DNA of 64,000 nt from Rhodococcus opacus (GTDB taxonomy: Bacteria; Actinomycetota; Actinomycetes; Mycobacteriales; Mycobacteriaceae). Below, piece after piece: positions 1 to 64,000 of this stretch (position 1 is the stretch's first letter; each line of letters begins with the position of its first letter). A program made the translations under genes and the position numbers. The stretch is from contig NZ_JAAXPA010000001.1 in the NCBI RefSeq assembly GCF_012396235.1, positions 372,001 to 436,000 of the forward strand, read 5' to 3'. The notes under the pieces were generated by a model. The model saw nothing but the letters and a program-made list of their open reading frames with translations, was not told where the DNA came from and searched no databases.

Positions 1-666
1 GCCTCGGCCAGCGGACACGCCGCCAACTCGGTCGAGGAGATCGCCGAGGGCGCGGCCCGCCACAACGACGTCCTGATCCCGTTCGGATCCGTCGACCCCT
101 GGCAGGGCAAGGCCGCCGTGCGGCGCGTGCACCGGCTCGTCGACGAATACGGTGTGAAGGGGTTCAAGTTCCACCCCAGCATGCAGGGATTCGAACCCAA
201 CGACCGGCAGTTCTACCCGCTCTACGAGGCCATCACCGAGGCCGGGGTCCCCGCCCTGTTCCACACCGGTCAGACCGGGATCGGCGCCGGGCTGCCCGGC
301 GGCCACGGCATCAAACTGCGCTACTCCGACCCGATGCTGCTCGACGACGTCGCCGCCGACTTCCCCGACCTCACCGTGATCATGGCCCACCCGTCGGTGC
401 CGTGGGTCGACTCGCAGATCTCCATCGCCACCCACAAGGCCAACGTCTTCATCGACCTGTCCGGGTGGTCACCGAAGTACTTCCCGCCGCAGCTGGTCAA
501 GGCCGCCAACAGCATGCTCCGCGGCAAGGTGCTGTTCGGCTCCGACTTCCCCGTCATCCAGGTCGACCGCTGGATGAAGGACTTCGAGAACCTCGACATC
601 AAACCCGAGGTCACGCCCCTGATCTTCAAGCAGAACGCGCTGCGCGTTCTCGGCATCAAGCACTGA
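1..666 (+). CDS. Amidohydrolase family protein (TIM-barrel hydrolase), 5' end missing
   Basis: The open frame is already running at base 1, so the start lies outside the window; 221 C-terminal codons are visible. The sequence fits the amidohydrolase-2 branch of metal-dependent TIM-barrel hydrolases. Seen in order are FKFHP (about residue 55 of the visible part), FHTG, AHPSVPW and the late GSDFP, whose Asp is the conserved general base or metal ligand of the family. These enzymes hydrolyse or decarboxylate small acids, and some act on beta-ketoacyl-CoA thioesters. The next gene, 32 bp downstream on the same strand, is a MaoC hydratase. That suggests a CoA-thioester catabolic cluster continuing to the left, but this is inference and the substrate cannot be read from the sequence. 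Family assignment is firm, role is open. Confidence 0.85.
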   Translation, partial: ASASGHAANSVEEIAEGAARHNDVLIPFGSVDPWQGKAAVRRVHRLVDEYGVKGFKFHPSMQGFEPNDRQFYPLYEAITEAGVPALFHTGQTGIGAGLPGGHGIKLRYSDPMLLDDVAADFPDLTVIMAHPSVPWVDSQISIATHKANVFIDLSGWSPKYFPPQLVKAANSMLRGKVLFGSDFPVIQVDRWMKDFENLDIKPEVTPLIFKQNALRVLGIKH

Positions 667-698
667 CCCTGCCCCACCGAACCACCAGGAGACTTAGT

Positions 699-1172
699 GT
701 GACCACCGCAACCACCACCCGCGTCGCCACCCTGGCAGACCTCGCCGCGCTCGAGGGCCAGTCGCTGGGCACCAGCTCGTGGATCGACATCCCCCAGCAG
801 CGGATCAACACGTTCGCCGACGCCACCGACGATCACCAGTGGATTCACGTCGACCCCGAGCGCGCGACGGCGGAGAGCCCGTTCGGCGGGCCCATCGCCC
901 ACGGCTACCTCACGTTGTCGCTGATCATCCCCATGTGGGACGAGGTACTGACCGTCGACAGCGTGACCATGGCCGTCAATTACGGTCTCAACAAGGTCCG
1001 ATTCACCAACCCCGTGCCCGCGGAAGGACGCGTCCGCCTCAACGCGACGCTGCAGTCCGTCGAGGCACTGCCCAAGGGCGGCGTCCAGGTGACCGTCGCC
1101 GGGCAGATCGAACTCGAGGGCAGCGAGCGTCCCGCGGTAGTCGTCGAGGCCGTGTACCGCTTCTTCGAGTGA
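699..1172 (+). CDS. MaoC-family (R)-specific enoyl-CoA hydratase/dehydratase
   Basis: This 157-residue protein has the single hot-dog fold of short MaoC/PhaJ-type hydratases. The hydratase-2 signature is clear: ADATDDHQWIHVDPERA at about residues 38-54, where the Asp and His of DDHQWIH are the expected catalytic pair. It is followed by the conserved GPIAHGYLTLSL. The family adds water to trans-2-enoyl-CoA, or removes it, usually in fatty-acid or side-chain beta-oxidation. The GTG start at 699 is chosen because AGGAG lies at 687-691, seven bases upstream, and the protein then begins at a typical N-terminus. A longer frame runs back into the upstream gene and is rejected. It is probably co-transcribed with the amidohydrolase. 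The exact acyl-CoA substrate is unknown. Confidence 0.88.
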   Translation: MTTATTTRVATLADLAALEGQSLGTSSWIDIPQQRINTFADATDDHQWIHVDPERATAESPFGGPIAHGYLTLSLIIPMWDEVLTVDSVTMAVNYGLNKVRFTNPVPAEGRVRLNATLQSVEALPKGGVQVTVAGQIELEGSERPAVVVEAVYRFFE

Positions 1173-1179
1173 CCCACCC

Positions 1180-1219
1180 GTGAGTACTTGTCAACCGCCC
1201 GCGGTTGACAAGTACTCAC
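1180..1219. terminator. Perfect 19-bp palindromic hairpin, bidirectional terminator
   Basis: The arms 1180-1198 and 1201-1219 are exact reverse complements (GTGAGTACTTGTCAACCGC) separated by two bases. The palindrome starts 7 bp after the MaoC stop and ends 5 bp before the stop of the convergent small gene, so it fits a two-way terminator. There is no T tract, as is common in actinobacteria. An operator or recombination site cannot be excluded, but the convergent position argues against it. Confidence 0.75.
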
Positions 1220-1224
1220 AGGCG

Positions 1225-1404
1225 TTACTCGGGAGCCTGATCGTCGGGCTCGAGCTGTTCCGCCTGCTTCCGCTCGGACGCGTTTCCCGCGATTCCCTTC
1301 GCCTCACGCTCGGCCACCAGCCGGTCTTCCATGTCGTCGACGAGGTCTGCGATCCGCTGGTGCTCGGGGAGGTGCTGATCGTGTCGATCCGAATTCGCCT
1401 TCAT
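1225..1404 (-). CDS. Small charged hypothetical protein (59 aa)
   Basis: I do not recognise this family. The predicted protein is 59 residues, hydrophilic and rich in Asp, Glu, Gln and Arg, with no membrane segment, Cys or obvious motif; the middle (about residues 14-35) could form one amphipathic helix. The ATG at 1404 is preferred over upstream starts because AAGGAG sits about five bases before it on the minus strand, and because the extra upstream residues look like non-coding translation. Its 3' end meets the palindromic terminator shared with the MaoC gene. Coding status rests on the ribosome binding site and the context, so it is moderate. Confidence 0.55.
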   Translation of the reverse strand: MKANSDRHDQHLPEHQRIADLVDDMEDRLVAEREAKGIAGNASERKQAEQLEPDDQAPE

Positions 1405-1749
1405 CACGCTCCTTCCGCTGTGTGCGAACGTGCCGCAAATCCTGCGACTTCCGGACGCACAATTCGAACTGTACGCCGCGGGCCCGGCCGAAGCGGGCAT
1501 TCGCGGCGGCACGAACTGGACGCCCGTCTTTCACGCTCTTCTCGCCGTCGGCGAAAGCTGTTGCCGAACACCGCCTTACGAGCGCTCAGTACTCCAATGT
1601 CGCACTGCGCAACCTCATTTCGCCTTCGATGCAGGCCCTCCACCGCTGCCGGCAGGCGATGAATTCGATGCACAATCGACACCGTCTTGCGAGTACCTGC
1701 AGCCGGCACCTCGTACTCTGGACCGGGTACCACCCGAAGGAGGACCGAT
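1405..1749. other. Divergent intergenic region
   Basis: This 345-bp gap lies between the start of the small minus-strand gene and the pirin gene. It is visibly less GC-biased than the flanking genes. Several short overlapping frames run through it, but none has a credible ribosome binding site or protein-like composition. It should carry the two divergent promoters. I could not assign convincing -35/-10 pairs. Confidence 0.5.
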
Positions 1750-2514
1750 ATGCCAGCAGTCACCACACCTCACGTCTATGTTCATCGTGCCGGCGATCGG
1801 CTGAAAACCAAGATTTCCTGGTTGGATTCGAAACATTCGTTCTCCTTCGGCCAGCACTACGACCCCGACAACACGCACCACGGGCTGCTCCTCGTGAACA
1901 ACGACGACACCGTGCTCCCCGGTCAGGGATTCGACACGCATCCGCACAAGGACATGGAGATCGTCACGTGGGTGCTGCGCGGCTCGCTCGTGCATCAGGA
2001 TTCGATCGGCCACTCCGGCATCATCTATCCCGGCCTTGCGCAACGCATGAGCGCAGGCAAGGGCATCATGCATTCAGAAAAGAACGACAGCTGGCGCCTC
2101 GAGGGTGAGCAGCACCACGAGCCGGTGCACTTCGTCCAGATGTGGGTGGTACCCGACGAAGCCGGCCTCACTCCGAGTTACGAACAACTCGAGATCGAGG
2201 ACGAAATCCTCGAGGGCGGGCTGGTGCCTGTTGCGTCCGGAATGCCGGAATACAAGGACAATTCGGCGATCCGGATCAACAACAAGCACGCGGCCCTGCA
2301 TGTCGCGCGACTCTTCCCCGGCGCACCGGTGACACTTCCCGAAGCGCCGTTCCTCCACGTCTTCGTCGCCCGGGGCACCGCCGAGATGGAGGGCGTCGGC
2401 ACCCTGTACGAGGGCGACGCCGTCCGGCTGAGCGCCTCCGGTGGCCAGCAGGTCTCCTCGCACTCCGGCGCCGAGGTCCTCGTCTGGGAGATGCACGCCC
2501 GCCTCGGCGGCTGA
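1750..2514 (+). CDS. Pirin family protein
   Basis: The 254-residue product is a bicupin pirin. The N-terminal cupin carries the metal-binding block HPHKDMEIVTWVLRG (about residues 63-77) and then GIMHSEKN (about residues 107-114), which together supply the His and Glu metal ligands known for pirins. The C-terminal cupin is degenerate, as usual. Bacterial pirins bind iron; some have quercetin 2,3-dioxygenase activity and some modulate metabolic enzymes, so the physiological role is uncertain. The ATG at 1750 follows GAAGGAGGA by a normal spacing. A longer frame starting at 1687 lacks a ribosome binding site. Confidence 0.92.
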   Translation: MPAVTTPHVYVHRAGDRLKTKISWLDSKHSFSFGQHYDPDNTHHGLLLVNNDDTVLPGQGFDTHPHKDMEIVTWVLRGSLVHQDSIGHSGIIYPGLAQRMSAGKGIMHSEKNDSWRLEGEQHHEPVHFVQMWVVPDEAGLTPSYEQLEIEDEILEGGLVPVASGMPEYKDNSAIRINNKHAALHVARLFPGAPVTLPEAPFLHVFVARGTAEMEGVGTLYEGDAVRLSASGGQQVSSHSGAEVLVWEMHARLGG

Positions 2515-2914
2515 GTTTCCGGCAAGTTCACAGCCGGACGGCACGCTGCGTGCAGGTTCGTGCGCCACGACGACGAGCGCCGAGCTCGCACTGCGGCTGC
2601 AGGACCTCACGAACGACGGCACCTACCTGCGCGGCGCCCAGACCACGGACGCGTACGGCATCGCCCAGTTCACCACGGTCTTCCCCGGCTGGTACATCAG
2701 CCGGACCACCTACATCCACCTCGAGGTGCACATCGACAAGAAGACGGTGCTCACCACCCAGCTGTTCTTCGACGAGGCCCTGCTCGACGACGTGTACGCG
2801 ACCGCGCCGTACTCCGACCACACCGGACGCGAGAACAACGTGAACAACTCCACCGACAGCATCTACGACGACGCCGGCCTGCTGACCGTCGCCGAGCAGT
2901 TTGTTTCGCCCTGA
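2515..2914 (+). pseudogene. Remnant of an intradiol-dioxygenase-like protein, N-terminus missing
   Basis: Directly after the pirin stop, the frame ending at 2914 encodes a good match to the C-terminal part of secreted intradiol ring-cleavage dioxygenase-like proteins: TYLRGAQTTDAYGIAQFTT, FPGWYISRTTYIH, then TQLFFDEALLDDV and PYSDHTGRENN. The whole N-terminal half, including the first iron-binding Tyr, is absent. The frame also has no sensible start or ribosome binding site after the pirin gene. In addition, the usual HIH pair is YIH here, so one of the two His iron ligands is lost. A decayed gene fragment is the best reading. A short non-catalytic protein translated through coupling to the pirin gene is a weaker alternative. 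Confidence 0.65.
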
Positions 2915-2961
2915 GCGCAGTGGTGGACCTCCCGGCGCGGAACGGTGTAAGGATGGAACGC

Positions 2962-4911
2962 ATGACCACGGCTCAGCGCTCCGGCATCGACCTCACTCAC
3001 CTCGACAACGACACCCGCGCCCAGGACGACCTGTTCGTCCACGTGAACGGCAAGTGGATCGACGACTACGAGATTCCCGCGGACCGGGCGATCGACGGCG
3101 CGTTCCGCACGCTGTACGACAAGGCCGAGGTCGACGTCCAGACCATCATCGAGGAGGCGGCGGACTCCGGCGCGGCGCCGGGGACCGACGCGCAGCGCAT
3201 CGGCGACCTGTACGGCAGCTTCATGGACGCGGACGTCGTCGAGGCCGCGGGGCTCGCACCGATCGCCGGTGAGCTCGCCGACGTGGCCTCGGCCGCCGAC
3301 CTCTCCGCGCTCGCCGCCGTCATCGGCCGCCAGCAGCGCACCGGGGTCGGCGGAGCCGTCGGTCACTACGTCGACACGGACGCGAAGAACTCCGAGCGCT
3401 ACCTCGTCCACTTCAGTCAGTCGGGCATCGGCCTGCCCGACGAGTCGTACTACCGCCAGGACGACTACGCGGAGATCCGCGCGGCGTACGTGAAGCACAT
3501 CGCGAAGATGTTCGCCCTCGCCGGCGTCGGCTACGACGCGCAGCGCGTGTTCGACCTGGAAACCAAGATCGCGGCCGGTCATTGGGATGTCGTGAAGCGT
3601 CGCGACGCCGAGCTGAGCTACAACCTGCTCACCCTCGACCAGCTGCCCGCCGGGTTTGACTGGTCGGCGTGGATCGGCGCACTCGGCGGCACGTCCGAGC
3701 AGTTCGACGAGATCGTGGTCCGCCAGCCCGACTTCCTCACCACCCTGACCGAGCTGTGGACGTCCGAGGACCTCGACGACTGGAAGGCGTGGGCGACGTG
3801 GAACGTCATCCGCTCCCGCGCCCCGTACCTCACGCAGGCCCTGGTCGACGAGAACTTCGCGTTCTACGGAAAGACGCTGACCGGCGCCGAGGAGATCCGT
3901 GAGCGCTGGAAGCGCGGCGTGTCCCTGGTGCAGGATCTGCTGGGCGAGGCCGTCGGCAAGCTCTACGTCGAACGCCACTTCCCGGCCGACGCGAAGGCCC
4001 GCATGCAGGAACTGGTCGCCAACCTGCAGGAGGCGTACCGGCGCAACATCTCCGACCTGGACTGGATGAGCCCCGAAACGCGGCAGGCGGCGCTGCGCAA
4101 GCTGGAGAAGTTCACGCCCAAGATCGGGTACCCCGACAAGTGGCGCGACTACTCGGCCGTCACCATCTCCCGCGACGACCTGGTCGGCAACTACCGCAGC
4201 GGCTACGCGGCGGAGTACGACCGCGACCTCGCGAAGCTCGGTGGCCCCGTCGACCGCGACGAGTGGTTCATGACACCGCAGACGGTCAACGCCTACTACA
4301 ACCCGGGCATGAACGAAATCGTCTTTCCCGCAGCCATTCTGCAGCCGCCGTTTTTCGACGCCGCAGCCGACGACGCCGCCAACTACGGCGGAATCGGTGC
4401 CGTCATCGGTCACGAGATCGGCCACGGCTTCGACGATCAGGGCGCCAAGTACGACGGCGACGGCAACATGGTCGACTGGTGGACCGACGACGACCGGACC
4501 GAGTTCGGCAAGCGCACGAAGGCGCTGATCGAGCAGTACAACGAGTTCGAGCCGAAGGCGCTGCCCGGCCACACCGTGAACGGTGAGTTCACCATCGGTG
4601 AGAACATCGGCGACCTCGGTGGCCTGTCCATCGCCATCGCGGCGTACCGGATCGCCACGGAAGGGGCCGAGCCCGAGGTTCTCGACGGCCTCACCGGTCT
4701 CCAGCGGGTGTTCTTCGGCTGGGCGCAGGTGTGGCGCACCAAGGCCCGGGACGCCGAGGCGCTCCGCCGGCTGGCCGTCGACCCGCACTCGCCGCCGGAG
4801 TTCCGCTGCAACGGCGTGGTCCGCAACCTCGACACGTTCCACGACGCGTTCGACGTCCAGCCGGGTGACGCCCTGTATCTGGATCCGCAGGAGCGCGTCA
4901 AGATCTGGTAG
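2962..4911 (+). CDS. M13-family zinc metallopeptidase (neprilysin/PepO-like)
   Basis: A 649-residue M13 endopeptidase of the usual family length. The zinc site HEIGHGFDDQGAKYDG (HExxH) lies at about residues 485-500. The third ligand and its partner Asp lie in GENIGDLGG about 55 residues later. NAYYNPGMNEIVFPA just before the zinc motif is the substrate-binding NAYY block typical of neprilysins. The protein has no signal peptide or membrane segment, like the mycobacterial homologue Zmp1. It should cleave small peptides after leaving the cell or at the envelope, but export is not evident from the sequence. Two in-frame ATGs occur, at 2953 and 2962. The second is chosen because AAGG at 2949-2952 is better spaced from it. 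The gene ends 3 bp before the convergent ugpC stop, with no room for a terminator. Confidence 0.93.
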   Translation: MTTAQRSGIDLTHLDNDTRAQDDLFVHVNGKWIDDYEIPADRAIDGAFRTLYDKAEVDVQTIIEEAADSGAAPGTDAQRIGDLYGSFMDADVVEAAGLAPIAGELADVASAADLSALAAVIGRQQRTGVGGAVGHYVDTDAKNSERYLVHFSQSGIGLPDESYYRQDDYAEIRAAYVKHIAKMFALAGVGYDAQRVFDLETKIAAGHWDVVKRRDAELSYNLLTLDQLPAGFDWSAWIGALGGTSEQFDEIVVRQPDFLTTLTELWTSEDLDDWKAWATWNVIRSRAPYLTQALVDENFAFYGKTLTGAEEIRERWKRGVSLVQDLLGEAVGKLYVERHFPADAKARMQELVANLQEAYRRNISDLDWMSPETRQAALRKLEKFTPKIGYPDKWRDYSAVTISRDDLVGNYRSGYAAEYDRDLAKLGGPVDRDEWFMTPQTVNAYYNPGMNEIVFPAAILQPPFFDAAADDAANYGGIGAVIGHEIGHGFDDQGAKYDGDGNMVDWWTDDDRTEFGKRTKALIEQYNEFEPKALPGHTVNGEFTIGENIGDLGGLSIAIAAYRIATEGAEPEVLDGLTGLQRVFFGWAQVWRTKARDAEALRRLAVDPHSPPEFRCNGVVRNLDTFHDAFDVQPGDALYLDPQERVKIW

Positions 4912-4914
4912 CGA

Positions 4915-5979
4915 CTACCGCAGACGGTCACCCGTCGCCGCGGAGAAGAAGTACACCTCGCCGGGTTTCGGCTGCAGGTGCACCCTCTCCCCCGCGGCGA
5001 CGGTGCGCGTGCGGTCCACCCGCACCACCACCTTCCCGGATGTGCCGGACGCGTACACGAAGGACTCCGCCCCGAGTTCCTCGAGCTGGTCGGTTTCGAC
5101 CGTGTACGAGTCCTTGCGCCACGACCCCACCAGTGTCCACGACTCCGGGCGCACCCCGACGATCACGGAACCGTCCCCGATCGCCGAGCGCGGCACGGGA
5201 ATACGCAGGTCGCCCAGTTCGGCGACGCCGTCGCGGATCGGGGTGTCCATGAGGTTCATCCCGGGCGAGCCGATGAACCCGGCGACGAACGTGTTGACCG
5301 GGTTGTCGTAGAGATCGCGGGGCCGGGCGACCTGCTGGAGGCGCCCGCCCTGCATCACCGCAACCCGGTCACCCATCGTCATGGCCTCCACCTGGTCGTG
5401 GGTGACGTACACGGTGGTCGTACCGAGCCTGCGCTGCAGGCCCGCGATCTGCGAGCGGGTGCTCACCCGCAGCTTGGCGTCGAGGTTGCTCAGCGGTTCG
5501 TCCATGCAGAACACCTTCGGGTGCCGCACGATCGCCCGGCCCATCGCGACCCGTTGACGTTGCCCGCCGGACAGTTTCGCCGGTTTGCGATCCAGCAGGG
5601 GTTCGAGTTCGAGCATCCGCGCCGCTTCCAGCACCCGGGCGGTGCGTTCCACCTTCCCGACGCCGGCGTTGCGGAGCGCGAAACCCATGTTGTCGGCGAC
5701 GGTCATGTTCGGGTAGAGCGCGTAACTCTGGAACACCATGGCCACGTCCCGCGCCCGGGGTGGCAGCGCGGTGACGTCGGTGCCGCCGATCTCGATGCGG
5801 CCCGCCTCGACGGCTTCGAGGCCGGCCAGCATCCGCAGGCTGGTCGACTTACCGCACCCGGACGGACCCACCAGGACGAGGAACTCGCCGTCCGCGATGT
5901 CGAGGTCCAGCCGATCGACCGCGGGTCGATCGGCTCCGGAATAGCGGTGGGTGACGCCTGCGAACTGCACGTGGGCCAT
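4915..5979 (-). CDS. ugpC: Ugp-type ABC transporter ATP-binding protein
   Basis: A 354-residue ATPase of the MalK/UgpC class. Walker A GPSGCGKS is at about residues 38-45, the Q-loop at FQSYALYP, the ABC signature LSGGQRQR at about residues 135-142, Walker B VFCMDEP, then the D-loop LSNLDAK and the switch His in YVTHDQ. The C-terminal 120 residues form the OB-like regulatory (TOBE) domain of sugar and glycerophosphodiester importers. It is the last gene of ugpA-ugpE-ugpB-ugpC, 17 bp after ugpB, with a strong GGAGAAGGAA ribosome binding site. It would energise uptake through UgpA/UgpE. Such ATPases can serve several permeases, so a shared role is possible. Confidence 0.92.
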   Translation of the reverse strand: MAHVQFAGVTHRYSGADRPAVDRLDLDIADGEFLVLVGPSGCGKSTSLRMLAGLEAVEAGRIEIGGTDVTALPPRARDVAMVFQSYALYPNMTVADNMGFALRNAGVGKVERTARVLEAARMLELEPLLDRKPAKLSGGQRQRVAMGRAIVRHPKVFCMDEPLSNLDAKLRVSTRSQIAGLQRRLGTTTVYVTHDQVEAMTMGDRVAVMQGGRLQQVARPRDLYDNPVNTFVAGFIGSPGMNLMDTPIRDGVAELGDLRIPVPRSAIGDGSVIVGVRPESWTLVGSWRKDSYTVETDQLEELGAESFVYASGTSGKVVVRVDRTRTVAAGERVHLQPKPGEVYFFSAATGDRLR

Positions 5980-5996
5980 GGATGTTCCTTCTCCTC

Positions 5997-7316
5997 CTAC
6001 TGGGGCAGCTTGGGTGTGATCTGGCGGTCGATGATCTGCTGGAGTTGCGTCCCGACGCCGGCGAACGTCGTCGCCACGTCCGCGTTCTGCAGCGCGATCT
6101 GTTCGAGTCCGGTGCCGATGATCTGGTCGCCGCCGGGCACGAACACACGGGCGTAGTCCTGCGACCGGGTCTTCGCGAGCTGGTCGACGGCGGTGCGCGC
6201 GTTGGGGTTCGCGTCGAGGTATGCCTTCATGCCCGGGTCCTCGACAGCGGACTTGCGGACGGGCATGTACCCGACGTTCTGGGAGAAGTACGCGGTGTTC
6301 TCACCGTTCGTCACGAAGTCGATGAACGTCAGGGCGTTCTTCTTGCGCTCGTCGGAGATCCGCGCCGGAATCGCGAGGCCCGCGCCGCCGGTCGGGCAGC
6401 CCGGGGCGCCCGACGCGGGGAGGAACGCGGTGCCGAAGTCGAACGCGGCCGACTTGGTGATTCCCGACAGGTCACCGGTCGAGGCGATGGTCGACGCGAG
6501 GATGCCCGCACCGAACTCGTTGGCGATGTCGCTCGACACCGCCGCGTACTTCTTCGTGTGGATCATGTCCTTCAGGAACGTCCCCGCGGCGAGCGTTGTC
6601 TCGTCGCCGAACTTCAGGTCCCACTGGTCCGAGTACGCCCCGCCGAACGTCCAGACCGGTCCCTCGAACGTCCAGCCCAGGTAGTTCTTGGCGTCACCCC
6701 AGCCGTGGGCCAGCTTGCCGCCGCCCATCACCCGCTGCAGTTCGGGACCCCACTCGTCGAACTCCTGCCAGGTGGCGGGCCCGCGATCGGGCAGGCCGGC
6801 CTGCGCCCACACCTGCTTGTTGTAGTAGAACAGCGGCGTCGACCGCGCATACGGGAGGGCGTAGTGCGTGCCCTCGAACAGGTAGTCGGCGAGCAGCGAG
6901 TCGACGTAGTCGGAGGAGTCGACGCCGACCGTGCCGAACAGTCCGTCGAGCGGTTCGATGGCACCGGTCAGCGCGTAGTTGAACCACCAGACGTCCGATA
7001 GGACCACGACGTCGGGCAGTTCGCCGCCCGACAGGGCCGCGTTGAACTTCTGCGACACCTCCTCGTAGTTCTTTCCGCCGTCGACGAGGTTCACGGTGAG
7101 GTCGGGGTGTTTCGCCTGGAACCGGTTGATCAGTTCACGTTCGACGTCCTGCGATTTGCCGGGGTGGTTGGACCAGAACGTGATGGTGTTCGCGTCGCCG
7201 GCCGCACCGGACGCCGCCGACGAGCCCGACCCCGACCCGGCGCAGGCCGTCAGCGCGGCACCGGCGGCCACCGCGCCCGCCAGCCCGAGGAATCCTCGAC
7301 GGTTCATCCGATTCAT
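5997..7316 (-). CDS. ugpB: Extracellular solute-binding lipoprotein, UgpB-like
   Basis: The 439-residue protein starts with a twin-arginine-like signal (MNRMNRRGFLGLAG) ending in the lipobox LTAC at about residues 22-25. It should therefore be exported and lipid-anchored outside the membrane. The mature part is a type-1 periplasmic binding fold of the UgpB group, with FWSNHPG near the N-terminus, LPYARSTPLFYYN and PTGGAGLAIPA. It closely resembles the mycobacterial UgpB (Rv2833c), which is known to bind glycerophosphocholine rather than glycerol-3-phosphate. Similar ligands are inferred here. It lies between ugpE (18-bp gap) and ugpC, the same order as in mycobacteria. The start at 7316 has GAGGAG upstream; a second ATG three codons later is possible. 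Confidence 0.88.
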   Translation of the reverse strand: MNRMNRRGFLGLAGAVAAGAALTACAGSGSGSSAASGAAGDANTITFWSNHPGKSQDVERELINRFQAKHPDLTVNLVDGGKNYEEVSQKFNAALSGGELPDVVVLSDVWWFNYALTGAIEPLDGLFGTVGVDSSDYVDSLLADYLFEGTHYALPYARSTPLFYYNKQVWAQAGLPDRGPATWQEFDEWGPELQRVMGGGKLAHGWGDAKNYLGWTFEGPVWTFGGAYSDQWDLKFGDETTLAAGTFLKDMIHTKKYAAVSSDIANEFGAGILASTIASTGDLSGITKSAAFDFGTAFLPASGAPGCPTGGAGLAIPARISDERKKNALTFIDFVTNGENTAYFSQNVGYMPVRKSAVEDPGMKAYLDANPNARTAVDQLAKTRSQDYARVFVPGGDQIIGTGLEQIALQNADVATTFAGVGTQLQQIIDRQITPKLPQ

Positions 7317-7334
7317 GTCTCTCCTCGTTCTCCG

Positions 7335-8234
7335 CTATCCCTTGACCGCACCCGATGTGAGGCCCTTGATCATGTGCCGTTGCAGCACAAGGAAAATCGC
7401 GAGAATCGGCAGCATCGTGAGTACCGTTCCCGCCATGACCGGGCCCCAGTTGGTGAGCCCGTCGTTGTTCTGGAGTTGGGTCAGCCCGATCGGCAGCGGC
7501 GCGACGGAGGCGTCGTCGGCCATCAGGAACGGCCACAGGTATTCGTTCCACTCGGTGACGACGGTGATGATCGCGAACGCCACCATGGTGGGGCCCGACA
7601 CCGGCAGGACCACCCGCCACAGCAGCCGGAAGTGGCCTGCGCCGTCCATCCGGGCGGCCTCGATGATCTCGGTGGGTATCGACAGGAAGTGGTTGCGCAT
7701 CAGGAACGTTCCGAACGCGACCCCGGCGAGCGGAACGATGATGCCGTGAAAGCTGTTCCGCCAGCCCCATTCGGCGACGAGTGCGTAGTTGGAGATGACC
7801 GTAATCTGGTTGGGCACCATCAACGCGGCGATGATGCCGAGGAACACGAGGTTCTTGCCCGGGAACCGCAGGAACACCAGCCCGTAGGCGCTGAACACGC
7901 CGAGCGCGAACTTCACGACGGCCAGCACCCCGGTGATGATCACCGAGTTCCGCAGGAACGTCCAGAACGGCACCGAGGTGGTGGCCTCGGAGTAGTTCTC
8001 GGGATGAAAGGTGCCGGGCCACCAGGTCACCGGCAGGGTGTAAACGTCCGGACGATCCTTGAAGGACGTCATCACGATCCAGTACAGCGGCAGGGCCACC
8101 ATGACCAGCACCGCCACCATCGCGGCGTACCCCAGAGCCGTCACGAGCGCCTCCCGGCGTCGATGGTCACGGGCCGCGTCTGCTGTCACCGGCACCTCCG
8201 TGCTGCGCTGATCGCGCACGGTGTCCGCGATCAC
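7335..8234 (-). CDS. ugpE: Ugp-type ABC transporter permease 2
   Basis: A 299-residue inner-membrane permease with about six hydrophobic segments; the first is around residues 34-55. The cytoplasmic EAA loop reads EAARMDGAGHFRLLWRVVLP at about residues 190-209 and docks on the ATPase. The GTG start shares four bases (GTGA) with the ugpA stop, so translation is coupled to ugpA. This is the MalG-like half of the pore. Together with UgpA it would move glycerophosphodiesters or related small polar solutes delivered by the binding protein downstream. Confidence 0.9.
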   Translation of the reverse strand: MIADTVRDQRSTEVPVTADAARDHRRREALVTALGYAAMVAVLVMVALPLYWIVMTSFKDRPDVYTLPVTWWPGTFHPENYSEATTSVPFWTFLRNSVIITGVLAVVKFALGVFSAYGLVFLRFPGKNLVFLGIIAALMVPNQITVISNYALVAEWGWRNSFHGIIVPLAGVAFGTFLMRNHFLSIPTEIIEAARMDGAGHFRLLWRVVLPVSGPTMVAFAIITVVTEWNEYLWPFLMADDASVAPLPIGLTQLQNNDGLTNWGPVMAGTVLTMLPILAIFLVLQRHMIKGLTSGAVKG

Positions 8235-9163
8235 CGGACCTCACCGCGATCCATGATCCGCACCTGATAGACGGTGATCCCGAGCAGGACCAGGAACATG
8301 ATCGTGGCCACGGTGGCGCCGTAGCCGGCACGGAAGTTGCGGAACGACTCGTTGTAGACCTGGTAGACCATCGTGGTGGTTCCGGTACCGAGTGGACCGC
8401 CCCGGGTCATCACGTTGATGATGTCGAACACCTGAAGGGAGCCCAGCATCACCGTGATCGAGAGGAAGTAGGTGGTCGGACGCAACTGCGGGAGGACGAC
8501 CCGGCGGAACGTCGTCCACCGGCCCGCCCCGTCGATCTCCGCGGCCTCGGTCAACTCGCGCCGCGTACCCTGCAGTGCCGCAAGGTAGATCACGAACGTG
8601 TAGCCAAGGTTCTTCCACATGTAGGTGACCGTCACCATGAACAGCGCCCAGTGCGGATCCTGATAGAAGTCGGGGACGGAGTCGACCCCGGCACGGTGCA
8701 GAAGATCCTGGATCAACCCGAAACGGGGATCGAACACGAACTGGAACGCCACGCCGATCGCGGCACCCGAGATGACGAACGGCGCGAAGATCGCCGAGCG
8801 GACGAGGTTGCGGCCGTGCAGGTTACGGTCCAGCAGCACGGCGAGCGCGAGACCGGCGACCATCGATCCGACCACGGTCGCGACAGTGAACACGACGGTG
8901 TTCCCGACGATCTGCCAGGTGTCGGGCCTGCTCCACCATTCGCGGTAGTTGTCCCAGCCGACGAACGTGGCGACGGGGTCGGCGATGTTCCAGTCGAAGA
9001 ACGACAGCCGGATGTTGTCGACCAGGGGCCGGTAGGTGAACAGAACGAGCAGAACCAGATTGGGACCCACCAGCGCTGCGAACAGCGCGTAGTCCCGCCA
9101 CGGACGCCCGAGCAATCCCTGCTTTCCCGGCGACGGCAGGGTTCGTTCCGGACTCGATCTCAC
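8231..9163 (-). CDS. ugpA: Ugp-type ABC transporter permease 1
   Basis: The MalF/UgpA-like permease, about 310 residues, with six predicted membrane segments beginning near residue 20. The EAA loop TEAAEIDGAGRWTTFRRVVL lies in the last third. It is the first gene of the ugp operon and overlaps ugpE by four bases. The frame stays open up to a GTG at 9217, but that codon lies inside the hairpin that terminates the upstream transpeptidase gene. The GTG at 9163 (VRSSPERTL) is therefore preferred. It lacks a strong ribosome binding site, so the start is uncertain by several codons. Confidence 0.85.
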   Translation of the reverse strand: MRSSPERTLPSPGKQGLLGRPWRDYALFAALVGPNLVLLVLFTYRPLVDNIRLSFFDWNIADPVATFVGWDNYREWWSRPDTWQIVGNTVVFTVATVVGSMVAGLALAVLLDRNLHGRNLVRSAIFAPFVISGAAIGVAFQFVFDPRFGLIQDLLHRAGVDSVPDFYQDPHWALFMVTVTYMWKNLGYTFVIYLAALQGTRRELTEAAEIDGAGRWTTFRRVVLPQLRPTTYFLSITVMLGSLQVFDIINVMTRGGPLGTGTTTMVYQVYNESFRNFRAGYGATVATIMFLVLLGITVYQVRIMDRGEVR

Positions 9164-9204
9164 TGCGGCAGTCTGACGACCGTGTACGAATAGCCGGTAA
9201 ATTG

Positions 9205-9238
9205 CCGTAGCCCGCACATTGAACTGTGCGGGCTACGG
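9205..9238 (-). terminator. Hairpin terminator after the L,D-transpeptidase gene
   Basis: A perfect 13-bp inverted repeat (CCGTAGCCCGCAC at 9205-9217, its complement at 9226-9238) with an 8-base loop. It begins 22 bp after the transpeptidase stop, in the reading direction of that gene. It separates that gene from the ugp operon, which is on the same strand. Confidence 0.75.
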
Positions 9239-9259
9239 GGACAACTGGTCAGATCAGGG

Positions 9260-10180
9260 TCAGCGGTTCCAGTCGCCGAGACCGTCGGAGCCGCTCAGCA
9301 CGCCGCCTGCGGTGTTCTGCACGACCACGGCGTCGCCCTTCTTCGAGTTCTCGTAGAACCACTTGGCGTCGTCGGTGCTCACGTTGAGGCAGCCGTGGCT
9401 GACGTTGGTGTTGCCCTGGGCGTCCACCGACCACGGTGCGGCGTGGACGAAGATGCCGCTGTACGACATGCGGGTGGCGTACTCGACGTACGTGCGGTAC
9501 CCCTCGGCCGAATCGACCGGGACACCGTACGTGGACGAGTCCATGTACATGTCACGGAACTTGTCGCCGATGATGTAGGTGCCGTTCGGCGTCTCGTGAT
9601 CGGTCTTACCCATCGACGTCGGCATGGTCTTGACCACTTCGCCGTTCCGGGTGACGGTGATCTGCTTGGTGTTGTCGTCCGCGGTCGCCACCAGGGCGTC
9701 GCCGATGGTGAACGTGGAGTGCGAATCGCCGGCGTCCACGGTGACCTCGGTGTTCGCGGGCCAGAACTCGGTGGGCTTCCACCGCACCTGGCTGTCGTTG
9801 ATCCAGTAGAAACCGCCCTCGACCGGCTGGCTGGTGGTGACCTTGATGGCACGCTCGGCGGCGGCGCGGTCGCCGATCGCCTCGTTGAAGCGGATGATCA
9901 CCGGTTGCGCGACACCCACGACCTCGCCCGCACCCGGGTTGAGGGACGGGGCCGAGAAGTTCGCGGGCGCGGGTGCCGGTTCGGGAAGCGGTAGCTGCGG
10001 CGCGCCGGGCAGACCGGGCAGGGTGGGAAGACTCGGAACCTCCGGTCCACCGGGAAAGAGCGGTGCGGCCTGTGCGGCCCCGACCAGCGCCGTTCCGGAC
10101 ACGACGGCCCCGGTCAGTGCGACAGCGACGCGCGAAGACCAGTGCTTGTTCCTGGAAAAACCGATTCCTGACTTGCCCAT
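9260..10180 (-). CDS. Secreted L,D-transpeptidase (YkuD domain, Ig-like domain)
   Basis: A 306-residue cell-wall cross-linking enzyme related to the mycobacterial Ldt family, which forms 3-3 peptide bridges in peptidoglycan. The N-terminus has a signal segment (about residues 17-38, ending near AQAAP) and then a Pro/Leu-rich linker. An Ig-like domain follows ([15 protein letters not shown], about residues 85-175), then the YkuD catalytic domain. The active-site motif is HAAPWSV...SHGCLNVS, with the nucleophilic Cys at about residue 273. The ATG at 10180 (MGKSGIG) has GAGAG upstream; another ATG at 10210 adds ten residues. It is monocistronic, bounded by the hairpin at 9205-9238. Being a Cys transpeptidase, it would be expected to resist most beta-lactams except carbapenems. 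Confidence 0.9.
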
Positions 10181-10349
10181 ATGACCACTCTCGTTCGACG
10201 ACGTGTGCAACGCGCGTCCCCGACGGACCTACCAATCGCGCACTGCCATTAACACACATCATCCGGCCGCGAGCAATTTGCCCGCAATCGTTGCCGCTCC
10301 GCGGCCTGCGGGGCGTGGGTGTCACCGAGTGGTCAAGAAGCGCTCACGA

Positions 10350-12029
10350 TCAGGTATCGGCGCGGGCGGCGGCGAGCATGCTCTCGATGGTGATCAGCTT
10401 GGTGCGCGTCCGACCGGCAGCCTTGCCCCCGGCACGTTCGGTCTTGTCGATGCGCTGCCAGCCCTGGTAGTCGACGGCGTCGGGCGCACGCTCGGCGATC
10501 AGGCGGTCGAGAGCCTCACGTTCGGTGGGCGCGTCGAGGCGACCGGCGGAGAAATCGTCGATCAGCATCTTGACCGTCTCCGCGGAGCAGTACTTGTTGG
10601 TGCCGATCACGCCCGTCGGCCCGCGCTTGATCCAGCCCGCCACGTACACGCCGGGCACGGGTGTGCCGGTCTCCGGATCGATCACCCGGCCGTTCTCGTT
10701 GGGTATGACGCCGCGCCGGTCATCGAAGGGGATGCCGGCCACGGGTTGACCGCGGTAACCGATCGAGCGCAGCACCAGGCCCGTGTCCAGTGTCGAGGTG
10801 ACGTCGGACGGTTTGGCGCTGAGCCGTCCGGACGCGTCCGCGACCATCTCGTTCTTCGCGATGCGCACCGATTCGACGGCGTCGGTGCCGAGAATCTCCA
10901 CGGGCGACGTCAGGAACCGCAATACGATCCGCTTCTTCGCCGGATCGGCGGTGCGCCGGGCGAACTCCTCGACCTGCCGCACCTTGTGGCGCTGCGACGG
11001 CTCGGCCTCGTCGCCGTCGACGAACGCGCGGCTTGCCGGGTCGAGGACCGCTTCGTCCGGGTCGACCACGATGTCCACGTCCGGCATCAGCCCGAGCGCG
11101 AGGAGTTCGGGGTTGGTGTAGGCGGCCTGAGCGGGGCCACGGCGGCCGAGAATGACGACCTCGCGGATGTTGCTCGCCCGCAGCGCCTCGAGGGCGTGGT
11201 CCGCGAGGTCCGTCTTGGCCAGGATCTCCGGATCGGTGACGAGGATGCGGGCCACGTCGAGTGCCACGTTGCCGTTGCCGACGATGACGGCCCGCTCCCC
11301 CGACAGGTCGAACGTGTGGTCGGCGTAGTCGGGGTGGCCATTGTACCAGGCCACGAACTCGGTGGCGGCGTGGCTGCCGACGAGATCCTCGCCGGGAATG
11401 CCCAGCGTGCGGTCGCCTGCCGCGCCGACCGCGTAGATGACGGCGTGGTGGTGTGCGAGCAGTTCCTCGTGGCTCACGTCCCGGCCCACTTCCACGTTGA
11501 AGTGGCAGTGCACCGTGCGCTTGCCGACGACCGAACGGAACTGGTCCGTGACGCCCTTGGTGCCCGGATGGTCCGGCGCGACCCCGGCGCGCACCAGCCC
11601 GTACGGGGTAGGAAGCCGGTCGAAGATGTCGACCTCGACGCGCGGTTTCGCGGTCAGTTCCATCGCGGCGTAGCAGGCGGCCGGACCCGACCCGACGATC
11701 GCGACGTGGAGCGTGCCGAGGGCTGCGTCGATCTGCGGCAGCGCGAGCGGCTCGGGCCAGTCGGGGCCGATGGGGTGCTTGGTGTAGTACTGCGCGTTGA
11801 TGTCGAGGTACGGCTCGTCGACCTCGTCGAGGTCGTTCTCCGCGTAGATGGCCTCCACCGGGCACTCCTCGACGCAGGCCCCGCAGTCGATGCAGGTGTC
11901 CGGGTCGATGTACAGCATTTCCGTGGTAGCGAACGGCTTCTCGTCCGGTGTGGGATGGATGCAGTTGACCGGACAGACATCGACGCACGATGCGTCGTTG
12001 CAGCACGGCTGCGTGATCACATAAGTCAC
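10350..12029 (-). CDS. fprB: Ferredoxin / ferredoxin-NADP reductase fusion protein
   Basis: A 559-residue fusion. Residues 1-75 form a bacterial 7Fe-type ferredoxin with two Cys clusters, CCNDASCVDVCPVNC (about residues 9-23) and CIDCGACVEECP (about residues 46-57). From about residue 108 comes an adrenodoxin-reductase-like flavoprotein with the FAD site VAIVGSGPAACYAA and the NADP site VIVGNGNVALDVAR (about residues 247-260). It matches mycobacterial FprB in order and length. It should pass electrons between NADPH and Fe-S proteins, for example to cytochromes P450. The GTG start follows AGGGGAG. A KstR-like palindrome lies 54 bp upstream. The dodecin and serine hydrolase genes lie upstream on the same strand. 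Confidence 0.92.
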   Translation of the reverse strand: MTYVITQPCCNDASCVDVCPVNCIHPTPDEKPFATTEMLYIDPDTCIDCGACVEECPVEAIYAENDLDEVDEPYLDINAQYYTKHPIGPDWPEPLALPQIDAALGTLHVAIVGSGPAACYAAMELTAKPRVEVDIFDRLPTPYGLVRAGVAPDHPGTKGVTDQFRSVVGKRTVHCHFNVEVGRDVSHEELLAHHHAVIYAVGAAGDRTLGIPGEDLVGSHAATEFVAWYNGHPDYADHTFDLSGERAVIVGNGNVALDVARILVTDPEILAKTDLADHALEALRASNIREVVILGRRGPAQAAYTNPELLALGLMPDVDIVVDPDEAVLDPASRAFVDGDEAEPSQRHKVRQVEEFARRTADPAKKRIVLRFLTSPVEILGTDAVESVRIAKNEMVADASGRLSAKPSDVTSTLDTGLVLRSIGYRGQPVAGIPFDDRRGVIPNENGRVIDPETGTPVPGVYVAGWIKRGPTGVIGTNKYCSAETVKMLIDDFSAGRLDAPTEREALDRLIAERAPDAVDYQGWQRIDKTERAGGKAAGRTRTKLITIESMLAAARADT

Positions 12030-12082
12030 GGTTCTCCCCTACCTGAGTACGCGCAGTCCGACGTCGGGATGTGACACCAGAC

Positions 12083-12096
12083 TATAACGTGTTCCA
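12083..12096 (-). promoter_or_regulatory. KstR-like operator with overlapping -10 element upstream of fprB
   Basis: TATAACGTGTTCCA on the plus strand fits the published KstR-type pattern TnnAACnnGTTnnA at all fixed positions. Read on the minus strand, the same place holds TATAGT, a good -10 hexamer, about 50-55 bp before the fprB GTG. No clear -35 is seen. KstR represses sterol side-chain and ring-degradation genes in rhodococci and mycobacteria. Control of fprB by it is inference from this one site. Confidence 0.45.
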
Positions 12097-12122
12097 ATTT
12101 TGCGCGAGAACCGTCCGCTGTG

Positions 12123-12344
12123 TCAGACCGCGTCGCCCGGCTCCACACGGAATCCGACCTTGACCGTGACCTGGTAGTGCGCGATCGCGCCGTTCTCGAC
12201 GTGGCCCCGGGTCTCGACGACCTCGAACCACTCGACGTTGCGCACGGTCTCGTTGGTCCGCGCGATGGCGTTCTCGATGGCCGCGTCGGTGCTGTCGCTC
12301 GACGAACCGACGACCTCGACAACTCGGTACACGTGATCACTCAT
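12123..12344 (-). CDS. Dodecin family protein
   Basis: A 73-residue protein with the dodecin pattern: [19 protein letters not shown] at the N-terminus, then a helix ([19 protein letters not shown]) and two strands ([19 protein letters not shown]). Dodecins assemble as hollow 12-mers that bind flavins or CoA and act as flavin buffers. The conserved Trp in VEWFEV is the residue that stacks on the isoalloxazine ring. The ATG at 12344 follows AAAGGA. It lies 17 bp after the serine hydrolase stop, suggesting co-transcription with it, and 93 bp before fprB. Flavin storage next to a flavoprotein reductase is a plausible but unproven link. Confidence 0.9.
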
Positions 12345-12361
12345 CAGGATTCCTTTCGTGG

Positions 12362-13567
12362 TTACTTGCCGTTCCGGACGATCGCCTGCGCCTCGACACC
12401 GAGCCTGGCCAGACGAAGATCACCGAGAGCCGTGAGGGAACTGCCGAGCCGATTGGTGACGAAGCCGAGGGACAGTCCGCTGTCGAGGTCCGCGTAGGCG
12501 CCGGACCCGCCGACACCGTAGTGCCCGATCGCGTTCCGTGGTTGTCGCCGGGACGCGAGGATCGGCCGGTGGTAGCCGAGGGACCACTGCGGCCGGATAC
12601 CGAGAACGTAGTCCCGGTCGTAGGTCTGCACCTGCGACATCTGCGCGATGGTGGACTTGCGCAGGAACCGGTGTCCGTCCAGCCTGCCGCCGTTGGCGAT
12701 GGCGCCGTACATGCGCGCGAGCGCCCGCGCGCTGAACACGCCGTTCCAGCCGGGCATCACCGCGTCGTGCACCGCGGGGTTCCGGACCAGCACGTCGAAT
12801 CCCCGGGGCATCGCCGCCTCGGCGAGTCCGCGGGTGGGGCCGACGAGCGAGAGCACGTTCGACGTGAGCTCCCAGTTGAGTCCGGCCGGGTTGATGTGCG
12901 GAAACAGCTTCGCGATCCGCGGACGGTGCTGTCCGGGAACCTGATACCAGAAGTCGTCGACGCCGAGCGGGCCTGCGATTTCGTCCTGCACGACCTGGAC
13001 GAACGGCTTTCCGGTGACGCGGGCGATCAGTTCGGCCACCAGCCACCCGTAGGTGACGGCGTGATACCCGGGGCCGCGCAGCCTGCGCGGATCCGCCGGG
13101 CCGGCCGCGAGGGCCCCGACGACGGCGTCGTATTCGAGGAGATCGAGCGGGCTCCGCATCAGACCCCGGACCTTGTGCAGTCCGGCCCGGTGGGTGAGGA
13201 GTTCGCGGACCGTGATGTCGCCCTTGCCTGCCGCGCCGAACTCGGGCCAGTAGCGCGCGACGGGCGCGTCGTAGTCGATCAGCCGGCGTTCGGCGAGCCG
13301 GTGGACGACCGTGCTGGCCACGCCCTTTCCCGTGGAGAACGACAGGGCGACGGTGTCGCGGTCCCAGCGGCGGTCGCGGTCGGCCCAGCCCGCCCAGATG
13401 TCGAGGACTTTCTCACCCCGGAAGTACGCGGTGAGCGCCCCGCCGCCGTGCTGAGGTTGCCGGTACATCGCGAAGAACCGGTCGGCGAGCGGCAGGAACC
13501 GCGGATCGACGTGCAGCTCCGTCCGTGGCACGGACGCGGGCCGGGGAACTCGAACGCTGGTCGTCAT
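12362..13567 (-). CDS. Beta-lactamase-fold serine hydrolase (esterase/EstB-type)
   Basis: A 401-residue member of the class-C beta-lactamase / family-VIII esterase group. The catalytic SxxK is STGK in [13 protein letters not shown] (about residue 96), and the second-motif Tyr is probably that of [12 protein letters not shown] (about residue 188). A late [12 protein letters not shown] supplies the third motif. There is no signal peptide, so it is probably cytoplasmic and acts on esters or lipids rather than beta-lactams, like the mycobacterial Lip proteins of this fold. The ATG at 13567 has a strong GGAGGTGG ribosome binding site. Two inverted repeats just upstream suggest regulation. The dodecin gene follows after 17 bp. 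Confidence 0.88.
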
Positions 13568-13585
13568 CGACCACCTCCGATCTCG

Positions 13586-13635
13586 CTGCCGTATCTCCTA
13601 CGGCAGTTGCGTCAGCCCATTGTGACTACCGTCAC
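13586..13635 (-). promoter_or_regulatory. Two inverted repeats upstream of the serine hydrolase gene
   Basis: One dyad, CTGCCGTA-5-TACGGCAG (13586-13606), sits just upstream of the ribosome binding site. The second, GTGAC-4-GTCAC (13622-13635), lies 15 bp further up, near where the promoter should be. The first could be an mRNA hairpin or a repressor site, and the second looks like a short operator. The assignment rests on symmetry and position only. Confidence 0.4.
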
Positions 13636-13660
13636 CATACGACGCGGACCGGGGTGCCGT

Positions 13661-14173
13661 TCAGGGAAGCCGCCACACTGTTATGCCGTCACTCAGACAT
13701 GCTTGACCTGCAAGGAAATTGATCGCGAGCGACGGTCCAGCGGCGCACACCACGCCCTTGGCCGGATCCGCGACGAGCGCCTGCCCGCCCGGACCGCTCA
13801 GCACCAGGGCGGGACCGGCACTGTCGACCGTTCCGATGGCGACGCTCTCGGGCCCGACCGCCACGGCGGCGACGGCGCCACGACGTGCCTCGGCCGCACC
13901 CACACCGCCGCCCAGCCCCGCGCCGAGCGCCGCGCCCGCGTGGGCTGCGTCGGCGAAACCGACACCGTCCGTGCCGAACGCCGCCGAATTGCTGCTCGTA
14001 TCGGCATTGGCACCGCACGCGGTGCGGTCGACGATCGTGGTGTCGCCCCGGCCGGGTGGTGACACACAGGAGAGGGAGACGGCCGACGCGGTGGCCGGCG
14101 CGATCATCAGGGCCCCGAGTGCCGTCGCGACGACACCGAGGGCGAGTCCGGCAGTACCGGTCGTACGTTCCAT
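13661..14173 (-). CDS. Small secreted protein of unknown function
   Basis: A 170-residue protein with a clear Sec signal (hydrophobic segment about residues 8-30, cleavage near ASAVS). The mature part is rich in Gly, Ala and Val with repeated short strands (VGFADAAHAGAALGAGLGGG, VAAVAVGPESVAIG) and four Cys that could form two disulfides. It resembles small exported proteins common in rhodococci (possibly the DUF6764 type; recalled from memory, not checked). The ATG at 14173 has GAGG about eight bases upstream. A much longer frame runs through it from the neighbouring gene but is only an accident of high GC. The function is unknown; an envelope location is likely. Confidence 0.65.
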   Translation of the reverse strand: MERTTGTAGLALGVVATALGALMIAPATASAVSLSCVSPPGRGDTTIVDRTACGANADTSSNSAAFGTDGVGFADAAHAGAALGAGLGGGVGAAEARRGAVAAVAVGPESVAIGTVDSAGPALVLSGPGGQALVADPAKGVVCAAGPSLAINFLAGQACLSDGITVWRLP

Positions 14174-14226
14174 GGCGACCTCACATTGTTCCCGACCCGA
14201 CCGTCCCGAGCCTACGTGAGCGCCGG

Positions 14227-15255
14227 CTATTTGCGGTCTCGGTCCCGACTCGGTTGTACCCGCTTGGGTTCCCCCGGCATCTTGGGGTAATTGGGTGGGT
14301 ACGGCAGATCGCCGAGACCGTTCGCGGCGTCCCGTTCGGCCATCTCCAGCAGCACGTCCAGCGATTGCGCCACGTCGCCCATGGTCGCCATGGGATCGCC
14401 GCGCTTCTCGAGCAGCGCGGGCACGGTCGCGATGGTGAAGTCGTCGGGGTCGACGTCGACGAGTTCCTCCCAGGTGACCGGCGTCGACACGGTCGCGATC
14501 GGCGTCTTGCGGGCCGAGTAGGCGGACGCGATGGTCTTGTCCCTGGCGTTCTGGTTGAAGTCGAGGAAGATGCGTTCGCCGCGTTCCTCCTTCCACCAGG
14601 ACGTGGTGGCCCGGTCGCCGCTGCGCCGCTCGATCTCCCGTGCGAGGGCGATGCCCGCGCGCCGCACCTCGATGAAATCCCAGCGCGGCTCGATGCGGAG
14701 ATACACGTGCAGCCCGCGGCCCCCCGACGTCTTGGGGTAGCCGACGAGACCGAGTTCGTCCAGCAGCGGCCGGAGCACGTCCAGCGCGACCGCCCGGGCG
14801 TCGTCGAATCCGGTCCCCGGCTGCGGGTCCAGGTCGATGCGCAGTTCGTCGGGGTGATCGACGTCGGGGCAACGGACCGCCCACGGGTGGAACGTGATGT
14901 TGCCGAGGTTCGCCGCCCACACGATGTTCGCGGCGCTGCGCACGCAGAGCACGTCGGCCTTGCGGCCGGAGGGGAACGTGACCTCGCACGAGTCGACGTG
15001 ATCGGGGCGCTTCGCGGGAACCCGCTTCTGGTAGATCTCCTCGCCCTCGATCCCGTCCGGGAACCGTTGCAGATGCGTCGGCCGATCGAACAGGGCGGTC
15101 AGCAGCGCACCGTTCAGCGCCACGGTCCGGTAGTACTCCACCAGGTGCCGTTTCGTGCCGCCCTCGGCACCGAGTTTCGGGTAGTAGATCTTGTCGGGAT
15201 TCGACAGCCGCACGGCGATGCCGTCGACGTCGAGTTCTTCGGCAGGACTCGCCAT
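14227..15255 (-). CDS. LigD-type DNA polymerase/primase domain protein
   Basis: A 342-residue stand-alone relative of the polymerase domain of LigD (archaeo-eukaryotic primase fold). Seen are TFHPWAVRC, the catalytic acid pair in ELRIDLDPQPG (about residues 138-148), SGGRGLHVYL (about residues 186-195) and a late VTWEELVDVDPDDFTI. The family extends primers and fills gaps with preference for ribonucleotides, and works in repair with ATP-dependent ligases. Its ATG directly follows the ligase TAG, so the two are translationally coupled. This pair corresponds to the mycobacterial ligC/polD1 neighbourhood. No Ku gene is in the window. Confidence 0.88.
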   Translation of the reverse strand: MASPAEELDVDGIAVRLSNPDKIYYPKLGAEGGTKRHLVEYYRTVALNGALLTALFDRPTHLQRFPDGIEGEEIYQKRVPAKRPDHVDSCEVTFPSGRKADVLCVRSAANIVWAANLGNITFHPWAVRCPDVDHPDELRIDLDPQPGTGFDDARAVALDVLRPLLDELGLVGYPKTSGGRGLHVYLRIEPRWDFIEVRRAGIALAREIERRSGDRATTSWWKEERGERIFLDFNQNARDKTIASAYSARKTPIATVSTPVTWEELVDVDPDDFTIATVPALLEKRGDPMATMGDVAQSLDVLLEMAERDAANGLGDLPYPPNYPKMPGEPKRVQPSRDRDRK

Positions 15256-16299
15256 CTAGGAACCTCCGGCCAGGACGTCGGCAAGGTCGTATCGCACCGG
15301 GACCTCCAATTGTTGGAACGTGCACTCGTCGGGCGTCCGGTCCGGGCGCCAGCGCAGGAACCGCGCGGCGTGCCGGAACCGGGCACCCTCCATCTGGTCG
15401 TACGCCACCTCGACGACGCGTTCGGGGCGCAGCGGCACCCAGGTTCGGTCGTTACCCGACTGCCACCGCGTCGGCGCCCCGTCCGCGACGACGTCGTCTC
15501 CGACGCGCAGCTCGTCGAGTTCGGCGAGCAGTTCGATCCGCCGCGCCGCCGTGAACGCCGACGCACCGCCGACCATCGCCATCTGGTCGCCGTCGTACAG
15601 TCCGAGCAGCATCGACCCGATCCCCGGCTGACTCTTGTGCGGCCGGTAGCCGATGACGACGCAGTCGGCGGTGCGGGCGTGCTTCACCTTCACCATTTCC
15701 CGCTTGTTCGGCAGGTACGGGCCCACCAGCTTCTTCGCCACCACCCCGTCGAGGCCGGCCCCCTCGAACGCCTCGAACCACTCGATGGCCGTCGCACTGG
15801 ATTCGGTGGCCGCGGTGACGTGGCAGCTGGGTCCACCGCCGATGGTGTCGACGAGCTGCGCGCGACGTACGGAGAAGTCCTCCCGGCTGAGGTCGCGGTC
15901 GCCCAGCGCGAGCAGATCGAACGCGACGAACTGGGCCGGCGTCTTCTCCGACAGCATCGCCACCCGGCTCTCGGCCGGATGAATGCGCTCCGACAACGAC
16001 TCCCAGTCGAGCCGGGTGCGGCCGTCGATGCTGCGCGGGACGACGAGTTCGCCGTCCACCACGCACCGCTCGGGCAGTTCGTCCTTCACCGCCCGGACTA
16101 GTTCGGGAAAGTACCTGGCCAGATCCTTTCCGCCGCGGGACCCGAGCACCACCTCGTCGCCGTCGCGGAAGACGAGTGTGCGGAAACCGTCCCATTTCGG
16201 TTCGTAGGACCAGGCGAGCCCGGACTCCGGTTGCGCCGGAACGGACGACGCAGCCTTCGCGAGCATCGGCTGTAACGGAGGCATCACGGGGAGATCCAC
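15256..16299 (-). CDS. ligC: ATP-dependent DNA ligase (LigC-type)
   Basis: A 347-residue single-polypeptide ligase with a nucleotidyltransferase domain and a C-terminal OB domain. Motif I is EPKWDGFR with the AMP-accepting Lys at about residue 35. Motif III is FVAFDLLAL (about residues 134-142), motif IV is DGVVAKK (about residues 195-201), and motif V is MVKVKHA (about residues 212-218). The length fits mycobacterial LigC, a back-up ligase for short-patch or end-joining repair. The frame opens at a GTG (16299); an ATG five codons later is an alternative, and neither has a strong ribosome binding site. It is divergent from the lipoprotein gene across 148 bp and abuts the polymerase gene. Confidence 0.92.
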   Translation of the reverse strand: MDLPVMPPLQPMLAKAASSVPAQPESGLAWSYEPKWDGFRTLVFRDGDEVVLGSRGGKDLARYFPELVRAVKDELPERCVVDGELVVPRSIDGRTRLDWESLSERIHPAESRVAMLSEKTPAQFVAFDLLALGDRDLSREDFSVRRAQLVDTIGGGPSCHVTAATESSATAIEWFEAFEGAGLDGVVAKKLVGPYLPNKREMVKVKHARTADCVVIGYRPHKSQPGIGSMLLGLYDGDQMAMVGGASAFTAARRIELLAELDELRVGDDVVADGAPTRWQSGNDRTWVPLRPERVVEVAYDQMEGARFRHAARFLRWRPDRTPDECTFQQLEVPVRYDLADVLAGGS

Positions 16300-16447
16300 C
16301 CGTCCATACTGTCACCACGATTGGCAAATCGAACAGCGATGTAATCAAATAATGCGCGACACGGCAATCGCGGTGGACACGATCGAGGTGGCAACGGTCA
16401 TCTCGGAGGAACGGGTGGCGGACGGTCACCTGACGGAGGGGTCAGAC

Positions 16448-17044
16448 ATGACAGGGTTAGTTCGGCGGGTGTGTACCGCAGTCGTCGCATTGTCGGCGAC
16501 GGCAGTTCTGGTGGCCGGGTGCGGTTCGGACACGACGCCCACCGCGGTGCCGGAGTCGGGTGCCTCCGCGGCCACCTCGTCCAGCGAATCGACCACCGTG
16601 ATCGACGGGCAGGAAGGCGAGGACGCCGGCGGCGACGTCGACTTCGAGGTCGCGATCGGTGAATGCGTGAAGCTCGGCGGCACCGTCTCCGACGCCGAGA
16701 TCGACAAGGCGGTGTGCGGCAGCGCCGATTCGAACTACAAGGTGATCGCCAAGGCCGCGAAGAACAGCCAGTGCATCAGCGACGCCGACTCGTACTACTA
16801 CGAAACCCTCGGCGGCATCGAGCAGGGCGCGATCTGCCTCGACGTCGACTGGGTCGTCGGCGGTTGCATGGACGTCGGCGGCGAGGATCCCGCGCGCATC
16901 GACTGCGGCGACACCGCGGCCGTCGACGGCGTCAAGGTGACGGAGATCGTGCAGGGCGCAACGTCCGTGGACTCGTGCAGCACGTCGTCCAACGGATACG
17001 AATACCCCGAGCGCAAGTTCGTCGTCTGCGTCGACGAACTCTGA
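16448..17044 (+). CDS. LppU-like lipoprotein
   Basis: A 198-residue lipoprotein. The signal peptide ends in the lipobox LVAGC, with Cys at about residue 24. It is followed by a Ser/Thr-rich linker and a folded C-terminal domain with six Cys (VAIGECVKLGG, KAVCGSADSNYKV, SQCISDADSYYY, GAICLDVDWVVGGC). This pattern of paired Cys around a two-fold repeat is that of the LppU/SCO3897 group of actinobacteria, whose function is unknown. The ATG at 16448 follows GGAGGGG. A longer frame to 16352 has no ribosome binding site and would bury the signal peptide. It is monocistronic and ends just before a strong hairpin. Confidence 0.82.
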   Translation: MTGLVRRVCTAVVALSATAVLVAGCGSDTTPTAVPESGASAATSSSESTTVIDGQEGEDAGGDVDFEVAIGECVKLGGTVSDAEIDKAVCGSADSNYKVIAKAAKNSQCISDADSYYYETLGGIEQGAICLDVDWVVGGCMDVGGEDPARIDCGDTAAVDGVKVTEIVQGATSVDSCSTSSNGYEYPERKFVVCVDEL

Positions 17045-17055
17045 CAGCAGGCGCC

Positions 17056-17086
17056 GGCCGGCTGCGGGCACTGCCCGCAGCCGGCC
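17056..17086. terminator. 15-bp GC-rich hairpin between convergent genes
   Basis: Arms 17056-17070 and 17072-17086 (GGCCGGCTGCGGGCA and its exact complement) flank a single central base. The hairpin fills the 46-bp gap between the lipoprotein stop (17044) and the corA stop (17091). It therefore fits a bidirectional terminator. Confidence 0.8.
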
Positions 17087-17090
17087 TCGC

Positions 17091-18221
17091 TCACAACCAG
17101 CCGCGGCGTTTGAAGATCGTGTACAGCCCGGCGCAGGTGAGCATCATCAGAGACAGGGCGAACGGATACCCACCGACACAGTGCAGTTCGGGCATGTGGT
17201 CGAAGTTCATGCCGTAGACCGTCCCGATCAGGGTGGGCGCGAACAGGATCGCCGCCCACGCCGACACCTTCTTGATCTCCTCGTTCTGCGCATAGCTGGC
17301 CTGGGTCAGGTTGCGCATCTCCTCGTTCTGCTCCTGCGACACCAGGGTGGCGTTGACGGTGAGGATGTTCCCGAGCAGCTGACGGAAGCCGTCGGCCCGC
17401 TCCACGACGACCGTCGCGTGGTCGGTGACGTCACGCAGATAACGCTGCAGTTCCTCGTCGGTGTTGTACTTCTCGAATCCCGCCGACAACCCGCGCAGCA
17501 TCCCGAGCAGCGGCCTTGTGGCCCTCTGGAATTCGATGACCTCGCGGGTGAGTTCGTAGATGCGCCGCGACACGCCCGGCGCTCCGCTGAACACCTCGGT
17601 CTCGATCTCGTCGATGTCGTTCTGCAGTCCGGCGACCACCGGCGCGTACCCGTCGACCACGGCGTCGAGGATGGCGTAGAGAACCGCCTCGGGTCCGAGC
17701 CGGAGCAGGTCCGGGTTGCTCTCCATCCGCCGGCGGACCGCCGACAGGTCGGGGGATTCGCTGTGCCGGACGGTGAGCACGAACGTCGGACCGCAGAAGA
17801 CGTGCAGCTCACCGAATTCGACGCGCTCGGTCTCGTCGCAGTAGCGCGCGGCGCGCAGGACCACGAACAGCGTCTTGCCGTAACGCTCCAGCTTGGGCCG
17901 CTGGTGGGCGACGATCGCGTCCTCGACTGCCAGCTCGTGCAGGTCGAATTGCTTTGCTGCCGCGTACAACTGGGCGTCGTTCGGCCGGTACATCCCGATC
18001 CACGCCATCGACGACGCGTCCGGCAGGCTCGCGAGAGCCTCCGACAGCGTGGCCGGGGTGGCCGTCTTCCGGCCGTCGCGGTAGACGGCGCTGTTGACCA
18101 CAGTTTCCTCCGCAGGCGTCGGTTCGACGGGCCGGCGGGTCACCGCGTGACCGGCGTCGGCGTCGGACAGACCGGCGGAACGGCTGGGGAGGAGGGAACG
18201 GATCGGACGCAGCTGAGGCAT
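17091..18221 (-). CDS. corA: CorA-type magnesium/cobalt channel
   Basis: A 376-residue CorA protein. A large N-terminal cytoplasmic domain is followed by a long helix and two C-terminal membrane segments. The signature YGMN lies between them (YGMNFDHMPE, about residues 336-345), and a basic tail (KRRGWL) closes the protein. CorA forms pentamers that let Mg2+ into the cell and close when inner Mg2+ is high. The ATG at 18221 is chosen although its ribosome binding site is weak. The frame stays open to a GTG at 18293, but that codon lies inside a stable hairpin. The transcript leader is structured, so regulation at the RNA level is possible. Confidence 0.9.
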   Translation of the reverse strand: MPQLRPIRSLLPSRSAGLSDADAGHAVTRRPVEPTPAEETVVNSAVYRDGRKTATPATLSEALASLPDASSMAWIGMYRPNDAQLYAAAKQFDLHELAVEDAIVAHQRPKLERYGKTLFVVLRAARYCDETERVEFGELHVFCGPTFVLTVRHSESPDLSAVRRRMESNPDLLRLGPEAVLYAILDAVVDGYAPVVAGLQNDIDEIETEVFSGAPGVSRRIYELTREVIEFQRATRPLLGMLRGLSAGFEKYNTDEELQRYLRDVTDHATVVVERADGFRQLLGNILTVNATLVSQEQNEEMRNLTQASYAQNEEIKKVSAWAAILFAPTLIGTVYGMNFDHMPELHCVGGYPFALSLMMLTCAGLYTIFKRRGWL

Positions 18222-18526
18222 GACACGGGGCTTTCGAGGGAAAGTGGGCAGCGCGGAACGGCGCTGAGGAACACGGACCGTGAAACCGCGCACCTACCGG
18301 TGGAACGGTTTCAGTTGGTACTCGGAGGTTGGCTTCTCATCGGATGCCACACCTCCTTGCTCTCTCGAAAATGGCAGTTCACGACCTCGGCGAACTGCAG
18401 ACCGGAGGACACGATACCCCCGGCGACCGGCCACGACAACCTGGGATCCCCGCCGTGTCGGTCCCGGATCCGGCGCCTGCAGCGGCAGATACTGGGCGGG
18501 CAACGAATCACCACCGAGAGGCCCCC
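18222..18526. other. Divergent intergenic region between corA and the exonuclease gene
   Basis: This 305-bp region holds the two divergent promoters. Besides the hairpin at 18281-18313, it contains two other short dyads: CAGCGC-6-GCGCTG (18249-18266) and GCAGTTC-11-GAACTGC (18374-18398). No protein-coding signal is visible. Confidence 0.5.
18281..18313 (-). promoter_or_regulatory. Nested hairpin in the corA leader
   Basis: An outer stem TGAAACCG/CGGTTTCA (18281-18288 with 18306-18313) encloses an inner stem CACC-TACC-GGTG (18291-18302). The structure lies 60 bp upstream of the corA ATG, on the transcribed side. It could be a metal-responsive RNA element or an operator. It does not match the M-box consensus well. 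Confidence 0.45.
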
Positions 18527-19222
18527 ATGACCAGCTGGTCGGACAGACCGATCTGCGCGTTCGACTTGGAGACGACGGGACCCGACCCCAGCGATGCCCG
18601 CATCGTCTCCGCGTGCATCGCCGTCGTCGACGCTCACCACTTCGAGTCGCGAACCTGGCTGCTCGACCCGGAGGTTCCCATCCCGCAGGGCGCCTCGGAC
18701 GTGCACGGAATCTCCACGGAGTACGCCCGGGCTCACGGACAGGACTACGCCACCGGGTACGGCGAGATCCGCGAGGCTCTACACGACGCGTGGACCCGCG
18801 ACCATGCCGTCGTCGCGTTCAACGCCTCCTACGACCTGACCGTCATGCACACCGAGGGTCTGCGCCTCGGGCTGACCGAACTCGTCACCGGCATCGTGGT
18901 CGACCCGTACGTCATCGACCGCGAGATGGATCGGTACCGGAAGGGCAGGCGCACTCTCGGCGCGGTGTGCGAGCACTACGGCATCGCGCTGGAGGACGCC
19001 CACGAGGCCGAGGCCGACGCGATCGCCGCCGCACACCTCGCCCGGACGCTCGCGCAGGAGTACCCGAATCTGCGGGCTCTGGACATCATGAGCCATCAGG
19101 CCGGCTGGCACGCGGAACGGCAACGCGACTTCGCCGACTACCTCGTCAGACAGGGCCGGGACGCATCGGACGTCAACGGTGAGTGGCCGATTCGCGGTCT
19201 CGCACAGTTCCGCATCGCCTGA
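18527..19222 (+). CDS. DEDDh 3'-5' exonuclease (DnaQ-like)
   Basis: A 231-residue exonuclease of the DnaQ/epsilon type. Exo I is CAFDLETTGPDP (about residues 10-21) with the metal-binding Asp and Glu. Exo II is VVAFNASYDLTVM (about residues 92-104). Exo III is HEAEADAIAAAHLA (about residues 160-173), with the His and Asp of the DEDDh subgroup. Such stand-alone proteins trim 3' ends of DNA or RNA or proofread in trans. The ATG at 18527 has GAGAGG upstream. The gene is divergent from corA, and its stop is only 6 bp from the convergent stop of the giant NRPS gene, with no terminator between. Confidence 0.88.
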   Translation: MTSWSDRPICAFDLETTGPDPSDARIVSACIAVVDAHHFESRTWLLDPEVPIPQGASDVHGISTEYARAHGQDYATGYGEIREALHDAWTRDHAVVAFNASYDLTVMHTEGLRLGLTELVTGIVVDPYVIDREMDRYRKGRRTLGAVCEHYGIALEDAHEAEADAIAAAHLARTLAQEYPNLRALDIMSHQAGWHAERQRDFADYLVRQGRDASDVNGEWPIRGLAQFRIA

Positions 19223-19228
19223 TCCGAT

Positions 19229-22200
19229 TCACGGCCGTTCGGCGAGCGCGCGCGACAGGACCGGCCCGATGACGGCGAGGGACTGCGGCTCGATCATCTC
19301 GTTGTGCCCGCAGTCCACGGGCCGCTCGTCGATCCGGCCGGTCACGAGCGGCCGCCACTCGGCCGCCGACCGCGCACGGGTCGCGCCGTTCCCGTCGCGG
19401 CTGGCGGGGAAGATGAGCAGGTCCCCGTCGTAGACCCGCGGCACGAAGTGGTGGGCGAGCCACCGCGAATTCTCGTATCCCGCGGTGATCCGTTCGAGGT
19501 CGTGCCCGCGCACTCCGGTCTCGGTCCCGAACGACTCGTCGATCAACCGGGCCGCGTGCTCGTAGGTCATCTCACCGTCGCCCTCGGTCTGGAGTCCCAG
19601 CCCGCGCAGGAGGTCCCGGATCTCCAGCCTGCCGACCAGCGGGTCCTCGCCGCCCACGGGGTAGCTGTCCATGACGGCGAGTGTCGCTACCTCTTCGCCG
19701 GCCCTCTGCAGTTCGACCGCCATGGCGTGCGCGATGACCCCGCCGAGGGACCAGCCGAGCAGGTCGTACGGTCCGGTGGGCTGGATGGCCTGCATCTCCT
19801 CGACGTATCGGTGGGCCAGTTGCTCGATCGTCCGGTAGTCGCCGTCACCGCTGATCGTGGGCAGCTGCAGTCCGTATGCCGGCCGGTCGGGAGGGAGATA
19901 CTGCACCAGACCTGCGTACCCCCAGGACAGACCGATGCCCGGATGCACGCAGAACAGCGGTCGCCCGCTTCCCTGCGCACGCAGCGGAATCACCACGGCG
20001 AGTGCCTCTTCCATACCGGCGCTCCGGTGTGGAAGGTCGAGGCGGCGGGCGATTCCCGCCGGTGTCGGGTCGAGGAACATCCACTGCAGCGGAACCCTCC
20101 GATCCAACGCCGCCTGCAGTGCGCTGACGATCCTGGTGGCGAGGAGCGAATTTCCACCGAGATCGAAGAAGCTGTCCGCGGTGCCCACCCGGTCCACTCC
20201 GAGTACCTCCGCGAAGGCGTCCACGACGATGCGCTCGTTGTCCGTGGCCGGTGCCCGGAACGCCGCACCGGTCGAGCCGAATTCCGGGGCGGGCAACGCC
20301 TTCCGGTCGAGCTTGCCCACCGGGGTCATCGGAATCCGATCGAGAACGACCACCGCGGACGGCACCATGTGGGTGGGCAGGCGCTCGGACGCGTAGGTGC
20401 GCAGCCCCGCGGGCTCCACCTCCTGCCCGTCCTGAACCCGCACGTACGAGGCGAGCACGGTGTCACCGGACGGGCCGGTGTGGCCGATGGTGGCGGCGAA
20501 GGCAACCGCCGGGTGCCGGGCGAGCACGGCGTCGATCTCCCCGAGTTCGATGCGGAAACCACGGACCTTGACCTGGAAGTCGCTGCGGCCGATGTACTCG
20601 AGTGCGCTTGCCGTCTTCCGCCAGCGCACCACGTCGCCGGTCCGGTACATCCGGGTGCCCGGTTCCCCGAAATTGCAGGCGACGAATCGTTCCGCGGTGA
20701 GCGCCGACCGGTTGTGGTACCCGCGTGCCATACCCGGTCCGGCGATGTACAACTCGCCCGGTACGCCGACCGGGACCGGCTGCAGTCTCTCGTCGAGGAC
20801 CAGGAACGCGAAACCCCGTGCGGGAGACCCGATGTTCACGCCCTCACCGGGTCGCATCGCGGCGCTGACGCTCGCCTGAATCGTGGTCTCCGTGGGCCCG
20901 TATCCGCTGTGCAGGCTCCGCCCCGGCGCCCACCGCGCCACCACTTCCGGCGGGCACGCCTCGCCCACCAGATCCAGGACCCGGAGCGAATCGAGTCCGT
21001 CGTTGTCGAGGGCCGCCAGCGCGGTCGGCGTGATGGTCGCATGGGTCACCTGCTCGCGACGGAACAGATCCGCCAGGTCGCTGCCCCCGATGACGGCAGG
21101 CGGCACGATCACGACGCGCGCCGACGCACTGAACGCCATCATCAGCTCGAACACCGACGCGTCGAAGCTCGGGGACGCCAACTGCGAGACCCGGGACTCG
21201 TGCGTGACCTGGAACCATTCGTGGGTCTCCGCGGTGAAATCGGCCATGCCCCGGTGGGTGACGGTCACGCCCTTCGGTCTTCCGGTCGACCCCGACGTGT
21301 AGATGAGATAGGCCGGGTGGGCGAGGTGCAGCGGCCTCGTCCGCTCCTCGTCGGTGATCGGTGCCGGCGACACGTCCGCCGCCTGCGCGGCGAAGTCCTC
21401 GTCGTCGAGGACCAGCCACGGAACGGTGTCGGGCAGGGTGCTCCGGCGACTCCTCACGGTGAGGCCGAGCGCGGCCCGGCAATCGGTGAGCATGTATTCG
21501 ATACGGTCGCGCGGGTAGGTGGGGTCGACGGGTACGAGCGCCGCGCCCGCCTTGGTGATCGACCAGATCGAGATCACCGACTCGATCGACCGGGGCATGC
21601 CGACAGCCACGAACGTCTCCGGTCCCACCCCTCGGTCGCGGAGAACCCGGGCCACCCGGTTGGACCACTCGTCGAGTTGGCGGTAGGTCACGCGCCGGTC
21701 CTCGAGGGACATGGCCACCGAGTCCGGGTCGAGCGCGGCGGCGGCCGTCAGCAGGTCGGGCCACAGCTCGGGGCGCACCTCCGGCGCGCCGCGGGCAGGG
21801 ACCATCGCCCGCAGCTCCGCCTCGTCGAGGAGGGGGAGGTCGCCGATCGGCCGGTCGGGGTTCACGGTGACGGCGTCGAGGATCCGCACGAAGCGGTCGG
21901 CGAAGCCACGGACCGTGTCGGGGTCGAAGAGATCGGTGGCGAAGTCGACGGCGCCGTTCATCCCCGCGGGCGCACCGTTCGCGTCGAACTCCTCCGCCAG
22001 GAGGAATTCGAGATCCACCTTGACCACGGCGAGCCCGGGATCGATTCCACGGACTTCCAGTCCCGGCAGTGTCAGGGCCGGTCGCTCGTTGTTCTGGAAT
22101 TCCAGCGACACCTGGACGAGCGGCGCATACGCCGTCGATCGGGTCGGCCCGACCGCCTCCACCACCCGCTCGAACGGAACGTCGGCATGCGCGAAGGCGC

Positions 22201-23169
22201 CGAGGTCGACGTCGCGACAGTGCGCGGCAAGGGCGGTGAACGACTCGGCCGCATCCACCTGCGTGCGCAGGGCGAGCGTGCCCACGAACATGCCCACCAG
22301 ATCGTCGAGTGCGGGCTCTCCCCGGCCGGCGATCGGGGTGCCGACGGCGACGTCCGGAGTTCCACCGAGGCGGCTGAGCAACACCGCGAGGGCGGCGTGC
22401 ACGGTCATGAATTCGGTGGAGCCGAGCCGTCGCGACAACTCCCGGATGCGACGGTGAAGGTCGCTGTCGACGGAGAAGTGGATGCGCTCGCCGCGGAAGG
22501 ACTGCTGGGACGGCCGATCCCGATCGGTGGGGAGTTCCAGGAGATCGGGGGCGCCGGCCAGCGCGATCGTCCAGTAGTCGAGTTGCCGCGATATCAGCGA
22601 CTGGGGGTCGTCGTCCGAACCCAGCGATTCCCGTTGCCACAGGGCGTAATCGGCGTACTGCACCGGCAGGGGCGCCCAGTCGGGCGCGCCGCCGGAGACG
22701 CGGGCGCCGTACGCCGTCATCACGTCGCGCACCAGCGGGACCATCGAGAACCCGTCTGCCGAGATGTGGTGCACCACCACGGCGAGTACGTGCTCGGTAG
22801 CGCTCAGTGAATACAGCCCGACCCGCAACGGAAGCCTCACGGTGACATCGAAACCCGCCGAGACGAGCCGGGTCACTTCCTCCCGCAGCTGCTCGTCCGA
22901 GACGGTGACGGGGATCAGCGCGGGCACCGCACCCGCAGCGGGCAGGATCTGCTGAACCGGCCAGTCGCCGCGGACCGGGAACATCGTGCGCAGCGACTCG
23001 TGCCGGGCGACGACATCGGTGAGCGCCGAATTCAGCGCTCCCACATCGAGGTCCCCGCTGAGTGTCACCACGATCGGGATGTTGTAGGCGGCCGAGGTGG
23101 TGTCGAGCTGGTTGACGAACCACATCCGCTGCTGCGCGAACGACAGCGGAATGTCCTCGGGCCGGGCGC
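19229..23169 (-). other. NRPS module 7: C - A - T - thioesterase
   Basis: The C domain has HHISADG. The A pocket D-A-F-T-D-V-G-I-Q is unassigned and unlike the terminal module of the upstream NRPS. The T motif is LGGNSL. The thioesterase has GWSLGG and a late GHNEMIEP carrying the catalytic His. Hydrolytic release and cyclisation cannot be told apart from the sequence. Confidence 0.82.
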
Positions 23170-26100
23170 GGGCCGCGAGCACCGGTCGTCCGGACGGCTC
23201 CGCACCGGCGTGCTCGATCCGTGCCGCCAGCGCGGCGACCGTGGGCGCCTCGAACAGATCACGCACCCCGCACTCGGTGCCGAGCAGCGCTCGCAGCCGC
23301 GCCATCACCCGGGTGGCGCTCAGGGAGTTTCCGCCGATGTCGAAGAAACCGGCGTCGGCGCCGACACGCCCCAGCCCGAGTACGTCCGCGAAGACTCCGG
23401 CCACCGTTTCCTCGATCGGACCGATCGGCACCCGGTCGTGCCCCGTCCCGGAGAGCAGATCGGGCTCGGGCAGTGCCGTGCGGTCCAGCTTGCCGACCGC
23501 CGTCAGTGGAATGTGATCCAGAACCGTGATCGAGGTGGGCACCATGTGGGACGGCAGGCGGTCCGCCAGGTGCCGGGTGAGTACCGCCGTGTCGAGGGAG
23601 CGACCCGACGTCGGAACGACGTACGACACCAGCAGGGCGTCTCCCGCAGGACCGCGATGCGCGAGAGTGGCGGCGAATCCGACGTCCGGTTCCGACATGA
23701 GGGTGGAGTCGATCTCGCCGAGTTCGATTCGGAAACCGCGCACCTTCACCTGGAAGTCGGTGCGGCCCACGTACTCGATGCTGTGGTCTGCCGTCCACCG
23801 CACGATGTCACCGGTGCGATACATCCTCTCCCCGGGACGGACGGGGTCGGCGACGAACCGCTCGGCGGTGAGTGCCGGTCGGCGGTGGTAGCCGCGGGCC
23901 AGACCGGCCCCGGCGAGATACAACTCGCCCGGAACCCCCACGGGGACCGGTTGCAGCCGGGAGTCGAGCACCAGTTCCGTCACCCCGCGGATCGGCCCGC
24001 CGATGGTGATCGGGTGCCCGGGGACCATCGGCTCGCTGATGTTGGACATGATCGTCGTCTCGGTCGGTCCGTACGCGTTGTACAGCCGGCGGCCCGGCGC
24101 CCAACGGGCGACGAGTTCGGGCGGGCAGGCCTCGCCGCCGAACACCAGGTCCGTGAGCTGCGCCAGCCCGGCCGGATCGAGTGACGCCAACGCAGCGGTG
24201 GTGATGAAGGCGTGGGTCACGCCCCGGTCGGCCAGAAGCCGCGCGAGTTCGTCGCCGCCGAACACGGTGGGCGGCGCGATCACCATCGTCGCGCCGGCAC
24301 CGAAGGCCTGCAGGTACTCGAACACCGACCCGTCGAAACTCGGTGTGGAGAAGTGCAGAGTCCGGGACTGCGGTGTCGCACCGAAACGTTCGAGCTGGTC
24401 CAGAGCGAAGTTGTCCAGTCCGCGATGGGTGACCACCACACCCTTGGGCACACCCGTGGACCCCGACGTGTACACGGCGTACACCGCGGTGTCCAGCGTG
24501 ATCGGACCGCTCCGGTCGACATCGGTCACGGCTGCCGCCGGGCGCTCGGCGCACTCGGCCGCGAAGCCGGGTTCGTCCAGGGCCAGCCAGTTCGCGGTGC
24601 CCGGGAGCCGGTCTCGGTGTTCGGTCGTGGTCACGCCGAGAGTTACTCCGGAATCGACGAGCATGTGCGTGATGCGCTCGTCGGGGTAGTTCGGATCGAT
24701 CGGCACGAACGCCGCACCGGTCTTCGCCACCGCCCACACCGACAGCACTGAGTCGAGGGACCGCGGTATCCCGATGGCCACGAACGTCTCCGGGCCCGCC
24801 CCCCGCGCGATGAGTGCGCGCGCCAGGCGATTCGACCGCTCGTCCAGGTCGCCGTAGCTCACGTCGCCGTCCTCGGAGGACAGTGCGATCGCCCCCGGAT
24901 CGAGCGCGGCCCCCTCTTCGAGGATCTGCGGCAGCGTGCGGGTCGACCCGCCCGGACCGCCGCGGACCGGCACCAGATCGGCGCGCTCCCGGTCGGTCAG
25001 CAGCGACAGCGCGGCCAGCGGCTGGTCCGGACGAGCGCACGCGTCGAGCACTCGCAGCACGCGTCCGGCGATGTCGTCGATGGTGTCCGCGTCGAAGACG
25101 TCCGGGAGGTACTCGAACTTCAGGCGCAGACGAGCGTCGGCGGATGCCACGAGACTCAACGGATAGTGGGCCGCATCTCGCGCGTCCACTCCGGCGACGC
25201 GCATTCCGGCGATGTCGGTCTCGGTGGAGAGCCCGGCGCGGTCGACGGGGTACGACTCGAACACCGTCAACGTGTCGAATCCGACCTCCGGTCCGGCGGC
25301 ACTCTGGATTTCGGCCAGCCCGAGGTGGTGGTGATCCAGCAACGCCGCCTGCTCGGCCTGCACCCGTTCCAGCAGGGCGCCCACCGTGTCGTCGGGGCGC
25401 AGCCTCACCCGGACGGGCAGTGTGTTGATGAACAGTCCGACCATCGTCTCGATGCCGGTCAACTCGGGGGGCCGCCCCGAGACGGTGGCGCCGAACAGCA
25501 CGTCGTCTCGGGCGGTCAACGTACCCAGCACAATCCCCCAGGAGACCTGAACGAGCGTGTTGACGGTCAGTCCCCGCGAACGCGCGACGTCGCGCAGGCG
25601 GGTGGTGTGGTCCTCGTCCAGGTCGAAGACGAACTCGTCGGACATCGTGGACAACCGCCGTCCCCGGTCCGAGTGGGCCAGCAACGTCGGTCCGTCCACC
25701 CCGGCGAGGGCCCGAGCCCACACCTCACGGGAGGCGCCCTGATCTCGGCGGCTCATCCACCCCAGGTAGTCGCGGTACCCGCGAACGCGGGGCAGCGGCG
25801 ACGGGTCCCCGTCGGTGGCGTACAGCGTCAGCAACTCCCGGACCAGCAGCGGCATCGACCAGCCGTCGAGGAGGATGTGGTGGTTCGTCGACACCAGCCG
25901 GTAGCGGTTCGGCGCGGTAGCGATCAACAGGAACCGGATCAGCGGGGCACGCGTCAGGTCGAACGGGCGACCCCGGTCCTCGGCCAGTAGTCGCGCGACC
26001 TCGGACGCCGCAGCGTCCTCGTCGAGAGCCGTGAGATCGACCTCGCGCCAGGGCGCCTCCACCCTTCGACGGATCACCTGAACTGCGTTGCCGTCGACGT

Positions 26101-29100
26101 CGTGCCGGAAGCAGGCGCGCAGATTGGCGTGCCGGTCCAGCAGGGCGTCGGCCGCGCGGCGCAGTCGATGCGGATCCACGGCGCCCTCGAGTTCGAGGCT
26201 CACCTGCACCAGGTAGGCGTCGAGGGAGTCGTCGGCGAGTTCGGAGTGGAAGAGCATGCCGGACTGCAGGGGCGACAGCGGCCACACGTCCGTCAGGTCC
26301 GGACAGATGTGTTCGAGGTCCTCGATCGCATCCTCTCGAAGTTCGACGAGATCGAGATCCGACGGCGTGAACCCACCGCCACCCGACTCCGTATGCGTGC
26401 CGAGAGCAGCGAGCGCCTGCAGCCATAGCTGCGCGAGTTCCTCGACCTCCTCGTGGGTGAGGACGCCCGGAGGGTAGGTCCACGTGGAGTTCAGCTGGGG
26501 GCCGTCGCCCGAGTCGACGGTCATCGCGTTGACGTCGACGACGGCCGCGACGGGCACCGCCGACTTCTCGCGCAGTCCGGGTTCCTCGACCGGCACCCAC
26601 CCCTCGTCGGTCTCCGTGGCGGTCCGGCCCATTCTGCCGAGGTAGTTGAAGCTGACCTGAGGCGTCGGCAGCGGTGAAAGAACGTGCGCCGTCTCGTCGT
26701 TCAGGTACCGGAGTAGTCCGAAACCGATGCCGTGGTCGGGAACGGCGAGGAGTTGCTCCTTCACGGACTTGAGCGCGACCCCCGCGGACGGGCCCGCGGC
26801 GAACGCGTCGTCGAGGTCCACCCCGCTCAGATCGAGTCGCACCGGGAAGAGGGTGGTGAACCAGCCGATCGTGCGCGCGAGATCCGCGCCCGGCACCACG
26901 TGCTCCTCTCGACCGTGTCCCTCGAGACCCACCAGCGCGCCGGGGAGTTCGATCCCGCGGCGTCGCCGCCAACTCGTCAGCGCCATGGTCAGTGCCGTCA
27001 GCAGCGCATCTCCCACACCGGCGTGGAAGGCCCGCGGCACGGTTGTCAGGAGGGTCTCGGTCAACGGGGCAGAAACTCGTACCGCGAAGTGCGCGGCGGT
27101 CGCAGCGGTGTCCGACACGGTCACCGGGCGCGACCCCAGCAGCGGGTCGGGCGCGTTCAGCATTCCCCGCCACAGTTCGACCTCGGCGGTGCGCTGGGGT
27201 TCGCGCGCGGCGTCGGCGAGTGCGTGTGCCCACCGGCGCATCGACGTTCCCGGTGGCTCGAGCGCCGGTTCCGCGCCGGACTGCAGTTGCGCGCACACCG
27301 CGGCGAGGTCGGGGATCAGGATCCGCCAGGACACACCGTCCATCGCCAGATGATGGACGACGATCAACACGCGACTCGGATGGTCGCCGTCCAGCCAGAC
27401 CGCCTGCAGCATCACGCCCGACTCCGGGTCGAGCCGATCGAGGGCACTGTCGAGTTCGGCGCCGACATCGTCCACCCGGCCCCGGCGGAGAACGCTCGCC
27501 GCCCGCACCGATCCTTCGGCCTGCACCTCCATCGACCAGCCCTCTTCGGTGCGGGACGTGCGGTACAACCGCGCCCGCAACAGGTCGTGCCGATCCAGCA
27601 CGGCCTGCAGCGCCGCCGTCAGGGTGTCGTCGTCCACCGAGGCGGGCAGCGTGAACAGAGCGGACTGCGAGTAGCGGCGGAAATCCCCACCCCGGGCGAG
27701 CATCCACCGCACGATCGGAGTCAGCGGAATCTCGCCGATCCCGGCCCCGGGCAGCTCGTCGAGAACCACCGTCCCGTCATCCGTTCCGGCCGCCGCGGCC
27801 AGCCCGGCAACGGTTTTGCGCTCGAACACCTCGCGCGGCGAAATCAGTATCCCGGCGGCCTTGGCGCGGGTGACCAGCTGGATGGACATGATCGAATCCC
27901 CGCCGAGGGCGAAGAACGAGTCGTCCACCCCCACCGAGTCGAGGCCGAGGACCTCCGCGAACAGCTCCACGAGGGTCCGTTCCGTCTCGGTGACCGGACC
28001 GCGGCCCACGGTCATTCGCTGTCCGAAGTCCGGTTCGGGCAGAGCTTTCCGATCGAGTTTGCCGTTCACCGTCCGCGGCATCTCGTCGAGAACCACCACG
28101 GCGGCCGGCACCATATGCGACGCCAATCGCTCGGCGGCCGTATCGATGATCGCCGCCGGGTCGATCGCGACACCGGTCTCCGGCACCACGTACCCCACCA
28201 ACCGGTCCCCGCGTGCCGTCACCGCAGACTGCGCCACCCCCTCGCACGCGAGCAGCGCCGACTCCACCTCACCGAGTTCGATCCGGTAGCCCTTGACCTG
28301 CACCTGGAGGTCGTTGCGGCCGAGGTATTCCAGCTGTCCGTGCCCGTTCCACCTGCCCAGGTCGCCGGACCGGTACATCCGGGCCCCGGGAGTGAAGGGG
28401 TCGGCGACGAATCGGCCGGACGTGAGGGCCTGCCGGCCGAGATAGCCACGTGCGACCTGCGCCCCGGAGACGTACATCTCCCCGACCACGCCCGGCGGCA
28501 CCGGATGCAGTCGTCCGTCGAGCACGTACACGCGCAGTCCGGGCAGTCCCCGGCCGATCACGGAGGCGGGCTCCTCCTCGACGACGTCCCGGGCGATCGG
28601 CAGGTGGCTGACGTGCACGGTGGTTTCCGTGATGCCGTACATGTTGACCAGGACCGGCGCGGTGTCGCCCCGGCGTGCGTACCAGCGCCGCAACTGGCCG
28701 AACTCGAGGGCCTCCCCGCCGAAGATGACGTACCGCAGCGACAGGCCGGGACCACCGGCGAGACGATCGGCCTCCGCCAATTGGTAGAAGGCGGTGGGGG
28801 TTTGATTCACGACCGTGACTGCTTCGTCGCGCAATAGTTCGAGGAACTTCGCGGGTGAGCGCGCCGTGAAGTAGTCCACCAGCACCAGCCGTCCGCCGTG
28901 CGCGAGCGCTCCCCACATTTCCCACACCGAGAAGTCGAACGCGGCGGAATGGAACATGGTCCACACGTCGGCCGGTCCGAATCCGAACAGCGTCTGGGTG
29001 TTCGCCAGCAACGTGATCACGTTGCGGTGCGAGACCTGCACGCCCTTCGGCTGCCCGGTGGAACCGGACGTGTAGATCACGTACGCCACCGAGTCCAGGT

Positions 29101-32100
29101 GCAGCGGAGCACGGCGGTCGGTGTCGGTGACCGGCAGCGACGACAGCTGCTGCAGCGCAGTCACTGTCTCGGGATCGTCCACCACAACCACCGGAACCCC
29201 GGCGCCGCGGAAGGTCTCGGCGTCCGCGGTCGTGGTGAGCACACACTTCGGCCGGGCGTCGCCGAGCAGGAAGGCCAACCGCTCGGCAGGAGAGGCCACG
29301 TCCACCGGAAGGTACCCGGCGCCCGACTTCACCACCGCCAGCAGTGCCACGACGAGGTCGATCGACCGCGTCATCCCCACCGCCACCAGGTTTTCCGCGG
29401 CTGCCCCCTGTTCCACCAGCAGTCTCGCGAGCCGGTTGGCCCGGTCGTCGAGCTCGCGGTACGTCACCGAAGCGTCGTCGCAGCGCACCGCGACGGCATC
29501 GCCCGCGGATGCCACCATGCGATCGAACGCATCCACGAGCGACAGCGGTGGGACATCGGTCCCCGGCCGATGCGCGGCGGTGAGCAGGAGCTCGCGTTCG
29601 GGCGCGTGGAGGATGTCGACGTCCCCGACGGGTGCGGTCGGGTCGGTGGTCACGGCCTCGATCACCCGCACGAAGCGCTCGGCGAAACTCTCCACCGACG
29701 CGCGATCGAACACATCGGTCGCGTAGCGGAGGCCGGCGCTGATCCCGGCCGGCACGCCCTGCTCGTCGACCCGCTCCACCAGGCTCAGCTGCAGATCGAA
29801 CTTCGCGACGTCCAGATCGACGTCGAGCGACCGGGCGGTCAACCCGGGCAGTTCCAGGTGGGTTCGGGTGGCGTTCTGGAATTCGAGCAACACCTGGAAC
29901 AGGGGTGAGTGCGCGGTCGACCGCTCGGGTGCGAGTTCGTCCACCAGCCGCTCGAAGGGAAGGTCTGCGTGCTCGAACGCGCGGAGGTCCACCGACCGCA
30001 CGGCGGTGAGCACGTCGGCGAACGACGATCCCGGCGCCACCGGTGTGCGGAGCACCAGCGTGTTGACGAACATCCCCACGACGTCGTCGAGTGCCGCGTG
30101 GCCCCGGCCCGCGACCGCGGTTCCCACCACCACGTCGTCCGATCCCGACACCCTCTCCAGCAGCACGGCCAGCGTGGCGTGCACCACCATGAACAGCGTC
30201 GAATTGTGCTGTCGTGCAAGATCGGCCAGAGCTTCGTGGACGGATGGCGGGATGTCGAACGGGACGACGGCCCCGAGGAAGGACCGGTGGACGGGTCGGG
30301 GCCGGTCCAGGGGCAGTGGCAGCACGTCCGGGATGCCCGACAATGTCCGGGCCCAGTACCCGAGCTGACCGGACATCACCGAATCGGGCTGGTCTTCGGT
30401 GCCCAGTACCTGTCGCTGCCACAGGCTGTAGTCGGCGTACTGCACGGGCAGCGGCGCCCAGCCGGGTGCCTGCTGCTGTGCGCGGGCGGTGTAGGCGAGC
30501 GTCAGGTCGCGCGCCAGGGGCGCCATCGAGAAGCCGTCGGCCGCGATGTGGTGCACGACGAGGGCGAGGACGTGCCGCTCGGGAGTGAGTGTGCACAGCC
30601 TCACCCGGATCGGAAGGTCCTCGGTGACGTCGAATCCCACGCCGAAGAATGCGGTGAGCGAGTCGTGAAGGGCTCCTTCGGCAACGGGGACCGGATCGAG
30701 GTCGGGGGTCGCGAGCGTGGAGTCGACGATCACCTGCCGGGGGCCGTCGGCGGAACCGGGAAACACGGTCCGCAGCGACTCGTGGCGTTCCATGACGTCG
30801 CCGAGTGCCGCTTGTAGCGCAGCCAGGTCCACCACGCCGTCCAACTGCAGGGCGACCGGGATGTTGTAGGCCGGTGAGGAGGTGTCGAACTGGTTGACGA
30901 ACCACATCCGCTGTTGCGCGACGGAAAGGGGAATCCGCTCGGGCCGCGCCGTCGCGGTGAGTGCCGGGGAGCCGGAACTCGTCCTCACGTCCGAGTCGAT
31001 CCGGACGGCCAGATCGGACACCACGGGTGCGTCGAACAGCGCCGCGACACCCAGAGTCGTGTCCAGTGCGCTGTTGATGCGTCCCACCACCCGGGTGGCA
31101 CTGAGCGAGTCTCCCCCGAGGTCGAAGAAGCTGTCGTCGGCCCCGACGCGGTCGACATCGAGGACGGCGGCGAAGGCGGTGGCGATCGCTTCCTCCGCGG
31201 GTGTGGTGGGGGCGCGGTATCCGACGGTGCGCGTGCCGAATTCCGGTTTCGGCAGCGCTTTCCGGTCGAGTTTGCCGTTCACCGTCACCGGCAACTCCGC
31301 CAGCACCACCACCACCGACGGCACCATGAACCCCGGCAACGCCACCGCAGCCCACTCCCGCACCACCCGCTCGTCCACCACCGCCCCGGCCACCGGCACC
31401 ACATACCCCGCCAGATACTCCCCCGACGACCCATCGCCGCGCAGCACCACCACCGCCTGCGCCACATCCTCCCGGCGCAACAACACCGCCTCGATCTCCC
31501 CCAACTCGACCCGCTGACCCCGCAACTTCACCTGAAAATCCGTACGCCCCAGATACTCCAACTCCCCACCCGGCAACCACCGAACCCGATCCCCCGTCCG
31601 ATACAACCGCGAACCCGCACCGAACGGATTCGCCACGAACCGATCCGCCGTCAAATCCGGCCGCCCCCGATACCCCCGCGCCAACTGCACACCCCCGAGA
31701 TACAACTCCCCCGCCACCCCCACCGGCACCGGCCGCAACCGCCCGTCCAGCACCAACGTCTGCGTATTCCACACCGGCGCCCCGATCGGCACCACCCTCC
31801 GATCCGCCTCCGTCACCTCGTGGAACGTGACATCCACCGACGCCTCCGTCGGACCGTACAAGTTGTGGAGCCGGGCACCGGGTACCAGTGTCCGCATCCT
31901 CGACGCCGTCCGCGCGGGCAACGCCTCACCCGAGGCGAACACACGCCGCAGGCTCGTGCATCGCGTCACTGCCGGTTCCGCGGTGAATACGGCCAACATC
32001 GAGGGGACGAAATGTGCTGTCGTGACGTCATTCTCGGCTATCGCGTTCACAAGATAGGCCGGGTCGCGGTGCCCGTCCGGCTCCGCGATCACCAACCGCG

Positions 32101-35100
32101 CCCCGACGATCAACGGCCAGAACAACTCCCACACCGACACATCGAACGTCACCGGCGTCTTCTGCAGGATCACGTCCTCCGACGTCAGCGGGTACCGCTC
32201 CTGCATCCACAACAGCCGATTCACCACACCCTCGTGCGGAACCGCCACCCCCTTCGGCCGACCCGTCGACCCCGACGTGAAGATCACATACACCGGATGA
32301 GCAGGACGCAACCGCGACAACCGCTCCCCATCCCCCACCACACCGACCGAAAACCCCGACACATCCAGGGTGTCGAGTTCCACCACCCGCACACCCGCAG
32401 GCACCACCACCCCATCCCCAGATGTGGTCAGCACCAACACCGGATCCGCCGTCGCCACCACAAACCCCACCCGCTCGGCAGGCTGATCCGGATCGATCGG
32501 GACATACGCCCCACCCGCCTTCACCACCGCGTACATCCCCACCAGCATCTCCACCGAACGACGCACCGCCACACCCACCGACGACTCCGGACCCACCCCC
32601 GCCCCGATCAGGAACCGCGCCAACCGATTCACCCGCGCACCGAACTCCCCATACGACAACACCGTCCCGCCACACACCACCGCCGCAGCATCCGGGGTCC
32701 GACCCACCTGCGCATCGAGCAGGTCGGCGAGGGTGATGTGGGGCACCAGGTGACCCGTCGCATTCCACGAACCCACCACCAACGCCCGCTCACCCGGCCC
32801 CAGAACCTCCACATCACCGACCGCGGTGTCCACGTCGCCGGCGATCGTCGCCAGAATCCGGACGAGGCGGTCGGCGAGCGCTGCGGCTTCGTCCCGGTCG
32901 ACGGCTCCCGGCTGGTAGCGCAGACTCAATCGCAGCCGTGGTTCGAGGATCGACAGCAGAGTGAGCGGATAGTGCGTGGCGTCGCGGGCATCGAGACCGG
33001 TCACCCGCATGCCCCCGATGTCGGTGTTCTCGTCCAGCCCGGACGTGTCGATCGGGAACGACTCGAACACCGACAGTGTGTCGAACAGATTGCCCAGACC
33101 CACCCGCGACTGAATTTCGCCGAGGCCGAGGTGATGGTGGTCGAGCAGGGACGTCTGCTCGTCCTGCAGGCGGGCGAGCAGTCGCGCGACACTCTCGTCC
33201 GGGTCCACCCGTACTCGCACGGGCACCGTGTTGATGAACAGTCCCAGCATGTTCTCGACACCGGACAGCTGCGGCGGACGACCGGACACGGTGGCACCGA
33301 AGACCACGTCGTCGCGGGAGAGCGACCGGGACAACAGCATCCCCCACGCCGCCTGGATCACCGTGTTCATGGTGACGCCGGCGCATTCCGCCGCCGTGGC
33401 GAGTCCGTCGCGCAGCGGGGCGGGCAGTTCGACGTCGAGTTCGTGGGGCACACCGTAGAGCGCCGCAGACGCGTGCGGCGCCACCAGCGTCGGCTCCTCG
33501 ACACCGTCGAGCGCTCGTTCCCAGGCCCGCGCCGATGCCTCCGCGTCCCGGCTCGCCACCCATTCCAGATACGTGCGGTACGAGGGCGGGTCCGGCAGTC
33601 CGGCCGGGTCGCCGTCGGCGGCATAACGAACCAGCAGTTCCCGCACCAGCAACGGCATCGACCAGCCGTCGAGGATGATGTGATGATTCGTGACCGCCAG
33701 CACGAAGCGTCCCGGTGCGGTGCGGAACAGGGTCAGCCGGAGCAGGGGCGGCCGGGCGACGTCGAACCTGGCACTGCGGTCCTCGTCGAGCAGGCGCTCG
33801 AGTTCCGTGCCGGGGGCCGACCCCTCGACGGTGAGATCCACTTCCCGCCACGGCACGTCCACCGTGTCGACCACCAGTTGCGCGGGCACCCCGTCGTCGT
33901 AGACGAACGCGGTCCGCAGGCTGGGGTGGCGGGCCAGCAGCCCTGCCGCGGCGGCGCGCAGACGTTCGGCGTCGACCGCACCCTCGAGGTCGATGCGCAG
34001 TTGGGCGGTGTAGACGTCCATCGACTCCGCGGCCAGGGAAGCATGGAACAGCAACCCGGACTGCAGCGGAGACAACGACCACACGTCCCGCAGTGCCGGG
34101 AAACGCTCCTCCCAGCGCTCGATCTGCTGCTGGTTCGCCGAGACCAGCGGAACGTCGGACGGTGTCAGCCCGCCCGCATCCGGTCGTGACGCGTGCGCGG
34201 CAACTCCGGCGAGGGCGCGGCGCCACAGATCCGCGAACGCCGCGACCTCCGCCTCGCGGAGGACCCCGGTCGGAAATGCGAACGACGCCATCAGACGGGG
34301 TCCGTCTGGACTGTCGGAGACGACGGCGTTGACGTCGATCACGGATGCGACGGGCATGTCGGGATTCCGGGTGCCGCCGAGCGTGCTCTCCACCGGCAGC
34401 CAGTCCTCGGCTCCGTCCGTGGTGGTCACTCGACCGAGATAGTTGAAACTCACTTGCGGAGCCGGGAATCGGCTGAGGGACTGCGCCGTCTCGTCGCCCC
34501 GGTAGCGCAGTAGTCCGAAGCCGATCCCGTGATCCGGGATCGCGAGCAACTGCTCCTTGACAGCCTTGACCGCCTGCCCTGCCGCGACACCACCTGCCAT
34601 CGCGTCGTCGACGTCGATTCCGGTGAGATCCAACCGCGCCGGATACACGGTGGTGAACCAGCCGACGGTACGCGACAGGTCCGCGCCGGAGACGACCTGC
34701 TCCTCGCGGCCGTGCCCCTCGAGGGTGATCAGCGCGTCCGACACGGGGGCGTCCCGTTCCCGTCGCCAGGCGATCAGTGCCAGCGTGACCGCGGCGAGCA
34801 ACCCGTCGCCCACGCTCCCGTGGAACGCGTCCGGAAGCGTGGTGAGCAGGGCGCCGGTCACCGACGACGACACGTCGACCCTGACGGTGCCGACGGTCGC
34901 GTCGACGTCGATCGCGGGATCCATTGGGCGCGAACCGATCAGCGGGTCCGGGCCGTCGAGGATCGTCTCCCACGATGCCAGTTCACCGGTCCGGTGCCGC
35001 GCCGCTTCGGACAGGCCGTGCGACCACCGCCGCATCGACGTTCCGACTGCCGGCAACTCCGGGGTGAGACCGGCCTGGAGTCGGCTGCACGCCGACGCGA

Positions 35101-38100
35101 GATCCGCGACGAGGATGCGCCAGGAGACGCCGTCGACAACGAGGTGGTGCACCACCACGAGCAGTCGCCCGACGTCGCCTGGGACGTCGAACCAGACCAC
35201 CCGCACCATGCGGGCCGCGGCGGGGTCCAGGTGGTCGGCCGCAGCATCGAGTTCCGTGGTCGCGAGCGCGGTGAAGTCGTCTCCCGTCACCGTGTCGACC
35301 GGCACCCGACGGACCAGTGCGTCCGCGGGCACCGAGCCCGCCGGCAGCACGTCCATCTCGTCCGCGGACACACGCGCGCGGAGCATGTCGTGCCGGTCCA
35401 GTACCGCCTCGACGGCGCGGACGAGGACCTCGTGGGTGAGACCGGCGGGGGCCGCCAGCAACAGCGCCTGCGAGAACCTGTCGAGCCGCCCGCTGCTGCG
35501 CTCGAACGTCCAGCGCGCGACGGGTGTCAGCGGCAGGGTGCCGACGCCACCGCCCGGCAGCTCGTCGAGAGCCACTGCGCCGTCGCTGTCGAATCGCGCC
35601 GCCGTGGCGAGGCCGGCGACCGTTCGGTGGTCGAACACGTCTCGGGGAGAGAGGATCACACCGGCGGACCGTGCGCGGGCCACCAGCTGTATCGACATGA
35701 TGCTGTCACCGCCGAGGGCGAAGAACGAGTCGTCCACGCCCACCGAGTCCAGTCCGAGCACCTCCTCGAACAGTCCGGCGAGAAGCTCCTCGGTCTCGGT
35801 GTGCGGCGGCCGACTCGCGGAACCCGCGAAGTCCGGGGCCGGAAGCGCTGTGCGGTCGAGCTTTCCGTGCACCGTCAGGGGAAGCGCTTTGAGTGTCACC
35901 AGCGCCGCCGGCACCATGTACGACGCCAACCTGCCCCCGACGAAGTCGAGGACAGCCCTCGTATCGACCGTCGCATCCGGTGCGGGCACCAGGTACCCGA
36001 TCAGCCGATCGCCGCCGCCGTCCCCGTTCCACACGCTCGCGACCGCGTGGGCCACGGAGTCGTGCGCGAGCAGCACCGACTCGACCTCACCGAGTTCGAT
36101 GCGGAAGCCCCGGATCTTCACCTGGGCATCGGTGCGCCCGAGGTACTCCAACTGACCGTCGGGAAGCCAGCGTGCCCGGTCGCCGGTGCGATACATCCGG
36201 CTTCCGGGCGGGCCGAAGGGGTCGGCGACGAAGCGTTCGGCGGTCAGTGGGTACCGCCGGCGGTACCCGCGTGCGAGGGCGGGACCTGCGAGATACAACT
36301 CTCCTGCGACACCGGCCGGCACCGGGTGCAGTCGCGAGTCCAGCACGACCTCGGCGAAACCACGCGTGGGCGTGCCGATCGTGACCGGAGCCCCCGGTAC
36401 CAGTTCGTCGCTGATGCTCGACACGACGGTCGACTCGGTCGGACCGTACGCGTCGAACATGCGACGGCCCGGCGCCCACCGCCGGACCAGTTCGGGCGGA
36501 CACGCCTCGCCGCCCGTCACCACGCACTCGAGGGCGGTGAGACCGTCGGGGTCGACCGACGCCAGGGCCGCCGGAGTGACGAAGCAGTGCGTGACCCGCT
36601 CGGATTCCAGCAACTGCGCCAATTCGGCACCGCCGTAGACGGACGGCGGTGCGATCACCATCGTGGCTGCCGCGCCGACCGCCAGCAGCAGTTCGAGAAC
36701 GGACGCGTCGAAGCTCGGCGATGCGAAGTGCAGCGTTCTGGATTCGGGTGTCGTACCGAACGTCTCCCTCTCCTGGGCGGCGAAGGCGGCGAGACCGCGG
36801 TGCGTGGTGACCACACCTTTGGGCCTGCCGGTCGACCCCGAGGTGTAGATGAGGTAGGCGGGATTGTCGATCCGAATCGTCGACGTCCGCTCGTCATCGG
36901 TGACCGGCGACGACGGATAGTGCGACAGCCTGTCCTCGAGACCCGGGTCGCCCAGCACCAGCCACGGCACCGCGTCCGGAAGTGCGCCGCGTTGCGCCGA
37001 GCCCGTCACACCCCACACGGCGCCGGAGTCGGTGAGCATGAATTCGATCCGTGCGGCCGGATGGTCCGGATCCACCGGAAGGAAGGCGGCCCCCGACTTG
37101 GCCACCGCCCAGACGGCCAGGACGGATTCGACGGACCGCGGCACACACAGGGCGATGACGGATTCCGGGCCGACGCCGCGCTCGATCAACATGCGGGCCA
37201 ACTGGTTCGATCGCCTGTCGAGGTCCCCGTAGCGCACGACACGCCCGTCGAAGACCAACGCGGGGGCCTCCGGATCGTTCGCGGCCGCCTCGGCCATCAG
37301 ATCCGGCAGCGTCCGTGCCGCTACCGCCGCACCGCCCGTCACCGGGGACAGTACGGCACGCTCCAGCGGTCCGAGAATGTCGATGTCTCCGACCCGGGCG
37401 CCGGGGTCGGCCGTGACCGCCTCGAGAATGCGCACGAGTCGTTCCGCGAAGCCGAGCACCGTATCCTCGTCGAAGAGATCGGTCGCGTAGCCCAGTCCCG
37501 CGGCAATGCCGGTCGGGTTGCCGTCGGCATCGACGTTCTCGGCCAGCGTCAACTGCAGATCGAAGTTGACGGTGTCGATCTCGAGTTCGATGTTCCGCAC
37601 CTGCAGATCCGGCAATTCCAGAGTGGGACGCTCGATGTCCTGGAACTCCAGCATCACTTGGAAGAGCGGCGCGTACGCCGTCACCCGGGAAGGACTCAGG
37701 ACTTCCACCACCCGCTCGAACGGGACCTCCGCGTGGGTGAAGGCGCCCAGATCGGCTTCCCGAACGCCGGCCAGGAACTCGGAGAAGGTGGCGCCGCCGT
37801 CGACGTGGGTGCGCAGGACGAGGGTGTTGACGAACATGCCCACCACGTCGTCGAGTTCGCGCTCGCCGCGACCGGCGATCGGCGTCCCGACGGCGATGTC
37901 GTCTGCACCGCTCACGCGTGCCAGCATGATCGCCAACGCGGCATGCAACGTCATGAACACCGTCGTGGTGTGTTGCCGTGCCAGCCTGACCACACCGGCA
38001 TGAACCTCGGGTCCGATCACGAACTCGACGTGGCCGCCGCGAAGTGACCGGACGGTGGGACGGGGACGATCCGTGGGCAACTCCAGCACTTCGGGCAGAT

Positions 38101-41100
38101 CCGACAGCGTGGTGGTCCAATACGTCAGCTGTCGGGAAATGGGCGAATTCTCATCGGATTCCGATCCCAGCCACTCGCGCTGCCACAGCGCGTAGTCGGC
38201 GTACTGCACCTCGAGCGGGGCCCACTCCGGGGCCGACCCGTTCACCCGGGACACGTACGCGTCCATGACGTCGCGGGCCAGCGGTGCCATCGAGAAGCCG
38301 TCGGCCGCGATGTGATGCACCACCACCGCGAGCACGTGCACGTCCGCGTCGAGGCTGAACAGTCGTGCGCGCAACGGCACCTGCGTCGTCACGTCGAATC
38401 CTGCGGACAGCACTCTCCGCGAATGTTCGCGGAACTCGGCTTCCCCCGACACCGCGATCGGTTCGAGGTCGGGCACCGCGCTCGCCGCGGGCAGGATCAC
38501 CTGGCGCGGCCCGTCGTCGGTGAGCGGGAAGATCGTCCGCACGGCCTCGTGCCGTTCGATGACGTCGGCAACCGCCGCCCGGAGCGCACGCACGTCGAGC
38601 CGCCCCTCGAGCCTCAACGCGAACGCGACGTTGTATGCGGACGAGGTGGTGTCGAACTGGTTGATGAACCACATCCGCTGCTGGGCGGGCGACACGGGGA
38701 CTTCCGCGGTACCTTCCCTGGGCTTCAGCGGTGGTCGGGCCTCCAGCCCGTCGTGCGCCTCGGCCAGCGCCGCCAGACCGGCCACGGTGGGGGCGTCGAA
38801 TACGTCGCGAATACCGATCCGGTCCCCGACGGCCGCATTGATCCGCGCGACCAACCTGGTGGCGATCAGAGAGTTTCCGCCGAGGGCGAAGAAGTCGTCG
38901 TTCACGCCTACCCTCGGGACACCGAGCAGGTCGGCGCACACGGCGGCCACTATTCCCTCGATCGGGGTTCGGGGAGCGACGAAACCCACAGTAGCGCTGC
39001 CGAAATCTGGTTCGGGCAGGGCCTTGCGGTCGAGTTTGCCGTTCACCGTCACCGGCAACTCCGCCAGCACCACCACCACCGACGGCACCATGAACCCCGG
39101 CAACGCCACCGCAGCCCACTCCCGCACCACCCGCTCGTCCACCACCGCCCCGGCCACCGGCACCACATACCCCGCCAGATACTCCCCCGACGACCCATCG
39201 CCGCGCAGCACCACCACCGCCTGCGCCACATCCTCCCGGCGCAACAACACCGCCTCGATCTCCCCCAACTCGACCCGCTGACCCCGCAACTTCACCTGAA
39301 AATCCGTACGCCCCAGATACTCCAACTCCCCACCCGGCAACCACCGAACCCGATCCCCCGTCCGATACAACCGCGAACCCGCACCGAACGGATTCGCCAC
39401 GAACCGATCCGCCGTCAAATCCGGCCGCCCCCGATACCCCCGCGCCAACTGCACACCCCCGAGATACAACTCCCCCGCCACCCCCACCGGCACCGGCCGC
39501 AACCGCCCGTCCAGCACCAACGTCTGCGTATTCCACACCGGCGCCCCGATCGGCACCACCCTCCGATCCGCCTCCGTCACCTCGTGGAACGTGACATCCA
39601 CCGACGCCTCCGTCGGACCGTACAAGTTGTGGAGCCGGGCACCGGGTACCAGTGTCCGCATCCTCGACGCCGTCCGCGCGGGCAACGCCTCACCCGAGGC
39701 GAACACACGCCGCAGGCTCGTGCATCGCGTCACTGCCGGTTCCGCGGTGAATACGGCCAACATCGAGGGGACGAAATGTGCTGTCGTGACGTCATTCTCG
39801 GCTATCGCGTTCACAAGATAGGCCGGGTCGCGGTGCCCGTCCGGCTCCGCGATCACCAACCGCGCCCCGACGATCAACGGCCAGAACAACTCCCACACCG
39901 ACACATCGAACGTCACCGGCGTCTTCTGCAGGATCACGTCCTCCGACGTCAGCGGGTACCGCTCCTGCATCCACAACAGCCGATTCACCACACCCTCGTG
40001 CGGAACCGCCACCCCCTTCGGCCGACCCGTCGACCCCGACGTGAAGATCACATACACCGGATGAGCAGGACGCAACCGCGACAACCGCTCCCCATCCCCC
40101 ACCACACCGACCGAAAACCCCGACACATCCAGGGTGTCGAGTTCCACCACCCGCACACCCGCAGGCACCACCACCCCATCCCCAGATGTGGTCAGCACCA
40201 ACACCGGATCCGCCGTCGCCACCACAAACCCCACCCGCTCGGCAGGCTGATCCGGATCGATCGGGACATACGCCCCACCCGCCTTCACCACCGCGTACAT
40301 CCCCACCAGCATCTCCACCGAACGACGCACCGCCACACCCACCGACGACTCCGGACCCACCCCCGCCCCGATCAGGAACCGCGCCAACCGATTCACCCGC
40401 GCACCGAACTCCCCATACGACAACACCGTCCCGCCACACACCACCGCCGCAGCATCCGGGGTCCGACCCACCTGCGCATCGAGCAGGTCGGCGAGGGTGA
40501 TGTGGGGCACCAGGTGACCCGTCGCATTCCACGAACCCACCACCAACGCCCGCTCACCCGGCCCCAGAACCTCCACATCACCCACTGGCGCATCCGGATC
40601 CGCAATCACTCCCGCCAGAATCCGGAGGAACCGCTCCCCGAATCCCACGACCGTGTCCGGATCGAACACATCCGACGCGAACGTGAACGACGCCTCGATG
40701 CCTGCTGCCATCCCGGACGCGTCGTAGCGCTCCGCGAGGGTCAACTGCAGATCGAACTTGGACACACCGGAATCGACGTCGAGGATCTCCACCGTCAGTC
40801 CCGGCAGGTCGAGGTGCGCCGGGGCGGTGTTCTGGAACTCCAGCAGAACCTGGAACAGCGGTGAATACGCGGTCGAGCGGGTCGGTGCGACCGCGTCCAC
40901 CACGCTCTCGAAGGGCACCTCGGAATGACCGAACGCCGCCAGATCCGCTTCCCGCGCCCGGGACAGCACCTCGCCGAACGTTGCGGCAGGCTCGACGATC
41001 GTCCGCAGGACCAGGGTATTGACGAGCATCCCCACCACGTCGTCGAGTGCTTCCTCGCCCCGCCCGGCGATCGGCGTCCCGATCGCGATGTCGCCGGAAC

Positions 41101-44100
41101 CGCTCAGCCGCGCCGCCAACACCGCCAGCACCGCATGCATCACCATGAACATCGTGGAATTGTGTTGCCGCGCGAGGAGGAGAAGCTCCCGATGATCTTC
41201 CGCCGACACCGAAAACCGGACGATCCCACCCCGGAGCGCTCTGTCCGCGGGCCTCGGCCGGTCCAATGGAAGATCCATCGCGTCGGGGAGCCCGGACAGC
41301 GTCTGCTTCCAGTACTCCAACTGCGCCGACATCATGCTGCCGGGATTCTCGTCGCTGCCGAGGGCCGCCCGCTGCCACAGGCTGTAGTCGGCGTACTGCA
41401 CCGGGAGTGGCCGCCAGTCGGGAGCCTGCTGCTGTAGCCGCGCCGAGTACGCCACCATCAGGTCGTGGGCGAGCGGGGCCAGCGACGCTCCGTCCGCCGA
41501 AATGTGGTGCACCACCAGCATGAGGACGTGCTCGTCGTGACCGGTCCGGAACAGGGCACCACGCACGGGCACCTCGGTGCTCACGTCGAAGCCCTGAGCA
41601 GTCGACTCGGCGATCCGCGCGCGCACTGCGTCCTCGTCTTCGCAGACCGTCGGCTCCAGATCCGGAATTACCTCCCCCGGTGACAGGATCACTTGATGCG
41701 GTCCGTCCACCGACGCCGGATACACCGTGCGGAGCGATTCGTGTCGTTCGAGGACATCCGCCACCGTCGCCCGGAGCGCCTCCACGTCGAGCGTTCCGGA
41801 CAGTCGCAGCGCCATCGGAATGTTGTAGGCGGGCGACGAGGTGTCGTACTGATTGACGAACCACATACGTTGCTGGGCAAGCGACAGCGGGATCCGGTCG
41901 GGGCGTGTCCGCGCCACCAGGTCCGGGCGGTCGGGGCGCCTCGCGTGGGCACCCTCGATCCATCCCGCCAATGCCTCCACCGTCGGCGCCTCGAACAGGG
42001 TCCGCACCACGAGGTCGGCGCCGAGTGCGGCGTTGACCCGCGCGACCACTTTCGTCGCGACCAGTGAATTTCCGCCGAGGTCGAAGAAGCTGTCGTCGAG
42101 GCCGATTCGTTCCACACCCAGCACGTCGGCGAACACTCGCGCGACGGCCCGTTCCACCGGAGTGACGGGCGCACGGAACTCGGTGGCCGTGGAGAGGAAT
42201 TCCGGCGCCGGCAATGCGGCACGATCGAGCTTCCCCACCGGTGTCATCGGGATCTCGTCCAGAATCACGATCGCTGCCGGCACCATGTACGTCGGCAATT
42301 GCTCTGCGGCATAGTCGATCAACTCGGCAGTCGCCAGCTGTTTCCCTGCTGCCGGCAGCACGTACGACACGAGCACCGTGTCGCCGGACGGTGCCGTTCG
42401 CGGCATCGTCACTGCGGTCCGCACCCGCGGATGGGTATGGAGGACGGTGTCGATCTCACCGAGCTCGATGCGGAAGCCGTGTACCTTCACCTGGAAATCG
42501 CTGCGGCCCTGGTATTCCAGCGTGCGGTCGGTTCGCCACCGCACCACGTCCCCGGTGCGATACATCCGGTCGCCGGGGCCGCCGAAGGGGTTGGCCACGA
42601 ACCGTTCCGCCGTCAACGCTGATTTACCGTGATATCCGCGAGCGAGGGCGTCGCCCGCGACGTACAGCTCCCCGGCCACGCCGACCGGCACCGGGTTCAA
42701 CCGCGCATCGAGGACGACCTCGTGGAATCCGCGGAGCGGACCGCCCAGTGTGATGGCTCCGTCCGGTGACAACGGTGCACTGATGTTCGACATGACGGTC
42801 GCCTCGCTGGGCCCGTACGCGTTGCACAATCTGCGACCGGGCGCCCACCGCTTCACCAGTTCCGGCGGGCACGCCTCGCCACCGAACACCACGTCCCGGA
42901 AGTCGGCGAGTCCGTCCGGCTCGACCGTTCCGAGCGCGGCAGTGGTGACGAATCCGTGGGTGACCCGTTCCGACGTCAGGAGGCGGGACAACTCGGCGCC
43001 GCCGTAGATCGTGGGCGGAACGATCACCATGGTGGCGGCGGCGGCGAACACGTGCAGGTACTCGGATACGGACGCGTCGAAACTCGGTGTGGAGAAGTGC
43101 AGAATCCGGGACGTCTGTGTGGCCCCGGATCGTGAGCGCTGCTCGGCCGCGAAGTCGTCCAGGCCACCGTGTGTGACCACGACGCCTTTGGGCCGGCCCG
43201 TGGAACCGGACGTGTAGATCACGTACGACGGATTCTCCACGCGGAGAGGCCGCGTCCGCTCCGCGTCGGTCACGGCGGATTCCGGCTGCGTCGCACAGAG
43301 CGACCGGAATTCTTCGTCGTCGAGCACCAGCCACGGAATGGCGTCCGGTAGCCGGGAACGCACGGCGGACACCGTCACCCCCAGCGCAGCGCCCGAATCG
43401 TCGAGCATGTGCTCGATGCGTTCGGCCGGGTAGTTCGGGTCCACCGGCACGTAGGCCGCACCAGACTTGGCCACCGCCAGCATCGACAGAACCGACTCGA
43501 TCGAGCGAGTCAAGCCCAGTGCCACGAAGTTCTCCGGCCCGATGCCGCGTTCGGCGAGGACGCGTGCCAACTGGTTCGAGCGCTCGTCCAATTCTCGGTA
43601 CGTCACCTCGACACCGCGATACGAGAGCGCGACACCGGTGGGATTGGTTCGTGCTGCCGCTGAGAACAATTCGGAAAGCGTGCGACCCGGACGTCCCGGC
43701 ACGCCGGAGACCGGAACGAGGGTCGCGTGTTCGGTATCGGACAGGATGTCGATGTCGCCGACGGCGAGCGCCGGGTCGCCGGTGACCGTCTGCAGGATTC
43801 GGCGGAACCGTTCGCCGAGGCCACGTACCGTCCCGGGGTCGAACAGATCGGTGGCGAACCCGAGTGTCGCCGTGATCCCGGACGGGGTGCCGTCGGCGTC
43901 GACGGCCTCGGTCGCGGTCACCCGCAGGTCGAATCGGCCGACCCCGGAGGTCTCCGCCCCCTCGCGGCACTCGAACAGGACTTGGACGATCGGCGAGTAT
44001 GCGGGCGAATCGCTGAGCGCGAGTGTCCGGACCACCTGTTCGAAAGGGACGTCGCGGTGCTCGAACGCCGCCTGGTCGACATCGCGGACGTGGCCGAGGA

Positions 44101-45808
44101 GATGAGTGAAGGAGGTGTCCGGTTCGACGCGGTTACGGAGCACCACGAGGTTCCGGCTCCGGCCGTCGTCCACCACGGTCGTCGTTCCGATCGCCACATC
44201 CGAGGCACCCGACAGCCGGCTCAGCAGAACGGTGAAGGCCGCGTGCAGCACCGAGAACGTGGTGGTGTCGTGTTCCCGCGCCAGGGCCACCACTCCGGCA
44301 TGTGCCTCTGCACCGATCGCAACGTCGACGCGGTCCTCCCCCCGGGTTTGCGCGGCGGGGCGAGGCCGATCGGACGGCAGATTCAGCACTTCCGGCATCC
44401 CCGACAGCCGATCCTTCCAGTACTCGAGTTGGTGCGCCGCGAGGCGTCGTCGCGCACCGTCGAGGGCCGTGGCCTCGTGAATCGTCGCGACCCGGGCCTG
44501 CGGGCCGGCCGAGATGAACTCTTCCAGCAGTTCGACGAAGTGCCGGTGATGCAGGCGCAGTGCCGAATCCTCGTACCGGTTCGGGTTGGCCCGGAAATCG
44601 ACGAAGATCTCGGCCGGCGTCCCGCTCGGGTACACGTTGACCAGCAGATCTTCCACCGGACCCGACGTGACGATGTGGTATTCGCCGACCAGCGGGCCCA
44701 GTTGGACGTTCTGATGGAACAGCATGACGTTGACCATGGGGCCGTGGAGTTCGGCGCCAGTGCCCGTGCCCACGTCGCGGCGGATGTCCTCGATACTGCA
44801 CCGCTGATGCCGCAACGCGCCCATCAGTTCTCGCCTGACCCGCGACACGAGGTCCGCGACCGTCTCGTCCTCGTCGACCGTGATCGGCAGCGGTGCGACG
44901 TTGACCATCATGCCGCCGGAGTTGCGCAGCACCGACGTGGTCCGGCCGGACATCGGAACATTCACGAGAACATCGGTTTTCGCCGTGATCCGCGACAGGT
45001 AGCAGGCGAAGGCGGCGATGATCGTGACTGCCGCGGTGGCGTTTGCCTGACTGTCGGCGTTGTGGATTCCGGAAACGGCCGCCTCGGACAGCAGGGCACT
45101 CTCGACCTTGCTCCTGGCGAGTGCGGGCGCGGTCGCGGTCGCGTCGGCCAGGGTCGATCCTTCGACTGCCTCGACTCGTTTCGCCCAGTACTCCCGATCG
45201 GCCACGAAGCGGTCGGAGGACCGGTAGCGGGCGTCGACGTCGTACAGCTCGTGCAGGGTCGCGGCTCGATTCGGATCCGGTTCGCGACCGGACATCGAGG
45301 CCGAGTACCGGTGCGCGATGCGGTTGATCAGTGTCATGGCGCCGTAACCGTCGAGCGCGACGTGGTGAATGCGGCTGTACCACAGGTAGTGCGACTCTCC
45401 CACGCAGAGGATCGAGGTCTCGAACAGTCGATCCGTGTCGAGATCGAGTGGGGCCTGGTAGTCCCGGTCCATCCATTCGTGCGCTGCAGCGACCGGATCG
45501 TCCTCACCGCGAAAGTCGATGACGGCGATGGACGTGTCGGTGGTGTGGTCCACGTACTGCATCGGCCGGCCGTCGACCTCGACGACCTTGAGGAACGGCG
45601 ACTGGAACTCGCGGGCCACCGCGATGGTCTCCCGTCGCAACAGGTCGATGTCGAGGTCGCCGTGCAGTTCCACGTAGTGCGCTACCGAGATCGGCACCGC
45701 GGGGTCGAGTTGCTGCGCGAACCAGGTGGCACGCTGCGCCGCAGACAGCGGGAAGGGCACCGCGCCCGAATCGTGTGTAGCCGGCTTTCGCGTGTCGACG
45801 GGCTTCAC
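19229..45808 (-). CDS. Seven-module nonribosomal peptide synthetase, 8,859 aa
   Basis: A 26.6-kb gene for a complete NRPS that builds and releases one peptide. Domain order with rough residues: C1 17-450 (HHVALDG at 148), C-terminal half of a second C domain 455-690, A1 700-1210, T1 (Ser 1248); C2 1300-1735, A2 1743-2261, T2 (2313); C3, A3, T3 (3369), E1 3405-3890; C4 3900-4325, A4 4331-4849, T4 (4901); C5, A5, T5 (5972), E2 6010-6490; C6, A6, T6 (7495); C7, A7, T7 (8554), TE 8610-8859 with GWSLGG (Ser 8687). C4 and C6, just after the E domains, have the NHHIxLDGWS form of D-accepting domains. The first domain is C with no A before it, so an acyl or aryl starter is expected, giving an N-acyl heptapeptide. 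Pocket residues predict Ser at 2 and 4 and Thr at 5; the residues at 3 and 5 should be D. The GTG start has GGGGAGG upstream. The A2 and A4 domains come from an apparently identical DNA repeat. Confidence 0.95.
23170..26299 (-). other. NRPS module 6: C(D-accepting) - A - T
   Basis: The C domain has [14 protein letters not shown]. The A pocket D-G-F-F-V-G-A-I-M differs in one position from the equivalent module of the upstream NRPS (D-G-F-F-V-G-G-I-M). The substrate is not assigned. The T motif reads IGGNSL instead of LGGNSL. Confidence 0.8.
26300..30939 (-). other. NRPS module 5: C - A(Thr) - T - E
   Basis: A5 reads [28 protein letters not shown] and [11 protein letters not shown]. The pocket D-F-W-N-I-G-M-V-H is the known threonine code. 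The E domain has [13 protein letters not shown] (near 27345). The product residue should be D-Thr; epimerising the alpha carbon of L-Thr gives D-allo-Thr. Confidence 0.88.
30940..34109 (-). other. NRPS module 4: C(D-accepting) - A(Ser) - T
   Basis: The C domain has [14 protein letters not shown] (near 33670), the D-accepting form expected after an E domain. A4 is the second copy of the serine A domain (repeat 31263-32818). The T domain [10 protein letters not shown] and its linker closely match those of the second visible module of the upstream NRPS, while the A domain does not. Confidence 0.88.
31263..32818. repeat. 1,556-bp direct repeat, copy 1 (A domain of module 4)
   Basis: Identical to 39027-40582 in all stretches compared, at a constant in-frame offset of 7,764 bp. 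Similarity drops at once on both sides. The ends lie in the C-A linker ([10 protein letters not shown]) and in the A10 motif (NGKLDR). Codons within the repeat end mostly in G or T, unlike the flanking C-ending codons. Confidence 0.92.
34110..38709 (-). other. NRPS module 3: C - A - T - E
   Basis: Pocket D-A-L-F-V-G-A-V-V, unassigned, but identical to that of the first visible module of the upstream NRPS. The T motif is [11 protein letters not shown], typical of carriers in front of E domains. The epimerase has [13 protein letters not shown] (near 35130) and FNYLGR, so residue 3 should be D. Confidence 0.82.
38710..41919 (-). other. NRPS module 2: C - A(Ser) - T
   Basis: The C domain has HHISADG. 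A2 reads [26 protein letters not shown] and [10 protein letters not shown]. This gives the pocket D-V-W-H-F-S-L-V, the same code as the serine domain of EntF. The T motif is LGGNSL. A2 lies inside repeat copy 39027-40582. Confidence 0.88.
39027..40582. repeat. 1,556-bp direct repeat, copy 2 (A domain of module 2)
   Basis: Partner of 31263-32818, encoding residues of about 1743-2261 of the NRPS. The first base beyond each end already differs (C against G at 40583/32819; G against C at 39026/31262). This is a sharp exchange unit covering one whole A domain. Confidence 0.92.
41920..45808 (-). other. NRPS module 1: C - half C - A - T
   Basis: The C domain resembles starter-type domains that accept an acyl group in trans. 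It is followed by a second C-domain C-terminal lobe (about 43740-44446) that lacks HHxxxDG. Its LDDVVGM(F/L)VNTLVLR block is reduced to [11 protein letters not shown], so it should be inactive. A1 has [11 protein letters not shown] and pocket residues D-A-S-F-V-G-A-V-M (GrsA positions 235, 236, 239, 278, 299, 301, 322, 330, 331); I cannot assign the amino acid. The T motif is LGGNSL. Confidence 0.8.
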
Positions 45809-45972
45809 GGCGGTTCCTCCCCATAAGGTATCCCCGACCGCTCACAGCGTGACCGCGTCCTGATCCTGGCTCGCGAAGGCGGGAGGCGGTAGCTTTTCCC
45901 CGCCCCCCAGAAAATTCGTTCGCCGTCAACAGGGCGCACAGACCCCATCGTCGCACAGCGGCGCGGCTCCGT
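45809..45972 (-). promoter_or_regulatory. 164-bp gap between the two NRPS genes
   Basis: It holds the NRPS ribosome binding site (GGGGAGG, about 45814-45821) and a TTGACG hexamer at 45924-45929 on the minus strand, a possible -35. No convincing -10 follows at the right distance and no terminator hairpin is seen. Both read-through from the upstream NRPS and an own promoter are possible. Confidence 0.4.
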
Positions 45973-48900
45973 TCAGCGGATTCGGTTCTCGCGGCGACGG
46001 GTGCGACCGGCCTCGAGATACCTCGACAGCACCGGCCCGATGACAGCGAGGGACTGCGGCTCGATCATGTCGTTGTGCCCGCAGTCCACCGGATGCTCCA
46101 CGATTCGACCCGTCACGAGCGGTCGCCACTCGTCCGCCGACCGGGCGCGCGTGGTGCCGTCGTCGTCGCCGGTCGCGGGGAAGATCAGCAGCTCGCCATC
46201 GTAGACCTGTGGCTCGAACCGGTGGACGAGGTTTCGCGAATTCTCGTATCCGGCGTTGATTCGCTCGAGGTGTTCGCCGCGCAGCCCGGAGTCGCTGCCC
46301 CACGATTCGTTCAGCAGTTGCGCCGCGCGTTCGTACGTGAGGTCGCCGTCGGTGGCGACGACGAGCCCCAGTCCGCGGAGCAGATCCCGCATGTCGAGCT
46401 TCCCGAAAAGCGGATCCTCGCCGTTGTCGGGATAGCTGTCCATGACCGTGAGGGTGGCGACCTCCTCGCCTGCCCTCTGCAGTTCGACGGCCATCGCGTG
46501 CGCGATGACCCCGCCCAGAGACCAGCCGAGCAGGTCGTACGGTCCCTCCGGCTGGATGACCCTCATCTCTTCGATGTACCGGTGCGCGAGTTGTTCGATC
46601 GACTGGTAGTCGCCGTCCCCGCTGATCGTGGGCAACTGCAGTCCGTACGCGCGCCGGTCGGCGGGCAGATACCGGACGAGACCCGCATACCCCCAGGAGA
46701 GCCCGATTCCCGGGTGGACGCAGAACAGCGGTCGTCCGGCGCCCTCGGTGAGCAGCGGAATCACCACCCCCAGCGCCTCCGTCACACCGCCCTCCGCCGA
46801 CGGCAGGGCGATCCTGCGGGCGAGGCCGGCCGGGGTCGGATCGAGGAACATCCATTGCAGCGGGATCTTCCGATCGAGTCTCTCCTGCAGGGCGGCGATC
46901 ACCTTCGTGGCGAGCAGGGAGTTGCCGCTCCTCTCGAAGAAATTGTCCTCGGCCCCCACCCGGTCGAGTCCGAGCACCTCGGCGAAGACGTCCACGACTG
47001 CCGCCTCGAGGTCGTTCGCGGGCAACCGGAAGCGAGCGCCCGACAGGAACTCGGGTGCGGGCAGTGCGGCGCGATCCAGCTTGCCCACCGGGGTCAGCGG
47101 AATCTGGTCGATTACGACGATCGCGGCGGGCACCATGTGGGCGGGCAGACGCTCCCCGACGAGACGGGTGAGTTCCGCGGTGTCGAGGTCCGCGCCGCCG
47201 ATCGGACGGACATAGGACACGAGCAGCGGTTCCCCGGCAGGCCCGGCACGGCCGATCGTGACGGCGAACCCGACGTCGGGATGATCGGTGAGTGCCGCGT
47301 CGATCTCGCCGGGTTCGATGCGGAACCCGCGGATCTTCACCTGGAAGTCGCTGCGCCCGACGTACTCGAGAGTGCCGTCCCGGCGCCACCGCACCACGTC
47401 TCCCGTGCGGTACATCCGCTCGCCCGGCGCACCCCAGGGGGCGGCCACGAAACGGGACGCCGTCAGTCCGGGCCGACGGTGATACCCGGACGCCAGGGCG
47501 CGTCCCGACACGTACAGCTCACCGACCACACCGACCGGCACCGGGCGCAGCCGCGAATCCAGCACCACCTCGGAGACGCCGCGGGTGGGTGCGCCGAGCG
47601 TGATCGGGTCGCCCGGCACCAGCGGCTCGCTGATGTTCGACATGATCGTCGTCTCGGTCGGCCCGTAGGCGTTGAACATCCTGCGGCCGGGCGCCCACCG
47701 GGCGACGAGTTCGGGTGGACAGGCTTCACCGGCCGCGACCAGCGTCTGCAGCGACTCGAAGCCGAGGGGGTCCATCGACGCCAGTGCGGTCGGGGTGACG
47801 AATCCGTGGGACACCCGCTCGTCGCTCAGCAGTCCGGCCAGTTCGGTGCCGCCGTAGATCGTCGGCGGGGCGATCACCAGCGTCGCGCCCGCGCAGAATG
47901 CCATGACCAGTTCGAACACGGAGGCGTCGAAACTCGGCGACGCGAAGTGCAGCACCCGGGCGCCGGGTGTGACGGCGAGACGGTCGCGCTCCTCCGCGGC
48001 GAGGTTCGCCAGGCCGCGGTGCGTGACGGCCACTCCCTTGGGGACGCCCGTGGATCCGGACGTGTAGATGAGGTACGCGGGATGTGATTCGTGCAGCGGC
48101 GCCGTCCGGTCCGCATCGGTGACGGGGGCAGGCGACTGCACCCGGATCCGCTCCTCGGCTTCGGCGTCGTCGAGAACGATCCAGTTCACGGTGCCGGGCA
48201 GCCGATCTCGGTGTGCCCGAAGGGTCACCCCGGACACCGCCCCGGAATCGGTGAGCATGTGCTCGATGCGGTCGAGTGGATACCCGGGGTCGACCGGCAG
48301 GAACGCCGCGCCCGTTCGAGCGACCGCCCACACCGACAGCACCGATTCGATCGAGCGCGGCAGGCTCAGAGCGACGGTCGTTCCCGGACCCGCACCGTCC
48401 TCGATCAGGCGGCGCGCCAACCGGTTGGAGGATTCGTCGAGTTCGCGGTAACTGATCGTCCGGCCCCGGTACGACACCGCGTCGGCACTCCGGTCTCGTT
48501 CGACCGCGGCCGAGAGCAGTTCCGGCAGCAGGACATTCGGGACGTCGGGCGCACCGCGCGCCGGGGTGAGCGCCGCGACTTCGTCGGTGCCGAGGATCTC
48601 GATGTCGCCGACCGGAACACCGGGTTCGGCGGTGACGGTGTCGAGGATGCGCACGAACCGTTCTGCGAACCCCCGCACCGTGTCGGCGTCGAACAGGTCG
48701 GTCGCGTAGTCGATCGCACCCACCATGCCCGCAGCGCTGCCATCCGCGGCGAACCGCTCGTCGAGGATCACCTCGAGGTCCACCTTCACGACGGCGAGGT
48801 CGGGATCGAGCCCCTCGACGGTCAGCCCCGGCAACCGCAAGGCGGGATTCTCGGTGTTCTGGAATTCGAGGGACACCTGGAAGAGCGGCGAGTGGGCGGT

Positions 48901-49909
48901 CGACCGCACCGGTCCGACTGCGTCCACCACCCGTTCGAAGGGCAGGTCGGCGTGCGCGAAGGCACCGAGGTCGGCGTCGCGGACCCGAGCGAGCAGGTCA
49001 CGGAACGGCTGTTCCGCCGCTACCGGGGTGCGCAGCGCCAGCGTGCCGACGAACATGCCGACGAGGTCGTCGAGCGCCGCCTCGCCGCGGCCGGCGATCG
49101 GGGTGCCGATCGCCACGTCCCCGGTGCCGCCGAGCCGGCCGAGCAGAACGGCGAGTGCGGCGTGCACGATCATGAATTCGGTGGACCGGTACTCTCGCGC
49201 CGCCGTCCGGATCCGCTCGTGCAGGCCGGGGTCGATCGCGAAGCGCACCCGGTCGCCCCGGAACGACTGCTGTGCGGGACGCCGACGGTCGGCAGGCAGT
49301 TCGAGGAGTTCGGGCAGCCCCGCGAGCGCCGACTCCCAGTAGGCCAGTTGCCGCGAGATCAGCGATCCGGGGTCGTCCTCGGACCCCAGCAGCCTGCGTT
49401 GCCACAGTGTGTAGTCGGCGTACTGCACGGGCAGCGGCGTCCAGGCGGGAGCGCGACCGTGGACGCGGGACTCGTACGCGATCATCACATCCCGCACCAG
49501 CGGTGCCATGGAGAAGCCGTCGGCCGAGATGTGGTGGACCACCACGGCGAGCACATGATCCGTCGGGTCGAGGGAGAACAGGGCGACGCGCAGCGGGACG
49601 GCGGCGGCGACGTCGAAGCCGGCCGACACCAGCCGGGTGAGCTCCTCCCGGAGGAGGCCTTCGTCCGCGACCGGGGTCGGCGCGCGCATCGGGGTGGCGG
49701 GCGCGCGGATCTCCTGGACGGGTTCGCCGTCGCGGAGCGGGAAGCGGGTGCGCAACGACTCGTGCCGGGTCACGACGTCCGTGACGGCGGCGGTCAGCGC
49801 ATCCACGTCGAGGTCGCCGGTGAGCCGCACCACCATCGGGATGTTGTAGGCGGGCGAACTCGTGTCGAACTGGTTGATGAACCACATGCGTTGCTGAGCG
49901 AAGGACAGC
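45973..49909 (-). other. Upstream NRPS, module e: C - A - T - thioesterase
   Basis: The C domain has HHISADG. The pocket D-A-F-F-V-A-A-I-M is unassigned. The carrier motif is ERSGNSL instead of DLGGNSL; the attachment Ser remains (near 46920). The TE has GWSLGG and GHNDMIEP. Confidence 0.82.
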
Positions 49910-52900
49910 GGGATGCGGTCGGGACGGTCCCCGGCGGTGAGGGCGGGACGGCCGGACGAACCCGCTCCCGCGTGCTCGATGCGCGCGGCGAACGCCTCGA
50001 CGGTGGGCGCCTCGAACAACGCGCGCACGCCGATGTCGGTGCCGAGTGCGGCGCGCAGGCGGGCCACCGCGCGGGTCGCGCTCAGTGAATTGCCGCCGAG
50101 GTCGAAGAATCCCGCATCCGCGCTCACCCGGTCGAGTCCGAGGACCTCCGCGAAGACCTCGGCCACCATCTCCTCGACCGGATCGGCGGGTGCCCGGTAT
50201 TCGCGCGTGCCGACGTCGTATTCGGGTGCGGGCAGGGCTTTGCGGTCGAATTTGCCGACGGCGTTCAGCGGGATCTGGTCCAGCACCGTGATCGAGGACG
50301 GAACCATGTGGGCGGGCAGTCTGCCCGCGAGCCGTCGGGTGATCGTCTCGGTATCGAGCGCACGTTCGGGCGCGGGCACGACGTAGGACGCGAGGAGTGT
50401 GTCCCCGGCCGGTCCGCGGTAGGCGACCGTGGCCGCGAACCGGATGTCGGAGTCGGCCATGAGGGTGGTGTCGATCTCGCCGAGTTCGATGCGGAACCCA
50501 CGCACCTTCACCTGGAAGTCGCTGCGGCCGAGGTACTCGATGGTGTGCTCGGGCGTCCAGCGCACGATGTCGCCGGTGCGGTACATCCGCTTCCCGGGAT
50601 CGGCGGGGTCGGCGACGAACCGTTCTGCCGTCAGCCCGGGGCGCCGGTGGTAGCCGCGCGCCAGTCCCGCACCGGCGAGGTACAACTCCCCGGGAACCCC
50701 GACCGGGACGGGCTGCAACCGGGAATCGAGCACCAACTCCGTGACACCGCGGATCGGTCCGCCGATGGTGATCCGCTCCCCCGGGATCAGGGGATCGCTG
50801 ATGTTGGACATGATCGTGGTCTCGGTCGGTCCGTACCCGTTGTACAACCGGCGTCCCGGCGCCCACCGGTTCACGAGTTCGGGTGGGCAGGCCTCGCCGC
50901 CGACGACGACGTCGGTGAAATGATCCAGCCCCGCCGGGTCGAGGGACGCGAGTGCCGCCGTGGTGACGAATGCGTGGGTGACGTGCCGCTCGCGGATCAG
51001 TTGGGCGAGTTCGTCGCCGCCGAATACCGTGGTCGGCGCGATCACCATCGTCGCTGCCGCGCCGAACGCCTGCAGGTACTCGAATACGGATCCGTCGAAG
51101 CTCGGTGTCGAAAAGTGCAGCGTCCGGGATGCGGGGTCCGCCCCGAAGCGGGCGAGTTGGTCGCGCGCGAAATTGTCCAGACCGCGGTGCGTCACGGTCA
51201 CGCCCTTCGGCCTGCCGGTGGACCCCGACGTGTAGACGAGGTATGCGGCCGTGTCGAGGGTGACCGGTCCCCTGCGGTCGCCGTCGTCGACCGGTGCCGC
51301 GGATGCGGCCGCGCACTCGTCGACGAACGCGGGGTCGTCGAGCACCAGCCAGTCGGTGGTCTCGGGCAGGCGGGCGCGATGCTCGGACGTCGTCAGCCCG
51401 AGTGCGCACTCCGAATCGGTGAGCATGTGCGTGATGCGCTCGTCGGGATAGTTCGGGTCGACGGGTACGAACACGGCCCCGGTCTTGGCCACCGCCCAGA
51501 CACACAGCACCGACTCGATCGAGCGTGGGATACCCACGGCCACCGACGTTTCCGGGCCGAGCCCGCTGTCGATCAGAGCACGGGCGAGCCGGGTGGACCG
51601 CTCGTCCAGCTCCCGGTACGACACCTCGACGTCGCCGGACGACAGGGCGACCGCATCCGGGTCGACGGCGGCCGCGTCCGTGAAGATCTGCGGGAGCGTG
51701 CGGACGGAGCCGGCGGGACCACCGCGGACCGGTACCAGTTCCGCCCGTTCGCGCTCGGTGAGCAGCGACAGCCGGGCGAGCGGCACGTCGGGTCCGGTGC
51801 AGGCATCGAGCACCCGCACCACCCGCTCGGCGATGTCCTCGATCGCGCCGGGGGCGAACAGGTCGGGCACGTACTCGAACTTCAGGTGCAGGCTCGCCGC
51901 CGCCGACGCGACGAGGCTCAGCGGGTAGTGGGCGGCGTCGCGGGCATCCACGCCGGTCACGCGGAGCCCGGCGATGTCGGTGTCTTCCGACAGCCCGGCC
52001 CGGTCCACCGGGTACGACTCGAACACGGTGAGCGTGTCGAACCCGACGCCGGGACCCGCGGCGTCGTGGATCTCGGCGAGACCCGTGTAGTGGTGATCGA
52101 GCATCGCCGCCTGCTCGGCCTGCACCCGCTCCAGCAACGCGCCGAGCGTCTCCTCCGGACGCAGCGTGACGCGCACCGGCACGGTGTTGATGAACAGCCC
52201 GACCATCGTCTCGATGCCGGAGAGTTCCGGCGGCCGGCCGGAGACGGTGGCGCCGAACACGACGTCGTCGCGTCCCGTGAGCATCCCCAGCACGATGCCC
52301 CATGCCGTCTGCAGAATGCTGTTGAGGGTGAGCCCGCGAGCACGCGCGGATTCGCGCAGCCGGTCGGTCCGGTCCTCGTCGAGGTCGAACACCCACTCCC
52401 GCGACACGGTCGACAGTTGCCGAGCCCGGTCGGCGGGCACCAGCAGCGTCGGTTCCTCCACCCCCGCGAGTGCGTCCGCCCAGGCCCGCGCGGACAGGCC
52501 GGTGTCGCGCCTGTTCATCCACGCCAGGTAGTCGCGGTAGTCCCGCACCCGGGGCAGCGGCACCAGGTCGGCATTCGTGGCGTACAGCGTGAGCAGTTCC
52601 CGGATCATCAGCGGCATCGACCAGCCGTCGAGCAGGATGTGGTGGTTCGTCGACACCAGCCGGCAGCGGCCGCCGGCCGTCCGCACCAGCAGGAACCGGA
52701 TCAGCGGTGCGGTGGTCATGTCGAACGGGGTGGTCCGGTCGGCGGCCAGCAGTCGCTCGACCTCGGCGGTCGCCGCGTCCTCGTCCAGTCCGCTCAGGTC
52801 GATCTCCCGCCAGGGCACGGCAACCCGGCCCGCAACCACCTGCACGGCCCCGCCCTCGGTGTCGTGACAGAACGCGCTGCGCAGGTTCGGGTGACGGTCG

Positions 52901-55900
52901 AGGAGGGCGCCGGCGGCCCGGCGCAGTCGTTCCGCATCGACGTCGCCGCCGAGGTCGAGGATCAGCTGGACGAGGTAGGCGTCCACCGATTCGTCGGCCA
53001 GTTCGGCATGGAACAGCATGCCCGCCTGCAGCGGCGACAGCGGCCAGACGTCGGTCATCGCCGGGTAGCGGCGCTCGAGGTCGTCGATCGCGCTCTGGCC
53101 GAGCCGGACGAGGCTCAGGTCGGACGGGGTGAAGCCGCCGCCACCGGACCGGGCGTGCGCGGTGAGGGCCTCGAGCGCGCCGACCCACAGCCCCGCGAGT
53201 TCGCCGACGTCGTCGGCGGCGACCACCCCGACGGGGAACGACCACGTGGCGGTGAGGGCGGGACCGACGGCGGTGTCGGTGGTCCTGGCGTTCACGTCGA
53301 CGACGGCCGCAGCGGGCAGCCCGGACTGCGCGGCGGCGGCGAGCCCCGCGTCGGAGACCGGTGTCCAGTCGCCGTCCGCCGCGGAACCCGAACCGAGCCT
53401 GCCGAGGTAGTTGAAACTCACCTGCGCGCTCGGCAGGGCCGCGAGCTCCGGCGCCGTCTCGGCGTCGAGGTAACGGAGCAGCCCGAACCCGATGCCGTGG
53501 TCGGGGATCGACTGCAACCGCTCCTTCACGGCCTTGACCGCGGCTCCGGCGGCGGGGCCGGCCGCGAACGCGTCGTCGACGTCCACGCCGCTCAGGTCGA
53601 GGCCTACCGGGAAGATCGTGGTGAACCAGCCGACGGTGCGGGCGAGATCGGCGCCCGGCACCACCTGCTCCTCACGACCGTGCCCCTCGAGATTCACCAG
53701 CGCGCCGGACGACTCGATGCCCCGCGCCCGGCGCCAGCGGACGAGCGCCAACGCCAGCGCCGTCAGCAGTCCGTCGCCGACGCTCCCGTGGAAGGCCTGG
53801 GGAAGCGTCGTCAGCAGCGCCTCCGTCACCTCGACGGGAACCCGGACCTCGACGTCGGAGGTCTGGATGTCGGTTGCGGTGAGGGGCCGCGACCCGAGCG
53901 GCGGGTCCGGGGTGTCGAGCATCCGCCGCCAGAGGTCGAGTTCGGCTGTGCGAGAGGGTTCCTGCGCCACATCCGTGAGGGCGTGCGCCCACCGGCGCAT
54001 CGACGTGCCGATGCCGGGCAGGGTAGGCGGCTCACCCGACAGCACCTGAGCGCAGGCGAGGGCGAGGTCGGGGACGAGGATGCGCCACGACACCCCGTCG
54101 ACCACCACGTGATGGGCGACGATCAGCAGCCGTCCCGCGGCGGCCGGTGTCGCGCTGCTCGCGAACCACACCGCCTGCACCATCACACCCGACTCCGGGT
54201 CGAGCCGGCCCGCGGCGGCGTCCAGTTCGCGGGACGCGGCCTCGGTGAACGAGTCCGCGGCGTCGAGCGGCACCGTGCGCACCACCGCGGTCGCCCGCAC
54301 CCAGCCGGGCGGTGCGACCACCATCGCCGCACCCCGCTCGGCCCGGTCGCTGCGGTACAGTCGGGCGCGCAGCATGTCGTGCCGGTCAAGGACGGCCTGC
54401 ATCGCCGCCGTCAGCGTGTCTTCGTCCAGTGCGGCGGGGGTCGTGAACAGCGCGGCCTGGGAGTACCGCCGGAAATCGCCGTCCCTGCCCAGCATCCAGT
54501 GCACGATCGGGGTCAGTGGCAACTCGCCGACGCCGCCGCCGGGCAACTCCTCCAGCGTGACGGTCTCCTCCCCCGCGGTCGCGACCTCCGCGAGTGCGGC
54601 AACCGTCTTGCGTTCGAACACGTCCCGCGGGGTGATCACCACCCCGGACGCCTTCGCCCGGGTGACGAGCTGAATCGACATGATGGAGTCGCCGCCCACC
54701 GCGAAGAACGAATCGTCGACACCCACCGATTCGAGGCCGAGGACCTCGGCGAACAGTGCGGCCAGGATCCGCTCCGTCTCCGTGGCGGGGGCACGACTGA
54801 GCGACACCTGCCGTCCGAAGTCCGGTTCGGGCAGCGCTCGGCGGTCGAGTTTGCCGTTCACCGTGAGGGGTAGGGCGTCGAGCACCACCACGGTCGCGGG
54901 CACCATGTGCGCCGCCAGCCTGTCGGCGACCGCGTCGACGATTCCGGCCGGGTCCAGCACCCGGCCCGCCTCGGGCACCACGTAGCCCACCAGTCGTTCG
55001 CGCCGCGCCGACACCACCGACTGCGCCACACCGTCGCAGTCGAGGAGCGCCGACTCCACCTCACCGAGCTCGATGCGGAAACCCTTGACCTGCACCTGGA
55101 AGTCGTTGCGGCCCAGATATTCCAGCTGGCCGTCCGTGTTCCACCGGCCGAGGTCGCCGGACCGGTACATCCGCGATCCGGGTGTGTGCGGGTCGGCCAC
55201 GAACCGGGTCGACGTGAGCGTGAACCGGCCCAGATAACCCCGGGACACCTGCCCGCCCGACACGTAGAGTTCCCCGACCACTCCCGGCGGCACCGGGTGC
55301 AGGCGGGTGTCGAGCACGTAGACGCGCAGGCCGGGCAGTGCCCGGCCGATCACCGAGGCCGAGGCGGATGCGGCGAGTTCCTCGTCCAGCGGCAGGTGAC
55401 TGACGTGCACGGTGGTTTCCGTGATGCCGTACATGTTCACCAGCGCCGGGGCGGTGTCGACGCGCCGCGCGTACCAGCGGGTGAGCTGCCCCAGGTCGAG
55501 GGCTTCGCCGCCGAACACCACGACGCGGAGGGCGAGTTCGGCGGCGCCGGCGACCCGGTCCGCCTCGGCGAGTTGGTAGAAGGCGGTGGGGGTCTGATTC
55601 AGGACGGTGACGTTCTCGTCCCGCAGCAGTCGCAGGAACATGTCGGGTGAGCGGGTCGTGAAGTAGTCCACCACCACCAGCCGGCCGCCGTGCAGCAGCG
55701 CGCCCCACAACTCCCACACGGAGAAGTCGAACGCCGCCGAATGGAACATGGTCCACACGTCGGAGGCATCGAACCGGAACAGGGGCTGCGTGTTCGCGAA
55801 CAGGGTGACGACGTTGCGGTGCGCCACCTGAACGCCTTTCGGCCGGCCCGTCGAGCCGGAGGTGTAGATGACATACGCCACCGAGTCCGGGCGCAGCGGT

Positions 55901-58900
55901 CCGGTCCGGTCGCCGTCGGTCACCGGCAGCGGCGACGTACGGTCGAGTTCTGCCACCGTCTCCGCGCTGTCCACGAGGAGGAGCGGGACCCCGCTCGCCC
56001 GGACCGCGCCGGATTCGGCCTCGGTGGTCAGCACACACACCGGCCGGGCGTCGGCGAACACGAACGCGAGCCGCTCCGCCGGGTACGTGACGTCCACGGG
56101 CACATAGCCGGCGCCCGACTTCACCACCGCGAGCAGCGCCACCACCAGATCCACCGACCGCGCCGCGGCGACGGCCACCAGGGTCTCGGGGCCGGCGCCC
56201 CGCGCGATCAGCAACCGCGCCAGACGATTCGCCCGGCTGTCCAGCTCGTCGTAGGTGAGCGAGACGCCTTCGCACACGACGGCCGTCGCGTGGCGGGATC
56301 GCTGCGCGGCCCGCTCGAACAGTTCCGCCAGGGTCGCGTCCGGCGCGGCGGGCTCGGCGAGCGCCGGCAGCACCAGATCCCGCTCCACCCTGTCCAGGAT
56401 CTCGATGTCGCCCACCGGGAGGCCCTCGGCAGCGGCGACCGATTCGAGCACCCGCAGGAACCGGTCCCCGAACCGCGCCACGGTGCCGCGATCGAGCACG
56501 TCCGTCGCGAACCGCAGTCCGGCAGCGAGTCCGGCCGGTGCGCCGTCCGTGTCGATCTGTTCGGCGACGCTCAGTTCCAGGTCGAACTTCGCGACGCCGA
56601 GGTCCACGTCGAGCGAGTCGACGGTGAGTCCGGGCAGTTCGAGGTGGGTGCCCTCCGCGTTCCGGAACTCGATGAGCACCTGGAACAGTGGGGTGTGCGA
56701 CGTGGATCGTTCGGGGGCGAGATGGTCGACAAGCCGCTCGAACGGGATGTCCGCATGCTCGAACGCACCGAGGTCCGCGGCCCGGACCGCGGTCAGTACC
56801 TCACCGAACGACGCCCGCGGATCCACCACCGTTCGCAGCACGAGCGTGTTGACGAACATGCCCACCACGTCGTCGAGCACCGCCTGCCCGCGACCGGCGA
56901 CGGGCGTTCCCATCGTGACGTCGTCCGTGCCCGACAACCGGGACAGCAGGACGGCGAACGCCGCGTGGACCGCCATGAACAGCGTCGCATTATGTTGGGC
57001 CGCGATCGTGTTCAACGCCCGGTGCAGCCGGGCCGGCACCTCGAACTCGACGACGTCCCCGCCGTACGACCGCTGGGCGGGGCGCGGCCGGTCGACCGGG
57101 ATCTGCAGCACCTCGGGCGCACCGGACAGGGTGTCCGTCCAGTAGCCCAGCTGCCTCGACAGCACCGAGTCCGGGTCGTCGACCGCGCCGAGGAAGTCCC
57201 GCTGCCACACGCTGTAGTCGGCGTACTGCACCGTCAGCGGAGTCCAGCCGGGGGTGTCCCCCACGGTCCGGGCGGTGTACGCGAGCATGACGTCGCGGGC
57301 GAGCGGCATCATGGAGAACCCGTCGGCGGCGATGTGGTGCACCACGATGGCCAGGACGTGCTGCTCGGGCTCCAGCTCGAACAGACTTGTGCGGAACGGG
57401 ATCTCGTCGCTCACGTCGAAACCGGCGCCGACCAGGGCTGCGAGGGCGTCCCGCAGTGCACGGTCACCGGCGACGGCCACCGGATCGAGGCGGGGGGTGG
57501 CCCGCCCGGGATCGACGATCACCTGGTGCGGTCCGTCCACCGACCCGGGAAACACGGTGCGCAGCGATTCGTGCCGTTCGACGACGTCACCGACCGCAGC
57601 GAGCAGGGCGGCGTGATCGAGGACTCCGGTCAGTCGCAGGGCGATCGGGATGTTGTAGGCAGGCGAGGACGTGTCGAACTGGTTGACGAACCACATGCGT
57701 TGCTGCGCCAGCGACAACGGGATCCGGTCGGGGCGCGGTCGTGCGGCGAGTGCCACCGACGGGGTGGTCGCCGTCGCCGCCGAGTCGATCCGGACCGCCA
57801 GATCGGCCACGACGGGCGCGTCGAACAGCGCGGCCACGCCGATCCCGGCGTCGAGGGCGGAGTTGATGCGCGCCACCGCCCGGGTGGCGCTGAGCGAGTC
57901 GCCGCCGAGTTCGAAGAAGCTGTCGTCCGCACCGACACGCGGGGCACCGAGCACGTCGGCGAACACCTGCGCGACGGCCTCCTCGACCGGAGTGGTGGGC
58001 GCCCGGTACCCGATGGTCGCCGACGTGAATTCCGGTGCGGGCAGCGCTTTCCGGTCGAGCTTGCCGACGGGGGTCAGTGGAATCTCGTGGAGGACGACCA
58101 CCGCGGCGGGCACCATGTACTTGGGCAGGATCCGGCCCGCGAACGCGAGCACGTCCGGCGCCGCCACCTCCTCGCCGTCGTGCGGCAGCACGTACGACAC
58201 CAGCGCCGTGTCCCCCAGCGGGCCCGGCCTGCCGAGGGTCGCGGCGAAGTCGAGGTGCGGATGGGTGGTGAGAACGGAATCGATCTCCCCCAGTTCGACG
58301 CGCTGACCGCGGATCTTCACCTGGAAGTCGCTGCGCCCGAGGTATTCGAGGGTGTGGTCGCGACGCCACCGCACGACGTCGCCCGTGCGGTACATCCGGC
58401 CGCCGCCGTAGGGGTCGGCGACGAACCGCTCCGCGGTGAGCGCAGGCCGGCGGTGGTATCCGCGGGCCAGCGCCGGTCCCGCGATGTACAACTCGCCGGG
58501 CACCCCGGCCGGAACGGGCTGCAGCCGCGCGTCGAGGACCGACAGCGCGATGCCCCGGACGGGGCTCCCGATGGTGACCGGCTCGCCCGGTCTCATCGGC
58601 CGGCTGAACGTGGTGAGGATGGTGGCCTCGGTGGGGCCGTACCCGTTGAACATCGCCCGATCCGCACCCCACGCGGCGACCAGTTCGTCACCGACGGCGT
58701 CGCCGGCCACGACGAGCGCCTCGAGGTGCTCGATGCGATCGCGCTCCACGGTGGCCAGGACGGCCGGGGTGATGCAGGCGTGGGTGACGCGTTCGCGCCG
58801 CAGCAGCGCGGCCAGTTCCGCCCCGCCGTAGACGTCGGGGGGAGCGACGACGAGCGTCGCCCCGGCGGCACACGACTGGACGAGTTCGAGTATCGCCACG

Positions 58901-61900
58901 TCGAAGCTGGGTGAACAGATGTGCAGGCACCGGGCGTCGGGCGACACGGTGTAGTGCTCGGTCTGTTCGGTGAGCAGGTTCGCCAGACCGCGGTGGGTGA
59001 CGACGACGCCCTTCGGCCTGCCGGTGGACCCGGATGTGTAGATGGCGTACGCGGCGTGGTCGACGTCGAGCACCGACCGGCGGTCCAGGTCGGTGACGTG
59101 GACCGGCGATGCGGCGGCCCACGTGCGGTCGAAGGCCGGATCGTCCAGCACCAGCCACGGCACGGAACCGGGCAATCGGTGCCGGTGCGCCGACGTCGTC
59201 ACACCCAGTGCCGCACCGGAATCGGCCAGCATGTGCTCGATGCGGTCGGCGGGATAGTTCGGGTCGACGGGCACGAACGCCGCGCCCGCTTTCGCGACCG
59301 CCCACACGGCCAGCACCGATTCCCGTGATCGGGGTAGCCCGAGCGCCACGAACGTCTCCGGCCCGGCACCGCGTTCGATGAGGACGCGGGCCAGCGCGCT
59401 CGACCGCTCGTCGAGTTCGCGGTAGCTCGTCTCGCGTCCGTCGAAGACGAGCGCGGGCGCCTCCCGCCGGTTCCCGGCCGAGGCGGTGAGGATCTCGGGC
59501 AGGGTCTTCGGCGGACCGGCGGGGGCCCCGGACACCGCGGTGTACTCCCGGAGTTCGGCCTCCGACAGCAGGGTGAGGTGGGCGATGGGTGTATCGACGT
59601 CCGACAGCAGGATCTGCACGACGCGCGCGACGCGGGCCGCCACCGACTCCGCGAACTCGCTCTGGAAGACGTTCGGCTGGTACCGCAGTCGCAGGTGCAG
59701 TCCGGTGTCGACGTGCGCCATCAGGGTGAACGGGTAGTGGGTGGAGTCGATCCCCTCGATCCCGGCGACGTGCATGCCGTCGATGTCGGTGTCTTCCGAC
59801 AACCCCATGCGGTCCACCGGATACGACTCGAACACGGTCAGCGTGTCGAACACGGCGCCCTCGCCCACGGCGCGCTGGATCTCGGTGAGTCCCACGTAGT
59901 GGTGATCGAGGAGGGCGGACTGTTCACGCTGGAAACGCTGCAGCAGTTCGGCGAGCGTCTCCTCGCGGCGCAGGCGCAACCGGACGGGCACCGTGTTGAT
60001 GAACAGCCCCACCATCGACTCGATGCCTGCTACTCCCGGTGGGCGGCCGGACACCGTGGCTCCGAAAACCACGTCCTCGCGGGTGCCGAGCGTGGTCAGC
60101 ACGAGCCCCCACGCCACCTGGACGAGGGTGTTCAACGTCAGCCCGTGCTCCCGCGCGAGGGTCTCGAGCGCCCGGGTCTTCTCCTCGCCCACGTCGAGGC
60201 GCACGTCCTCGGGTTCGGCGAAGCTCTGCTCGCCGCGCGCCGCGGGCGCCACGAACGTCGGCTCGTCCGAGCCGGCGAGGGCGGATACCCAGGCAGCCGT
60301 AGACCGTTCGTGGTCCTGCCTGCCGATCCACTGCAGGTAGTCGCGGTAGGACGTGACGCGGGGAAGGGCCGTCGTGTCGCCGTCCGTGGCGTAGAGGACG
60401 AGCAGGTCCTTGATCACCAGCGGCGTCGACCATCCGTCGAGGAGGATGTGGTGATGGGTCACGACCAGCCGGTACCGGTCGGGTGCGGTGCGCAGCAACG
60501 TGAATCGGAGCAGCGGCGCCTCGGACATCTCGAACGGGACGGCGCGGTCGGCCGCGACGAGTGCCGCCGCCTCCGTCGTGATCCGGGTGTCGTCGAGATC
60601 CGACAGGTCGACGTCGGTCCACGGCGCGGTCGCCCTCGCGAGTACCACCTGGACCGGTCCGCCACCGGTGTCGGCGAACGCCACCCGGAGGTTCGCGTGC
60701 CGGTCGAGCAGGCCCTGTGCGGCGCGGCGGAGTCTGGCGGAGTCGACGGTGCCGCGCAGGTCGAGGACCAGCTGCACCTGATACGCGTCGAGGCGATGCT
60801 CGGACAGCTGCGCGTGGAACAGCAGACCGGCCTGCAGCGGTGACAACGGCCAGATGTCGGCGACGTCCGGGTAGGTGCTCTCGAACCGGTCGATGTCCGT
60901 CTGCCCGACCGACACCAGATCGAGATCGGACGGTGTCAGCCCGCCTGCGCCCGGACGGCTCGCGTGCTCGGCCAGGGCGGTGAGTGCCCGAACCCACAGT
61001 GCGGACAGCTCTTCCACGTCCTCGGCGGCCAGCACACCCGTGGGGTACGACCACGTCGCGGTGAGTACCGGGGCGCCGTCCCGGACGGTGGTGGCGGCGT
61101 TGACGTCCACGACCCAGGCGGCGGGCATGTCGTAGTTCTGGGTTCCGCCGAGGTCCCCGCTGCCGGCGACGGGCAGCCAGGGCACCTCGCCCCCGCTCGT
61201 CGCCACCCGGCCGAGATAGTTGAAACTCACCTGCGGTGGCCGGAATCGGCGCAGTGCCTCCGAGCCGACCGGATCCAGGTACCGCAGCATCCCGTAGCCG
61301 ATGCCGTGATCGGGGATGGCGAGGAGTTGTTCCTTGATTGCCTTGATCGCGGACCCGGCCGCGTCGTCGCCGGCGAGGGCGGCGTCGACGCCGATGCCGG
61401 TGAGGTCGAGTCGCGCCGGGAACAGTGTGGTGAACCACCCGACGGTGCGGGACAGGTCGGCGCCGGGCACGACGTGGTCTTCACGTCCGTGACCCTCGAG
61501 GTTGATCAGCACGTCGGCCGACTCGACCCCACGACGGCGCCGCCACCGAATCATCGCCAGCGTGAGCGCCGTGAGGAGGCCGTCTCCGACGGTGCCGTGG
61601 AAGGCGGCGGGCAGCGTGGTGAGGAGTGCCTCGGTGACGTGTGCGGGTACTTCCACGGTGACGCGGCCCGTCGTGGCATCGACGTCGACTGCGGGATCCA
61701 GCGGCCGGGAGCCGACGAGCGGATCGGGGCCGTCCAGGATCGACTGCCACAGGCCCGCTTCGGCGCGTCGGGACCCCACGGCCTCGGTGAGTCCGTGCGA
61801 CCACCGCCGCATCGACGTCCCCACGGCAGCCAGCGCGGCGGTCAACCCATCGGCGACGCGGGTGTGGGCCGCCGCCAGATCCGAGATCAGGATCCGCCAC

Positions 61901-64000
61901 GACACGCCGTCGACCACGAGATGATGCGCGACCAGCAGCAACCGCCCCTGCCCGCCGGGACCGTCGAACCAGAGCACCTGCACCATGCTGGCCGAGGCCG
62001 GGTCCAGGCGGTCCGCCGCCGCGTTCAGTTCCGCCCTCGCCACCGCATCGAAATCACCAGGGTCGAACGACGTCACGGGCACGTGATGGATCAGCGCGCC
62101 GGCAGGCACCGATCCGGCCGGCAGCACCGTCATGACCCACTGCCCCGCCTCGTCGACGGCGAGCCGCGCGCGGAGCATGTCGTGGCGGTCCAGCACGGCG
62201 TCGACGGCGGCGGCGAGATCGTCGCGGGTGAGCCGGGGCGGCGCGGTGACCAGCACGGCCTGGGAGAACCGGTCCAGCCGGCCGCCGCTGCGCCCCAGCA
62301 TCCACGCGACGACGGGTGTCAGCGGAACCGGGCCGACGCCGGCGCCGGGAAGTTCCTCCAGCACCACGGTATCCGCGCGCTCGTAGTGGGCCACCTCGGC
62401 GAGACCGGCGACGGTCCTGCGTTCGAACACGTCCCGCGGGGAGAGAATCAGGCCGGCTGCCTTCGCGCGGGCCACCAGCTGGATCGACATGATGCTGTCG
62501 CCGCCCAGCGCGAAGAACGAATCGTCCACACCCACCCCCTCGAGTCCCAGCACGTCCCGGAACAGACCGGCGAGCAGCGCCTCCGTCTCGGTGCGCGGCG
62601 GACGACTGTCGGTGACGGCGACACCGAAGTCCGGTTCCGGCAGCGCCTTCCGGTCGAGCTTGCCGTGGACCGTCACCGGGAGCGCCGCGATCACCACGAC
62701 GGCGGCGGGCACCATGTACGCCGCGAGCCGCGTGCCCGCGAACTGCAGCACCTCGCCCGGATCGATGTCCGCTCCGGGTTCGGGGACCACGTACCCGATC
62801 AGCCGGTCGCCGGACCGTTCGTCCCGGCGCACGTCGGCGACCGCCGCCGCCACGTCGCCGTGCGCGAGCAGCGCCGATTCGACCTCGCCGAGTTCGATCC
62901 GGAATCCGCGGATCTTCACCTGGAAGTCGGTGCGCCCCAGGTAGTCGAGTTGCCCGTCCACCGTCCAGCGCACGAGGTCGCCGGTCCGGTACATCCGGCT
63001 GCCCGCCGGCCCGAACGGGTTGGCCACGAAGCGTTCCGCAGTCAGCGGGTGTCGCCCGTGATAGCCGCGTGCGAGCGCGGGGCCGGCGAGATACAGCTCC
63101 CCCGCGACCCCCGCCGGTACGGGATGCAGCCGCGCGTCGAGGACCGCCTCGGTGAACCCGAGCGTCGGCGCGCCGATCGTGACCGGTTCGCCCGGCGCCA
63201 GCGGGGTGCTGATGCTCGACACGACGGTCGACTCGGTCGGACCGTACGCGTCGAACATGGCCCGGCCCGGCGCCCAGCGGGCCACCAGTTCCGGTGGGCA
63301 GGCCTCGCCGCCGGTCACCACGCACCGCACGCTCTCGAGGCCGGCGGGATCGACCGAGGCGAGCGCCGCCGGGGTGACGAAGCAGTGCGTGACCCGCTCG
63401 CGCAGCAGCAGATCCGCGAGCTCCTCGCCGCCGTAGACGGACGGGGACGCGATCACCATCGTCGCGCCCGGCCCGACCGCCAGCATCAGCTCCAGCACGG
63501 AGGCGTCGAAGCTCGGCGACGCGAAGTGCAGGGTGCGGGACGCCGCGGTCGTGTCGAACGTGTTCTGCTCCGTCGCAGCGAAATTCGCCAGGCCGCGGTG
63601 TGTGGTCACCACGCCCTTCGGCCTGCCCGTCGATCCCGACGTGTAGATGACGTACGCGGGGTGGTCCACGTGCAACGCCGACGTGCGGTCGGTGTCGGTC
63701 ACCGCCGCCGCCGGGAGCAGCGCCAGTTCGGCCTCGGTTCCGGGGTCGCCCGGCACCAGCCACGGGATCGACGCGGGAAGGGCCGACTGCAACGCGGCCG
63801 TGGTGAGACCGGCGACGGCGCCCGAGTCACCGAGCATGTACTCGATGCGGTCGGCCGGATGATTCGGGTCGACCGGCAGGAACGCGGCCCCGGTCTTGGC
63901 CACCGACCAGACCGCCAGCACGGATTCGATCGACCGCGGCAGCGCCAGAGCCACCACCTGTTCCGGGCCGACGCCGCGCTCGATCAGGAGCCGGGCGAGC
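45973..64000 (-). CDS. Nonribosomal peptide synthetase, last five modules (5' end outside window)
   Basis: The frame is open from the right edge to TGA at 45973, giving about 6,008 visible codons. It begins inside an A domain. Order: A-T-E (64000-60870), C-A-T (60869-57725), C-A-T-E (57724-53055), C-A-T (53054-49910), C-A-T-TE (49909-45973). The two C domains after E domains read [10 protein letters not shown] and [10 protein letters not shown], the D-accepting type. The thioesterase has GWSLGG (near 46520) and ends in an Arg-rich tail. The same domain order as the last five modules of the next gene, with very similar linkers and TE, marks the two as tandem paralogues. More modules and the start must lie to the right. 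It should release its own peptide, because it carries its own TE. No MbtH-like gene is in the window. Confidence 0.94.
49910..53054 (-). other. Upstream NRPS, module d: C(D-accepting) - A - T
   Basis: The C domain has [14 protein letters not shown] (near 52640). The pocket D-G-F-F-V-G-G-I-M is close to module 6 of the downstream NRPS. T is [10 protein letters not shown]. The substrate is not assigned. Confidence 0.8.
53055..57724 (-). other. Upstream NRPS, module c: C - A(Thr) - T - E
   Basis: [28 protein letters not shown] and [11 protein letters not shown] give the pocket D-F-W-N-V-G-M-V-H, a threonine code with V for I at position 299. T reads [11 protein letters not shown]. The E domain has [13 protein letters not shown] (near 54105). 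Confidence 0.86.
57725..60869 (-). other. Upstream NRPS, module b: C(D-accepting) - A - T
   Basis: The pocket D-V-L-C-V-A-G-I-L is unassigned. The A5-region motif is unusual, [11 protein letters not shown] in place of the [11 protein letters not shown] seen in sibling A domains. T and linker ([27 protein letters not shown] in short form) match module 4 of the downstream NRPS, which instead carries a serine A domain. Confidence 0.8.
60870..64000 (-). other. Upstream NRPS, module a: (C) - A - T - E
   Basis: The first part of the A domain is outside the window. The pocket D-A-L-F-V-G-A-V-V equals that of module 3 of the downstream NRPS. T is [11 protein letters not shown]. The E domain has [13 protein letters not shown] (near 61910), so this residue should be D. 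Confidence 0.82.

What the first reader, a model, noticed from the sequence alone, without database searches (positions are those of the whole stretch)
31263..40582. Natural swap of a complete adenylation domain inside one NRPS gene
Modules 2 and 4 share a 1,556-bp direct repeat with no mismatch in the rows I compared. The flanking C and T domains are only ordinarily similar. The ends fall in the C-A linker and in the A10 motif, close to the borders used in engineered A-domain exchange. Both copies carry the EntF-type serine code. In the paralogous upstream NRPS the equivalent module (60869-57725) has a near-identical T domain and linker but a different A domain. So module 4 was probably rewritten to serine recently, by gene conversion from module 2 or by import of both.
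Basis: partly seen in the sequence, partly recalled or inferred. Interest (0 to 1): 0.82.

Follow-up and report, generated by a model that had tools for sequence, protein, structure and literature searches.

The report
Two NRPS domains kept identical repeatedly
Two parts of one giant peptide-making enzyme in a Rhodococcus are letter-for-letter copies, because in this genus one copy keeps being overwritten with the other; this shows how such enzymes evolve and may lose building steps, but here it does not seem to change the amino acid chosen.

Summary
The repeat is real: 31263-32818 and 39027-40582 are identical over 1,556 bp. They are the adenylation (A) domains of modules 4 and 2 of a 7-module NRPS in a Rhodococcus near R. 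wratislaviensis. It is not a recent switch to serine: in 17 genomes with both copies, every readable pocket is serine-type (33 of 35 rows readable, one with a single change). C and T domains sort by module (support 100), but in 12 of 16 species A2 and A4 are sisters. Both flanks of the pocket are homogenised in 12 of 17 genomes: recurrent intragenic gene conversion. In six species a ~200-bp segment between motifs A4 and A5 escaped and keeps an ancient M2/M4 difference. In the window's strain it is overwritten too, with M2 as inferred donor. G005 (R. jostii RHA1 by recalled size) has a 5-module form fused at this A domain; a second NRPS shows the same pattern. Closest precedent: mcyB1/mcyC of microcystin synthetases. 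An assembly artefact is not excluded for the window's own 100% identity.

The parts
19229..45808 (-). 7-module NRPS gene A: C-A-T / C-A-T / C-A-T-E / C-A-T / C-A-T-E / C-A-T / C-A-T-TE
   Evidence: ORF, domain motifs
39027..40582 (-). A domain of module 2 (serine code); inferred donor copy
   Evidence: exact repeat, code, island tree
31263..32818 (-). A domain of module 4 (serine code); inferred overwritten copy
   Evidence: exact repeat, code, island tree
39638..39832 (-). segment between motifs A4 and A5 (island) in module 2, repeat-relative 750-945
   Evidence: sliding identity and edges in relatives
31874..32068 (-). same island in module 4: M4-type in most relatives, M2-type here
32819..39026 (-). 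stretch between the copies (T2-C3-A3-T3-E3-C4); absent, together with one A copy, from the 5-module orthologue in G005
45973..63957 (-). tandem paralogous NRPS gene B (continues beyond the window; seven A domains in the series, up to C1:441034)
58009..59562 (-). A domain of the equivalent module of gene B, not serine-coded (DVLCVAGILK)

Best explanation
The two A domains are an old same-specificity (serine) pair in one NRPS gene that is repeatedly homogenised by intragenic gene conversion, separately in many Rhodococcus lineages. Shown: homogenisation confined to the A domain, recurrence, unchanged pocket residues, and an unconverted island between motifs A4 and A5 in six species. Inferred: the molecular route (homologous recombination between the repeats), that in the window's lineage M2 was copied onto M4 across the island, and that the 5-module form in G005 came from recombination between the two copies. 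Predicted effect on the product: none from conversion, two residues fewer from the deletion.
For: C and T trees: M2 and M4 are two clades at SH-aLRT 100, 16 against 16 rows; A tree: 15 label changes, 15 forced by starred branches, A2 and A4 sisters in 12 of 16 species. AU rejects one M2 clade for A (p 1.2e-5, two identical sets left free) and own M2/M4 as sisters for C and for T. A2/A4 identity within 17 genomes: N flank at least 95% in 12, C flank at least 94% in 13, island at least 95% in 6 and 59.5-66.7% in 11; C side 36-44% and T 43-64% in all 17. Island tree: two types at 100/100. G005: C side and linker M2-like, island and T M4-like, open frame of 6,278 codons stop to stop. Second NRPS, C23: exact A-A repeats of 1,310, 1,312 and 1,258 bp in own, G026, G006, about 96% in G010, single fused module in G005. 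Third NRPS: exact A-A repeats of 1,480 and 1,338 bp in G026 and G005. Codes stay the same: of 33 readable rows 32 DVWHFSLVD, 1 DVWHVSLVD.
Against: The window's own 100% identity rests on a draft of 109 contigs without reads. G014, G003, G017, G024 and, in the N flank, R. tukisamuensis are little or only partly homogenised. Direction is not general: R. tukisamuensis carries the two islands exchanged, and the island of G012/G022 sits in the M2-type half of the tree but has the one-residue gap of the M4 type. The A, C, T and flank trees are quick trees with SH-aLRT only. The fused gene of G005 could be an assembly collapse.
Confidence: 0.9

Rival explanations
1. Assembly artefact: the assembler copied one A domain consensus into both places, so the perfect identity in this strain is false.
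For: Draft assembly of 109 contigs; its contig C88 stops inside an A domain of what, by motif order, appears to be the third NRPS with an A-A repeat; stops or frameshifts in G009 A2 and A4 and in G027 A4 suggest that such repeats are hard to polish.
Against: Homogenised pairs, with differences between the copies, are in assemblies of 2-9 contigs (G006, G008, G009, G010, G011, G015, G027; contig numbers, identities). Short contigs of G021 and G023 end in or at both edges of the repeat, as expected of true near-identical copies. Merging copies whose islands differ by about 35% would need a large error (inference).
Confidence: 0.07
2. One reading: module 4 was recently converted from another amino acid to serine.
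For: The equivalent module of the paralogous gene B has another code, and its T domain is closer to M4's than M2's is (74% vs 49% aa).
Against: Each M4 pocket that could be read in the relatives is already serine-type.
Confidence: 0.03
3. Both copies were imported together from outside, or each lineage acquired its own pair by horizontal transfer.
For: Mixing of labels in the A tree alone would also fit.
Against: The N flank recovers the close species groups seen for C (own+G026; G006, G008, G010; G012+G022); the C flank recovers the last two, own and G026 being unresolved there. Between-species A identity falls with E-domain identity. The nearest other A domain compared in the genome is 71%.
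Confidence: 0.02
4. The spared island reflects selection for two different pocket segments in M2 and M4, not merely a low-homology barrier to conversion.
For: Both island types are constrained (mean pN/pS 0.33 and 0.41 within types, 0.61 between); six species converted both flanks and not the island.
Against: Six of 17 genomes lost the difference, R. tukisamuensis carries the types exchanged, pocket residues are the same, and in G014, which looks unconverted, the island is already the least similar part (62% against 69 and 72%).
Confidence: 0.3

Closest known systems
mcyB1/mcyC adenylation domain replacement in microcystin synthetases (Fewer et al. 2007, PMC2174460; passages read)
   Same: Recurrent replacement limited to the A domain; in four strains A domains 93-97% alike while C domains are 27-28%; mixed A tree against split C tree.
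   Different: There the two positions are loaded with variable amino acids and most pockets differ; here both copies keep one serine pocket, sit in one gene, and an island between motifs is left unconverted in six species.
Concerted evolution of PKS/NRPS domains (Medema et al. 2014, PMC4256081; passages read)
   Same: Domains of one cluster resemble each other more than their counterparts in related clusters, explained by internal recombination, thought near-neutral for the product.
   Different: For NRPS they describe cluster-specific branching in daptomycin, A54145 and CDA; here one defined pair is followed across 17 genomes with tract edges, donor direction in the window's lineage and a fused form.
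A-core subdomain exchange, hormaomycin and others (Baunach et al. 2021, PMC8097286; Calcott et al. 2020, PMC7486941; passages read)
   Same: Breakpoints beside the binding-pocket region of A domains.
   Different: There the exchanged A-core segment is read as the change that alters the residue; here the pocket segment is the old part and the flanks were overwritten, without a change of code.
Humimycin-type Rhodococcus NRPS (Ceniceros et al. 2017, PMC5550956; passages read)
   Same: Rhodococcus NRPS family with, by the wording, at least seven modules; a lead only.
   Different: Product and orthology not tested here.

Membership tests
Concerted evolution of NRPS A domains | Paralogous domains within a genome more alike than orthologues between genomes | tested here: met
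   12 of 16 species have A2 and A4 as sisters; not so in G003, G014, G017, G024
Concerted evolution of NRPS A domains | Flanking domains keep their separate histories | tested here: met
   C and T trees split by module, 100; AU tests
Concerted evolution of NRPS A domains | Recurs independently in several lineages | tested here: met
   15 label changes each in A, N-flank and C-flank trees, 15, 13 and 14 forced by starred branches
Natural A-domain swap that changes specificity | Recipient pocket code differs from that of its orthologues | tested here: not met
   same code in the relatives, one with a single change
mcyB1/mcyC type A-domain replacement | A domain exchanged without the C domain | tested here: met
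mcyB1/mcyC type A-domain replacement | Positions involved vary in the amino acid loaded | tested here: not met
   by predicted code only
EntF-type serine A domain | Pocket residues as in EntF (code positions recalled, GrsA numbering) | tested here: met
   alignment to 5JA1 at nine positions, DVWHFSLVDK
EntF-type serine A domain | Activates L-serine | not testable with these tools
   needs an ATP-PPi assay
Humimycin NRPS | Orthology to iupU / same product | not tested
   only the published wording on architecture seen
Assembly artefact | One copy in reads | not testable with these tools
   no reads held

The most novel reading that the evidence does not exclude
Homogenisation of A-domain flanks around a retained pocket segment is a general mode of NRPS evolution that is easily mistaken for import of a new pocket (subdomain swap). 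In opacus-group Rhodococcus it acts on several NRPS genes at once, keeps pairs of A domains recombination-ready, and feeds module loss, as in the two fused synthetase genes of G005. Part of the published breakpoint hotspots beside the binding pocket would then record copied flanks, not imported pockets.
Probability: 0.35. Interest if true: 0.75.

Novelty: new variant of a known kind. Interest (0 to 1): 0.6.

Why it matters
It gives a natural, replicated experiment on which parts of an NRPS can be exchanged: about 500 residues from the C-A linker to A10 are overwritten again and again while C and T keep their own histories, and the same copies appear to allow in-frame loss of two modules. It also warns that a pocket segment that differs from its surroundings need not have been imported.

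Tried and rejected
Considered and rejected: single recent swap to serine (M4 serine-type in each relative that could be read); import of both copies; purifying selection on protein sequence alone (0 differences of any kind in 1,556 bp, against 88-90% DNA identity to the nearest orthologues). I looked for a source of the M4-type island among the other own-genome A domains; none is close, the best being another serine-coded domain (C35:90616) at 79%, and the identities of that script are inflated because gap columns were left out. The AU test of own M4 with the M4-type rows was uninformative because identical rows were left free. G001 could not be used for module 2 (a run of N in the fetched stretch and no second A match). 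G016, G021, G023 and G007 have contig ends inside or beside the A domains and were not counted. Rows dropped: G027 M4 from the careful island tree; G027 M4, G009 M2 and G009 M4 from the codon counts (stop or frameshift). G011 was added to the identity table but is in no tree. The own-genome survey covers only stretches that or one search had hit, not necessarily every NRPS gene. Loci outside the genus (L067-L082) were listed and not analysed.
Full report
Observation. The two stretches are identical over 1,556 bp and differ at the bases just outside. They lie in one minus-strand ORF of 8,859 aa and are the A domains of modules 2 (39027-40582) and 4 (31263-32818) of a seven-module NRPS with E domains in modules 3 and 5 and a TE. 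The tract begins in the C-A linker and ends just past GKLDR of motif A10. Outside, identity drops to about 70% over gapped C and T alignments. The code read at ten pocket positions is DVWHFSLVDK in both, the same as EntF at the nine positions covered by the alignment to 5JA1; code positions and the meaning serine are recalled knowledge. Among 69 near-full-length A domains (of 76 hits) in the own-genome stretches fetched, 2 of 2,346 pairs share an identical run over 83 nt: this one and C23:133721/136907.

Organism. The window is part of an 8.1-Mb, 109-contig genome.

Relatives. A search of 28 genomes of the genus, own included, with the E domain of module 3 found orthologous loci. Sixteen loci hold both modules (own, 14 G genomes, and R. 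tukisamuensis L064), and all 16 have the FTSGSTG form in A2 and A4; G011 makes 17. Six others were not counted: G005 has one fused copy, G007, G016, G021 and G023 end in or beside the repeat, G001 has a gap. The remaining six (G002, G013, G018, G019, G020, G025) gave only weak matches and were not examined.

Concerted evolution. In trees of 32 rows, C and T split into an M2 and an M4 clade with support 100, while the A tree needs 15 changes of the M2/M4 label, 15 forced by starred branches; A2 and A4 are sisters in 12 of 16 species. AU rejects one M2 clade for A (p 1.2e-5; two sets of identical rows left free) and a sister pair of own M2 and M4 for C and for T. Identity within a genome (gaps counted): N flank at least 95% in 12 of 17, C flank at least 94% in 13 of 17, against 36-44% on the C side and 43-64% in T. 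Between own and G026 the orthologous flanks are 92-96% alike and the A domains 90.4 (M2) and 88.2% (M4), so identity of A2 and A4 is not explained by slow evolution. G003, G014, G017 and G024 show little or partial homogenisation.

The island. In six relatives (G004, G006, G008, G010, G026, G027) both flanks of the A domain are 94-100% alike between M2 and M4, but repeat-relative 750-945, between motifs A4 and A5, is only 59.5-66.7% alike; the edges fall near 745 and 955. The careful island tree (31 rows, G027 M4 left out) has two types with support 100/100: M4-type = nine M4 rows plus M2 of R. tukisamuensis; M2-type = the other 21 rows. AU rejects G026 M2 and M4 as sisters in the island (p 1.8e-5), and rejects the six M4 rows as one clade in the N flank (p 4e-5) and in the C flank (p 1e-97, one identical set left free). 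So the flanks were copied and the island is the old part. Island homogenised: 6 of 17 (own, G009, G011, G012, G015, G022). The window's copies sit beside M2 of G026, support 95/90, hence M2 to M4 in this lineage. With no difference in 1,556 bp and 5-10% divergence from G026, the last copying is at most 2-4% as old as that split (Poisson 95% bound; assumes equal rates). Both types are constrained: mean pN/pS in the island 0.33 and 0.41 within types, 0.61 between. For G012 and G022 the type is unsure, since they share the one-residue gap of the M4 type. R. tukisamuensis carries the types exchanged. I therefore prefer a low-homology barrier to position-specific selection, without being able to exclude selection.

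No change of code. Of 35 rows (17 pairs and G001 M4), 33 were readable over nine positions: 32 DVWHFSLVD, 1 DVWHVSLVD (G024 M4); G009 M2 and G027 M4 are frameshifted. The lysine of motif A10 was checked in the own genome only. Hence no recent switch to serine.

Module loss. In G005 the orthologue has five modules in one open frame of 6,278 codons, stop to stop: C2 and linker resemble M2, island and T resemble M4. By inference the crossover lies in the N flank. The chromosome length, 7,804,765 bp, is that of R. jostii RHA1 as I recall it. An assembly collapse is possible.

Other genes. C23, a bimodular NRPS, has A-A repeats of 1,310 bp (own), 1,312 (G026) and 1,258 (G006), about 96% in G010, with 79-98% per 100-bp bin between own and these species, and a single fused module in G005 whose C side fits the first and T side the second module. 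Both own codes are DAFVVAAIMK. A third NRPS has exact A-A repeats of 1,480 and 1,338 bp in G026 and G005.

Upstream paralogue. Gene B's equivalent module has a different A domain (42% aa, code DVLCVAGILK); its T and linker are 74% alike to M4 of gene A, not near-identical. Either gene may have exchanged this A domain before the Rhodococcus species compared diverged.

Literature. The listings of searches showed no paper on A-domain conversion in Rhodococcus (0 papers with Rhodococcus, adenylation domains and gene conversion; most subscription journals are not held). Fewer et al. 2007 and Medema et al. 2014 describe the principle (passages); Booth et al. 2022 describe intragenomic recombination of A domains (passages); Baunach et al. 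2021 and Calcott et al. 2020 place breakpoints beside the pocket (passages). Hence: new variant of a known kind.

Noticed in passing
G000:C23:133709-135018 and 136895-138204 (L009): Second A-A exact repeat (1,310 bp) in a bimodular NRPS of the same genome; same tract in G026 and G006, fused single module in G005.
   Followed up: yes
L125 (G026:C15) and L127 (G005:C1): Third NRPS with exact A-A repeats of 1,480 and 1,338 bp; own contig C88 ends inside an A domain of what, by motif order, looks like the same gene.
   Followed up: partly
window 43216-45808 (minus): The loading end of gene A has a full C domain followed by what reads like a second half-C before A1: 717 aa from the first HHxxxDG to A3 of module 1, against 468-493 in the other modules.
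   Followed up: no
L051 (G009) A2 and A4; L048 (G027) A4: Stops or frameshifts inside the repeated A domains of assemblies in few contigs, likely sequencing or polishing errors in repeats.
   Followed up: no
L064 (R. tukisamuensis): M2-type and M4-type islands exchanged between the modules while C and T stay in place.
   Followed up: partly
window 2863-18293: Downstream of the NRPS, not obviously part of the cluster: CorA-like transporter, ATP-dependent DNA ligase, DUF6764, beta-lactamase-family protein, ferredoxin/oxidoreductase, ABC importer parts; two of ten ORFs scanned had no Pfam match.
   Followed up: no
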